DNA of 64,000 nucleotides from Malus domestica (taxonomy: Eukaryota; Streptophyta; Magnoliopsida; Rosales; Rosaceae). Shown here in pieces: positions 1 to 64,000 of the stretch; position 1 is the stretch's first letter, and each line of letters begins with the position of its first letter. The notes beneath the pieces were generated by a model. The model was given only the letters and a program-made list of their open reading frames with translations, had not been told where the DNA came from and did not search any database. The stretch covers positions 35,084,001 to 35,148,000 of the forward strand of contig NC_091667.1 in the NCBI RefSeq assembly GCF_042453785.1. Reading direction: 5' to 3'. A program made the translations under genes and the position numbers.

Positions 1-167
1 ACCACCACCTGCTAACCAATTGCTGCAAATAATGCAGTAACATGTACACTTGCAACAGGCCTTACCAAAAACAAAAAGGGTTAGCAAAAACAAAAGGGGC
101 AAACCTATCTAGACCGGTATTATCTTTAGCAATGTCCAGAATCTGCGGGTGGGGCGCGCTTATAGCT

Positions 168-2459
168 TCAGTTTCCTTGGCCGACTTGGCATGTACCATT
201 GTCGTCGGTCATCATTGGTAGAGGTTTCGGAATCTCTTCATTTGTTTTACCATCGTTCTGTTTCACTGGTGCATCACGAGCTTCTGTCATAACTTGATAA
301 AGCTCCGAAGGGAGAGCTGCTGGATCCAATTCCCAACAACCCTTTGGAGCATTATGAGCTTCTTCACCTGTAAGTAAGTGACTAGGGACCCGATGCGAGA
401 AACGGAACATCTCCTCTTTAGGAATCCGTTGCACTTCCTTGGGGTCTGTGTGCTTACGAAACACTGTTTTAAAACCAGCGACCTTAGATAGAGGAGCGAC
501 AGACACACCATGTTCCTCAGTAAACTCGTCAAGCAGTTCCACCATGTCATATTTGTTGATTACTGCATCTGGGGTATGCTGATTCCATTCAGGGGACCAG
601 TTCCTATATAGAGCCCAGATTTCACCCCTTGTAGGAAATATGCGAATCATCCCTCGTGTGCCTTTTGTCCAATTAACCTTGCTTGAGAAAGAATTTAAAG
701 TATCAGATATTGCATATTTGCCAGGCCTGAAATCACCACAAGTTTTAGCAAAACCAGAACCTACCCAGTTCAGCGTACCCAATTCATTGTTGCTTCTCGA
801 GTTAAGCCAACTGACCCGCATCTTAAACGGCTTCAAGGAGATCACCTTTTGAATTCGACCATAATAACGAGGCATACCATCATTATCATATGCAGCCCAA
901 ACTTGGTCCTCTCCAAAGGATCTTTCAGTTCGATCCAAGTCAAAATTATGAAAATCGGGGTCTGGAACGTTGATCGGCATTGGTGACTTATCCTCTACAT
1001 CTGGAGCACTGTTTGTGCTTGTGTCAACATTTACCACACTCTTCTGTTTCTTTTTTACTTTCACAGTTTCTTGCTCTTTCTTTGCCTGCTTTGCTTCAGT
1101 TGCTGAGCTCCGCGCAAGAAAATTGCGAATTGAAGTTAGTGCCGTCTCAATTAGAACTTTTCTTATTACCGGATACGGAACCTCTCTGAGGACCTTAGGT
1201 TTGTCCTGTGCACTAGAGAAATCATAAATTCTTTTCGTTCCAGAATTACCTTTACTCAACTCAGATATACCTCCCAAGTCGGCTCCACCACTTCCCATGG
1301 CCATTTGATTAGGCCTTTTTTTATCATAACCGTTCAAATGAGGATCATCCGTTCTTCTCTTTTTCAATGTAGGATTTCCCTTCAAATTTTGACTCCTTTC
1401 CCATTCAGCAATTGACTGTCTCCGCTCTGAATTTCTATTCATATTCTCACTTGCCTGCTGAACCGCATCCACAGCAGCGTGACCCGATGCAACTGTGCTA
1501 CCGATACTTGTCACTTTGGTGGCAGAGCCCTGCTTCAAGTTTGTGTTGTTGTTTGAATTAGAACCTGAAGACCCCCCAGCTCCTACATTTTGAGCTGCAG
1601 CACAGTTTCTTCCAGAACTATTTGAGTTACCACCAGCAGCATAGTGTCTTGAATTCTGATGCTGCTGGGAAGAAGAGCTCTTGGACGACTTGAAAATCTC
1701 TGCAGGTGGAGCCTGTTCTACAGCCAAGAAAGTCTTCTTACAATTAGGACAGACAAGAAGATGATGTAGATACATTCTGACATACTGATAATGAGTTTTG
1801 CAATGGTTGCAAATGGTCCAAAATGTAGCAGCTTTTGCATATGAAGGTATATGGGTGGAACCGCGCTGGGTCCTCGCATTCATAACATTCTGAAAGGTAC
1901 TTGCACTAGGTTGCGTTGACGGACCTCCACTACGGTGTGCAGCTTCCTGTTGAGACGCTTTTACAGTCTTCCTGACACTATTCATACAATTTTGAAAGGT
2001 GCTTGCACTAGGTTGCACTGACGGACCCCCAGTACGGGACACTGCTTCCCGTTGAAACCCTTGTACATTCCTCATGTGGTTATATGCTACCCTCTTGGCC
2101 TTGTCTGATAACAAAGTCCAGGCCTCTGAAACCAACTTAAATGCGCCTTCTGCACCAAAACACTTGTTTTTATCAGGATGAAGCATGAAAGCCAACTTTC
2201 TATACTCTTTCTTAATTGTCTCATCATCAGCATACGGAGTAACACTAAGTACTCCATACCAATCTGCTTCCCCATTAATTTTATTCTCCGAAGAGATGTA
2301 AACATCAAGTATAGTCAACATTTGGGAGAGACCCTCAAGCTCGGGACACAAATTTAGAGCTTTCAAAACAAACTTCTTAGCACTAGCATAATTTCTTTCT
2401 GCAAACTTCCTCTCAGCAAGTTCCTTAGCCTTGACCGCATCATCTTTATTGCACTCCAT
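168..2459 (-). CDS. J-domain co-chaperone with DUF3444 (763 aa)
   Basis: A single uninterrupted coding exon. Residues about 66-130 form a J domain with the HPD tripeptide at 94-96, which in this family stimulates the ATPase of Hsp70. A CxxC...CxxC zinc-ribbon-like patch lies near residues 213-245 (CNHC and CPNC). The C-terminal third, about 530-735, resembles DUF3444, the plant-specific module usually paired with J domains in large nuclear or cytosolic DnaJ proteins. The linker contains an imperfect duplication (two copies of PSxQPSASTFQN, about residues 145-195). The start is the first ATG in the open frame and MECNKDDAVKAKELAERKF is the usual beginning of this family. The leader seems to be spliced. 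The client proteins cannot be told from sequence. Confidence 0.93.
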   Translation of the reverse strand: MECNKDDAVKAKELAERKFAERNYASAKKFVLKALNLCPELEGLSQMLTILDVYISSENKINGEADWYGVLSVTPYADDETIKKEYRKLAFMLHPDKNKCFGAEGAFKLVSEAWTLLSDKAKRVAYNHMRNVQGFQREAVSRTGGPSVQPSASTFQNCMNSVRKTVKASQQEAAHRSGGPSTQPSASTFQNVMNARTQRGSTHIPSYAKAATFWTICNHCKTHYQYVRMYLHHLLVCPNCKKTFLAVEQAPPAEIFKSSKSSSSQQHQNSRHYAAGGNSNSSGRNCAAAQNVGAGGSSGSNSNNNTNLKQGSATKVTSIGSTVASGHAAVDAVQQASENMNRNSERRQSIAEWERSQNLKGNPTLKKRRTDDPHLNGYDKKRPNQMAMGSGGADLGGISELSKGNSGTKRIYDFSSAQDKPKVLREVPYPVIRKVLIETALTSIRNFLARSSATEAKQAKKEQETVKVKKKQKSVVNVDTSTNSAPDVEDKSPMPINVPDPDFHNFDLDRTERSFGEDQVWAAYDNDGMPRYYGRIQKVISLKPFKMRVSWLNSRSNNELGTLNWVGSGFAKTCGDFRPGKYAISDTLNSFSSKVNWTKGTRGMIRIFPTRGEIWALYRNWSPEWNQHTPDAVINKYDMVELLDEFTEEHGVSVAPLSKVAGFKTVFRKHTDPKEVQRIPKEEMFRFSHRVPSHLLTGEEAHNAPKGCWELDPAALPSELYQVMTEARDAPVKQNDGKTNEEIPKPLPMMTDDNGTCQVGQGN

Positions 2460-2604
2460 AGTTTCCCTAACAGTCTCAATACACTTCCTCTGAGTCTTTA
2501 CTTAACTGGAGCAGTAAGCATAATACGAGAAAAAGTATTACATTCGACAACCCCTAGCCATTTTTCCTTCCCAGAAAGCGGTCATGACTACGGATGTTAA
2601 ATAC

Positions 2605-3540
2605 CTGATCCAAAGAGAAAGCAAACAAACAGCATCAGATTATTTTACTTGTTATTCAATTATGCTAACAACTTAAAGTCCGACCCGATGCAGAAACAAA
2701 AAAACTCATTTCAAAACAAACATTGTTTAAATACAGAGTTTAAAACCCTCCCTCACCAACACCAAACAAAAAAAGCCGTTGCTATAAATCTATAAACAAT
2801 AAATTCCATCACATTGAATAGAAACAAGTATCACTTTTATAGATAGAAACAGATAATGTACTAAGTTAACTACAAATCTACTAGATGCAGTGTAGCAATG
2901 ACTTCTTAAGTTAAGACAGACCTCAATCATCTCTCCTTTTCGACTTAAACCACAGACTTCCCCGTCAAAGGACGAAAGGGCTTTGCTTCATAAAAAAGGG
3001 CTAGGCATGCGTTTTCATCAAACACTTGGAACTACACCAAGAGAACTCCTTAACACAACATTTCCCCAACAATTTCCAACAGATCTAAGCAACTACGAAA
3101 GCCAGATATGGCATGCCATTGCACACTCTTACAGGAAATTTAACAAAACTTTACCTTAATCAAGCTTCCCTAATGCATACAATATGTCAAATCATAAACA
3201 AAATGCAACAAACAAAAGCCATCTTTTCAAAAAAAATACCCTTCAAAAAAATTCCCAAAACCCACTTGGAGGAAATAGTCCCCAAGAAAATAATGATCAG
3301 AATTTACCAACTCAGAAAGCTCAAAGCTTTACTGAAAAACTACAAGATTTCTGTGTGAGTTCACAGAAACAGAGCTTTTAGGGTTTCAGTAACATCGTCT
3401 GGGTGGGAAAGTTCTGAAATTTAGCACTTTCAAAATTTCAGAAAATTTCACAAACCCTAGCTCTGTGCCATTTCCCAAAATTGAACAAAACCAGAAAAGC
3501 ACTTGAGCAAAAGCGGAAATTGCAGAGAAAAAGTGCTTAC
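2605..3540 (-). other. Probable 5' leader intron of the J-domain gene
   Basis: On the minus strand a GTAAGCAC donor at 3540 and a GATCAG acceptor ending at 2605 bracket about 0.94 kb with no coding potential. A short GA-rich leader exon would lie at about 3541-3620 and join to leader sequence running to the ATG at 2459. Plant DUF3444 J-protein genes commonly have a leader intron. This is inference from splice signals only. Confidence 0.5.
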
Positions 3541-3756
3541 CCACAAAGAAGGAAGAGGAGTCTGACCGACTTGAAGGAGTTTGAATCTTAGACGACCATC
3601 ACCACCAGGTACACTGACCCATTAGCCCCTAGGGAAAATTCTTAATTGCAGACTTAAAAATTGAAATTTTTTAGGGAAAAAGTAGGAATGGGTTTTGGTG
3701 CCTCTAGGCTCTAGTATTGTATAGATTTATATATTGGTTGGTTTAATCTAACTCAA

Positions 3757-4172
3757 GAAGACTAACTAGGGTTAAATTTTAACCTCGGCGTAGGATTTAC
3801 GCTAGATGGACACCGAACATTCTAGATGGAAGAGTAACGTTACGCCAGATGTAAGAGAACCGTTACGCCAGTTGGACAACGCACGTTGTAGCAGTGAAAA
3901 AATTAAAAATATAATGGAAACAGGTCCTGAGTTCAATTCACAATGTGCACATTAACTTTAAAGAAACATATTGTCACTGACTAACTAGGCTCAAGTTTTA
4001 ACCTTGGCCTAGAGTTTATGCTAGATGGACACCGCATATTCCAGATGTAAAATAACCATTACGCCAAATGTACATCGCATATTTTATATGTGAGAAACTA
4101 AAAGTATGGTGGGAACATATCATGAGTTCCATCCTCAACACATACATTAACTTTAAAGAAACGTATTGTGAT
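3757..4172. repeat. Tandem duplication, two units of about 215 bp
   Basis: The blocks 3757-3975 and 3977-4172 align along their length, sharing GACTAACTAGG, CTAGATGGACACCG, the TTACGCCA words and the closing CATTAACTTTAAAGAAAC. They have diverged considerably, so the duplication is old. It lies upstream of the J-domain gene's leader. The rest of 3621-4559 is AT-rich and I see no gene in it. Confidence 0.7.
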
Positions 4173-5099
4173 TTATTTAGTTTATTGGATGTAAGTTTAG
4201 TTTAATTTGTTGTCACATTTTTTTTAACAAAATGTTACATTTAAATTTCTTATGTATCCTAGTAAGGCTCATGAAGAATTTAGGGACAATGTGGCATGTT
4301 GGAGAGCCTTAGCCCTTATCTATGTCCTACATTCCAAACATTTTCATATTTAAATAATTAAATTCTCTTTTTTCAATCGAAAAGTAAATTACATTTTTAT
4401 AAGATATCGGTAAAACATTGATATTGATACATAATATAATTTTTAAGTATATGATAAAAGGTTTAAATCTTAACCAAAATTAGACGCCCTCTTTCACTTG
4501 TATATCAAATTTCGTTTGCAAAGTGATTTGTAGATTAATTGATAAATTGTAACCAATAAGAGCACTTCCACCGTGTGCTCCAGCCCGAGGGACAGGCGCA
4601 TGAATAGGGCCAAAGAGCTCGAGTGATGAAGCCCAGCGTGTGCTGGCAAGCGAGCCCGAGCAGGCTGGAGGGAGAGGCCTGGCATGAGTTGCTGGCCAGA
4701 GCGCCCGAAAGGAATGTGACGTGGGCTGACGTCAGCCACATTTTTTTTATTTCAAAGAACCCATATCCTAAAATTAATCAACATTTCATACACCCAAAAA
4801 TTAAACTTGTTGCTTGCATCCATGAAATGGGGGAACAAGATGAATCAGGAAGATAACTACGTTTAAATACCATCTCCATCATTTTCTAAATTCAATGAAT
4901 TAAAAAAAAAAAAATTTGCTCTTTCTGTTTTTTTCTCTTAACTTGTTGCTTGTAGATCCATGAAATGGTAGAAGGATGAATCAGGAAGAATGCCCAATTT
5001 GCACGATGAATCTCCCATTTTTCGTTGTAAAACGAATCCCCAATTTGCAAGATGAACCATTCTCTCGGCTGCAAGACGAATCCCTAATTTCTCTAATAT

Positions 5100-5502
5100 T
5101 GTTTGTACCATATTTAGGGCCTCTGTATTTAGAACTCATATAAATACTCGGGGGACTCAAATGTAATTATGTAATAAATGAAGGAGCAAATATGTAATAA
5201 GTGAGGAGCCTTTATTCTATAAAAGGAATCCTCACTATCCTCATTAAGGAAGGTCAAGATTCGGGCCAAGATGGAAGCCAAGTTTGAGGCCATGGAAAGA
5301 GAGCACACAGAAAATAGGCTAGATAGCACACTGCCTCTAGCATTCTTGTATATTTACCATTCAGAGTGAAACAATATAAACATCAGTGTGGACGTAGCCC
5401 AAACATTGGGGTGAACCACGATACATCTTGTATTCTTTACTTTTTTGCAAATTTACGGTCGGATTTACGTTGTTCCAAGACCTCTGGTTTTGTGCATCAA
5501 CA
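5100..5502 (+). repeat. 5' LTR
   Basis: TG...CA ends and a TATA-like TCTATAAAAGG at about 5217-5227. It is collinear with the right copy at 10214-10616. The left flank is AATAT. Confidence 0.92.
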
Positions 5503-5521
5503 TTTGGCGCCATCTGTGGGA
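5503..5521 (+). other. Primer binding site-like motif
   Basis: The sequence TTTGGCGCCATCTGTGGG begins right at the LTR edge. A TGGCGCC start is a usual tRNA-primer match in plant Gypsy-type elements. The exact tRNA is not determined. Confidence 0.65.
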
Positions 5522-5748
5522 AACGACACGAAAAGCTATGTCGGTTCTCTTTCGTTTTTTCACCTCCGCTGTGAATCTGCAAAAACCCAAGAACCCAAAG
5601 TTTTCCCAGAAAACCCACGAAGCCACCTCCTCTCTCACTTAGTCTCTCCCTGTAACTGCAAGACAAATTCCCGCACCAATTCCTCACTCGCTCTCTAAAA
5701 AACCAGAACACAAACATTTCATCTGCAACAAAGGCGACAAAAAAGGCG

Positions 5749-6105
5749 ATGGAAGTTGTGAAGGGCCTGGATTTACAGCGCTACATGGCGCGGTGGTACG
5801 AGATTGCCTCTGTTCCGTCGCAGTTTCAACCCAAGAATGATGAGAACACGCGTGCCACCTACACTCTGAAAGACGACGGCACCGTGAATGTGCTAAACAA
5901 GACTTGGATCGACGGGAATAGGGGGTTCATCCAGGACATCGCCTAAAAGGTAGACCCGAATAGCGACGAGGCGAAACTGAAGGTAAGGTTTTATGTTCCG
6001 CCATTTCTGCTTATCATTCCTGTCACGGGGGATTGCTGGGTTTTGTTCATTGACGAGGATTATCAGTATGCTTTGATTGGCCAGCCTAGTAGGAGTTCCC
6101 TTTGG
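5749..6105 (+). pseudogene. Temperature-induced lipocalin (TIL) fragment captured in the LTR element
   Basis: The translation from 5749 opens MEVVKGLDLQRYMARWYEI, the characteristic N-terminus of plant temperature-induced lipocalin, and continues through the FYVPPF and YQYALIGQPSR blocks, about the first 120 of roughly 185 family residues. Similarity stops at an LW followed by GTGAGA, which looks like an exon end plus splice donor, so the copy probably came from genomic DNA. The copy is truncated and broken and should not make a working lipocalin. The parent TIL gene is not in this window. Confidence 0.85.
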
Positions 6106-6190
6106 TGAGAATTAGTATTGTCGGTTGAAAAAATATATAGAGCTCCAGCTCGAGTCCCAAAGCCCGAGTCCCGAACCCTACCGCTGCAAG

Positions 6191-6447
6191 TACTGGTGCC
6201 CAGTTGCGGTACTTCCCACCTATCTGAACACCTCTATAATGCCGGATTTAAGGCCATCACCAACATTGACTTATCTAAGGTCGCCATTTCCGACATGTTG
6301 TGCCGCAATGCACGTATACGCCCTGGTATGAAGTGGCAAGTCATGGACGTCACTGACATGCAATTCGAGGATGAGAGCTTTGACGTTGTTGTTGATAAAG
6401 GCGGCTTTGATGCTTTTATGGACCCAGAGTTTGGCGTGCAGATGCAG
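6191..6447 (+). pseudogene. METTL13-like methyltransferase fragment captured in the LTR element
   Basis: The frame from about 6191 encodes LVPSCGTSHLSEHLYNAGF, then ITNIDLSKVAISDML, then DESFDVVVDKGGFDA. These are the SAM-binding motif I region and following strands of the plant METTL13-like (eEF1A lysine methyltransferase type) class-I methyltransferase. Only about 85 residues of the domain are present, ending near GVQM. It starts after a CTGCAAG that could be a splice acceptor and lies about 85 bp after the lipocalin piece in the same orientation. The fragment is too short for activity. Confidence 0.8.
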
Positions 6448-6544
6448 AAAAACAGAAAAATCCGTTCAAGAAGACCAGACCGACAGCAGATAAGAATAAG
6501 ATAAGCTTTCTCAATAATCAGTCTATTATTATTCCTTTTGTCTG

Positions 6545-6745
6545 CCATCTGCCAAAAGAAAGAAAAACAGAGAGAAAGCAAAAGCAAAAAGAGAAAAAAA
6601 GATGCAGTGAACAGAGAGAAAGAAAAGAAAATAGAAAAAAAGAAACATAAACAAAAGCAAAAGCAAAGCAGAAAATAAAAGAGAAAAGAAGAAACAAAAA
6701 CAAAAGCAAAAGCAAAGCATAAAGCAAAAGAAGATAAAAAGAAGC
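6545..6745. repeat. Purine-rich (A/G) low-complexity tract
   Basis: About 200 bp of almost pure purine on the plus strand, made of AAAGCAAAAGC and AGAGAAAG words. It produces long Phe/Leu-rich open frames on the minus strand that are not genes. It is interior filler of the LTR element. Confidence 0.8.
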
Positions 6746-6976
6746 AAACATAATTGCGGTGGTGATGACATGTATAAAAGGAAATTATAGGCGTGACCCA
6801 TTGAGCAGAGGGGCGGATTTATTTTTGAATGATGTAATTTATTTTTCTTATCTTTCGGAGATATCTGTATAACCCAATCAGAGGGTAATCATATAAAAAA
6901 AAAGGGCAAGCCCAAAATAATGGGCTGGAATGTTATGTGGAGGGCGAAGGTCCATATGCCCAAAAGAGTCAGGCCC

Positions 6977-7240
6977 TTTATTATCACAAACCAGGTGATC
7001 AAAAGTACATCTAGTACTCCAAAATTATTCGGCAACCTGCTGCTATTATCACCAATCAGGTGATTAAAAGTACGTCAAGTACTATAAAAAATTATTCGGC
7101 AGCCTGCCGCTATTATCACCAACCAGGCGATCAAAAGTACGTCCAATACTCCAAAATTATTCGGCAGCTTGTCGATATTATCACCAACTAGGTGATCAAA
7201 AGTACATTCAGTACTCCAAAATTATACATGAGCATCACTC
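6977..7240. repeat. Four tandem units of about 66 bp
   Basis: Units start TATTATCAC at about 6979, 7045, 7111 and 7177. Each contains CCAGGTGATCAAAAGTAC, a TACTCCAAAATTATTCGGCA block and a CTGC(C/T)G end. They lie inside the LTR element. Confidence 0.85.
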
Positions 7241-7520
7241 ATATCAAACATACATAAACATTCATGAGCATCACTCATGTCAATCATACATAAACATTCA
7301 TGAGCATCATTCATGTCAACATTCATGAGCATCATTCATCTCAACATCCATGAGTATCACTCATGTCAATCAACATAAACATTCATGAGCATCACTCATG
7401 TCAATCAGCTTCGAAAGCTTCACTTACAGAGCTCCACCTTCAAAAGCTCCAGCTTCAAGAGCTTCATTTACAAAAGCTCAAACTTCAAAGCTTCACTTTC
7501 AAAGTTTCACCTACAAAGCT
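7227..7520. repeat. Two short tandem arrays (CATGAGCATCA and AGCTTCA words)
   Basis: From 7227 to about 7410 the phrase CATGAGCATCACTCATGTCA recurs six or more times with CATAAACATT between copies. From about 7405 to 7520 a 12-mer near TTCAAAAGCTYC recurs about eight times. Both abut the left end of the nested hAT-like element at 7554. Spacing and unit length are irregular, unlike a CRISPR array. Confidence 0.8.
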
Positions 7521-7553
7521 TCAGTGCATGGTATATAAAGACCGTCTCCAAAC

Positions 7554-9254
7554 CAAGGTATAAAATATCGAAGATATCGAAAATATCGGTAGTTCAAAAA
7601 TACAGAAATATCGATGGAAATATCGGGATATTATTGATATCGATAAAAATAATATGGAAACCACGGAAATTGTAAGAAAAACTTTGAAATTTTTATTGAA
7701 ACTTTGCAGGATGTTTATTTAGTCAATTATCTATTAGTTTATCACAAAACATTGGAAGGAAATGCATTGCATGATGGATTTAACTGATTTAAGTTGATTA
7801 TATAGCGAGCTGGCAAACATTGTGAGTGTAGAAAATATGTAGTAATTAATGAAAGAAGTTTAAACACACCATAATCATTTATATATAATGACTTAGTGCA
7901 ATATTTTACACTTTATACATTGTATGGTAAGATACATAAGTTACACAAACAACGGGAAATTAATGAGAAAGCCCTTCCCAAAACGTCAGCACCCACTATT
8001 TTGATCACACTAATCCAACGACTCAATACCATTGATAGCCTTAAAAAGAAAAAGAATTGTTTGGTCTTAAAAAGAAAACGAAAAGAAAATATTATATTAT
8101 AAGAATATAATATAGTATTGTTTTAAAAGATAGATAGTTTAAGGGGTAAAAATAGAAGGACAGTTTAATCTTTTGCTGGAAAAGACGTCGTGATCTAGTT
8201 GAGTAATCCAAATTGGAAGAGGATACAAGCCAGATCTAGCAATGTCAGTCACAATTACTTCATTTATTTACCAAAAAACCAAAAAAAAAATTGTTTTAAA
8301 ACATAACAAATAATATAATGTTATCTTAATCATTTATATAATATATTTATTGGACCAAAGCAATAACAATAGGAAGAAGGATTCACAAGATCTTGTTCCT
8401 GCATCTCTTTGTCCAACTTTGATAGTGGGTAATTATTTTTTATTTTTTTTAACTATGTGGGTGGTAGACTTTCACACAAAACTAGGCATTTTTTTCCACT
8501 TTCCCGATTTCCCTGCTGCCTAATTTCTATCAATCATCTCAACTTCTCTGTTTAACCCTCTATCTTCTTCTCTTCTGATCCCTCGTTCTAACCCTCCATG
8601 TCTACTCCGCACATCTTCCTCTATCACTCCCTCTAAGCCACCATGGTAATTCTCCATTTTCAAGCACAACACATCTCACGAACACACACACACTTACCCG
8701 CTGTTCGTCTCTTCCCAGCTCCGCCGCACAATTCCACCACCACCATGGGTCGCGTCCGCACAAAGACAGTGAAGAAATCCTCCCTCCAGGTGATTGAGCG
8801 CTACTACTCGCGTATGACCCTGGACTTCCACACCAACAAGAAGATCCTCGAGGAAGTCGCCATCATCCCTTCCAAGTGTCTCTGCAACAAGATTGCCGGA
8901 TTCTCCACCCACCTCATGAAGCAGATCCAGAAGGGCCCGGTTCGTGGCATTTCCCTGAAGTTGCAAGAGGAGGACCGCGAGCGCCGCATGGACTTTGTCC
9001 CCAAGGAGTTCGCCATCAAGATCGACGAGATCTCCGTCGACAAGGAAACCCTCGACATGCTATCCGTTCTCGGTATGGCTGACATGCCTGGTTCAAGCGG
9101 GTCGACCCGGAAGCTCAGACTCAAATTTGCATAATATCACGATATTAACGATATTATGACGATAATTAAGAGGATAAGTATAAAAATATCGTCATCTCAA
9201 AAAAACGATATTATCGACGAAATATCGCCGATAATATCGATATTTTGTTCCTTG
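7554..9254. mobile_element. hAT-like element carrying a ribosomal protein S17 copy (Pack-hAT)
   Basis: The ends CAAGGTATAAAATATCG (7554) and CGATATTTTGTTCCTTG (ending 9254) are inverted repeats matching at 15 of 17 positions. They are flanked by a perfect 8-bp duplication CTCCAAAC (7546-7553 and 9255-9262), the size made by hAT transposases. Both subterminal regions are rich in ATATCG words. The 1701 bp interior contains no transposase but does contain an S17 coding copy with a pyrimidine-rich leader, so the element moved with help from elsewhere. It sits inside the LTR element. Confidence 0.85.
8745..9134 (+). pseudogene. Ribosomal protein S17 (eS17) gene copy in a hAT-like element, C-terminus lost
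   Basis: The frame from [13 protein letters not shown] covers about 115 residues of eS17, including [20 protein letters not shown] and [15 protein letters not shown]. It keeps the family start and stays open to a stop at 9132. After GMADMPG (9090) the usual C-terminal tail is replaced by element sequence. Several conserved arginines are Cys or Gln, as expected from C-to-T decay at methylated CpG. The upstream 8520-8744 is pyrimidine-rich like a ribosomal-protein leader, so promoter and leader may have come along. A functional product is unlikely, though the open frame means transcription cannot be excluded. Confidence 0.88.
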
Positions 9255-9394
9255 CTCCAAACAACCGCCATACATGGATTAAATTTGAAGTCTCCAGCCA
9301 ACATACCCTATTGACTAAAGACTTGAAGGACTACACTATGTACCATATATTGAGCTTCCGCAACTGGGCCTCATGAAAAATACTTGGGGAACTT

Positions 9395-10010
9395 AGCCCA
9401 TTATTTACGTATTGAGGAGCGAACCCTTATTCTATAAAAGGGACTCCCTCACCTCCATTAGAGAGAGACTCTTAGCCCATCACTTATGTATTGAGGAGCG
9501 AGCTCTTATTATATAAAAAGGACTCCCTCACCTCTATTAGAGAGCATCGCTGCCAGCTGAACAACCGCATCGCTGCAAGCATCACTCTTAACCCATCACT
9601 TATGTATTGAGGAGCGAGCCCTTATTATATTAAATGGACTTCCTCACCTCCATTAGAGAGCATTGCCGCCAGCTGAGCAACCGTCTCGCCACAAGCATCA
9701 CTCTTAACCCATCATGTATGTATTGAGGAACGAGACCTTATTCTATAAAAGAGACTTCCTTACCTCCATTAGAAAGTATCGCCGCCAGCTGAGCAACCGC
9801 CTAGCTGCAAGCATCACTCTTAACCTATCACGTATGTATTGAGGAGCAATCCCTTATTCTATAAAAGGGACTCCCTCACCATCATTAGAGAGCATCGCCG
9901 CCTGCTGAGCAACCGCCTCGCTGCGAGCATCAACTCTAGCCCATCATTTATGTATTGAGGAACGAGCCATTATTCTATAAAAAGGACTCTCTCATCTTCA
10001 ACACCACAAG
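9395..10010 (+). repeat. Tandem array of about 116-bp units resembling the LTR core-promoter segment
   Basis: Six units begin near CCATCAnTTATGTATTGAGG (about 9393, 9477, 9593, 9709, 9825 and 9942). They contain GAGCGAGCCCTTATTCT, TATAAAAGGGACTCCCTCAC and CCATTAGAGAGCATCGCCG. The GAGGAGC, TTATTCTATAAAAGG, CTCAC and CATTA order is the same as in the LTRs at about 5200-5255. The array therefore looks like an amplified piece of LTR, TATA box included. The first unit is shorter than the rest. Confidence 0.8.
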
Positions 10011-10213
10011 CCGAGCCAACCAAGGCAACATAAGCCACAAGCCGAGCAGCCTCGCAACATGTGCTACTTCTAGTTGAGCATCATTTCACATTGAGCACCG
10101 CCTCATATCGAGTATTCAGTTCTAGACGACATCGAGTTACTTCGACCCACACATGAATTGAATTTCAAGTCTCCAGCCAAAAGACTATCTTGACTGAAGA
10201 CTTGGGGGACTAC

Positions 10214-10616
10214 TGTTTGTACCATACTTAGGGCCTCCGTATTTAGACATCGTATAAATACTCGGAGGACTCAAATGTAATTATGTAATAAATGAAGGGG
10301 CAAATATATAATAAGTGATGAGCTTTTATTCTATAAAAGGACTCATCACTCTCCTCATTAAGGGAGGCCAAGATTCAGGCCAAGATGGAGGCCAAGTTTG
10401 AGGCCATGGGAAGAGAGCACACAGAAAATAGGCTAGAAAACACATTGCCTCTAACATTCTTGTATATTCACCATTCAGAGTGAAACAATATCAACATCAG
10501 TGTGGACGTAGCTCAAACATTGGGGTGAATCACGATACATCTTATGTTATTTACTTTCTTACAAATTCACGGTCGGATTTACGTTGTTCCAAAACCTCCG
10601 GTTTTGTGCATCAACA
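10214..10616 (+). repeat. 3' LTR
   Basis: Same TG...CA boundaries and length as the left LTR. It follows a CTTGGGGGACTA purine-rich stretch and is followed by the AATAT duplication. A block just upstream (about 10150-10213) is also present at about 9275-9340, an internal duplication. Confidence 0.92.
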
Positions 10617-11145
10617 AATATAAAAAGTCATACAGAAGAAGATGACGGAGATTACGAAGCAGCCATGATGGAAATGACCCAGTCGACGAGGAGGCAAGCC
10701 GAAGCCAAAGCCAAATCAGCATCTTCAAAGCCACATCCATGTCATTTACTTTTTCTCAAAAGAAATTGTTTTGTATTATTTTGTATTATTTTATAAATAA
10801 ATAAAATATTGTATTGCCTATTGCTAGGACTATTCAGTGTAGGAATGAAGATGTAAAAGGCAGTTACTGTTCATTGAAGGAATGGATTAAATAGTGAATA
10901 ACCTTAAGAACCCTTTCCCACGGTGCGACTGCTCTAAGTGTCAAACATTGTACATCGGTTCGATTGGACATAAATCAATCCATATCGTCCAATAATCTTA
11001 GCAGCCAACGAGCCGTATTATTAAGAAATGTTCGAAATGGGACACCATACATTTGTGACCAAAAAGCAGAATGAAAACAAAAGGGCCCAAGCCACGTACA
11101 ATATCAACAGCACAGGGTACAAGCAGCTTCCTCAAAATTTGACCC

Positions 11146-11154
11146 CTATAAAAA
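11146..11154 (+). promoter_or_regulatory. Probable TATA box of the DUF3755-like gene
   Basis: CTATAAAAA lies about 215 bp before the ATG at 11364, followed by a 5' leader with pyrimidine tracts. Distance and sequence fit a plant core promoter. The stretch 10938-11145 shows nothing else I can name. Confidence 0.55.
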
Positions 11155-11363
11155 CACACAAACTACAAAATACCACCTGAGAGTGTGACACTGAGTGAGA
11201 TAATTGTAAAAAAATTTCACACCGCTTCCCTTCCCACTTGGTTTTAAATTTCTGCTGCTTAAGCTCTGTTAACAGCAACGTTTCGGTAAACCCTGCAGCC
11301 TACTTGCCTGCCTCTGGAAAACCCTAGCAGTAGCAGTCCTCCTCCTCCAAAGCCTTCCACTTT

Positions 11364-14300
11364 ATGGTAACTCCAAACCCTTTCTCTTTCTTCCGCCTCC
11401 CACACGATTTTGTATTTTCTGGGTTATTTCTCTGCTTGTTTTTGCTTCAAGATGCTTCCTTTCAGCTTTCTTTTCATAAAGTTTGATGCTTGTTTGGTTG
11501 CTGAGAAAAGGGTAAAAAGAAAGGAAGAGAATTGAGTTGGAGATTTGGGTTTGGGGGTGAGGTGTTGTTTTCTTTTCTTCCTTTCTTGGATTTTCTTGGC
11601 AACCAAACAAGGGGTCAGGGGAAAGTGATCACTGGGTGTTGGTATTCTGAGATTTATTGTAAATTTATCAATCAATTGCAGAAACAGAAAAACAAAGTTG
11701 TTCCTTTTACATAATTGGATGATTGGAAGTGGTGAAATCAATCCATTTCCTTGTTTGGCATGTTACACTAATGTTATTAGATGTAAATTCACCCGTCTTG
11801 CATATTTGGCATTCAAATTGTCTTATCATTTGATGTTGTGAGGAATTCTATGTGCATCTGGTGTTCAATGGACGTAAACTAATGCTTCGATATTTTACTT
11901 GTTTGGTTTACATCAAATAATTATGCGTATTTTGGTTTGAGGTAGTGAATTTACTAATACTTCAATTGTCTACTTTGTCTTCTTCGCGATTTCATTTTTT
12001 TTGGGATATCTTCTATAAATTTAATACTAAAACATGGAGCTGCATATAGGGCTTAGTTGAATGAGTGGTAGTGTATTTACGCCGTGTTTTGTGTTTGAAA
12101 GTTATTTTGGCATCCAAACGCTTGAACAACATGCTATTCCAATTGTTCATCCTTTTTTACGCAATTTTTATGATATTTCAGGTCGTTATTGGTTTTATTG
12201 GTCTCTCTGATTTAGCCATCATAGAAAGTTGAAGGGACGATCTCGAGCCAAACAAAAGCTCAGAGTTTAGGTGCATTGAAGTGAAATGAAGATATTGCAG
12301 GTTTAGCATCATTTACTTGTATTCTCAATCTGCGAGTCATCGTTGATTTTATTAATGTGACAGACAATGATAGCACCCGAATTTCCCTAACCCAGTGCTG
12401 TTGTATGAAAAGCTCTTGGCCGTCTGTTTTTCCTAAGTCATTTCTGTTTGGCCTATGTCGAAAGAAGGAAAAATAGTTAGCCATGCCATAAACCATACAA
12501 CTTAATTATTTCCCCCTCCTAGCTAGCCTCACATTTTGATGAGTTCAAAACAGTACATTTATTTCATAAGATACTTCTTTGAGTTTCGTATCACTAAGCA
12601 AGAGGACTTTCACAGGATAAACAGAAATCAACAGAAAAGCAATTTCCGCATAATGACCGACAAAATGGTGTTAGTGAGGTCCCTACGCTGGACTCTGGTT
12701 CAGTATCTATTTCCAGCAACAAGAGCACAAAAGTCACACGTGAAGATATTGAAGTTGTAAGACATTTTTTTTACTTGTTTGAGCTTGAGTGTGATTTTGT
12801 TCCAAGGATGAAACTTAATTGCATTATTTTATTCGGTATTCTAATGAACATTGTAGGTCCAGAATTTGATTGAAAGGTGTCTGCGATTGTATATGAACAA
12901 AAATGAAGTCGTCGATACCCTGTTAGATCGTGCTAGGATTGAGCCTGGCTTTACAAGCTTGGGTATGCCACTACATTATACCACATAATTTCCTTTGTTT
13001 CATCTTCACTTTTCTTCATTGTTCGCAATGCATAAGCATCAGTGTATCACTAGTTGATGGTGCAGAAGAAGATTTTGACTTCGTAGTTATATTGCTGCTA
13101 TATTTTCCGAATTGATCTAATTGTCATACTTTTTTGTCTGTTTAGTACTGCAGAAATTGGAAGTAGAAAATGCAGAATTTTTCAAGGCTTACTACACGAG
13201 GCTAAAGCTGAAAAATCAAATAGTTATGTACAACCGTTTGCTCGAGCAACAATACCAGCTGATGAAACAGCAAGAGCCTCCAGAAGTTCCATTGCCTCCT
13301 ATGCATAATGGAATGCATTACATGCCTGGTATTTTCTTCGCAGAGAACCTGAATGTTTAGGCACGCGTCGGCGTTTTAAATTTTTGTTTAAGAAAAGACT
13401 AGACGCTGCGTTGCATTTTCTATTGCTAATTGAAGTCTATGCCATAAATCTCAATGTACTGTGATCCCTTATTCCTCTTTTGTTTATATTTAGTGCAGTT
13501 AACAATTTACCTATGGGATACCCCGTCATGCAGCAGCCTCCATTTCCGTCAAAGGGTCATCACCAAATCAATTCCATGGGCACCATATCGAGTTGTCATT
13601 TGGTCAATGGAATCCCTGCTCAAGGAAATTTCCACCATATGCCACTAAACTTATGTCAAGAGTGAGGATTCTATCTCACCACTTTTTTCTTTACTTTCAA
13701 TTTGTTCTTGCCAATGTTTGACATTCTTATATTTTGTCGGATTAATTTAAACTTGAATCGAGGATTCATGTACATCCGTGTTCAGTAAAGTTTATGTCTG
13801 TTCATCCCACGTGCACTACCTTCATTTCTGATATGTTCTTGATCACCCCTGACACAGTGGTATCAAGACAGAGATGGTTTCAAGTCCAGTATCAGTGTCC
13901 AATGGCCAGTTTCCTTACACTCCATCAGCAATATCAGTGCTAGGTGCAGACACATCGGCGCTTGACTCTGCATTTCCTTCTCATTTCACAAATTTGGAGA
14001 GGTTCGGTATTGGAGCAGATGGTGGAAAGTTATCAGGGCAGGCACCCTGGAATTTCGGGCTTTTTGATACTGCTGGATGGCCAAACTTACCAGGTAAAAA
14101 CTCTAGAAACAGGAAGCAGTGCAGTATAACTAATTAGAGTTGTTAATAAAAGTTTCATGGAAACCTTCTCGGGTTGTGAAGCCGTCATGTGCTTGTTAAC
14201 TATTTCCTCTTCTATTGATGGATTCTTCTTTCGCTTATTGCATGGACAGATCTTGGAGCACTTGGAAACTATTCGGGTTCACCCTTTCTGCCTTCCGACT

Positions 14301-14517
14301 CGGACGCTATGCTTGATTCTCCGCAGCAAAATGACATGGGTAAAACCGCATTACTCTTAAACGCTTAGTCACTCGATATTTCCATTTGAGCATTCTTTAG
14401 TTCTTACTAGTTTGCTTGCATCTATGATATGGAGAGAACCAAAAACTAAAATTACGCATTGTTTTCGCAGTGGAAGAGTTCTTTGTCGACCCTGGTCAAG
14501 GCTCTCAATCGGAGTAA
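11364..14517 (+). CDS. DUF3755-like protein, 8 exons, 322 aa
   Basis: Exons: 11364-11366, 12616-12756, 12857-12962, 13146-13328, 13499-13661, 13858-14093, 14250-14339, 14471-14517. All joints are GT-AG and the sum is 969 bp. The conserved core (about residues 45-125) reads LIERCLRLYMNKNEVVDTLL, then QKLEVENAEFFKAYY, the signature of the plant DUF3755-type family. The rest is Pro/Gly/Ser-rich (NNLPMGYPVMQQPP) and ends with an acidic EEFFVDPGQGSQSE tail. The function is not known; a nuclear or transcription-linked role is only a guess. The coding part of exon 1 is just the ATG before a 1.25 kb intron. It is convergent with the PP2C gene. Confidence 0.85.
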
Positions 14518-14994
14518 ACTTTCTTGCGCGCCAAGGCAACGACGTCTTGTGTATTTTGGTTAGTATCAGACAGGCTTTAGGTCGAACTCCTGATCATCAA
14601 GGAGCATATGCTATTCTTGATCAACCGTTTTCTTACATACTTCAACGGGTTCGACTACCGATTTCGCATGTTCAATAATTTAGGGATTGTGCCCCTAAAA
14701 CATGAAGAGCTCCATTCCCAAATGACAAGGATTTGAACTATCAGAAGATCAAAACACCCGAACCGACATCTTTACAGCTACGCAGAAAAGGTATACAATA
14801 CATAGACAGGTACGGGAGCGGAACGGGTCGAAAAACCCGTCTTCTCCGTACAAAAACGAAAAGTTACGATACAAAACCAACGAATAAACAAATTGCTATC
14901 GTTTCTATAAGCACATTCGGCCATTTGCATGTGCAAATTTAATACGGTTTTCTTAAAAATGTTGAAAAATCCGCACATGCAATACGCAGAATTT
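14518..14994. other. Short intergenic gap between convergent genes
   Basis: The 3' ends of the DUF3755-like gene (+) and the PP2C gene (-) face each other across 477 bp. I see no further gene. The 3' UTRs probably fill or overlap most of it. Confidence 0.6.
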
Positions 14995-17962
14995 CTAATC
15001 TTGGTGAGGACTGGCTGGCCCTGCTTTGTCATGCTGGAACTTCACCACAATGCATGTTATGTTGTCTGCACTGCCACGGGAAAAGGCAACCGCCGTCAAC
15101 TTTCGAGCTGCTGCCTCGGGTTCTTCTTCTGTTTTGGCAACTTCAACAGCAACCTGACACATGAGGGAGAAATAGATACGCAGGGAGCCAGGGTTTAACC
15201 AAACCGATAATCCGAGGCCAAGAAAACGAGATCTTATCATTACACATACGTACGCAAAAGAACTGCTCATCCCACTGTCCGACGGTGGAAGGACAGGTGA
15301 ATGGCCGGGGTAGGATTTTACCTCATTTGGTAGCACATCCCATACCCCATCACTAGCAAGCACTAGAAACTCAAAATCTTCATCCACCACTAGGTCCTGA
15401 GATAGAATGAAAAAAAACTACTGAAAACTTTTCTTTTAACTTCCGATCTGTGTTGGTTTTAGTTTTAGACATTTGGAATGAAAAATCTTCAAATCTAGGG
15501 GATACTAATCAATGTAACATCCATGACGAAACAAGTAAATTGTGATTTTTCTACCAAAATAAGACTCCTCGGATGCAACAATTACTAGGAAATTACTATT
15601 TACCATTCACAACTAGGCTCCTAGACCAGATTGTAGAAAGAGTAAAGACCGGTTCAATGCACGGACAGATTAAACCCACAGAAAACAAATAAAGAAATAA
15701 GTTAATCCAGTATCAAACAGTAAGAATTTTGATGATCACCTGGATCTCAGGTTCTGCAACAACATATTGCTTCAACATGCGGTTCCCAAAAGCCCGAGAC
15801 ATGGCCAGCACACCGCCTACTCTCCAAGTGCCTGAGAATATAACAGAAAAGTAGGTGAGTTAGAGTTACCTTGATTTATCATAATTGTTAAAAGAGTAAA
15901 ACAAGCAGCTCTACAACTGTTATTGGATGGCCGCAAACCGTGTAGAAATTTCAAAGCCCATAAATGAACTCAAGAATAGGCACCACATAAGCACACTGGG
16001 AGAAACAACCGATGCGTGAATAACACATTATTTGTTTGTATAAATATATAATGACAGCCAACATATAGAGATTATAGTTTCTTGCTTCAATCAGAAACTT
16101 TGAAGTCTTACCTGTCCACATTACAAAACCCCCAGCACTCTCAATTCTCTTCCTCTCATCACTTCGATTTGGTTTATGATCCTCGGACAAAGCAATAGCT
16201 ATCCAAAATGGGAAAAACGAAAACTACTTTTAGAAATCCAGCATATCAAAATATTAAATTCATACATTCTATATGATTACATTCAACATTTTCAGCATGG
16301 AAAGGTGTCCGATATACTTCATGATGAATTCAGTTACATATCATAAAATTTTAACCACTTTTCAATAACTAATGATTCAATTAATACCTTTTCCTGCCTT
16401 TGATATTACTGTACGTGAATCTCCAACATTAGCAACATATAGATGGTTACCAACCAAGACTGCTGTTGAAGCAGTAGAACCATCATCCCGGTATATATCT
16501 CTTTCAGAATCCAAAAAGTCTGCATCGGTCTGTTGATATGATTCACCTGCAAGGTCACCCAAGTTACCCAGAAGAACCAAACAGACCTATGTCACAGGGT
16601 AAAAAAGTGTTCCATGCAGAACCCCACAGCTTGATGAAATGACAGGGATAAAAACATTTTATCTCTTTCCACCTGACCTAAGAGGCACATAACTAAATAA
16701 TTCCACCCATATGGGATGAGGATCCTGTGTCAGAACAATGGACATGCTACAACCATGCCACCCTAACGTTTTATTGTAAGTGCTGCACAAATTTAGGTAT
16801 AAAGGAACTTGGACGCACTAATAGCTAACTTAGTGTCTGTCATGAATTGTGGATGCTTCATGAGATTCTCAAATAGATGCTCCTTCAAATATTGAGCAGC
16901 ACGAGAACCGCCATGACCTGTAAAAATAGACAAGAAAAATTAGAAAACCTTGCATCATACACAGGACAAGTACTTTCTACTTCAGCCAACAGGTAAAATG
17001 CTTATATTTGACTGAAATCTCAGGACAATTACATCTTAGGAATAAGGTCAAAGTTGCGTAGCAGAACCCTCACATATATGCGAGTAATATCAACCGGCTC
17101 GATGATTAAATTGATAATTTCTTTCATTATTTCCTTTACGTGGAAAGTAACCATGTGAGATCTAAAGTAGCAAAAGTCAGATTCGCCCAACCTTTTGCCA
17201 CCGTAGTTTCCTAAGGGTTCAGCCACTAAATGGTTGCAACTATGTTCGAAAAACCTAAATTCATTCCATGTGTCCAAACACTCTGGATTCTTATGTAGAC
17301 AGCATTTCATATACATTGTGACGAATGATTTTTAGCCCTACATTTAAGACTTTTAGTAATCAGAACATATTCCGTTATCTAAAATAAAAGAAGATAAAGA
17401 GAATCTAACCATCGAAAATACCAAACAGGCAGACCGTTTGCCCATCAATTTTGGACATTTTAACATCATAAAAATCCTCCATAGTTGCTCTTTTTCCCCT
17501 GAAACTGGAATAACCGCAACTCAGTTCTCCACCTTCGCTGTCAATGAGACACAAAAGGAACACGAAGTTAAGTCCAAAGATTAATTCTTTGACAGCCAGC
17601 ACCAGTTAGATCATTCAATATTCGAACGGGTCTGCTCATAGTTGAATAAGGATATCGATTTTGCCTATTGATTTCACACATTAATAAAGACAGATAAGGA
17701 TAACCGATATAAACCTTTTGCACCCTCCACTGGTATATTCACCATCCTCATCTTTGTCAGGCAGCACATCAAAAACGGATCCCTGTTCATCCGTCGCGCC
17801 TGTATCAACCATCATCCTCAAACTCGACCTAAATGCTCGGTTCCACGAATTGGCAAGCACGCAAATTCTATCAGTATTGTTGAAATGCACCCTTGCCTTC
17901 GTAGACGTTACGATATTCCCAGCTTGAACAATCACACTCCTTATGTAACTTTTGCAGAGCAT
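14995..17962 (-). CDS. Protein phosphatase 2C (PPM family), 8 exons, 348 aa
   Basis: Exons in coding order: 17962-17715, 17537-17410, 16917-16819, 16546-16388, 16198-16112, 15831-15740, 15396-15322, 15153-14995; total 1047 bp in frame. All PP2C motifs are present: [17 protein letters not shown] (about 90-106), FDGHGG (about 123-128), DDGSTA (about 178), [31 protein letters not shown] (about 284) and GSADNITC. The metal-binding aspartates are therefore kept. It is a Mg/Mn-dependent Ser/Thr phosphatase. The sequence is closest in style to the plant WIN2/PP2C11-like clade, not to the ABA co-receptor clade A. The 82-residue N-terminal extension has no clear signal. The leader may contain another intron upstream of 17962. 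Confidence 0.93.
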
Positions 17963-18522
17963 CTAAACATAAACCGGTCTGGCCGCAAACACCAGATCTT
18001 CTGCAATAGCATTGAACAAATCAAAAACCACTCAAAGATGCCAATGTAACTACAAAATAATCCATTTTTTTATAGGATCAAACTTCCACTAAACCGATTA
18101 ACGGAGATTAACGCAATTGAGTTAAAGTTAATCTCATAGCTAAACAACGAAATGATGAAATTCAAAAACAACATTTCTAGTTTCTATGACTTTCCTCAGC
18201 TTTCTCGGCAACCAAACAGGAAAATAATTGACAAGTTCACTAGCAGAAAACACATACGCAAATCCAAATGCAACCAAGAGATAGATTCGAACAAATTTGG
18301 CGATGAAATTGACGAGAAAAAGTTGAATTTATTACAGAATTGTGGCTGAAATCTTCGAGTTCGAGCACCGAGTCGGATCGGATCCGACTGAATCTACCGG
18401 GCGCAGACGGCGAGGATCCGAATCTAAAAGTGTGATCCAATCAGCTCCATGCGTGCACAGGAATGTGTAAAAGTACAGTCTTCTCACTCTCAAAACCTGA
18501 TAGAATTAATATCCTAGAGAGA

Positions 18523-18550
18523 GAAAATAAGAGAGAGAGAGAGAGAGACT
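18523..18550. repeat. GA microsatellite in the PP2C leader or promoter
   Basis: An (AG)n run of about 12 repeats, upstream of the PP2C ATG. Nearby at 18648-18665 the word TGGCGCC occurs twice. Confidence 0.8.
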
Positions 18551-18704
18551 GGGTGAGTGAGATTCAGGTGGTGGATAAATCTAGTGAGACAGTTCCCGAA
18601 GTAGCCAGAGGAGAGAGATAGGCTTTTTGTTGCTTGTCAGTGAATAGTGGCGCCAACGTGGCGCCTTTCATGCATCCACTTTAGGAGTAAGGAAAGGCCA
18701 CAAA

Positions 18705-18870
18705 GTCCTGGGTTTGATCATTGAAATTTGATTCAACAGTTATAAATAGAAACTTACTTTAAAAATTATAATAATTTTAGCAGTTTGATCAAATTTTAAT
18801 GGTCCAGATCTTCAAACTTGGTGGATTAAGAGGAAAGGATCCGAAGTCCCTTTCCTTCTGCTTTTAGTGG
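18705..18870. repeat. Degenerate palindromic MITE-like repeat
   Basis: Resembles the better preserved hairpin at 31689-31868, sharing ATTGAAATTTGATTCAAC, GATCAAATTT and a GGTGGATT...GGATCC end. Terminal duplications are not clear. Confidence 0.45.
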
Positions 18871-18949
18871 GTTGCAATTCTAGTGCTTTTTAATCCCCAC
18901 CCTTAAGCAGTGGTGATGCCACAATTGAATGTCTGTTCTGAGACCAACT

Positions 18950-19925
18950 CCAACCTTTGGAGTAAGTCCTAAATTTTCCTTTCTATTCCCCTCTCATTGT
19001 TTTGAACCCTTGTTCTAAAATTGGGTTAAGTGTTAAAACCTAAAAAAAACTCAAAATTTCCCTAAGATTTAGCCCAAAATTAGTGGTAGAGCTCACATGT
19101 GAGAGTGGAACAAGGGAAGTGGACTGGACTCGTCCAACTCATACTCGCCAAAGGCCCATCACGCGTGCACTTGCCCCGCCCACCTCAACTTCGTTGGCCC
19201 ACCCACGTGGGTATGTCGGGCTGCTGTCGGCTCGTGACACGAGCCCAACCACTCTTTTGGTGATCTGAAGGTCATAATTCAAATGGATCTTGGAGATCCA
19301 ACGGTCCACTTTAATTTATTTTATTTTTAATTTATATATTTATTGAATCCAAAGACTGAGATCGAATATAATCAAATATAATGGTAAAAAGAAAAGATTT
19401 AATGGTCAAAATTCAAATCCAACAGCTAAAATAATTGAAAAAAAATTATTTTAACTCAAAATTCACCCAAAAACTCTATAAATACCTATGTATTTGTTCA
19501 AACATCCACACAAAACTCACTTTGCTCCTACAATTCTTCCAATTTTTCTTTCTACCATCTTCCAAAACCATTTGTTCCCATTTCCAAAATTTTCAAGACC
19601 GCAAAAGATCATATTAGAGGTCGTAATTGGACCTTTGAGGAAGATGTTGCTTTATGCTTGGTATCGGTTTAGTGATTTTTCAATATTTATCGAATACAAA
19701 TATTTTAAGGTTAAAATGCTCATAAAATTAATTCATGATAGTCTACATAATTTTTTTTAAAGTTAATTTAAAAAAAAAACCTAAATTCATTATCTAATAA
19801 TCTGAGGCTAAAATTTTAGGCCAGAAGAGTTTGAGTCACTTGGAGCATAAAAGTTGTTTATGGATTAAAACCTATATTTTATGGGCTAAAAATGTTAAGT
19901 TTGACTCCAAGGGTTGGAGACAGTC
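18950..19925. mobile_element. Non-autonomous DNA transposon of about 0.97 kb
   Basis: The left end GACCAACTCCAACCTTTGG and the right end CCAAGGGTTGGAGACAGTC are inverted copies of each other. Nothing coding lies between: a GC-rich block at about 19080-19265 and AT-rich flanks. I see no clean target duplication, so the superfamily is open. Confidence 0.55.
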
Positions 19926-20602
19926 AAAAACATTAAAATAAAAGCACATAGAAAAGTGATCAGCATCTATATACTAAAACAAATTATAATCTTAATAATT
20001 TAATATCCGATAATTAATAATCTCGGTTAAATATTATTTTGGTCAATCCCGACTTGAGAATAACATGTTAAATATTAATTCACAAAATTTATAATATATA
20101 AATTAATAACCAAATTTAACCTTGCTCTCAAAATGCAATCTCTACTAGTCCTTTTAAGAAAAATACTTTCAATATTACATCCATAATCTATCATTATTGT
20201 GTTAGTAATGCAGCAATTTTTGTCAAGAGTAATGTTAGGGTGACCAAATTTTTAAAACAAATGTTGTAAATCAAATTATGTGAACGTTAATAATTGAATT
20301 ATTACTTAAGTATTGATTAACGTGCTTATTTCCTATTAATGACATCTCTTTTGATTTGCAAATTTGGTTTAGAAATTTGGTCTCCTTAACATTACTCTTT
20401 TATTAGAGAGCGTTAGTAGATACTGAATCTTTATAGCATGACTATCTTTGGTTGATGGATATGTAAAAGGGCTAATAAACCCAATTAACCTTTGTTTTTA
20501 TGGCGAGGCCAAGCTGCTAGCAAAGCATAAGCTGCCTTTGGGTTCCATTGCTCCACGCTACAGCTAGTATTAAGGCTCGAGTGGGGGCGTAGCTCTTTTG
20601 GT

Positions 20603-21440
20603 TTAAAGCCACCAGAATTTAGAGACTACCGTCTTCAACTGCTGCACCCTTTGAAGTTTTGAACACCACACTTCAACTTCTGTTTGCGCATTGACAGTTT
20701 CAGTTGGCAACGTGAAGTTGGATAAGGCGGCACGGTTGATCAGCACCCGATCGAAAACCTCTTCTCCGCACAAGTCACTTTTGCCAAGAAATCTTACCCT
20801 AGCAGTAGATGAGGCGGTGTAACTCAATAGCTTACCATGACGAAGATCGAGCATCTTATACCATCTTCAAAGGAGATGTCAAATATGTCAAATAAGATTA
20901 AAAAGACATTCAAGTGTTTTCCAATGGATATGCCATATATGATGATGTGGCATGTGAGTCATTTGACTCCTTACTTTATAGCTGCCTTTTTTTACAGCAA
21001 ACAAAGAAGGAGTCAAATATATTTTATTTAATTTTTTAATGCATGGATCTCATTAACAACCAATAAAATAAAAACTAAAACTAATTTTGATTATTTTTTA
21101 ATAGTTAATGTAACTCTAGGCCTAATAAAATAATAAAATAAATATTTGACACATCCATTGGAAAAGAAGAAGATTTAGCACTTGTATTCAATTTGCCACA
21201 TCAGTCATCAAATAAAATTTTGACATACTATATTTGACATATCTCTTGGAGATGCTCTTAGCAAGTAGCTCTCCCTCATGAAAAATGATGTCGTTCTTTG
21301 CGTACAGCACCAGTGTGAGATGTTTGCAGATGGAATTCGAGCAAGCAGATGGAATCCAATAGTTGCTCGTCCATGTTTTGAAGTATTGGCACTTCTCTCT
21401 GAGTGTCAATACTTGAAGAATGTGAAGAAAATTCTCCACG
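20603..21440 (-). pseudogene. CNGC cyclic-nucleotide-binding-domain relic split by a MITE
   Basis: On the minus strand the translation before the MITE ends CKHLTLVLYAKNDIIFHEGEL. After it comes MLDLRHGKLLSYT, then GKSDLCGEEVFD and TETVNAQTEVEVW. These line up block by block with the intact channel at 26749-27110 (CDRLKPVLYTEASYIVREGD, MLFIMRGRLL, AGDFCGEEL, TRTVQALSEVEAF). With the MITE and one TTA copy removed, the two sides meet in the same frame and register with the family. It is a divergent C-terminal fragment with no membrane part, ending at 20603. It points away from the intact CNGC gene 3 kb downstream. Confidence 0.72.
20859..21257. mobile_element. Harbinger-type MITE, 399 bp, inside the CNBD relic
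   Basis: Terminal inverted repeats TACCATCTTCAAAGGAGATG and GAGCATCTCCAAGAGATATG (the latter from the right end, complement strand) run on into TCAAATAT. They are flanked by TTA at 20856-20858 and 21258-21260. There is no coding content. The GAGCAnCTCCA start is shared with the shell element at 4560. Confidence 0.78.
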
Positions 21441-22120
21441 TCAATGTGTATGTTTTCTTTCAGTTTGTGCTTCATAGATTGTCAAATCCGCACCTCAAAC
21501 TTCCGAGGAAGTGAATGGAAATACATCCGCAATTCCATTTCTTGTTCCTTCAAATCTCATTTCCTCGCAACTTTTGACAGCAAATTTTTCTTTTTGACAA
21601 GTTGACATCAGGTTCGCAGTTGTGTAGCCTGAGTTATACAACATGTTACAAACAGAAATTGGCTTTAAACTTTTTCCCTAAAATTTCAAAATGGCAAGCA
21701 TAGGGATTGTACGGAATTGCTTTTAAAATAACCGAAACTACTTTTAGTGAAAAAAATGTTTTTGAGACCAATCTTTATGAAAATGCAAGTGAATTAAAGT
21801 AATTTTTACAAGAAATACATAATTGGTGCTTCTTTTGCATAAAACATCTCTAAGTGCTTCGGAACCCAAAAATTGAACCTCCATTACCATTTGCCAATAC
21901 CACAAAAACGTTTTCAATTATTTTAAAAATTTCATGGTGAAGCAATGGCGACCATAAAAAGTGCGCAAGTTGATAGGTCTGTCAAGTCAACAGAAGCAAC
22001 CATGGCCATGGATGGATCGAACTCTCACAAGCATTGTCAAAGAAGTTTCCAGGAAATTTCACTCCTCACGAGTCAACCAATCGAATTCTGATGACTTGGA
22101 CTTTTGCGTCTCTTTGTACG

Positions 22121-22334
22121 GGACTTGGATTCTCTGCCCTCCCATTTCGGTGCCCTTCCCGTGCCCTCCTGTTTTGTGTGGTCACGGTTAAGCCACATCA
22201 ATATTTTATATTATTTTTTATAAAAATAATAAGACAAAAAAAAATTATAAAATATTGACGTGGCTTAACCGTGACCATACAAACAGGAGGGCACAAGGAG
22301 TGCACCGAATTGGGAGGGCAGAGAATCCAAGTCC
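22121..22334. mobile_element. Mutator-like hairpin MITE, 214 bp
   Basis: The two arms (about 22121-22205 and 22253-22334) are near-perfect inverted copies beginning GGACTTGGATTCTCTGCCC. The flanks are a perfect 9-bp duplication CTTTGTACG (22112-22120 and 22335-22343), the Mutator-type length. The arms include GGTCACGGTTAAGCCAC. RNA from it would fold into a long hairpin. Confidence 0.85.
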
Positions 22335-22343
22335 CTTTGTACG

Positions 22344-23030
22344 CCCTCTCCTTGGTTGCCAATTTATAATTGATCTCGATTGAGTACCTAAATATTATCT
22401 GTAAAAAAAAAAAAAAAACAAACAAACGGTTTGGTTTTATTTAAGTTTTAAAACATAAATTTCAAAATTTTTAGTAATTTAAGAACAATTGATTCACTTT
22501 AAGTGTGAGCAAAAATGCACTTTTTAGTATATGTATTTATTTATCATATGTAAAATGATATTTAGCGAGATTATCAGAATTTTATTGTGCACATGTGAGT
22601 TTAACTACGATAGTTACATTAGAGTACAATTTTCTTAACAAGAACACGAATTTTGAGTTTTTGTTGGCGTGTTAGTGAGTTGTGATTTTCTCTTGGACAC
22701 ATTGCCGATAGTTCCAACCAAAAAATGCTGTAATATGATTAATATCGACTAATCCTCCTCCTTGCTCACGCAATATTTTTCAAGTGGGATTTAAAATACA
22801 ATATATATTTGTAATGCTTTTCTTTTTTTTTTTTTTTTTTTTTTTGGTTGGTCCAATTTGTAATGTTCTACATGTGGGACTTAAAATACTAATAAAATGG
22901 GGTAAAAATGAAAACTAAAAAGACAAAAGGGGTAAAAAGGAAAACTAAAAAGACAAAAGGGGTAAACTGCAAATAAAAAGGACAAAAAGGTGCCGTAGAC
23001 CCGGGAAGCACGCGAGCACAAATTCACTTT
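22344..23030. other. Intergenic, low-complexity
   Basis: AT-rich, with poly-A at about 22400, poly-T at about 22825-22846 and a small duplication of AACTAAAAAGACAAAAGGGG near 22910-22970. I see no gene. Confidence 0.6.
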
Positions 23031-23336
23031 TTCTCATCGGCGAGCGTACGCACCGTATCGGGTAATAACTGCAGAGAGAGAGAGCGCACAAATTTTTTTT
23101 TTTTTAAATTGTTTTTATTTCACGAGGGTGGGACCCAGGCCAGAAGACTTTGTTACTTTGCCTAATCACAGTCGTCAAAATAATTGACCAAAAAAAAAAA
23201 AATTACAGTCGTCGCTAACTTTGTTGGACTCTCTCTCTCCGGACGCTTCTGTGAAAAAAATCTATAATTTAACCTCGGCGAGGAGAGAGCAGGCCGAATC
23301 GGGGACTCGCTGACTCACTGCGCATTTCCCCGAATC

Positions 23337-23363
23337 TTCTTCTTCTTCTTCTTCTTCTTCTTC
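23337..23363. repeat. CTT microsatellite in the CNGC leader
   Basis: About nine CTT repeats followed by CT-rich sequence, typical of plant 5' leaders. Confidence 0.8.
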
Positions 23364-23508
23364 TCTAATCTCTCTCTCTGTCACTGATTGAATATCGAGC
23401 ACAAAAAGCTACCTGGGTCTTGGAGATAATCACAAGGAGAAGTTTCGGTTTGGGTTCTTCCGCCATGGATAATCTCTTCTCTTAGTCGCTCTCGGACTTT
23501 ATTGCTTG

Positions 23509-24072
23509 GTGAGTTAACATATTTCATCCGTTTTTGTTGTTGGGTTTTCTTCAATTTGATATTTTTAGTTGTTTTTTTTTTCGGTTTTTCTTTGGTTTCA
23601 GTGACATGGTTTTTCCCCAAAAGATTGGATTTTTAGTTTTTGAATTTTGGGTTTTGATCTTTACCCGATAGGATATGAAATTGGAAATCCAAAATATCTA
23701 ATTTGTTGGAATTATTTGATTTTTGGTTCAAAAATTTGAATGGAAGAGGTCCCGTTGGTCCATTTTTGACCAAATTTTTATGTTTTGATTAAGTTTTGTT
23801 GTTAGCAATGAATTTATGGATGTATAAAACAAATGGATGCTAAATTTAGGGGGATATTTGCTCAAATGAAGATATTTTTGTATGGATATTTAGTGTTAGT
23901 GCAATTTCTGCATTTGGAATTGGGGCAAATAGCACTTTGTGATTGCTCTTGGACCCCAAATAAAGTTTCCCCTTTTATTAACGCGTAGGCGAGTAATTTT
24001 AGGAAACATCTTGTCATAGTATAGAAGTTTTTGTGTTCAATTCACTTCATTTCACTTTGAATCTTTGTCTAG
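23509..24072 (+). other. Probable 5' leader intron of the CNGC gene
   Basis: Donor GCTTG/GTGAGTTAAC at 23509 and acceptor TTTGTCTAG ending 24072. It would join the CT-rich leader to the exon containing the start codon. Inferred from signals only. Confidence 0.5.
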
Positions 24073-24178
24073 GGACTGATTTCGGGAACTTGGAGGTGCA
24101 TGAGGGAGTTCTTTGGGTTGTTGAAACGTTCGGAGGTTGAATTTCCGGTGGAGATTCTATCGAAAACAAGCTGTAGTC

Positions 24179-27100
24179 ATGAATTTTCAGCAAGAGAAGT
24201 TCGTCAGGTTAGTTTGACAATTATTACTTATAACGTTACATACATGATATCATGTTGTGTTGACTAGTTTGCAACTATATAACACTTTTCTCGCTTTCAG
24301 AACCAAATAAGTTTGGATTTTTGGATGTTTCGTTGTCCTGCTACTACGAAGTACTTGCCTGAATTTTTACATCACAGTGTCAATGGGATGATATAATGTG
24401 CCATTACTGTTGCTAATTTCACTTCTTTCCCTGGTTCCGTCCTCATCTGAACTCTTTGTTTGTTGCTAGGCTGCTAGCGTTGGCACATAATTACACCACC
24501 CTGTCCCTGCCCTTTCATTTCAGAAATATGTTATAACTTTTGTATGTAATCCTAGACGCTTGGAAATCTCCTTATGTGTTATTTATATTGGAATATCCAT
24601 ACCGTCTTATTTCAGGTTTCAGGACTGCACTGCAGAGAAAAATGTTGAGCCATTATATTCTCCAGATGATGATATGCCACCAGGGAAGTTCAGAAGAACG
24701 ATTAACTCGGTCTCAGCCAAATTCCAAAGACGCTTGGAATCTGGTTCTGAGCTGATTAAAAAGTCATGGAAATCTTATTCAATTGACAGTGTTGTCGCCA
24801 ACAGCTTTGGTGGTAGAATTCTTGATCCTCAAGGGCCATTCCTTCAGAAGTGGAATAAGATATTTGTATTGGCATGTATTGTTGCTGTCTCCCTTGATCC
24901 CTTGTTCTTTTACATCCCGGTGATTGATGATGCAAACAAGTGCCTTGGTTTGGACAGGAAGATGGAGATAACAGCTAGTGTTTTGCGTTCATTCACAGAT
25001 ATATTTTATATTGTTCACATAATTTTCCAGTTTCGTACTGGATTTATTGCTCCTTCTTCTCGAGTGTTTGGAAGAGGTGTTTTAGTTCAAGATGCTTGGG
25101 CCATTGCAAGGAGGTATCTCTCATCATACTTCGTAATTGACATTCTTGCAGTCCTGCCTCTCCCACAAGTAAGCTAACCCTTCCTAGTTTGTATGAGGTG
25201 CATTAATATATTGTTTGGTTACCCATCTAATATGGCGGGTTGAGGAGTATCTTTATGCACAATCTCTGCTCTCTCCGCATAGGATGGGTAATCATTTTTG
25301 CCCAATATTGTGCATACTCTTGGTGTTGCAAGTATTACTAAATCATATGTCGTATCTGCTACTTTAAATTCGGCTTATAGTGTGGTTAGTTGTAGCTGAT
25401 GTCTTGTTTAGATTGGAATGTTTGTGCAGTATTTTGATTCTACTTTGGATCCCTAATAATACTATGAAATATGTCCAGGTGGTTATTCTAATTTTCATTC
25501 CCAAATTGGGAGGCTCAAGAACGTTGAATACAAAGAATTTGTTGAAGTTTGTGGTTTTGTTCCAGTATCTTCCAAGGTTTATACGAATATATCCATTGTA
25601 TAGAGAAGTCACAAGGGCATCTGGTATACTTACCGAAACTGCTTGGGCAGGAGCTGCATTTAATCTTTTTCTTTACATGCTTGCCAGTCATGTAAGTTTG
25701 ATCATGATATTCACCGCTACAATATAATTGCTCGTATTTTTTAAATCTTCTGATTTTCAAGTGATATGCTGTTCTTAGGTACTGGGAGCCTTTTGGTACT
25801 TGGTCTCTATAGAACGTGAAACCACGTGCTGGAAAGCAGCATGTGGGAACAATGCAACCATATGCTCGGGCAAGGATTTATACTGTGATACCGCGAGCTG
25901 GAATGCTTCCACATTCTTAAATTCTTCCTGCCCAATACAAGATGAAGACAAATTAAAGTTCGATTTTGGAATATTCCTTGATGCCCTTCAATCTGGTATT
26001 GTTGAGTCAAGCACGGATTTTCCTCAGAAATTCTTTTACTGTTTTTGGTGGGGCCTACGGAATTTGAGGTGTGCCTATACAACTTGTCTCAGTCTGCATT
26101 CTTAGGGTCTTCTGACGGTGATCTCAGTAGAGTTAACTTTTAAAAGGAGTATTTTATATTTGGTCCAGTATCTTTATTTGGTATTGATTCTCGATATTCT
26201 CATTTTGCAGTTCCCTTGGTCAGAACCTTGCAACCAGTACATATGTATGGGAAATCTGCTTTGCAATCTTCATTTCTATCGCTGGATTGGTGCTATTTTC
26301 ATTTCTCATCGGAAATATGCAGGTTGGTACTTAGTGTTGTGCATGTAGTTTTTGCAGGATTGAAGTATCGTTTCTATTTCTGTCGTGAGGTCCTGATGAA
26401 CTTTAAATTGTTGAAACAGACATATTTGCAGTCTACAACCACAAGATTGGAGGAAATGAGAGTGAAAAGGAGAGATGCTGAACAATGGATGTCCCACCGC
26501 TTGCTACCCAATGATTTGAGAGAGCGCATCAGGCGGTACGAACAATATAAATGGCAAGAAACCAGAGGCGTTGATGAACAGAATTTGATATGTAATCTTC
26601 CGAAGGATCTTAGAAGGGACATAAAGCGCCATCTCTGTTTGGCTCTGCTTATGAGAGTGAGTTTCTCCACCATTATGTTATTGTCATCTTAGTGTGCCTT
26701 TCAAACCGCTAGATATTGATTCTTTCTTTTTCCTTGACTGCATTAAAGGTGCCAATGTTCGAGAAAATGGATGAACAACTGCTCGATGCAATGTGTGACC
26801 GTCTCAAGCCGGTACTGTATACAGAGGCAAGCTATATCGTTCGGGAGGGAGACCCAGTCGACGAAATGCTCTTTATTATGCGGGGCAGGCTATTGACTAT
26901 GACCACAAATGGTGGAAGAACCGGTTTCTTCAACTCAGAGTATCTCAAGGCCGGTGACTTTTGCGGCGAAGAACTTTTGACATGGGCTCTTGATCCCCAC
27001 CCATCAGCTAATCTTCCCATCTCGACCAGAACTGTCCAAGCCCTTAGTGAAGTTGAAGCCTTTGCTTTAAAAGCGGATGACTTGAAGTTTGTAGCCTCTC

Positions 27101-27447
27101 AGTTCAGGAGACTCCACAGCAAGCAGCTCCGGCACACATTCAGGTTATACTCACAACAGTGGAGGACTTGGGCAGCCACTTTTATACAAGCAGCGTGGCG
27201 CCGCCATATGAAGAAGAAGCTAGAAGAGTCTCTGCAGGAAGAGGAGAATAGGCTGCAAGATGCATTGGCCAAGGCCGAGGCCAGCTCCCCAAGTCTAGGC
27301 GCCACCATTTATGCCTCCCGTTTTGCTGCTAATATACTGCGTACTTTACGGCGCAGTGGTACACGGAAGGCAAGGGTGCCAGAGAGACTACCGGCCATGC
27401 TACTTCAGAAGCCGGCGGAGCCTGATTTTACTGCTGAAGAACAATAA
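24179..27447 (+). CDS. CNGC1: Cyclic nucleotide-gated channel, CNGC1-like, 7 coding exons, 710 aa
   Basis: Exons: 24179-24207, 24616-25168, 25479-25691, 25779-26068, 26211-26322, 26420-26656, 26749-27447; sum 2133 bp, in frame. It starts MNFQQEKFVRF as CNGC1-type channels do. Residues about 90-400 hold the six membrane segments and the pore. The pore is FFYCFWWGLRNLSSLGQNL with the plant GQNL filter. A C-linker follows, then the cyclic-nucleotide-binding domain at about 480-600, and a calmodulin-binding IQ motif AATFIQAAWRRHMKKK near residue 620. It is a plasma-membrane cation (Ca2+) channel subunit of group I, regulated by calmodulin and possibly cyclic nucleotides. Length and domains are normal. 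The leader may contain upstream ORFs. Confidence 0.94.
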
Positions 27448-29270
27448 TCGTAGGTATATAGAGGTTTTGATTGAGTTATATGTTTGCTCGTCCTCTTGTA
27501 AAATGTAACCGTGCAACGGTTTAACTAATAAAAATGTAGAAAAGTGCAACTGCATAATGGTAGAGAGCCACTTTTTATTTGTGTGATTTTTTCTCACCAC
27601 CCTCGGGCTGTAGTAATGCTCACGACTTTATTTATTACCATTTAACGAGTTTAAATTTTAAAAGTGTGTATACTTGTTACACAGATCTTGAAATTTGAAC
27701 TCATTTAACATTAATAAATAGAATGGTGAGTATCACTATCACTTAAGGCAAGGTCTAATTGAGGAGCAAGGCTCACCTGTGCATTAATTTGGAAAAAGTA
27801 TAGGTTGAGACTTAATAATAGCTTATTTAGTTGAATCTCAACCGCTCACTCGTGACTAAAAATGGTGCGGAAGAAAATTTTCATAGACGAGGGGGTGTAG
27901 TGCAGTGGTTAAATGAAAAATTAGAAGTGAAATAAAAGCCTCCGATAAATTGGGATTTTTAAGGTCTCTCTAAATTCAAATCTTTTGCACTTATTTTGTG
28001 TGTAGCCTTTATGTAGCACATGGTCGCCCCTTGCCCTAGTTGCTGCTTTCCTCTTAGAGAAATGCTAAGGGACTCTCGATCCACCTCATAGTTCATTTTC
28101 CTAAATTTTCGTACCAACATTATAAAACGCGTACAAAAAACATGATGTGGCAAAGAGTTCCTACTTTGAAAGAGTTTCTCTGCATTTCTCTTCCTCTTAA
28201 TCATAAATTGCCATAGTTAATTAAGAGATGAGAATATTTAGTAGAGTAATGCGTGAAATGATTATTCCCACACTGTTACTGTAGAATTGTAATTAAGCAA
28301 ATTTTAATGTGAATTTATGTCCACTACATCGTTAATCGTTCAGTAACCTCCTCTCCTATCATATCCTATCCTCTAGTCAAGTTTTCTGTTTTTTTGCGCC
28401 ATGTTCATACATTTAAAATTGTTATCCTATCAATCGTTATTTTCACCATTATTCTTAACTATGAAAAAAAAAGCTCCCTAATATTCCTAAAAAAAGATTA
28501 AAAAGAAGATGACGTGGCGAAAAACATAAAAGCCTATGCATCTTGGTGTCGGATCAATCCCCATTGATGCTATTGTTATTTTCGGAATTCAAACTTAAGA
28601 TATTCCACTTATAAGTGAAGATGAATATTACTAGATTGTAATTCTAAGTGACATAATTAATATATTTATACATTATACGTATACATACATATCTTGCAAA
28701 AGTAATTTTCTTTTCGGCACACCTCTTTTTATCTATTATTCAAAAAATACTACAAAATAAATTTTTTGAATAAGTAATACTCGAATTTTGACAAAAAATA
28801 AAAGAACAAATAATACACGAATTTTCCGTGTTTGCTTTTCTCTTCTTGTACCTCATTGACTATTGTTAAACAAATTATTAAATTTGTTTTTATCTACTAT
28901 ACAAATTTCGAAATTTAAACTCATTTAACAGTAATAAATAGGATGGTGACTGGTGAGCATCATCATCATTTGAAGGTGGTGAGCAAAAATACCCCCGTCA
29001 ATTTGTAGGTGATAAATTAATTTTAAAACCATATTCAAGTCAATTTTCTTAAACATTAAAATCATAATTAAGGCTTGGTCCAGCCCCCTTTTGTGATTGG
29101 TAATTGTTCACAAATTAAATGTCCGATGTAGTGAGTGCCACACAGGAACCCCTTTTAGCGTCCGCACGAACTTTCTCATCCCATCAATCTCCTTCCCGAC
29201 CCAGTCAAATTTATACTGCTTAATTCCTCCACTCTCTCTGATAGTTCTCCAAGCTTTCCAAAACTCTCCA
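27448..29270. other. AT-rich intergenic region
   Basis: I see no gene. A phrase near AATTTGAACTCATTTAACATTAATAAATAG occurs around 27690 and again, diverged, around 28915, marking dispersed repeat remnants. Confidence 0.6.
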
Positions 29271-30900
29271 ATGGCAGATTCCATTTCCTACCAACTTCTG
29301 TTTCCAAAAATTGAGACCGACCCACATGAGTTTAACTCCTCCATACAGTAAGATGATCGAAAAATTTATACTTCTTGCTTTTTTTTCCCTTTTAATCTTC
29401 CATTTATTTGTTCAAACATCTCAAGAACTGAAGAAGGCTGTATATATATGTGTGTGTGTTTGTGTATGTATATGTTTTATGATTTTTACATGAATTTTAG
29501 TACATGGGTTACTTTACTTTTGCAGTGCTGCTGCATTAGACAGTCTGCACCTTGAAAATTTCAATGGTTTCGATTCACCGCCATTGCCATTGGGATGCAA
29601 TTCCAACCAGCTTCCACAAATGGGTTCAAAAGATTTTGAGGATTCAGGCATCTGGGACTACATTTTGGACGACGCTGCTTTTCCATCAACTTTTGGTTAC
29701 GAGGTGGTTGATGAAAAGCCCCTGACAACAATGGCGGAATCCGTTGACTGTTCGAACAGTGTTTCGGGTGATTCGGACGATGTTTTGAGGACGATCGAGT
29801 GGGGGATGAAGATTTGGGGCAAAGATGAAGAGGGAAGCAGGACAAAAAATGAGAGTTTTTGCAAGAAGAGGTGTGCCACTCCATTGGAACTGGACGAGAT
29901 TCAGAAGTATTTCGACGTGCCGATAACTCAAGCGGCCAAGGAGTTGAAGGTGGGATTGACGGTTTTGAAGAGGAGGTGCAGGGAACTGAACATCATGAGG
30001 TGGCCGCACAGAAAGATCAAGAGCTTGAATGCTCTCATTGAAAATGTTAAGGTACGTATTTGCATGTTCATGTGTTGTCAACTTGTCATATGATATTCAG
30101 TGTCATTTTTGTCCCATGCTACTGGTTCCCCTCGAAACGGGAAAAATTTTGGTGCCATGGGAGTATAGTTTCACGTTGGTATATATTTCTTATCACGTGA
30201 CGAGAGATATACTATTAAGAGTTTTTCTCAATTTTTTTCTATAAACGAAGACTACTTAGGATGTCATTGCGAGACTACTTAGTTCATTGTTAGGCCCATT
30301 ACTATTGTTCTAAATTCTGACAAAGGACACAGGGTGACTACTTAGTTTATGGATCAAAAAGTAAAAGAGGGTTTGAAAGCAATCTTCCAAGTCTTGAAAT
30401 ATCTCCGAAATATCCTACATATTAGTAAACATGTATTGCGATGAGAATGACTTGAAAATAAGGTTAAGATTATTTGAAATCAATCAATTAACCCCCTCAC
30501 TATTAGATTCTATGAAATTTTATTCACTTTGTCGTCAAATATTAGCACGACTTTATCCTCAAGAGTGAATAATGTGTTGGTCACGTGCCAGTATTTGACT
30601 ACACAATGAATGAAATTTCATCAAATATGACAGTAAAGGGTTAATTGACAATGATCTTTGTTTTTGGAAAGTCGTAATTAGTAATGTAGGGATTGACGGT
30701 TGAAAATTGAAATATTGCAGGGGATGGGATTGACGAATGATGTGATGATGCTGGAGGAGCACAGGAGGCTTCTAGAGCAGATGCCGGACAAGGAGTTGCC
30801 GGAGAGAGCCAAGAGGCTGAGGCAGGCTTGCTTCAAAACCAACTACAAGAAGAAGAGGGCTTTGTGTTTGACTGCTCTGCCGGTCCATGATTTAGTCTAG
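29271..30900 (+). CDS. RKD (RWP-RK domain) transcription factor, 3 exons, 260 aa
   Basis: Exons 29271-29347, 29526-30051, 30721-30900; 783 bp, in frame. The RWP-RK domain spans about residues 138-190: [20 protein letters not shown], then [13 protein letters not shown] and RWPHRK. This is the DNA-binding signature, here without the GAF and PB1 regions of NIN-like proteins, so it belongs to the short RKD subfamily. RKD proteins act in the nucleus and in Arabidopsis control egg-cell and reproductive identity; the role here is inferred. The N-terminal half is acidic (SIWDYILDD-type region). A basic KTNYKKKR segment follows a predicted short coil near the C-terminus. Confidence 0.92.
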
Positions 30901-31261
30901 CTACCTTATATGCACAAAATTATAGAATAGATGAGGAAATCATGACATGTTATATGGATAGGACGTGTTGAGAGGGTGAAGTTCACATCTTCGGAACAAT
31001 TGGCGAGATTGGTATATTTTCGATTCAAAAACGTCGGAAGGCTTGATTCGTCAGGTTGATGTGACCTTGAACTTTGTATCTAACTATTTTCATCGATTAC
31101 CCGTTTCCTTGCTTGATATTGTGATCTAGCATTTGCATTTCATTCACTTGCTAAAACACATAGTTCTATCATATATTATTGGAGTTTATGACTGTTTTTG
31201 TACCATTAGATGTGACGGACTTACCATTTCCTTTTAAGATGCATGACATACACGCTAGATC

Positions 31262-31384
31262 CGTTTTACTTCTCACACACCCCTTGTTAATTTATGTCCG
31301 TTAATATTCTTGAATTCATCTGATTAAACGGCCGAAAACTAAAAAGGTGTGGGAGAAGTAAAAATGGTGTGAATATCACACCCC
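31262..31384. mobile_element. hAT-type MITE, family B, degraded copy
   Basis: Shares TTTTACTTCTCACACACCCC, TTAATTTATGTCCGTT, AATTCATCTGAT and the right end ATATCACACCCC with copies at 36704, 45835 and 57961. The left terminus is degraded. Confidence 0.7.
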
Positions 31385-31688
31385 ATACGCTAATCCGTTG
31401 CTTTTGTCTGATCATGTCATTCATTCCTAAGTTTGAACTGAATTTCCTACCTAAAATTGATATCGCAGTCTTTAACTTACTCATCTCTTGTTGCAGTATA
31501 CCATTCTCTCTCATCACCTGAAGCGTTAGAGAAGTTTCTCTCCTAAAATAACAAGAAATTTACGATAAGAAAAAGTTAATTAATTAATCTAACAAAAAAA
31601 AAGAATCAGAGTAGATGCTCAGAAATTTAGATAAAGGGGGCAATTTGTTGGTACACTGACAAATTATAGAGGGTTTATAAAAAGAAAC

Positions 31689-31868
31689 GGATCCTCTTCG
31701 GATTCATTTCCACCAAATCCACCTACTTTGGGATTCGACCGTTGAAATTTAATTCAACGACTACAAACAGAAGACCCTTTTAAAAGTTAAAACAATTGTA
31801 GCCGTTAGATCAAATTTCAACTGCTCGGATCCCGAACTAGGTGAATTTGGTGGAAGGGGATTTCCTTG
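31689..31868. repeat. Palindromic MITE-like repeat, about 180 bp
   Basis: Left side GGATTCATTTCCACCAAATC mirrors right side GAATTTGGTGGAAGGGGATTTCC. CGTTGAAATTTAATTCAACG mirrors GTTAGATCAAATTTCAACTG. A diverged relative is at 18705-18870. Confidence 0.65.
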
Positions 31869-31993
31869 TAATATTGAAGCTCATGAATTTTAGACTAATT
31901 AAACTATTTTTAATTTTCTGATATATTTACACATATTCTTCAACAAGTAGGAAATGGAGAGTCAGATGGGGTTGATCCAACGGTTGGAAGACT

Positions 31994-33400
31994 TTAGGAG
32001 GCCATATTTCTAAGTTTTTCTTGCCTGCGTCTCCATGGAACGGGGACCACCTGCTTAAGGCTTTTGTAAATGCTTGCCTGCAATGATAACAAAATTAATA
32101 CTAATTAACTATTTATTTGGCAAAATACTAATTAAATACTTATGAGTTGAAAAATTATGTCACAAATAATCACATTAGGTAACTGATTAGAAGATACCAA
32201 ATATGATTATGTTGTAATCAATTAAACAAATAAAAAAAAGAAACTGATCATAAAATAATCACATTTGGTATCCAAGAGAAGTCCAATGATTATTAGTGGT
32301 ATTAATTTAGCAGAAAATGGGAAGATAAAGCTCACAATGCCAACATTTGACAAGCAATTTTAAAGTCTTGTGAAGAAATTAAAAATCAAATAAAGAGTGT
32401 GGCATCAAATATTTTGCCCACAGAGTGATAATTATTATTATTTATATAAAAAAATCAGCTGATGGTTTTGTCATGGTAATCTACTCTTTCAAAAGTTAGA
32501 AAGACGCAGGCACTTCAGCTTTCTTCTAACGATCATCGTGTGATTCACCATTAATAAGAATCGAACCAAAACACGCCATGCAAATCTAGAATTCGTCTCA
32601 AATCACTAGACGATCTTATGATGCTTATTATAGTAGGTGAATATGACATATTTTGACCTAAAATTTTCAATACTTAAATATGACTCGTCCGGTTTAGCTA
32701 AAATTTCTAATATTATTATATAAAATTACATCATTTTTGGTTGATTATTAATCCTCCTTAATACAAATTTCAAGCAAAAACTTAATTAAATTTGCTAATT
32801 GAGCGTTAGGGGAGCTAGTAAATAATTGAGATTTGGTTACTTAGTACTTACCCACATACTTGACCTTGTGTTGGAAGCATTCAAGAAGCTAGCTCTCCTC
32901 CGAACTCTTGTGACCTTCACCTTCGTTTCACCGCCACCACTAGCCGGAGGCAAAGAGTCAAAACCGCCGTGGTCAACAACCTCCTTGTTCTTCCTGAAAC
33001 TTGCCCACCTCATAGACCCAAAACCGCCACCGCCGACGCTCCTACAACTCTCCTTGCTCAACCTCTTACTCCCAAAAGCATCAGGGCTCCCATCTGTGAA
33101 CGAAAACGACATAGTCCGCCCGACGTCAGGCCCGTCCAACACGGTGGTCGGGGAGGGCGTGTTGGTAATTTTGGCCGCTTCGCTCAGCAACCTCGGAGGC
33201 AACTCCAAGGATCTCGCGCACTTGGGTTTGGATTCTGCGCTGCCGCCGCAGTCCCTCGGCTTTCCTGGAGCTTCCTCCCACTTGAATGGAACCGAGGCGG
33301 TGGTTTGGAGCGGTGGTGTTAAAATCCCCGGCGGCTCCGGCCGCTGGGAAGGAAGCGAGAACAGCGACAGCTTCGGTGTTATGCTTGCTTCCGACGCCAT
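31994..33400 (-). CDS. DUF688-family protein, 2 exons, 210 aa
   Basis: Exon 1 is 33400-32852 and exon 2 is 32077-31994, 633 bp in frame with GT-AG ends. It starts MASEASITPKLSLFSLPSQR, with the DUF688 hallmark SVPFKWEEAPGKPR near residues 36-49. A Ser/Pro-rich middle follows, then a basic stretch KVKVTRVRRRASF. The small last exon encodes SIYKSLKQVVP and an Arg-rich end, again as in this family. The function is unknown; the family is plant-specific and possibly nuclear or cytosolic. The longer antisense open frame over exon 1 is a shadow caused by GC-rich codons. Confidence 0.85.
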
Positions 33401-33544
33401 TGATTCCTCTTATCGATTCTCTCTCAGAACAATTTCCCAAAACTCTCTTCCGAAAAACAGTGAAAGCAGAGGATTCTCAAAAAAACAGAGTGGACTTCGT
33501 TTCTAGTCGGTTGGTGAGATGGGATGTGTGAGTTTATATGTATG

Positions 33545-33575
33545 TATATATATATATATAGAGAGAGAGAGAGGG
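33545..33575. repeat. TA/GA compound microsatellite
   Basis: (TA)n followed by (GA)n upstream of the DUF688 start, in its likely leader or promoter. Confidence 0.8.
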
Positions 33576-33889
33576 AGTCGGAGGCGGTGGAGGAAGGTGA
33601 ATTGTTGTGAGGGGCAGAGAGCAAACGCTCCTGGCGCTTCTTCTTCACGAGAAAATGCCAGTTCCTGCTGTTATGAAAAGACCTAAATGCCCTTTAGTCA
33701 ATGAGGTTTAGGGTCCCACCATGGAAACTCATGGTGTTTTAGACTGACGTGGATAACGACCATTAATTCAATTGTGGTCCGTCAATTGGGTCGTTGAAAA
33801 AGTCTTAGTTAACGTGTAAATTATAACTTTAACCTTTGATTTTTCTAAACACGCGTATTACATCGTTTCATGTAAGTAAACATGTTGGT

Positions 33890-34045
33890 GTATAATTACC
33901 TAGTACTATAGTCTGATAATATTTCTTTTCATTTGAAAGTGAGAGATCTTAAGTTCGAACCTCGTGGATGGCGAATTCTCCCTCCTCTTAATGTAAAAAT
34001 ATCAATGTACTATAGTTTGAAAGCTGCACATTATGTAGTTTTGCC
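33890..34045. repeat. Fragment of hairpin MITE family C
   Basis: Contains CATTTGAAAGTGAGAGATCTTAAGTTCGA and GGCGAATTCTC words that match, diverged, the hairpin at 45497-45750. No clear ends. Confidence 0.45.
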
Positions 34046-34060
34046 GAATTCTCTCTCATC

Positions 34061-34687
34061 TTAATGTAACTCAAAAAATATGTTTGTATATGGACTCAGA
34101 TGAGAAAAATGATTAAAGACATTAAATTTGAGTGGTAATTCTCTTAAATCTTGTATTCGAAACTTGTGTATATCAAATTCAAAATTAATTAAAAACTTGC
34201 ATTTTTCGTTCTAAGTAAGCATATCAGGGGGCGTTTGTTTGCCCTCACTAAGTGGGACTGGACTGGACTAGCTGTTAGTCCAATACTGTGTTTGTTCCAT
34301 GCTGGGACTAACATTAATGAGACTAAATGGGACTAGCATGGACAAAACCCTTCACTAAGAGGTATTAGTGAGACCCCCCAATAACCATGGGACTAACTAA
34401 GACTATCCTCTCTCGTCCTCGTCATGCTCAACAACCACTCCCGATAGACTCCTCGTCATCTCCGGTCACCTAGATCATAATAAAATATTAATAATTTATA
34501 TATTAAATAATGTAAAAATATCAATGTACTCAAAAAAACATGTTTGTATATGGACTTAGATGAGAAAAATGATTAAAGACATTAAATTTGAGTAGTATTT
34601 CTCTTAAATCTTGTATTCGAAACTTGTGTATATCAAATTCAAAATTAATAAAAAAACTCGCATTTTTCGTTCTAAGTAAACATATCA
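34061..34687. repeat. Direct duplication of about 150 bp flanking a 320-bp insert
   Basis: 34061-34206 and 34528-34687 are nearly identical (GTATATGGACTYAGATGAG, GTATTCGAAACTTGTGTATA, CGCATTTTTCGTTCTAAGTA words in order). The 34210-34527 insert starts GGGGGCGTTTGTTTGCC, reminiscent of a Harbinger terminus, and has repeated GGGACTGG / GGGACTA words. Confidence 0.7.
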
Positions 34688-35250
34688 ATGTATAAACTCG
34701 GATGCGGAGAAAGTAAAACGATGGGATGGTTATGATGGCAAATGGTAGAATTTGTAAAGATCGAAGTTTTAGGACACACAAGTGCACAACATTCAAGAGA
34801 TTTTTAAGTGTGTTCGGAATACTAGGCGAAACACCACATGTCGTTATATAATTGAAGGAATTTTTTTTTATATGTTATTCAAATTATATAATGACATGTA
34901 ATGTTTGTCACGTGTTTCGAATACACTGAAAAATCTCTCTACAACACAGATTAAAAGAGCCAGCTAACTGCGGCACATATGTTTAAACAACTTTTCCTTG
35001 GAATCTTCTCCTTCCACTTTCTTTGTCACACACAAAACAAAATGAAAAAAATGGTGCTAAAATTTTAAATTGAACAAATTTGAGTGGGAATTATTATTCT
35101 CTTCTCCTTTTTAGTAAGTTTTGTGACATGAAATTTGAAATATTTGGAAGATAGAGAGCTCTTTATCGACATTCTTACAAGCTTTAACCAGTCAAAAGTT
35201 GCACAAAAGTGGCACATGTGCATGCCATGGAACTTCATTTTCTAAAATGT

Positions 35251-35266
35251 GGGGGGGGGGGGGGGG
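35251..35266. repeat. Poly-G run
   Basis: Sixteen consecutive G on the plus strand, an isolated homopolymer. Confidence 0.9.
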
Positions 35267-35301
35267 AGAAACGAAAAAGAAATAAAAAGAAGAAAAGAAA
35301 C

Positions 35302-35640
35302 AATACTGAAAATTATTGTTTATTAGCGGAAAAATAATATGTATGTTAGTGTAATCACATGATAAGCAAGATAATGATATGAGACTACGAGAGAGATATA
35401 CGACATATGATCAGTTGTACTCATACTCACAGATCAGGATTTATGAGATTTTTGCTACAATGACTGCGTTAATACTGAAAATTATTTGTATTAGCGGAAG
35501 AATAGTATATATATCAGTGGAGTCACATGATTAACGGGATGGTAACATGAGATTACGAGAGATATATGACTTATATGACATATGATATAAGTCGTACTTG
35601 CTAATCAGTATGCATGAGGCTTTTGCTAGAACGACTGCAT
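35302..35640. repeat. Tandem duplication, two units of about 170 bp
   Basis: 35302-35473 and 35474-35640 share AATACTGAAAATTATT, TATTAGCGGAA, TCACATGAT and TTTTGCTA, and end with GACTGCRTT. The copies have diverged. Confidence 0.75.
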
Positions 35641-35653
35641 TTAATCATATGCA

Positions 35654-35807
35654 GGAAAACTAATGAAAATAGCTTGAAAACTTTGAGTTTTAATGATAAA
35701 GACAAAATAAAGGGTAAAATGAATAGTACCAAGTTTGACTTTTTAGTGTAAAAATGTAATTTTTCGTTAAAGTGAACAGTACTGCGAACTTTTCGTTAAA
35801 ACTCCCT
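35654..35807 (+). mobile_element. MITE family A, copy 1
   Basis: About 154 bp running from AGGAAAACTAATGAAAATAG to CGTTAAAACTCCC. The ends are imperfect inverted repeats. Internal words TAAAGGGTAAAATGAATAGT and GACTTTTTAGTGTAAAAATG are shared with copies at 43280, 52793 and 58217. Confidence 0.8.
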
Positions 35808-36703
35808 TTATCTGCTCCTTATTTATACACTCCTACCGACATATTATACAGTGGCAGTGTAGAAAGTTAGGGTAAAACACGTAACAAAAACATTGCCAAT
35901 GTATTTGGTCAATTGTTTCTGCATTAATATTGGTTGAGGAAAATAAATAACTTCTTACTGGCTGGCTGTCAAGTTCAAGTAACAAGTTTTTAAAGAAGGC
36001 TTAGGGCCCCAAATAAAGTCCCATTCCTCTCTCAACACTTAGGCACAATGATTTACGAACTCTCGTGTTCTTTTTCTCCACTCGTTCTCTTGTTTTTGTC
36101 TTTCGATTCATCCTTGATACAATCAATATACAAAAGCTAAACAAATGAGCAGTGTTAGCGACAGAGGCCGATCCACCGTGGGATAAGGTGGGTCAGCTGA
36201 CCGCCAAACTTATAAATTCTTCATGGAAGAACTTGTGTTACCCTTATAAAACATGAAATGCCTTTGAAAGCTACACTCCAACTGTTCGACAAATTACCTC
36301 TATCGACATTGGGCAGGGTAGATGTTAGCCTCATCTCTTTGTATGCTTTGCTAATTGCTATGAGCATCTTTAGACATTCTCACTCGACATAAGTTTGCAT
36401 ATGTCGTCATACTCACTCAAAAGTTATTGACATAAGTTGACATACTCCTTCGAAAATTATTGGCATCTGTCGACAAGCGTGCAATATAACTTGGCAAATT
36501 CCCTTCCAACTCTAAAATGCCAAGTAGCCATGATAGAGTGACAATTACACATGATCTCTTTTTTCTTGGTATGAAAGTGTTGGACTTTAGACTTTTAAAT
36601 ACATAGCTGTATCCACTACCTGCCCATTAGGTCTTTAGTTTCATTTTTCTTTTTCCAATTGTCCAAGGAGGCAAGGATGCTTCTAGTGCTTCATTTTATT
36701 AAA

Positions 36704-36851
36704 GGGGTGTGATATCCACACATCTCATTTTACTTCTCACACACCCCTTGATAATTTATGTCCGTTGATTTTCTTCAATTCATCCGATCCGACTGTCGAA
36801 AATTAAAAAGGTGTGTGAGAAGTAAAATAAGGTGTGTGGATAACACACCCC
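36704..36851 (+). mobile_element. hAT-type MITE, family B, best copy
   Basis: Ends GGGGTGTGATATCCACAC and GTGTGGATAACACACCCC, flanked by a perfect 8-bp duplication TTATTAAA (36696-36703 and 36852-36859). 148 bp, with no coding content. Confidence 0.88.
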
Positions 36852-37499
36852 TTATTAAATTGTTTATTTTATTTTGCAGACATGAACATAATTAAGATGG
36901 TATAACAATGTGCCCACATTATGTTTTTATGTTCGAATTCTCCTTTTTATAATTAAATTACGCTCGAATAAATAAAAAAGTTATGTCCACGAAATAAAAT
37001 TAAAAAATTTAAAAAAAAAATACATTTGGACACTAGTTTTATGATCAAATGTTTACTTAAGGTGGAGGTTTCTATACCTAGCTACTCAAATCATTGGCTC
37101 CCTAAACGACAAAACAACAACAAGAAGAACGTGTGCTTACTATTTTGGAACAGAAAAATAATATGCATATATATATATTTTGTTTTTTAAAAAAGCATTA
37201 GTTAATGGCTTCGTTATGGTAATCCACTATTATGAGGGTTAAGAAAACTCACATAAACATTTCAGGCTTCTCTAACCACCATCATGCGTCCACCAACGTC
37301 GAAAATCAAATTTAAGAAGTGCCGTGTGAAATACGAACTTGAAATTTGTCTTTGATAGCCACCCGTGGTGTTCAAAATGCTTTTGATGAGGAATACAATT
37401 CAACAGAGAGAGAGAGAGATAGCAATAATAGCACCTAATTGACAAGAAAGCAACCTTCTCCTTCACAAGAAAGGTCGATGACCAAAGTTTTTAATCAGC

Positions 37500-38184
37500 A
37501 GAGCCCCAACGCAACCACCCCAATTCATAACTGTAGGGCAAATTGGGAACACCTGCAGATGTTGAGCCATTCAACCTGACTGAGACATCCCCAAGCCCCA
37601 TCCCACCCATTAATGGCCGCCTCTCTAATTTCTATCAGTGACTCAGAGCTGTGAGCCTTTCCTTTTCCGTCCAGGAAAAAGAACATGGGATTGAAACCCT
37701 AATAAGTTCATCCCAAAGCTCCTTTTGGAGCTCCCACATTGAGCTTTTGACCTCAGTTTACAAATTCGTTCAAGGTTTTCCGTAAGCTCAAAATCCCAAC
37801 CCGACGTTTATGATTTAATTTCTTTCATCAGGGTTGAGCTCCAATGGAGTTTAGACAATTCATTGCTTGTGAGCTTTGAGGAGGGCTTTGGTCTGGAGAT
37901 CAGTGGAGGGAGAGAGGGAGAGAGGGAGAGAGGGTGAGGAAGAAAGTTAGATCGGCTTGAGATTTAGGTTTAACGAAGAGGATGATGAGGACGACACGAT
38001 ACCAGATCTAAACAATGTTGGTCAATTACTTACCACATTGCAGAGTAATTTTTGTAGGATCAGGAGAGCGTTTCGGATTGAGACATTTGAGCCCCTCGTA
38101 CTCTAAAATGCTGACTCCACCACTGGTAATAATCCTACGTGTTCATCACCCTTTTATTCATCAAAAGCTTGACATGCAGAGATG
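37500..38184 (+). other. Leader-like sequence and short open frame of unknown status
   Basis: A GA-rich stretch (about 37905-37945) is followed by ATG at 38015 and a 56-codon frame starting MLVNYLPHCRVIFVGSG, with an Arg/Ser-rich start like an organelle-targeting peptide. A GTAATAAT donor-like site follows the PPL codons near 38128. No matching downstream exons are seen on this strand before the opposing gene at 38345. It may be the orphaned first exon of a lost gene, a noncoding transcript, or chance. Confidence 0.25.
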
Positions 38185-38344
38185 ATTTGCTCAATCAAAA
38201 GTATAGTACATGAAAGTTAAGTTCTTGGCATTCCTTTGCATTAAAATTATATATGTTATTTGCCTATAGCTCTCTATACAAATCTGAGTATATAAATCAG
38301 TCGAAACTACCGTTATTGATCGAACTCCTTGCGTTTTTTCATCA

Positions 38345-41073
38345 CTACCTCCTCAAATGTATCATCCCATCACGAGCCAAGGTCCCCTCAAGATCTCCAA
38401 TGATTCGCGCTATCCGAACTTCCAGACCTCTTTGAACTTCCTGGAAGAGAGTTCTAATGAAATCTGTGAAGCGCTTCATGTCGAAGCTTGCACACGTCTC
38501 TAGCTCTTCCGCAACCCCAACGAGTCCAGAAGCAATCTTGGGTTGGATTTCCATTAGTTTCTGCCCCGTTGCAACCATATATCTCTGCAGCTGAAACGTT
38601 TCGTCAAGATGGCGCTCTAGTGTCTTTATCTTGTCCTTCGTTCTTGCAGTATTTGAATCTCCATGTGTACCATTTAGATCGAGATCATTGTCATGCTGAA
38701 AATCATAAGGAATTCAAAAACATATTACGTGTCATTATTGTATAGTGAAGCTAGTAACAATGTGCTAGTTTCAATATTAACTTCAGTTTTCGACCTTTTT
38801 GGTCACCGTTAGATCCTAAATTTTCATAGAATTACAACTAGATGGTATAGTTTTTTTTGTAGGAAACTGTTGTGAAGGTCGTATTCTTGCTGAAAATTCA
38901 CTAACAAGATTAAGAATCGAAGCTTACCATCCGTTGGCAGAGGTCATCAACCTTCCCTTGGAGGGACTGATACCGGCCAACTTGCTTATTCAGCAACAAC
39001 ATCAGCATGAGAAAACCTTTAATCCCACTTTGCCCATCATCATTGCTTTCGGTATGATCTTCACCGGCTTCTTGCTTTCCTGAAAACCTTTCAAGCATAA
39101 TAAGCTGCTGCTTCAGCCTCTTGATCTTGTAAGAAACACCAAGAGCTTGAAGATCCATCCTCCACGGCGAAGTATTTGAACTTGAGGCCTGGCTTGGTGA
39201 TGCTAACTTATCAGCACCGTCAACTTCTACTGGACTCGCACTTCCCGCTTGACTTGTACCCTCGTGGGAAGTATCCTTCTCACTTTCAAACTCTTTGTCA
39301 GGAGACTTCACAGTTGCAGCATTGAACTGGCTAGAAGATGGAGTTTCCTCTTCTTTCTTACCGCCTTCCTCTTCGCATGGTTCCACCGAACTTGTCTTTT
39401 TTTTTGGATCTTCTGTCTTCACTTTCGTGCTTATGATATTTAAGTTGTTCGTCTGGCAGTTTAGAAACCGTGACTGTGATGCAAACTGCTCTTTTAGGGA
39501 AGTTAGTTCATCTTCCCGCTCCAATAACAAGGCTTCCAATTTCATATTATCGTGTCTGAGATGCGATATATCTTTGTTCAGTCCCTCAACATGAGACTCT
39601 AGCCGCTTAGATTCTAATTCCATGCTCATCAAACGCCATCGATAAGTTTCTAATTTCTCATCTTTAAGTCTCAATTGTTCAACAAAAGCATCCATTTCTA
39701 GGTGATGCCTTTGCTCAATTAGCGCTGCATACCTCTCTGCTTCGGAGCGAACCCAACCTTCCACCTGCTTTATATCAACTGCGATCAATCATAGAACAAG
39801 GTCAAATCAAGAAACCGAAAGTGGTTAAGCGGAGAAACCATAAATGTTAAATCAAAAGGATAATTAATAATTCATTCTCACCTAGGTCCTTTGCCTCAAA
39901 TGAGTACCCCTCAGAATCGTCTCTAAATTCAGAATGTTCATAGCCAAGAAGAGCATTGATTGGCTGTGGTCTTGTCTTTCCATTTTGTAAATGAGATGTA
40001 CCCGTTGCACTGGAATTCACCCCTCTTTCGTTTAAAACAATTTCAAACCTAGAATTCGCTTTCTGCAACATACTTCTCAACGAATGCCTCTCATGTCTAG
40101 ACTCCGAGGAGACTACCTTCCATCGTTCTGTTTCAAGCTCAGCTTGCTTCCTCTTCGCCTTTGATAATTTAATCTCCTTTAGAAGCACGTGCTTTTCTGT
40201 TGTGTCTAACTTGGATTTTCTAAACATCGCTGACAAAATCTTGTCTTTCTGTTCCAAATCTGTATGCATCTTTACAATCTCGGCAGATATTTTCTGAACC
40301 ATCAAAACCGACTCCTCCTTTTGATCTAAGACGACATTCAACTCTCGCTTAGTAGCTTCAACTTGCCTGAGTGCTCGACCCATATCAGCACCAAGCTGCC
40401 GTTGGCTTGAAACAACCTCCAAAAATGCAGTTTTGTGCTTCAAAAGCTCAGAAGAATGTTCTTGGGCTGCACGCTTGGCACTTTCTCTCAATTCTTCCGC
40501 TACACTTTCAGCCTTTGTTAGCTTCTCTTCTAATTCTTTCAACTTCTGCTCCAAATCCCCCATTGCCTTATCCTTAGATTGCACCAAAAGCTTCACATCC
40601 TTCATTTTATCATTCATTGCAGAAATTGCTTCATCCTCCTTTTTCTCACGAACCTTAAATGCATTTATTAGCATCCCAATATGCTGCCGCAGTTTCTTTC
40701 GTTCATTCAACCAGCTCTGCTCCTGTGCAGCAAAGATGCTCACGACTTTCTCGTTGGCTTTTGCATCTTCATGCCTCAGTCTCTTCAACTCTCTGATCTC
40801 TTTTTCTGCATCCTCAAGTTTATGGAGAAGTGCGGAATCTTGCACACTTCTTCCTTCTTTCTGAACCCTCCATACAAGCAATCCCAACAGTTGCGCACTT
40901 CCTCGAAGCATTTTCTCCCGCACTTCAGACAACCTCTCATCTTGCATTTCAGGCATTGACAGGAGCCGCAGAGCAAAGAATGCACACGACACACCAAAAT
41001 ACATAGGATACAAACTATCACTCTTATCTTCACAGACAAATAAATTTGAATTGGAGACCACTTTCTCTTCCAT
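38345..41073 (-). CDS. Plant-specific long coiled-coil protein, 3 exons, 797 aa
   Basis: Exons 41073-39882, 39778-38928, 38695-38345; 2394 bp, in frame. Residues about 60-330 are almost continuous heptad-like coiled coil (runs such as LEQKLKELEEKLTKAESVAEEL). A second coiled segment follows at about 400-510, then an acidic Ser/Lys linker, and a conserved C-terminal end GDLEGTLARDGMIHLRR preceded by RTLFQEVQRGLEVRIARI. I do not recognise a named protein with certainty; it resembles plant myosin-heavy-chain-like or BRANCHLESS TRICHOME-related coiled-coil proteins. It has no membrane span or enzyme domain, so a cytoskeletal or scaffold role is the likeliest inference. The first exon starts MEEKVVSNSNLFVCEDK at the first ATG of the frame. 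A SINE sits 126 bp upstream of the start codon. Confidence 0.88.
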
Positions 41074-41198
41074 TACTCACAAACTTTCTTCCTTTTGTCT
41101 GGGAAAACATAAAACCGGAAAACAAAATATTAGAATTTGATCGGGAAACTGAAAATCTAAGCATTCGCAAAAATCCATTTTGAGAAGAGGAAAAATAA

Positions 41199-41281
41199 CA
41201 ACAACAACAACAAAACATTTTCCCACCAAGTGGGGTCGGCTATATGAATCCTAGAACGTCATTGCGCTCGGTTTTGTGTCA
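41199..41281 (-). mobile_element. 5'-truncated Au-like SINE with 17-bp target duplication
   Basis: Read on the minus strand it contains AGGATTCATATAGCCGACCC and ends in a TTG-repeat tail. It is bounded by GAGAAGAGGAAAAATAA on both sides (41182-41198 and 41282-41298), the mark of LINE-driven retroposition. The GGGGTCGGCTATATGAATCC block is characteristic of plant Au SINEs. It lies in the leader or proximal promoter of the coiled-coil gene. Confidence 0.75.
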
Positions 41282-42427
41282 GAGAAGAGGAAAAATAATC
41301 GACTATAATTTCTAATAAGATATAAACATCTCACTTAGTGCAGTACTAGAATACAGAAAGAAACCGTTTCATCAACGAGTTTCATAAATTGTAGTTGAAC
41401 TTACAGAAAGAACTTATGATTGTTCGCAGCTCAAAACCACAGAGCGAAGCTTATAGCGGTGTAAAAGTGTAGCTCGGAAAGAGCAATGCTTCAATGGAGA
41501 TCCTGAAGCATCAACCACACCAAACAGCATTCACCTTCTACCACACAAGTTATGTGACAACACGCGCGTTACTCGTGCCTGGTACTGCAAGATCAGTTAA
41601 ACAGAGATGTACTCAAAACCGAAATGAAAAACGAAACAGAATTTAAAGAATCCCCTGGATTTCAGTGAAAGACTGACCTAGCAAAGCAAACCCCACATGC
41701 TTCTTCTCCCCTCCACCGGCTTTTATCCTCCTTTTGCTCTTCAGCACAGGTCAGTAGTCATGAGTAATTGCTACCATTGGAAGCAAAAGCACCAGATTCC
41801 TGGGTTGTTTGTCACCATTACTGATCAGACAGTGGACTCCAACAAAACAATAAACATATCTCAACAAACACTTCTCCCTATAAATATTGTATATTTCCAG
41901 AGTGGCTTACCTGGATTAAAACTATACCGCATAAAATAATTTGTAAAAGCATATAGACAAAAGGGACCCCAAAAGACTACAAAATCAAAAGCACTTTTCA
42001 GTAATCAGAAAGTTTGTGCTTCTTCCTTTTTTTTTTCTAATTCTATCTACTAAAACAAGCTCAAAAGATATTCTTGCACTGTTGGGTGGACTCAAAATAT
42101 CAGTACAATATTAAACAAACTCATTAGCTCAAATCTCCGAGAAATGATTTCTACACACTTTTACCGCAAACCCGCATTAAATTAAACATAAATGTGCAGA
42201 GGAAGAAAATAGCGCGTGAAAATCATTTCTCTATCTCACTAAAAACCCAATTAGGATTAGAAAACCCCATTACTTGCATTGAAAAGTAAAAGCCCATGAT
42301 TAAATTTTCAACATGCACCAAGAAATCCAATTGACTTCAGTAACAGTTCTTTTGCACCCCAAAAAAAAAAAAAAAAAAACCAATTCTTCAGTTACTTATT
42401 CACAGCAATAGCAAACCAATAAGATAT

Positions 42428-42576
42428 AACAACCCACCACCAAGTCTTATCCCACTGAGTTGGATCGGCTCGGTTGTATGAATTCTACAACGCCACTTCC
42501 ACTAAGTGGGATCGGCTAGACAGTATGAATCCTAAAACGTAACTGCGCTCGGTTTTTCATCATATACTCCGTTATC
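42428..42576 (-). mobile_element. Au-like SINE with 15-bp target duplication
   Basis: 149 bp flanked by AAACCAATAAGATAT at 42413-42427 and 42577-42591. It contains two partial copies of the CACTRAGTKGGATCGGCT...ATGAATYCTA block, so it is internally duplicated. Same strand as the SINE at 41199. Confidence 0.75.
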
Positions 42577-42718
42577 AAACCAATAAGATATGCATTGCAA
42601 AATAAAAAAGAAGTAGAAATACATGAGTTTCACCAGTGAAAGGTCCAAGTGAGCTGCAACTGAGCAGAAGCATCTCTTGCAAATGATGAGAGCAAGCAAG
42701 GCAAGAAGGTCATGGGTC

Positions 42719-42748
42719 CAGAGAGAGAGAGAGAGGGGGGGGGGGGGA
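42719..42748. repeat. GA then G microsatellite
   Basis: (GA)n of about eight units followed by about 14 G. Polymorphism is expected. Confidence 0.85.
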
Positions 42749-43002
42749 GGTGGCCTTCCTCTCAAGTTCCTTGCTTTGCCTCTGAGACCTGTAAAGCAGG
42801 AAACTTGTTCATGAAACACTACACTGCAAATCCATTGCACTTGAAAGGGCAGCATCATATTTACTAATTAATTATTGGTTAGAGAAATAATCACCTCAAT
42901 TTTTTATTTCAATTTTCCTTGATCTGCCCTTGGAATCTGAGGTTGGTGATGCTGGATTCATTTGATTATCTCCATTCTCCACGCAATCTCTCTCTCCTCT
43001 TC

Positions 43003-43004
43003 CT

Positions 43005-43038
<34 letters not shown>
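43003..43038. repeat. CT microsatellite
   Basis: About 14-18 CT units in a pyrimidine-rich tract. No gene is seen nearby. Confidence 0.85.
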
Positions 43039-43043
<5 letters not shown>

Positions 43044-43279
43044 GCATAACATATCTCAAATCAAATAAAAAATAAAATAAAATAAAGAAAAAACAATTAG
43101 AAGGTACAAAAGAAACTCGGGTCACAGTCAAGGCTGGGCATTTGGGATCACAGCCCATGTTCCCAGCTCCCACCATGGCTTTGTATTAAATTATTGTGCC
43201 TTTCATGGGTCCCATCTGGATAATTTCTACTGCTACACAATGCTTCTAAAATTTTAGCTTCATAAAATAAAGTTTTAAA

Positions 43280-43433
43280 AGAAAACTAATGAAAATAGTT
43301 CAAAAATTTTGAATTTTAACTATAAGAACAAAATAAAGGATAAAATGAATAGCATCATGATTAACTTTTTACTGTAAAAATATGATTTTTCGTTAAAATA
43401 AACAGTACTTAAAATTTTTCGTTAAAGTTCCCC
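43280..43433 (+). mobile_element. MITE family A, copy 2
   Basis: GAAAACTAATGAAAATAG to CGTTAAAGTTCCCC, same internal order as copy 1 but more diverged. Confidence 0.75.
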
Positions 43434-45480
43434 AAAGTTTTAATCTTTCATTTCAAGAACAAGAATACAAAATGATTTGACATTTTCTCTTCAATTTTAG
43501 TGCTTTCACACACAATGAGCCTCATATGCACAAGATTTGCGATGTAACTGATTGTATATTTCGTGCATATGAAACAAAAAATATTAATTAAAAACATACA
43601 ATTATTGTTATAATTAATATTTAACAATGTGTAATTGTGTAAATTATAAGTTAAGAATCTTTAGAAATCTGAACATCATTCCTATTAAACTTTATTTTAC
43701 TTACAAAACAAGTTAGTTTCTTCTTATTACTATAAACTAGGCATAAGGAATAGCATTACAGGATTCCTCAAGCCTTTATACATCTCTCTCTGTTGCACCC
43801 TCTCTCTCAAATAGGCCACAACAACTAGTTATATATTAAAATTCAGGTTAAGTCCGGATAACCACCCAACCTTTAGGAGTGATTCCAAATTGATTCTAAC
43901 ATATTAAAACATTCTTAATAACTACCTAAAGTTTTAAAGAATGGACATATATTAGGTTCACTAACATTCAGTGATGACATGGACAAATATTAAGCGTGTT
44001 TTAACTTTCAAGTCATCTATGGTGATTTGAATTTCCAAATTGACGTCATTTAGCTAAGCAAATTTGTGGTTTAACTTGCCTAAAATGGGGCAATTTGACA
44101 AATTAGAACTCCAAAGATGTCGATTAGTGAAAATCAACTTTAGTATTTGTCCACCTCATCATTTAATGCTAGTAACGTCATCACTTAATGTTGGTAAAGT
44201 CCCTAATAACTTACTAGATGTCTAGTTTTCAAACGTTAGGTAATTATTTCGATATTCAGTATTGAATAATTGAGTCATCAATCATTCACAAACACACCCT
44301 TCGAAAGAACTTGATTAAGACTTTTCACCAAAACTTGTTAACTCCATTGAGATTTTTCCCTTTTGGTTCAAAAACTCCATTGACATCAAATCATCAAATT
44401 TTAAAAAATAATAATAATAACCTCGTGGGGTTGAATGACTTAAATAAGAGTTCCCTTTTGCATTTAAGGTTCGAAATTTGAATTTTCTATATTGTTTGTA
44501 TCTGACATGTTGCAAAATATCAAAAAACAGCACACATAGCAGTGCAAAGGTAATATTGCTGTGAAATTGGAGAAATTATGTGTCAGAAACATGACTTGGT
44601 ACACAAGTGTAATAATACAAATAGTTGGAATTTGGAAACTTGGAAAACAAAATTTCCAACTAATTATAATATGACACTTGATGTGCGGTACCGTGTTCAC
44701 AACATACAGAAAAATTTATGGTGAAATTGGGTGATCGAAATTGACACACCCCAATCCTAGAATCAAAGCGTGCTGGCGTGACGTAACCAGCATGCCCTCA
44801 TTCGAGACGGGGTGTCAGAAATAAATGGTGAAAACTCAATAATGCCATACCTACTCTTCATAACTCACAAGCGGAAAACAAAACTATATATTTTTTTTAA
44901 TTCAACAAATTTGACCCCAACGTCGACAAGAGAAATGGACTCAAATGGTGAAAATACAAATTCCAACTGCTACAATAATAACTGGTCAAGATTTTATTGA
45001 TTTATCATCACTATTTGATCCATATCGTTACCATTTGATTTTGATCATTTCATCAAATAAATTTTATAAAATCGTCGTTTCACCAAGATTTCTCAAAATA
45101 AAACGATTTACTGCAAAAAAATTATTTAAAAATTTAAAATTAAAAAATTAAAAACCGAAAACTAAAATGATTACTGAACAGACCCTTATATTTAATAATT
45201 AGAGCAGAAAGCAACCGAGTAGTTCGTCTGCCAACGTCCTTCCCAATCAAATTCAAAGACATGAGAACCCAATATTTTGGCAGGGAAGGACGTCGATGAT
45301 GGATGATTCATGAACATCTGAACAGAAATATTCGAATATCATGACAAAAATACAGGAAGTTCTTCTGTAACATTCTATCCCTTGCTAAACATTCCGGAAC
45401 ACGTTCTGTGAACCATATCTAATTGGTAGGGTACACAATATAAATAGATCCCACCGCTATTTCTTTTTCTTTTTAACAAA
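43434..45480. other. AT-rich intergenic region
   Basis: I see no gene. A GACACACCCC...GGGGTGTCAG inverted pair at about 44742-44818 could be a small transposon or LTR-end remnant. Confidence 0.5.
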
Positions 45481-45496
45481 TGATGTTATATGACAC

Positions 45497-45750
45497 TTAG
45501 TATTACGGTGTAGTAGTATTTCTCTTCATTTGTAAGTAAGATGTCTTAGGTTTGATTCTCGCCAAATGCGAGTTTGAATCACATTATTGCTAACTTATTG
45601 TGAGGCTAAGTTCATCCCCTCCCATTAGTGTAGATAATAACCTCACAGTTGACTAACAATAATGTGGTTCAAACTCGTTTTTTTATGAGAATTGAACATA
45701 AGACCTCTCACTTACAAATGAAGATGAATATCACTAAACCGTAGTATTAA
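45497..45750. mobile_element. Hairpin MITE, family C, about 254 bp
   Basis: The left arm TTAGTATTACGGTGTAGTAG...CTTCATTTGTAAGTAAGATG...GAGTTTGAATCACATTATTG is mirrored by the right arm CAATAATGTGGTTCAAACTC...CTTACAAATGAAGATGAATA...CCGTAGTATTAA. The loop is about 45600-45650. The arms contain GGTTTGATTCTCGCC, close to a tRNA B-box. No target duplication was identified. Confidence 0.75.
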
Positions 45751-45834
45751 ATGGCAAATCTTACCTCTATAAGAGCGACGGTTTAGACGTGGTTTACAAA
45801 ATGTTGTATGTCGTATGCTTAGCTTTTTCTCAAA

Positions 45835-45974
45835 GGGATGTGTGACCCTTTTTACTTCTCACACACCCTTTGTTAATTTATGCCCTTTGATTTTCTTTAA
45901 TTCAATCGATCCGATTGCCACAAATTAAGAGAATGTGTATGAAATAAAAAGAGATGTGTAGATAACACACCTCT
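45835..45974 (+). mobile_element. hAT-type MITE, family B, copy 3
   Basis: GGGATGTGTGA to GATAACACACCTCT, flanked by TTCTCAAA on both sides. Internal TTCTCACACACCC and TTAATTTATG are shared with the family. Confidence 0.8.
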
Positions 45975-46299
45975 TTCTCAAACACTATCCATGTGCATGT
46001 GACAATTGCCTTTGTTTATTATTATTTTTTATATATTAGTATTAGTATTAGTTTTATCAAATTTATATATATAAAAAAATAAATTAACTAATATCTAAAC
46101 TACCTATTAACAAAAAAAACTTTTGTCAACCAATTAGCATTAATTTGAAGATTTTGAAAGCTTCTTCCATTTTTCCTTCTTCGTTTATATATGATTAATT
46201 CTAAATGCAAAGAAGACTCTTAAAAGTGAGACTCTCATTGAACTCTCTACCACTCATATTCTCTCCATAATATTTTATAATATTGAAAATTAATGTTGA

Positions 46300-47193
46300 G
46301 GAATCAATGGATTAGATTTTCAGGTCTTGTAGGCATTCTCTTTCCTTTTAAAATGGTGTTAGAATCCCTCCTAAAGTTGCCCATTCCTTTGCTCTTGTTT
46401 TTCAGAGTTGGATGGCCATAAACATTGGGACACACTGTTCTACCATACATGGTTTACCCTGGAACCTTATCTTTGCTTCAACTCTATGGTATTGCTGGAA
46501 AGGGAGAAACAATTTTGTCTTCAATAATGGTCAACAATCGCCTGTCTCACCCCATAAGTTTATTTTTCAATTTGCAAGGGATTGGTATGATGCCAACAAG
46601 TGTTCTTATAGTAAGCCTCCTAGACAAATCATCTCAATCCATTGGATCCGCCCGCCAATTGGTAGATATAAAATCAATATAGATGAGGGTTGTAAAGACC
46701 CATTTAGTCACATAAGTGCTAGAGGTTTGATTCGCAATTCTGAAGGGGATGGGATTAAGGGATTTGCTGCTAATTTAGGCAGAGGAACCATCATGGAAGC
46801 TGAGCTTTGGGGTGTTTTCATGGGCCTTTCTATAGCTTGGGACGAGGGTTGCAAGGATGTGATCCTTAAATGTGATTCTTGGGATGCTGTTATTTTGATC
46901 CAAAAACGTATTTTGGTTTCGCACCCGCTCTACAATCTCATTATTGACTGCAAAAAAGCCATTGAAAAAAATTGGAAATGCGAAGTGACTCATATCTATA
47001 GAGAAAATAATGCCTCAGCTGATCACATGGCTGACTTGGGTTATGGGCTATCCCTCGGCCTTCATGTTTTTGTTTCTCCTCCTACCACTTCTACTAATTT
47101 TCTAGCTTCTGATTCTATTGGCAGGGCCCTTCCTAGGGCTGTTCTTGCGTAGCTTTTTTGTTCTGCTTGCTGGGCTTTGCCCTCCTTGTACCA

Positions 47194-47224
<31 letters not shown>

Positions 47225-47225
47225 T
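46300..47225 (+). mobile_element. 3' end of an L1-type LINE, strongly 5'-truncated
   Basis: Carries the extreme C-terminal part of a LINE polyprotein (see 46412-47152), a short 3' UTR, then ACCAAAAAAAAAA and a (TA)n tail at 47197-47226. The left edge is uncertain. The reverse transcriptase and endonuclease are absent. I did not find a convincing target duplication. Confidence 0.72.
46412..47152 (+). CDS. Zinc-ribbon tail plus RNase H-like domain of a LINE (246 aa open frame)
   Basis: Residues about 10-35 (PWNLIFASTLWYCWKGRNNF) resemble the zf-RVT tail that follows reverse transcriptase in plant LINEs. Residues about 78-212 are an RVT_3-type RNase H. The four acidic residues fit D91 (INIDEG), E131 (EAELWG), D155 (LKCDSW) and D204 (NNASAD). 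The frame has no stop although the element is cut at its 5' end, so the insertion is recent or the frame is kept by chance. In the full element this domain would degrade the RNA strand of RNA-DNA hybrids. It sits about 470 bp before the TAP46 start codon. No promoter or start of its own is evident. Confidence 0.7.
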   Translation: MAINIGTHCSTIHGLPWNLIFASTLWYCWKGRNNFVFNNGQQSPVSPHKFIFQFARDWYDANKCSYSKPPRQIISIHWIRPPIGRYKINIDEGCKDPFSHISARGLIRNSEGDGIKGFAANLGRGTIMEAELWGVFMGLSIAWDEGCKDVILKCDSWDAVILIQKRILVSHPLYNLIIDCKKAIEKNWKCEVTHIYRENNASADHMADLGYGLSLGLHVFVSPPTTSTNFLASDSIGRALPRAVLA

Positions 47226-47447
47226 AAGGTCACGGAGAGTTAAAAATTCTATTTTGAAAGTCTACTTAGCATTTCTCTTTCTAAATTCTGATCTACCACC
47301 AAAACGACAACAATATTCGCCGTTTGAAATCAGAGTTGTTTGACCCGGTTGCAGACTGGGCGTAGAGATCCACGATAGGCCAACCCGTGCACCGCTCCGC
47401 ATTCAATTCAGCTCCACGCTAAGTTACGCTGGAGGCGCATATCGCCC

Positions 47448-47455
47448 TTTATAAG
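47448..47455 (+). promoter_or_regulatory. Probable TATA box of TAP46
   Basis: TTTATAAG lies 170 bp before the ATG at 47624, followed by a CT-rich leader with AAAACCCTAG. Confidence 0.5.
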
Positions 47456-47623
47456 CAGGTCTCCATCTCCTTCCCCAAGTTTCTAATTTTCTCCTCTCCA
47501 GAGTTCTATCCCCAAATCTGAAAACCCTAGGTTTCAAATTCTCGATTCAACCGCCCTAACATTTCCCGGAAATTAGCAATTGAAGAAGCTCAAACCCACA
47601 CCAGAAGCTCCTTTTCAAATTCC

Positions 47624-50044
47624 ATGGGAGAATTTAACATGGAGGACATGCCTCTTCCGGCGCTCTTCGAGCAAGCTCGGAAGATCCATGTGGCGGCGAC
47701 GGAGTCCGGGGGTGGTGTCGATCAGGTACACAAATCCGCACCATAAGCTCATGGGCTAGCACATTTTATTGAAAGTTTCATTTTTTTTTTTGTGTGTAAT
47801 TAATTTAATTAATTTGGATATTACTATTAGGAGGAGGTGAGGAAGGGATGCAGGGCCTTGGAGAAGTGCGATGAAATGATAAGCAAGCTGGGTTTGTTCT
47901 CAGCCAATGAGACCAAGGAGGATATCAGCACCACCAATCTCAAATATCTTATGGTAATTCTTTTGGGTTTAATTTTTAAAGTCGAAAACTTTGAATGTTT
48001 GCGAGAAATCGGGATTTAGCAATCATTTGATGGAATAGTTTGGAAAGCTTGGATTGGTTTGAATGTAATTAGCTAACTTCTGATGGGGTTTTGATCACAG
48101 GTGCCGTATTATCTCGGTGAGTTAACCGAAAAGGTTGCGCAGGATGACAGGATATCGATTCTCAAGTCTTCCCAGGCTAAGTTAAAGGTGATGCATTTTC
48201 ATTAGTTACTTGTCGGTCAAGCAATAATACATTGGGCTGTCTTGCTATTCAGTGTCTTAGTATGAGAATATTGTGTTGCATTGGTTGGTTTGAGGTTTTT
48301 GTTTCTGTTAAAATTAACTATGACGGCAGCATTTTGTAGGAATTTATTTCAATTTGCGAGGCAATGGAACTTGTTCTGAAAGAGGAGTTAGAAGCATCTG
48401 CAGTAGATGGCCCAAATTCACATGTTGATCGAAGGGCTCTGAAGGTACTTTAGTTTTCTTATAGTCTTTCTTCAGAAAGCGTGAAGATCCTAACTCAAAT
48501 TTCATGGATACTCATGACTTTAATAATTGCACTTTGTTGTGCTGCCAGACTGTTTTACATGTTGCATGACGGAACATGTTAAAGTGTAGTTTTGGTGTTG
48601 TAATTTGTTACTTATGCTCTTGCTTCTGTATCCAGATTGCTCGATTTAAAAGGCAAAGAGCTGCAGAATCAAAATTGCTGGAAATTAAGGAGCGGAAAGA
48701 GCGAAGAGGTCGTTCAACTAAAGCATCTGCCTTGTCAACTCCTATTGAGGCAGGAGAGGAAGATGTTCTGGATGATGACGGAGAGGAGGAGCGGGAGGTT
48801 TGTAGATTTCTTCTTACATATTTCTCTTTACTGACATGTTGATTGGTTCTACATCAGAATGTTTTCATAAGTTTAAAGTCTAATTACATTGGTAGAAAGA
48901 AAAAACTGTCTAATTAGAACCCTTGTTTTTGCAGGCGTGGTTTACTACAATCTCTTTGGCAGTTAGTAAGGTTAGTTTATAGCTTAAAGTAATCCTCCAC
49001 ATGCTGTCATTTTTATTCACGTCAATTCATACTCATGTCTTTCTGCCATGCAATATTTTTCAGGCTTTTGATCTGTTGGAGATGCTAAAGAAAGAGGAAG
49101 AAATGCTTGTAGCTTTTAAGCAAAGGCAATCAAAGGTATATAATATTAACCCCCGTAACCGTAACTTAAGATTGGTGACTTTTACTGTATTATTATCAGT
49201 GTTGGTCTTGAGTTCCATTACTCTGTCATGAATTTGCAATTTTTGGTGATAATTAGGGGGGGGAGACAGAAATTTGTAGAGCATATAGAAAGAGCTGTGT
49301 CCTGCAACTTGACCTATTTCTGTTATAAAAGCTTTTGTTATTGTCATGTATTTCAGGATGGCGGGAAGGAATTTTATCAAGAAGTTCTTGATGATCGTGC
49401 CAAAAGGGCCGAAGCTTGGCATCGTGATGCTGCAACCCGGGTGCAATATAGTAAACCAGCAGAGCCTATCACCTGTGCAACTTTTGCTCAGGATGTTCTA
49501 GAAGGGAGAGCCAGGGTTTCAGAGATGCATGAACACAAGCACCAGCCACTAATATTTGGACCAGCGAGTCTTATTGGTGGAAACCCAACAAGTGAGAGGG
49601 AAAGGATGGCGGCTCAGGTTTTCCAGCCCAGTCATAGGTATGTCTCCGTGTTCTGTTACTTTATTTTGCCAAGTCTAATTTATCATGAGGACAAACGTTT
49701 GGAAATATCTGGTTTTCGCGTATGTGTCTTCATCTTTCATCGTGTTAAACATATCATTTGAGCTGCTAAATTGAATTTACTGTGCGGGAAGGATGCCGAC
49801 CATGAGCATAGAGGAAGCTGGACTGAAGGAGATGGAGATAATGAATACGTGGCAAGAGAGGAATGTGAAACTCATGGAAGAAGCCAATTCTGCATGGTAC
49901 AAGGAACCTATGAAACCAGGACCACCGCCGGAGGGGGAAGATGAAGATGACGATGCCGCTCAAGACAGGGCGAGGGCATGGGATGACTGGAAAGATGATA
50001 ATCCTCGGGGTGCTGGCAACAAGAAGCTCACCCCCTGTGGATAA
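47624..50044 (+). CDS. TAP46: TAP46, PP2A-associated TAP42-like regulatory protein, 9 exons, 406 aa
   Basis: Exons: 47624-47725, 47831-47953, 48101-48187, 48340-48444, 48636-48797, 48935-48970, 49064-49135, 49357-49637, 49792-50044; 1221 bp, in frame. It starts MGEFNMEDMPLPALFEQARK. Family blocks include LKYLMVPYYLGELTEKV, the charged KIARFKRQRAAESKLLEIK segment, and the C-terminal MPTMSIEEAGLKEMEIM followed by an acidic tail EGEDEDDDAAQDRARAWDDW. TAP42/alpha4 proteins bind PP2A-type catalytic subunits and act downstream of TOR kinase in the cytosol. The helical N-terminal half is the phosphatase-binding part. Length and exon pattern look normal. The ORF ends KLTPCG. Confidence 0.95.
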
Positions 50045-53000
50045 AATGGCACATTGGGGAGCCCGGAGATTTTGATTTACTGCAAATTAGAAAGTTTTGT
50101 ATTTGGTGTCGTTCTTGTTGTGTAGATTTAAGTTATGTATATTACCCAGATATTTATTTGAATAAACAATATATTCTCATATTACACATATACTAAAACC
50201 CAACACAAAAACACTGTTCATTAACAGTGTCATTCCATTTTCACCCTTGCTTCTTTTTTGTTATTTCAGGTTCGCCCTTCGTTCCCACACCGTTTTAGCT
50301 CACGTCTTCTGTAGATGCTTCCCCACCATTTCAGATTGTAGACCCACTTTTTCTCTGCTTGACTCCTACTCTCCCCCTCTCCCTCCTCGCCTCACTCTTC
50401 TCTGCACCAAGCAGCTCGATTTAGGGCTTCACCATTTTTCTTTGAATCAAGGTCTATTTCTCTCCCTATTTTCCCAATCTAGGTTTCCTTCTCTCTGTGG
50501 AAAAACCCTAGATCTCGCCACTGCCGCAGAGTCCAAGCTCGGCCTTTTCGAGCTTCAATCTGCCTTGCCGATCGTCTCCTCTCGGTGCCTCCACCTAAAC
50601 CCCTTTGGTAAATTTCCCAACTTTTCCCCCAATATTTTTTTCTCTCTATTTCTGCGCTTTTGAAAGGTTTCAGATTTCGTCTTCTTAAGCTTATGTTTCT
50701 GAAAGGACCTTGATTTTGTGTTTAATTTGGGTTGTAGATATCTGGGTTTGTTCTTGATTAAATCGTTAATTAATTAATTAGCTAATTTTCCATCTCATCC
50801 CGTTGTAAATTGGTTTAATTGAAGTTTGATTTCATTGTTCTAAGTTCCTAGCTTTCAGTTTCGTGGGAAAATTCCCTATTTCGTTGAAAAATAGGCGTTC
50901 ATTGGTAATCTGGGCCTAGAAAACGTAGGAAAATAAATCCTAATAAAATTCTGTGACCTTTTGCTTTTATGTCCAGTAAATTGAAATCTTGGGCTCAGCC
51001 GAGTTGTGTATTAGTTAGGTTCAGTTGCATGGATTCTGTTTTTAAGATCAGCAGACAATTTGAAATTGAAATTTTTATATTTTTTCATTCCGTAGTTATC
51101 TTTTATGATCAGTAAATTGTTTATTGTGGTTTATATATTAAATGCTGCAAGCAAGCAAAATTTGCTTCTTGAGCAGTATGTTCAGGGGACATGCATCATA
51201 TTTTTTATGTAAAATCAAGACAAACATGGATTTTCTATCACATTGGACTTAAAAAGTAAATTAGGTAAAGCCAATACCAGCTAAGCGTACATGCAACTGG
51301 TTCCCCTTTCAAGGATTTGGTTCAGATAAACTAGGATGTTCCAGATATAACTGCACAAATAGAGGTTGGCTACTCATTGACTTAATAGGGGTTATTAATG
51401 GAGGTTGTTGCCACTGCTTTGTATCTGTTGGAATCAGGTTCGCTCTTCGTTCCCACACCGTTTGCTTAATAAATTCAGGAAAGACAAATAGTAACAAAAA
51501 AAAACAGCAAAGAAATGTGGGTAAATGTGCATGTGTGAATGCACAAAGCCACACATGAAAAATTACCGCAGAGAAAAACAGGAAAGCATACAAACTGTCC
51601 CTCCAAATTTTTGTTTATATTGTAGAGTAGATGTATTTGATCCTCGGTTGTTCATGGCATAACTTGCTGACTGCTTTTGTAGTTTAGCTCTACTAATAAG
51701 AAGTGTGGCAAATGTGAGATTGCTTTCACTTTGTGATACATTGACTTCCTACATTGTTGTCAAAATATGTGTAATGGTTGATCATGGCTCGCATATGTTG
51801 TTCTTCGATTAGTGGTCAGGGTTGTTAATTTATCTGGTTTTTTGGTTTGATTCCGATAATTTTTTTGGGTTTTTGGTTGCTTTGATCTGGGTTTTCAAAG
51901 TAAGTTCTGCATGTTTGTTGCCGCACAAGGTTTTGATTTCCCTTTTTTTTTATGGCTTTTGTTAGTATCTCATGTGCTTTTGTTTTTTATTTCAGAAATT
52001 TTGTGCCCATTTTGGATTCGCTTCGTACTTGGTTGAGACCCATCTAATCCGGCGTTTCCAGGTAAGTTTTGACATTTCAAAAGATGGCTTGATATTCATT
52101 TCGGAACTTCACAGCCTTTCTTCTTAGTTAAATGAATTAACCAAGATTGGTTTTTTCTTTATTATTTGGTCCATTTCGTAATTGTTGAGTGACTAAGTAT
52201 TACTTACCAATTGCAATAGATCATTGCACTTTCAATTACTGGAGGTCTGAATGCTGTTATGATGTGCAGATATCTCTATAATCATCATGTAAGAATGCTT
52301 TTCATGAAATTAATGCTTTTTAAGAAAGCTTTAATTTCGGTATAGAAAAATGAATAAATTCCCTGATGAATTGTTTTTGCAAAATGAAAATGGGGAATGG
52401 GCTCTCTGCATATTGAGGGCCAAGTACCATGTTTGTAAACTGTTTTGGTTCTGTGTTGAACATTAGGATGTATATGAATTTTGATATGGATGAGAATATG
52501 TTTTAATATATTTCACACATTTAACACAATTTTAAAACCCTCGGCATCACGCGGGCTCAATTTCTAGTTTGTTCTCAATTTTGTATATCAAATTTGGATT
52601 TGGTTATCCCAGCACACCAGACATAATTGGAATTGTTGACAGAGTTCAAATGAAAGGGCGACATTGATGTGTTTAAAGTTGAGGAACGACATTGGTCGAT
52701 CTTCAAAATGAGGGACTAAAATGAAGAGTTTAAGTCGATTTCAGGACCATCTGCAATAAAATACCAAAACCAAATAAAAAAGGTCTGTTTTTAGGGAATT
52801 TTAACGAAAAGCTATCGGTAATATTCATTTTAACGGAAAACCATATTTTTACACTAAAAAATCAATTATGATACTATTCACTTTACCCTTTATTGTGTAT
52901 TTTTCGTTAAAACTCAAAGTTTTCAAGTCTTTTTCATTATTTTTCCTCTGTTTCTGAAGAAAGCAGTATGCCGATGTAAACTGGGTTACTGAAAGGATCA

Positions 53001-53150
53001 TAATGCAGACGGTTGATGCCCGACTCCCAACTGCGAGGTCCTTGAATCAGGTTTGACATTCACACGTGAGATTATCTGCTCGAAAGTCGAGAAATCAATG
53101 CATTTGTAATATTAAAACAAGAAACCACAAATTAACTAAGCACCCTGATA
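50045..53150. other. Leader-like and exon-like noncoding sequence, no supported gene
   Basis: 50260-50660 looks like a plant 5' leader (pyrimidine-rich, with CCCTAGATCTCG). A splice-donor-like CGTTTCCAG/GTAAGTTTTG is at 52062, and a 28-codon exon-like open block (YADVNWVTERIIM, ending before GTTTGACA) at about 52967-53051. A 28-bp phrase AGGTTCGCYCTTCGTTCCCA... occurs at about 50268 and again at about 51437. I cannot assemble a protein; this may be a noncoding RNA gene or a decayed gene. Confidence 0.35.
52793..52947 (-). mobile_element. MITE family A, copy 3 (reverse orientation)
   Basis: AGGGAATTTTAACGAAAAGC to TTTTTCATTATTTTTCCT, the reverse complement of the family with the same internal order. 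Confidence 0.75.
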
Positions 53151-53280
53151 TATCTAGTGTGTTCACATATAATCGGGCAATGACGAGTTTTAATCTGCGA
53201 CGTCAAGCAGTTCAGATTTTTCAATATGAAAAGTGCATTGTTGGAACTGGATCGGAACGCCTAGTGGCTATAGATTTCGA
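53150..53280 (+). pseudogene. rpoB: Plastid rpoB fragment in nuclear DNA (NUPT)
   Basis: The frame [19 protein letters not shown] then [17 protein letters not shown] aligns without gaps to the plastid RNA polymerase beta subunit ([35 protein letters not shown]). About 40 codons are present before similarity ends. Many substitutions show the transfer is not recent. It has no function as a gene here. Confidence 0.75.
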
Positions 53281-55482
53281 GTATGAACACCGGAGCGTCA
53301 AAAGCAAAACATCGGAGATGTTACGGTGGATCGCAACCAGCACCGGTCGAGGTTTTGCTGTCCCGAATTCAACCCCCACGGTTTTTTGGCGCTTCTCAAT
53401 GATCGGCAGCGTAGACTGAGATGACTTTGTGTCGAGCATATATGTTTCTCTGGTCGCAAGTAGGCTTCGGTCCTCGCAGTACGAAGGCCTCACGCTGCCG
53501 GCGAAGAGAATCTTGGAGCCGAAGACACCGCAAACCATTATATATGGAAGTTTCGGAGTATCTTGTACGTTTTCTTGGACAGTGTGAGTAGCCTTTCGGC
53601 TCGATTTGCATGTATAGGGTGGGCACGGTGTGGTTTTACTTTAATTATTAGAACAGTACTGTTCGGTCTACACCGGCTCCAATTCAATTCTTGCGGGTTT
53701 ACGGTTTCGAATGCTAAATTATTTGAACACAAATCATCATGCATTCACAAACGTCTTCTAAAACGATTATATAAAGTTGCATACAACACAAATCCTTTTT
53801 AATGCAAATATCCTTGGCAGTGACACCAAGTTAACAAAAAGAGATAATTAAAATAAATATATATTGGTGGGTCAGCAAACAAAAAAAGTAAAGAACTTAA
53901 ATAGCATCGGTCTCCTGATATCGGTCCCTGATATTGGAAGCGGTAGCAACAGCAGCAAGCTAAAACATGTGAGGGTGGGTGAGCCCTAATTGGGATGGAT
54001 TCACTGCTTTGCAAATTGGTAAAACTAATTTTTCAATCTATTATACCATGACACGTGTATCTATATAATTAATTAATTTATTATTAATAAAACGGTTCAG
54101 TTCGGTTCCAACCGGATATTGTTCCTTCGAAACCGAAACCGGAACCGGTTTGAACCCGTCTTGTTCCGTTTTTTACTCAAAGTTGACTTTTCCTATCAAC
54201 ACGGTTCTTTTCTGTTTTTTTTCCATACGGTTCGATGCAGTTTGACGGTTTTTATACCCACCCCTAAGCCATATCATCTGGGACTTTTTTGGATGCTCCA
54301 GAGTATCTGGTATTATGAATATTTTAACCGTAAGTTTTATTTAAAAATATAAAAATTAAAATCTAATAGTTAAAACATCGAGACTCCTCGAACACCTAAG
54401 AAATTTTTAAAATAATGGTTAAGAAATAATTTCCGCACTCTCCTTTTTTTTCTTAGCACGTCTTTTTTAGTTTCTGAACTTTCGATAACCAAAAATGTGC
54501 AGGAAAAACAGAGCGTTCAGAAACCCAAACCCATTGGGTTCTACTAAGTTGGCCTATTAACTCGACATCTTCCCTAAGTCGCGGAGGTAATGAAGCAAAT
54601 GCCAGCAGCGGCGTCCAAAGTAGGCTCCTTGAAGCTCTGAAACTCAACGTTCTTGCACGTCTGCGTGCGTCACCGCAACTGTCAGATAAACCTGGTTTGT
54701 AGCAGAACCGGAAAATGGTAGCTCGAACGTCGGTAATGTTTTGCTTCTGCTGCAATTTGGTAAGAAGCAGCAGCTCAAATAGAAATGTTTGAATGCGACC
54801 GTGACACCGCCAATCCGCCACCATGTGGTGTTAAACTGTTCCATCCAGCACCAGTAACTGCCTTGACATTCGATATCCTCACATAGTAAGTAATTCATGA
54901 CTTATCTAACGCATCTATGCAAATACGAGACGCTAATCTGTCGTGGAAGAAAAGTATCCATAGCAGGGAACGCGTTAGACAACGGAATCAAATAAAGAAG
55001 ATTTCGCTTCTTGATCTTATCTTGTTTTAGGTAAAGAATCAAATAAAGAGACTAACCGCGGAGGAAATGGAAATCAAATACAGAAACAGAAACAACTTCC
55101 ATTAAAAGCAAACAAACAGTTTCTATTGGTAAACTCAAATATCAAGACATTCGAGCAATTACAACATCAACCGAAAACAACGGAAGGAAAGTAAAAACAA
55201 TGCCTGCATAGTGATGATCTAAGTATACACAATTTGATGCATCACATGAAAACGCTTATCGCTATTTGTATAACACAAGTTATATAGCTTAAGATACATA
55301 CAAGAAGCTCACCGGAGGGCCAAGGAGAAAGTTACCGGTACACAATTGAAACAGAGCCTGATTGACTTCGCCAACTTATCCCTTCGAGTGCTTGTTTGTA
55401 ATGTTACAGTATTTTCATCCATCTTCAAAGTAAAGCACAATACAACAACACCGAAACACCAAAACCTCCCAAATCCGCCCGT
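53281..55482. other. Intergenic, unrecognised open frames
   Basis: Minus-strand open frames at 53221-53538 and 54453-54898 look moderately protein-like but match no family I know. 54080-54265 has repeated CCGGTT/CGGTTC words and CACCCCTAA, typical of decayed hAT elements. No gene is claimed. Confidence 0.4.
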
Positions 55483-56250
55483 TCAACTGTCAATGCACTT
55501 GAATCCCCTGCAAACCCACAACCAAATCCCAAACAACACGGCGCAAACAAACAAGTCAAGGATCAAAACAACCCAAACATGCCTCGTCCAAACTTGCTTG
55601 GCCTTTTGGCGGTCACCCGAATGCAAAAGACCACTCTTTTGGGTTGGCAACGGAAAATCTCTAAACCCGCCGCCATTAGCATCATCGCACACATCCACCT
55701 TCTTCTCCTTTGCAGTCACATCTTTGCAAAGATCGCCATTAACCTCCCCGGATAACCTCCTCTTCTTCTTCAACCCTTCGCTCGGATTCTTCCCAAGCAG
55801 CGGTGTCAGCACCATTTTCTTCCCTTTACTCGCACCAAAGCTTAGATTCCGACTGGCTGCCGGCGAATTGGGCAAGTCCGAGGCCATTACTTTTCGAATA
55901 ATCGAATCAAACTGGACTTGCAAGCAATTGGGGGCAAAATTATCCCGAACCAAGATCGACCCACTTCCAGTAACATCCTCAAAACCGGATTTCAACTGGT
56001 TTAAGAACGAAAGCGCCTCGGAGTCATCGAGATCGGCATCGGAGATAGCGAAATACACAAAAGGGTCATGAAATGAGAAAATGTAAGTCTTTTTTCTTAC
56101 CGTGTGACTGAACATGGAATGATGGGGAGGGGCTACCTCCACGCATTGCTGCGCTAACTTTCCGAGACCCGGCTCTTTCGAAAACTCGCCGAGAATCATG
56201 ACCTTGTGGGCAATGCAGGCGTAGAAAATCAGATCCGGATTCGAAATCAT
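55483..56250 (-). CDS. Phytolongin (longin-domain protein, Phyl1 type), 255 aa
   Basis: A single exon. I chose the ATG at 56250 (MISNPDLIFYACIAHK) over an upstream in-frame ATG at 56385 because longin domains start there and the upstream part is basic leader translation. Residues 1-120 form the longin domain with the usual FYACIAHK and AISDADLDDSEALSFLNQ blocks. The central part lacks a SNARE heptad motif and its conserved Arg, as in phytolongins. A single hydrophobic span VWVVLILDLFVCAVLFGIWL lies near the C-terminus (about 224-247), making it tail-anchored. Phytolongins are thought to act in membrane traffic along the secretory pathway. The antisense open frame over it is a shadow. Confidence 0.9.
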   Translation of the reverse strand: MISNPDLIFYACIAHKVMILGEFSKEPGLGKLAQQCVEVAPPHHSMFSHTVRKKTYIFSFHDPFVYFAISDADLDDSEALSFLNQLKSGFEDVTGSGSILVRDNFAPNCLQVQFDSIIRKVMASDLPNSPAASRNLSFGASKGKKMVLTPLLGKNPSEGLKKKRRLSGEVNGDLCKDVTAKEKKVDVCDDANGGGFRDFPLPTQKSGLLHSGDRQKAKQVWTRHVWVVLILDLFVCAVLFGIWLWVCRGFKCIDS

Positions 56251-57033
56251 CGATTCTTTCTTCCCACCAAAAACAAAACTTTTGAATCTTTTCAATCGGA
56301 GATTCAATGGATGAAGAACAAGATGTGATTTCGATCCCTTTCGTGGGTGTTCGATTCGGAAAGATCGAATCTTTCGAATCCCCACGACGCCGAAACGTTT
56401 CTTAAGAGTTTCTCTGCTGCTTTCTCTCTCCCTATACCATTTCCCGGAGGATCGGATTTTGTTTTGTTTCTTTCTCTCTCTCTGTAAAATATCTAGGGTT
56501 TAGTCTCCTCCGATTGAAGGGAGGAATCAACAGTTGAAATGCGTTGGAATTGAAGGGAAAAGAAACGGAATGACGGCTGGTTTAATCAGTGCCCTCGCGG
56601 GAGGGATTTATTACGGATGTACCCTTCATTATGCATATTACACGATGCTTGCAACTTTCTCACATATAAAACTTCTCGTCTTTCTTACTTATTAATATAA
56701 TGTTCTTTGATAATCATAACTGTTCTTGTTTTTCTTACTTATATCTATATAATGTTGTTTGACGGTCAGAATCGTTCATATTATAAATTATTGTTTCAAA
56801 ATCAATTTTGTAAAAAAGTATTAAAGCATGAATCGTTTAACCGTTCAGCTATAACATGCTCTAAATTTTAATATTTAAGTGAAAATATGATGTGTCTATT
56901 TATTGAATAACAACTAGATGACTACATTTTTTTTAAATTCATTTAAATTTTTTTTTATAGATGATCTTTACAATGATCTTGAAAATAACCAGTTTTTAGA
57001 GGTAGCAAATCAACCTATTTAGTTGTTAGTGGC

Positions 57034-57243
57034 TACTCATTAAGATTGATTTAGTTTGATTTCACATTACATCATTATCACTACTATTAATCTCATCTCT
57101 ATATTACCGTTATTTCAAATTAAACAGATCTTAACGAATACCCATTAAGACACATTCAGTCTGATTCACCTTACATCATCATTAACATTACCAATCTTAT
57201 TTCTATATTATAATAATATTATATTAAACGGATCTTAACAAGT
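57034..57243. repeat. Tandem duplication, two units of about 105 bp
   Basis: Units begin TACTCATTAAGATTGATT and TACCCATTAAGACACATT and both run through ATTACATCATYATYA, TCTATATTA and ACRGATCTTAACRA. A partial third start is at about 57243. Confidence 0.75.
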
Positions 57244-57960
57244 GCTCATCAACAACTAATAAGTTAATTTGCCACTCTAAATCTTCATCATTAAAAAAAA
57301 CATTGCAGAACGAGAAACAAAATCGAAAGTGTTCAAATCAAAAGGTCGTTAGTATTTTTATTTTATTTTTATATTATATTTTCAGTAGAAAAAAAGAAAA
57401 AAGAAATCAGTTTTTTAGTTGATTGATACAATGTAATTTTATTTTATAATGTGCAACGTGGAAGGCTCACTCGGTGCTTGCTGGCCTGGTTGATGCAGGC
57501 AATCACATGTTATCTTTTGTTTATATTTTGGTGTGGGGCACGAACTTGTGTGCTTCCGGTGGCGGTGCTTTGGCAGAGAGAAAAGTGTATTGGTAAATGA
57601 TTTTTAGGTTTTATTCGAAGAAACTGCCATAAAAAGAAATTTTAAATAATTGTTAGTTGTTGACAAAAAAGAATGACTCCTTCAATATGATAATTTTTTT
57701 TATTCATATTATTCAAACAATAATTGTGATTTGTTTATAAAAGAGAATCACTCTTCTAACGTTTGAATTAAATAAATCGAAAGATAATCAGGAGCGTAAA
57801 AAAAAGAAAATGTGTAGGATACATAGGGGTTGATTAAAGTGGTTAAACTAGATAAAAGAGAATGATAGACGATTGACAATGAACAACGTAAGAAAGAAAA
57901 TTTATGTTCAACAATAAAGTATACTGCGATAAAATATAAAAAGGAGTATCGTTTAAATTA

Positions 57961-58109
57961 GGGATGTGCTATCCACACATCCCAAATTACTTATCACACA
58001 CCCCCTTGTTAATTTATGTTCATTGATCTTCTTCAATTCATCTGATCAAACGGCCGAAAATTAGAAGGGTGTGTGAGAAGTAAAATGGGTTGTGTGGATA
58101 TCACACCCC
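57961..58109 (+). mobile_element. hAT-type MITE, family B, copy 4
   Basis: GGGATGTGCTATCCACACAT to GTGTGGATATCACACCCC, with flanks TTAAATTA and TTAAAATA (7 of 8 positions equal), an 8-bp duplication. Confidence 0.83.
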
Positions 58110-58216
58110 TTAAAATATTTGGATTGCTTGAATAGGGTTTGGGTGATTTTATCTTTCCTCATACTATAAGAATTAGGTTTTTTTTCTCTAGTTAATTAGG
58201 AGTTCTTTTAATTGTT

Positions 58217-58367
58217 AGGAAAACTAATGAAAATAGCTTGAAAATTTTGAGTAATGATAAGGACAAAATAAAGGGTAAAGTGAATAGTACCATGATTGAC
58301 TTTTTAGTGTAAAAATGTAATTTTTCGTTAAAGTGAACAGTACCGCGAGTTTTTTGTTAAAACTCCC
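58217..58367 (+). mobile_element. MITE family A, copy 4
   Basis: AGGAAAACTAATGAAAATAG to GTTAAAACTCCC. The closest pair in the window is this copy and 35654-35807. Confidence 0.8.
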
Positions 58368-59304
58368 TTTATTGTTTCCTTTATTCATTAGATTTCCATT
58401 TACTATTAGAATTAGCGTTTGATGCCTATATAAAGAGGTTTATCTTGGAGTTGTAATTCAGATTAACTCTTATTGTTTTCAATTAACTTTAGAAGCTTTC
58501 TTCATTTTCCGATAGACTCCGAAATACTGAAGAATTTCTATTTGTGTTATTAATTAAATTCAACGCTTGTCGATCCTTCTTATTTTCCCAGTGTGTTAGA
58601 AAGTAGATCGGTCACGTCGAAAAATTAGTGTTAAAACTAGAATTTGATATAGAACATGTTATATTGAGGACAAAAGTTTTATAATATAACTAGATGAATA
58701 ATTATTATTTTCATCTAAAGTATTTTGAATAATCCATCTTTCTAGCAGAGAAGTCAACTTAGGACATTTCTTCTTCTTTGTTTATAGAGAAATTTTCCGT
58801 GTGTCGGAAATATAATCTGATTTATTAAGTATCATGAAACAATTAGTGACAACATTTTTTTTTTTTAAATTCAACCAATTATATTATTGTACCAAACCTC
58901 GTAGGAGTTGACTTTCTTAATTTTGCAGAAACCAACGGGAGGAAGCAAATCATTTAGAACAAATAAATAGATCCCATTTCTTCTGCTAATTAAAGTATAC
59001 GTTTAAAAATGTCTACTAATTAAGGTTTAAAAGGTTGAGATTGCTCTTAATTATCTTATGTAATGGGGAGTGAAACTGCAGGATGCTTATTAATTTGCAC
59101 TCACTAAAACGATTCAGAACTACATAGTTTTGCTCCTGTATATACCTACCGTGTCGACAACCGAAAACAATGAACACGAAACGAAAACCTTCTCTGCTGT
59201 AGCGTGTTTGATCTCTCAGCCGACGGATAATAAATAGAACTGAACCGTGAAATTTTTTGGACGTTGTTCTTCATCTCTCGGGTGTTCTTTTCTGTTCGAG
59301 ACGT

Positions 59305-62300
59305 TTACTTGACGTAGGGTGGATCGATAAACGCCCATTCGAAGACCTGCTCGTACTTGATTGCAGCGCTTTCCCATGTGAAGTCCCTCTCCATGCATCT
59401 CTTCATCAATCCCTCCCAGGAAGGCTTGTACTCTGTGAAAGTCCTACAAGCAAGTCTTAGTGCCTGCAATGTATTAACCGCGACTCCGTGAGTCAGTACG
59501 GTGAAAAAGATATACAACATTTGGTTTAAGTTGAATAAACTCCGCAAGACTATATGAACATCCAATTTACTCGATTCTTTGATATAGAACACGGTAATAA
59601 TCGATGTTTGGGTTTTAAAAACGAGAGAAGTAGCAGAAAAACTTACCGCCAGCATACTCTCCTTCGTCAATGGAGAAAAAGTCCACCTGCCAATATAATC
59701 AACAACGATGCTATAAGTAAAGATGCTACGAAACTTTTGTAACGAGAAACTGTCAAAGAAATGCATCAAGCAATAGAGCTGAGTAACATACCCTGTCCCG
59801 TCACCTTGGCCTCCTTTAGCATATGGATTGAAATTCATTACTGTATCCTGGAACACAACAGAAATCGTCAGAGAAAGAGGCCGCGTGATGAAGAACCGGA
59901 TTTCATTTTTCAAGTATTTAAACTCACTCTAAGTCCTCCTGTGCTATGAACCACTGGTACAGTTCCATATCTCATTGCATACAGTTGATTAAGTCCACAG
60001 GGCTCAAATCTTGACGGCATCAAGAGTATGTCGCAGCTGGTAATTACAGGATCAGGGTCAGTATGATGCACGTATATAGTAAACGTCTAAACAATGAAAC
60101 ACGAAATCTTGAATTACCCTGCGGTTATTCTATGAGAAACTGGGACGTTAAATCCAACCCAACCCCGGAATTTATCTTTATAAGTTGCTTCTGTTGCTCT
60201 CATCCAATCTTCACACTGTGGATCCCCAGACCCCAGCATAACCTGAAAAATATTACATGCGTATAGTTGAAACAAAAGAGCATTTATGAACCGTAGTTTG
60301 TGCTACAACATTTTTCAGCAGAAACTAAAAAGGTTAATTGTCGAAAGTTGGGAGCAAGCTACTTAAAATAACAATACCAAAATCAATGAAAGGAGAAAGA
60401 CTCACAAATTGCACGTCATCTTCCATAAGCTGTGGCATTCCTAACTGAATCAGGTCAATACCTTTCTGGTGGTCCAGTCGGCCAATGAATCCAATCTATA
60501 TGGTTCAAAACTTGAATCGGTATTAGGAGCGGAGTATTTTTGTTATTGAAACATAGCATAATTAGACAGCAATGTTTTATGTCTTACCAATGGGCAATCC
60601 GGCCTAATGGGAAGATCTAATTCCTTCTGCAAAGCAAGCTTGCACTGAACCTGCAGCCCGCACACAAGAAGGGTAAGCGGACTATAGTATAATAATACCA
60701 TAACACCCCCATACTAAATGACAGACTTAGCCACCTTTCCGGAAAGATCATCAGCAGAATAGCGGGAAGCAATGTGTAGATCAGTAGATGGGTTCCATTC
60801 AACCACATCAACACCATTCGTTATTCCTGTCAGATGGTATTATTCCGTTAATTGAGAGTTAATTTCCTTGAGGATGGCACATAGAAAGTTAGACAATGAG
60901 AGATGAAGTTCAAGTAACGTACCAGTGAGAACACTCTTTCTACTGCTTAGTAGCTCATTTAGACCATATCCACCTTCAACAGTTGTTATTTCCCAGGAGT
61001 AGCCCTACAATTCGAAGGCATAATTTAATCATGAGAAAGAAGAAGAATAGCATGATGAAAAATAAGGAGGCACATGTCCATTAGGAAGGTGTTAGAAACG
61101 CTATCATCTTCGTCATACAAGTGGCCTAAACATTTTGCAATCATGATTATACGAACAAGATTATCTCAATGTAGCATTAATCAATTAAAGATTTCCAGTT
61201 CTAAACATGCAATGAGGTTGAAAATCCGACAACAGGTCATATTACTGACCACCATAAAAACGTTTAATGTTTCATTAAATGAGACACGACGACTATATAT
61301 GGAATACAACTGACCTCGCTGACTGTCAGAATCCGATCACATGTCACAATTGCACCCTTCAGGATGTTGACTGCTTCACCTGTGTCAAGAGCATGGGTCC
61401 TTGCCCATGTTGGAAACACCCATTCCAGTGCTCCATACCACTCTGCAGGTAGTCCCAAATTCTTGTATGTTACTCCCGGTTCCACTCCCTTGCATATTAC
61501 AAGACAACGTTTAATAAAGTTGATCGGATATACGACTGAAGATTGATAACAAAACAAAACAAAAAAAGGAAGAAAAAGCATCAACCTGATGTGCAAGGTT
61601 ATGAATTACAAGAACACTTCGTGCGTCCTTATAAACCCCATATGGACGATAATTGGCAGCCAAAAGCCTGAATCAGAGGGACATGTAATCATCAGATCTC
61701 CACTCTCAGTTTGTTTACCCGATTTAAAACAAAATCATATAGCTAATCCATTTAATTGGTTGAAACTACTTACAGTGGCACAAGGCCGGCATGCCAGTCA
61801 TTGACCATGAACAGGCTTTTCTCGCCATAGATGAACCCTCCCAGTGGAAGCACTAATGGTGCTTCACACGCTGCATGGCAAAGTAAAGTGAACCGAAACT
61901 GTAAAACCAAATGAGAATAAAACGTATCATTATTCGTGAATAAAACAGGACACTACTTAAATGATCTATCCACTACGTACAACTTTTCAGTCTAAAACCA
62001 TACCTGATTGTCACCAAATGCACCAAAACTGTCGCCGTATGGATTTCCAGGTCTGTGGTATGACGGGTGGTCCACGAATACCTAAAGAAGATACGGAAAG
62101 AGGTCATCATTGGCAAGAGAATTCTATCAGTCTGGAGAAGGCCAAACTGTTTAAAAATGGATAAACTAGAACATGCGAAATATCCCCAATATCTTACCCA
62201 ATCAACACCTGCCCTATATTCATGGAAGAAAGAAACTTCTTGCTCTCCACCAAAGCAATAAGCCTTGATGCTTGTTTCCAAATCAACAGCACCAGAATAT

Positions 62301-63685
62301 TTCTGGTCTGCAGCAGTACCGTTTTGGTACCTAGGAGAAACAACCATAACACGGTGTCCACGTGCCGCTAGAACAATAGGCAAAGAACCACAGACATCTC
62401 CTAAGCCTCCCGTCTTAGAATAAGGCGCAGCTTCGGCAGTAACAAACACAACATTGTGTGTTACACTTGCTTTGGACGTTTCTTTGCCATCTATTTCCAC
62501 TGATTCTTCCATTCCAACAGAACTAACATCTTCGGGCGAGTCACTGACTTTGGTTTCACCTGAAGTAAAATATCAGACGGGTCCACAAATAATTCATAAA
62601 AAAAAATTAGAATATGTCGACATGCCGGGTTTGGAATTACTCATCAAAATATGCAGGATCACTCCATTCGACCAATGAAAATGCAGCATTCGATTATGAA
62701 CGGGACAATGTACATGCTATGAGGTCCCGATATGGGACCAAGAGTGGAAAAAATACAATCTGAGGTGGAGACCACATAAAATGAGGACCTGGAGTCCTCA
62801 TGTGCAAATTGATGTGGACATCCAAAACCAAGACAACCACAGACAAGTCAAGATTCCACCAAAAACCACTACTAGTGAATGACCCCAATATACTAAAAAT
62901 AGCAAATTTTGACACATCACACGTCTCTTATCTAACCAAAAACAAGGATTTTTGGGAGAGATGGGTTAGTCCAAGTTGGCCAGCATGGTAACTCTCCTAG
63001 TATATTTAAGGTAGTTTAGAATATCGCTTTGCAAACAAAAAGCAATGATTTTGAGGACTTAATTTGGGCAAACAGCAATTAAAATCTAGAGTACATTTAC
63101 TCCACATTCACTAATCAATGCATCAAATCAAACATGTATCAATATTTCCAGGTTGTGTCTCCATCAGCGTGCCACACAATGTGATCAACTTAAACCTTTC
63201 TGCATTCAAGGTTTTTTAAGTCCAATTTTTTAAAAACTAATCAGGTTTAACCCTTAATTCAGGTTTTTTTTAATCCAAAAACTACTTCAAATTTCTCAAA
63301 GAATCCATGAAACCAATTTAAAAACAGTGTAAAAGCAGAAGAATTTATAAATAAATAAGCAAAATTGGAAGCCTGAAAACTTACCGTTGGGAGGAACCAA
63401 GTTAAACCCAAGAAAGGCGCCGGAATCGTCTCTCTCGGCGCCCAAAAAAGCACGCTTTTCGTCCTTCTGCTGGTCTTCGACCGCAGAAGCGCCGTCCTGC
63501 TCGCCGCCGCCAGTTCCGCCGGCAACCGACGCTCTGAGCCGCAGACCGACTCTTCTGCACCGTCTTTTCCACAGGGGAGCAAAACCCAGTTGCCCAATCG
63601 CCTGGTGGTTCGTGAACTTAGTTGGAACCGGAATTAAGGACGACGATTTGCATGGGATTAAGCTACTGAATTTCAGAGACTCCAT
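59305..63685 (-). CDS. SS1: Starch synthase I, plastid, 15 exons, 655 aa
   Basis: Exons in coding order: 63685-63385, 62559-62198, 62081-62004, 61898-61774, 61667-61586, 61498-61315, 61014-60923, 60836-60735, 60650-60588, 60495-60406, 60242-60118, 60036-59928, 59847-59792, 59686-59647, 59463-59305; 1968 bp, in frame, all GT-AG. The GT5 starch synthase fold begins at about residue 135 ([20 protein letters not shown]), with the ADP-glucose-binding KTGGLGD at 149-155. Later motifs are [14 protein letters not shown] and STGGLRD (about 566-572). Residues 1 to about 50 are Ser/Arg-rich, a chloroplast transit peptide. It elongates short amylopectin chains from ADP-glucose. The order [25 protein letters not shown] and the end AFIDPPYVK match SSI over other isoforms. 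Confidence 0.96.
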
Positions 63686-64000
63686 TAGAGCTCTAGAGAG
63701 AGAAAGAGAGAAGCGGAGTGTGTAGAGAGAGAAAGGACCCGAGTCCGATATCCGCCGGAAGGAAACGAGAATTACGTCTGACAGAACGAAGAAAAAAAAA
63801 ACCTGGAAAAAATAAGGATGTCTCACACAAACAAGGAACTACGTACCACCTGTAGGGATCAGATATGTGAGATCCAGAAAAAGCGCGAAACCCAGAACAT
63901 TGATTCCCTGTTCCGCACCACATCCCCGTAAAACCCTACCCCCACTAAGATGATTCCACGTGTTGGCCAACGAAAGACAGATGTTGAAGCGTCGGACGTG
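63686..64000 (-). other. Promoter and leader region of starch synthase I
   Basis: The GA-rich (CT-rich in the sense direction) leader 63690-63740 is followed upstream by ordinary promoter sequence to the window edge. No other gene is seen. Confidence 0.55.
63957..63962. promoter_or_regulatory. G-box (CACGTG) upstream of starch synthase I
   Basis: A perfect CACGTG palindrome about 270 bp upstream of the ATG, a usual site for bZIP and bHLH factors in light- or sugar-responsive promoters. Function here is inference. Confidence 0.45.

Follow-up and report, generated by a model that had tools for sequence, protein, structure and literature searches.

Within the 64-kb window (the whole stretch of plant DNA that was analyzed), to the right of a host gene with a long frame encoding DnaJ, zinc-ribbon, and DUF3444 domains (171-2501, minus strand), lie three sets of paired termini, one inside the other, along with pieces of a temperature-induced lipocalin gene, a methyltransferase gene, and a gene for eS17 (Table 1). 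All six boundaries of these sets carry exact duplications, in the form of TAA, AATAT, and CTCCAAAC pairs, and the coordinates and flanking letters that an initial annotation had given for all three layers turned out to be exact, letter for letter. As a chance baseline, 2,000,000 draws of two random points from the nest region produced an exact match in 1.7% (3 bp), 0.14% (5 bp), and 0.0046% (8 bp) of cases. No Rfam families or tRNAs were found in the window, nor did it contain a further copy of any layer, apart from a 19-base poly-A match and repeats internal to the nest.

Table 1. Features of the nested elements, in order of position in the window
Feature	Position	Strand	Basis
Left duplication of shell, TAA	4557-4559		Exact match
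Shell left arm, GAGCA end (probable TIR element)	4560-5094	+	Weak; shell sequence continues through AATAT (5095-5099)
Left duplication of LTR element, AATAT	5095-5099		Exact match; also part of shell sequence
LTR element	5100-10616	+	LTR pair and 5-bp duplication
5' LTR, 403 bp, TATA box at 5218	5100-5502	+	LTR alignment
Putative primer binding site, TGG-initial	5505-5520	+	Sequence only
Piece of a temperature-induced lipocalin gene, interrupted by a premature TAA stop (5944-5946)	5749-6102	+	Structure-chain and domain matches
Open frame with partial SAM-dependent methyltransferase domain	6109-6504	+	2pxx_A, Pfam Methyltransf_11
Non-coding tandem repeats, periods of about 65, 36, 25, and 29-44 bp	6979-7523	+	Repeat analysis
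Left duplication of hAT-type element, CTCCAAAC	7546-7553		Exact match
hAT-type element, 1701 bp, CAAGG inverted ends, ATATCG-rich subterminal repeats	7554-9254	+	Duplication and inverted ends
eS17 fragment, residues 1-116 plus 13 codons and stop	8745-9134	+	7qix_K match
Right duplication of hAT-type element, CTCCAAAC	9255-9262		Exact match
Internal copy, diverged, of pre-PPT, PPT, and U3 of the LTR element (as far as its TATA box)	9268-9443	+	Self-alignment
Tandem array of 116-bp units after a single 79-bp step; 6/6 copies with a TATA-like string	9392-10008	+	Repeat analysis
Putative polypurine tract (PPT) region, G-rich	10195-10213	+	Sequence only
3' LTR, 403 bp, TATA box at 10332	10214-10616	+	LTR alignment
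Right duplication of LTR element, AATAT	10617-10621		Exact match
Shell right arm, TGCTC end	10622-10934	+	Weak
Right duplication of shell, TAA	10935-10937		Exact match

The LTR element is a solid layer. Its two LTRs align without gaps and differ at 34 positions (25 transitions and 9 transversions), corresponding to 91.6% identity and a K2P distance of 0.091; they start with TGTTTG and end with CAACA, i.e., they are of the TG...CA type, and AATAT on both sides provides the 5-bp target duplication of LTR retrotransposons. Two bases past the 5' LTR is a putative primer site starting with TGG, and a G-rich tract directly precedes the 3' LTR. At the pear rate of 1.3e-8 used in PMC4668562, which may not be that of the host, the insertion would be about 3.5 My old. 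None of the nest frames scanned (nine proteins, of which one belongs to the neighboring gene and two overlap each other, plus 10 further, likewise longer frames) contained a gag, pol, or transposase family, and the LTR element was therefore classed as non-autonomous. A single match among the 10 further frames (E = 0.015) fell short of the curated cutoff of its family and was set aside. A search of viral contigs with two LTR patterns yielded no copies, while an 18-base LTR pattern present in three prokaryotic (bacterial) contig records was discarded, its occurrence there being close to our own estimate of chance.

The outer layer, the shell, is the least secure of the three. Its ends read GAGCACTTC and GAGCAGTCG and are inverted at 13/16 and 14/20 terminal bases, and the flanking TAA agrees with the published duplication of PIF/Harbinger elements (TTA/TAA; PMC2213677), a 3-bp match that by itself is expected for 1.7% of random pairs. 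Against the TIR length of 14 to 25 bp for PIF/Harbinger elements, the 13/16 match lies within chance as long as no further criteria are added. In randomizations covering flanks of about 1.5 kb, the combination of a 3-bp duplication and at least 13/16 inverted bases occurred 0.48 times per randomization (38 of 100 contained such a pair), and in the real sequence a second pair, 3668/10763, passed the same rule; at 14/20, 10 real pairs passed, 4560/10934 included, compared with a chance mean of 3.62. Together with the lack of any transposase or ORF1 family in the three shell-arm frames scanned against Pfam, these numbers speak for a locus of two layers only, a hAT-type element in an LTR element, with the supposed shell being ordinary intergenic DNA in which TAA and GAGCA match by chance. 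What argues against this is the co-occurrence of a 5/5 GAGCA terminal match, a CACCGTG core in register, and the TAA duplication: when the search was further restricted to pairs that matched at 5/5 terminal bases and were flanked by duplicated TAA or TTA, both being requirements that were set post hoc, after the sequence had been seen, one real pair remained and 7 of 400 randomizations contained one. In addition, the LTR insertion has one shell end to its left and the other to its right. On balance, we regard the two-layer reading as somewhat unlikely, though still a serious competitor, and the shell as probably real. Thus, whereas the initial annotation was correct on the letters of all three layers, their significance was borne out for the LTR and hAT-type elements and not for the shell. 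The basis for the label "Harbinger-like" is the TAA duplication together with the GAGCA inverted end; no transposase or ORF1 remnant was recognized in the three arm frames scanned, and the ends lack the terminal G(N)5GTT motif that served as a criterion in one screen of Medicago PIF/Harbinger elements (PMC2213677). With respect to mismatches, the shell (three in the first 14 inverted bases) would have passed that screen, which allowed four.

As had been assigned previously, both classes of element carry host gene pieces, with the lipocalin and methyltransferase pieces in the LTR element and S17 in the hAT-type element. The lipocalin piece consists of two halves separated by a stop codon: 5749-5943 and 5947-6102 match residues 27 to 89 and 93 to 143 of 8wb2_A (temperature-induced lipocalin 1, TIL-1), with E values of 1.5e-26 and 9.6e-24. 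The match is closely followed by TGGTGAGA, which might be a splice donor that was kept; the Arabidopsis gene has two exons according to the passages of PMC2527315 concerned, which give no more on the place of the intron. The best match of the methyltransferase piece was 2pxx_A (E = 5.2e-14), with a partial Pfam Methyltransf_11 domain, and its frame is open through 131 codons. For the eS17 piece, whose 129 open codons run from 8745 to 9131, the match to 7qix_K had an E value of 1.5e-61. Compared with five plant chains, which share at least 104 positions with each other, this piece is identical at 97 to 102 of 116 positions, and it departs from 7 of the 101 positions at which they are invariant (R14L, R45C, R47C, R60Q, E77D, S89F, and S112A); since invariance was judged on these five chains, perhaps unlike the host lineage, some of the changes could be ordinary variation. 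R45C, R47C, and R60Q would be changes expected from the loss of methylated CpGs. Ahead of the S17 start, at approximately 8646-8718, is a GT...AG stretch that could be a 5'-leader intron, in which case the capture route we would infer is at the DNA level.

The lipocalin and S17 pieces look decayed. We considered whether any of the gene pieces might have remained functional, for instance by giving rise to small RNA or by being expressed as a chimeric or S17-like protein, a notion that can draw on the open eS17 and methyltransferase frames. Given the premature stop in the lipocalin piece, the missing C-terminal part of eS17 and its changes at invariant positions, and the incompleteness of the methyltransferase domain, we think this very unlikely. 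Nothing seen in the sequence indicates an effect on the plant.

The innermost layer has the 8-bp target duplication and short terminal inverted repeats of the hAT superfamily and, with a host gene fragment (eS17) between its TIRs, also the hallmark of Pack-TYPE (Pack-hAT) elements; no hAT transposase was recognized in the nest frames scanned. Its ends are inverted at 16 of 20 terminal bases, the first five without exception, a match that is inflated by the AT-rich ATATCG repeats just inside both ends. When 3.8 million pairs of positions within the LTR element were compared, an exact 8-bp duplication and at least 14/20 inverted bases coincided at 7554/9254 alone, and not one of 1,000 order-1 Markov randomizations gave a pair by the same rule. 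Under laxer rules for the ends, chance pairs did appear (in 4/100 randomizations at 8/10, 6/100 at 5/5, and 75/1000 at 12/20), as did a second, lesser real pair, 7613/9218 (12/20), located inside the element's own AT-rich repeats. The duplication CTCCAAAC also fits the form nTnnnnAn, which has been reported for the hAT element Hermes (PMC2803484). Beyond the right duplication, the sequence starting at 9268 matches that starting at 10147 (E = 3e-17; 74.6% in an alignment of 126 columns). Since the right flank is thus the LTR element's own pre-PPT sequence, the hAT-type element was inserted within the LTR element and is the younger of the two. That 7554-9254 was instead gained by the retroelement through recombination or template switching, and moved with the LTR element as a whole, is most improbable: gene pieces can be acquired by LTR elements through template switching (PMC13317346) and no sister copy was seen, but all 1,000 randomizations lacked what is present here, namely inverted ends combined with an exact 8-bp duplication in the hAT form.

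Taken together, these data make it likely that the locus is a three-layer nest of dead, non-autonomous transposable elements. A TIR element of about 860 bp with a TAA duplication, probably of the PIF/Harbinger or Tourist type, would have arrived first. Subsequently, a defective LTR retrotransposon devoid of recognizable gag-pol and bearing the lipocalin and methyltransferase pieces would have integrated into this element, presumably with reverse transcriptase and integrase provided in trans by a relative. Finally, the hAT-type element with its truncated eS17 gene would have been inserted into the LTR element, presumably by a hAT transposase acting in trans from elsewhere. It is the exact duplications in nests such as this one that make the order of events readable. 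Of the order proposed in the initial annotation, the placement of the hAT-type element after the LTR element is supported by its right flank, while the shell coming first is probable on weaker grounds.

The alignment between 9268-9443 and 10147-10340 extends across the PPT/LTR boundary, as far as the TATA box, which identifies the former as an old partial copy of the 3' end inside the LTR element. This inner copy runs into the 116-bp array, and, going by alignment scores, the units of the array resemble the TATA-box segment of the LTR element. Scores of the six copies were 34 to 41 against the 5' LTR and 34, 35, 25, 30, 33, and 34 against the 3' LTR; in 300 randomizations per unit against the 3' LTR, means were 15.7 to 16.9 and maxima 24 to 33, so that two units fell within the null (25 versus a maximum of 26 and 30 versus 33). 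The four complete 116-bp units that were compared share 84.5 to 88.8% identity with each other. Being less alike than the two LTRs, they suggest that the array probably predates the LTR insertion. One might speculate that the core promoter of the LTR element was amplified within the element itself, an old partial duplication of its 3' end (from the PPT through U3 to the TATA box) having seeded the 116-bp array, in which every unit retains a TATA-like segment shortly before the 3' LTR. We consider this scenario unlikely; if it were true and the array drives or buffers transcription, the element would represent a promoter-amplifying retroelement lineage that also acquired pieces of two host genes. 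The origin and function of internal tandem repeats are called unknown in PMC11963269, and an LTR-derived array would offer a concrete, testable case for their rise in such elements.

Among known systems, Retand Gypsy LTR elements likewise have tandem repeats downstream of their coding region and ahead of the 3' LTR, in about half of the recently active elements, and exist in non-autonomous forms (PMC11963269). Repeats of this type precede the 3' LTR here as well (6979-7523 and 9392-10008), a feature that is not specific to Retand; in contrast to Retand, no gag-pol, reverse transcriptase, or known antisense domain was recognized in the frames scanned. The capture of gene pieces by LTR elements is shared with the gene-fragment LTR retrotransposons of maize B73, although none of the 425 gene-bearing elements in that survey is reported to contain pieces of two genes (PMC2774510). 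Maize Bs1, an LTR retroelement with three transduced host genes (PMC13317346), does resemble our element in bearing pieces of multiple host genes; the genes are different, and no intact chimeric frame was recognized here. The description "uncommon" in the initial annotation can be retained for a single LTR element with pieces from two genes. Nests as such are commonplace, and so are captures. Pack-TYPE elements, including Pack-hAT (PMC8903248), combine a TIR element, an 8-bp duplication, and a host gene piece in the same way as our hAT-type element, of which one copy is known here. Medicago PIF/Harbinger elements share the TAA duplication with the shell, and some of them carry nested gypsy-like elements (PMC2213677), whereas the shell is without G(N)5GTT and a recognizable transposase or ORF1. 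The nest adds a further, well-formed case to a type of genome scar that is already known, in which class I and class II elements, both with host gene pieces, have come together at one place; among the matches listed from the open-licence literature, none describes the nest itself.

Elsewhere in the window, single GAGCA/TAA ends were noted at 45199, 21253, 56857, and 59042 (exact TWA form) and, in a looser form, at 26867 and 35813; no second element was recognized from them. Near-palindromic, MITE-like stretches are located at 22120-22335, 20225-20399, 31708-31855, 45488-45759, and 36692-36862. Two dispersed MITE-like families were observed, one of about 155 bp (35653, 43281, 52793, and 58217) and one of about 125 to 150 bp (31264, 36703, 45850, and 57960), as well as a direct repeat of approximately 165 bp, the copies of which (34063-34226 and 34523-34687) are 94% identical and 460 bp apart. 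An RVT_3 frame (reverse-transcriptase-like RNase H; 46352-47149, plus strand; E = 9.5e-21) belongs either to a gene of the RNase H type or to what is left of a retroelement. Lastly, frames with PP2C (14998-15417, minus strand), cyclic-nucleotide-binding (26713-27444, plus strand), RWP-RK (29494-30090, plus strand), and starch-synthase (61976-62572, minus strand) domains presumably represent exons of host genes.
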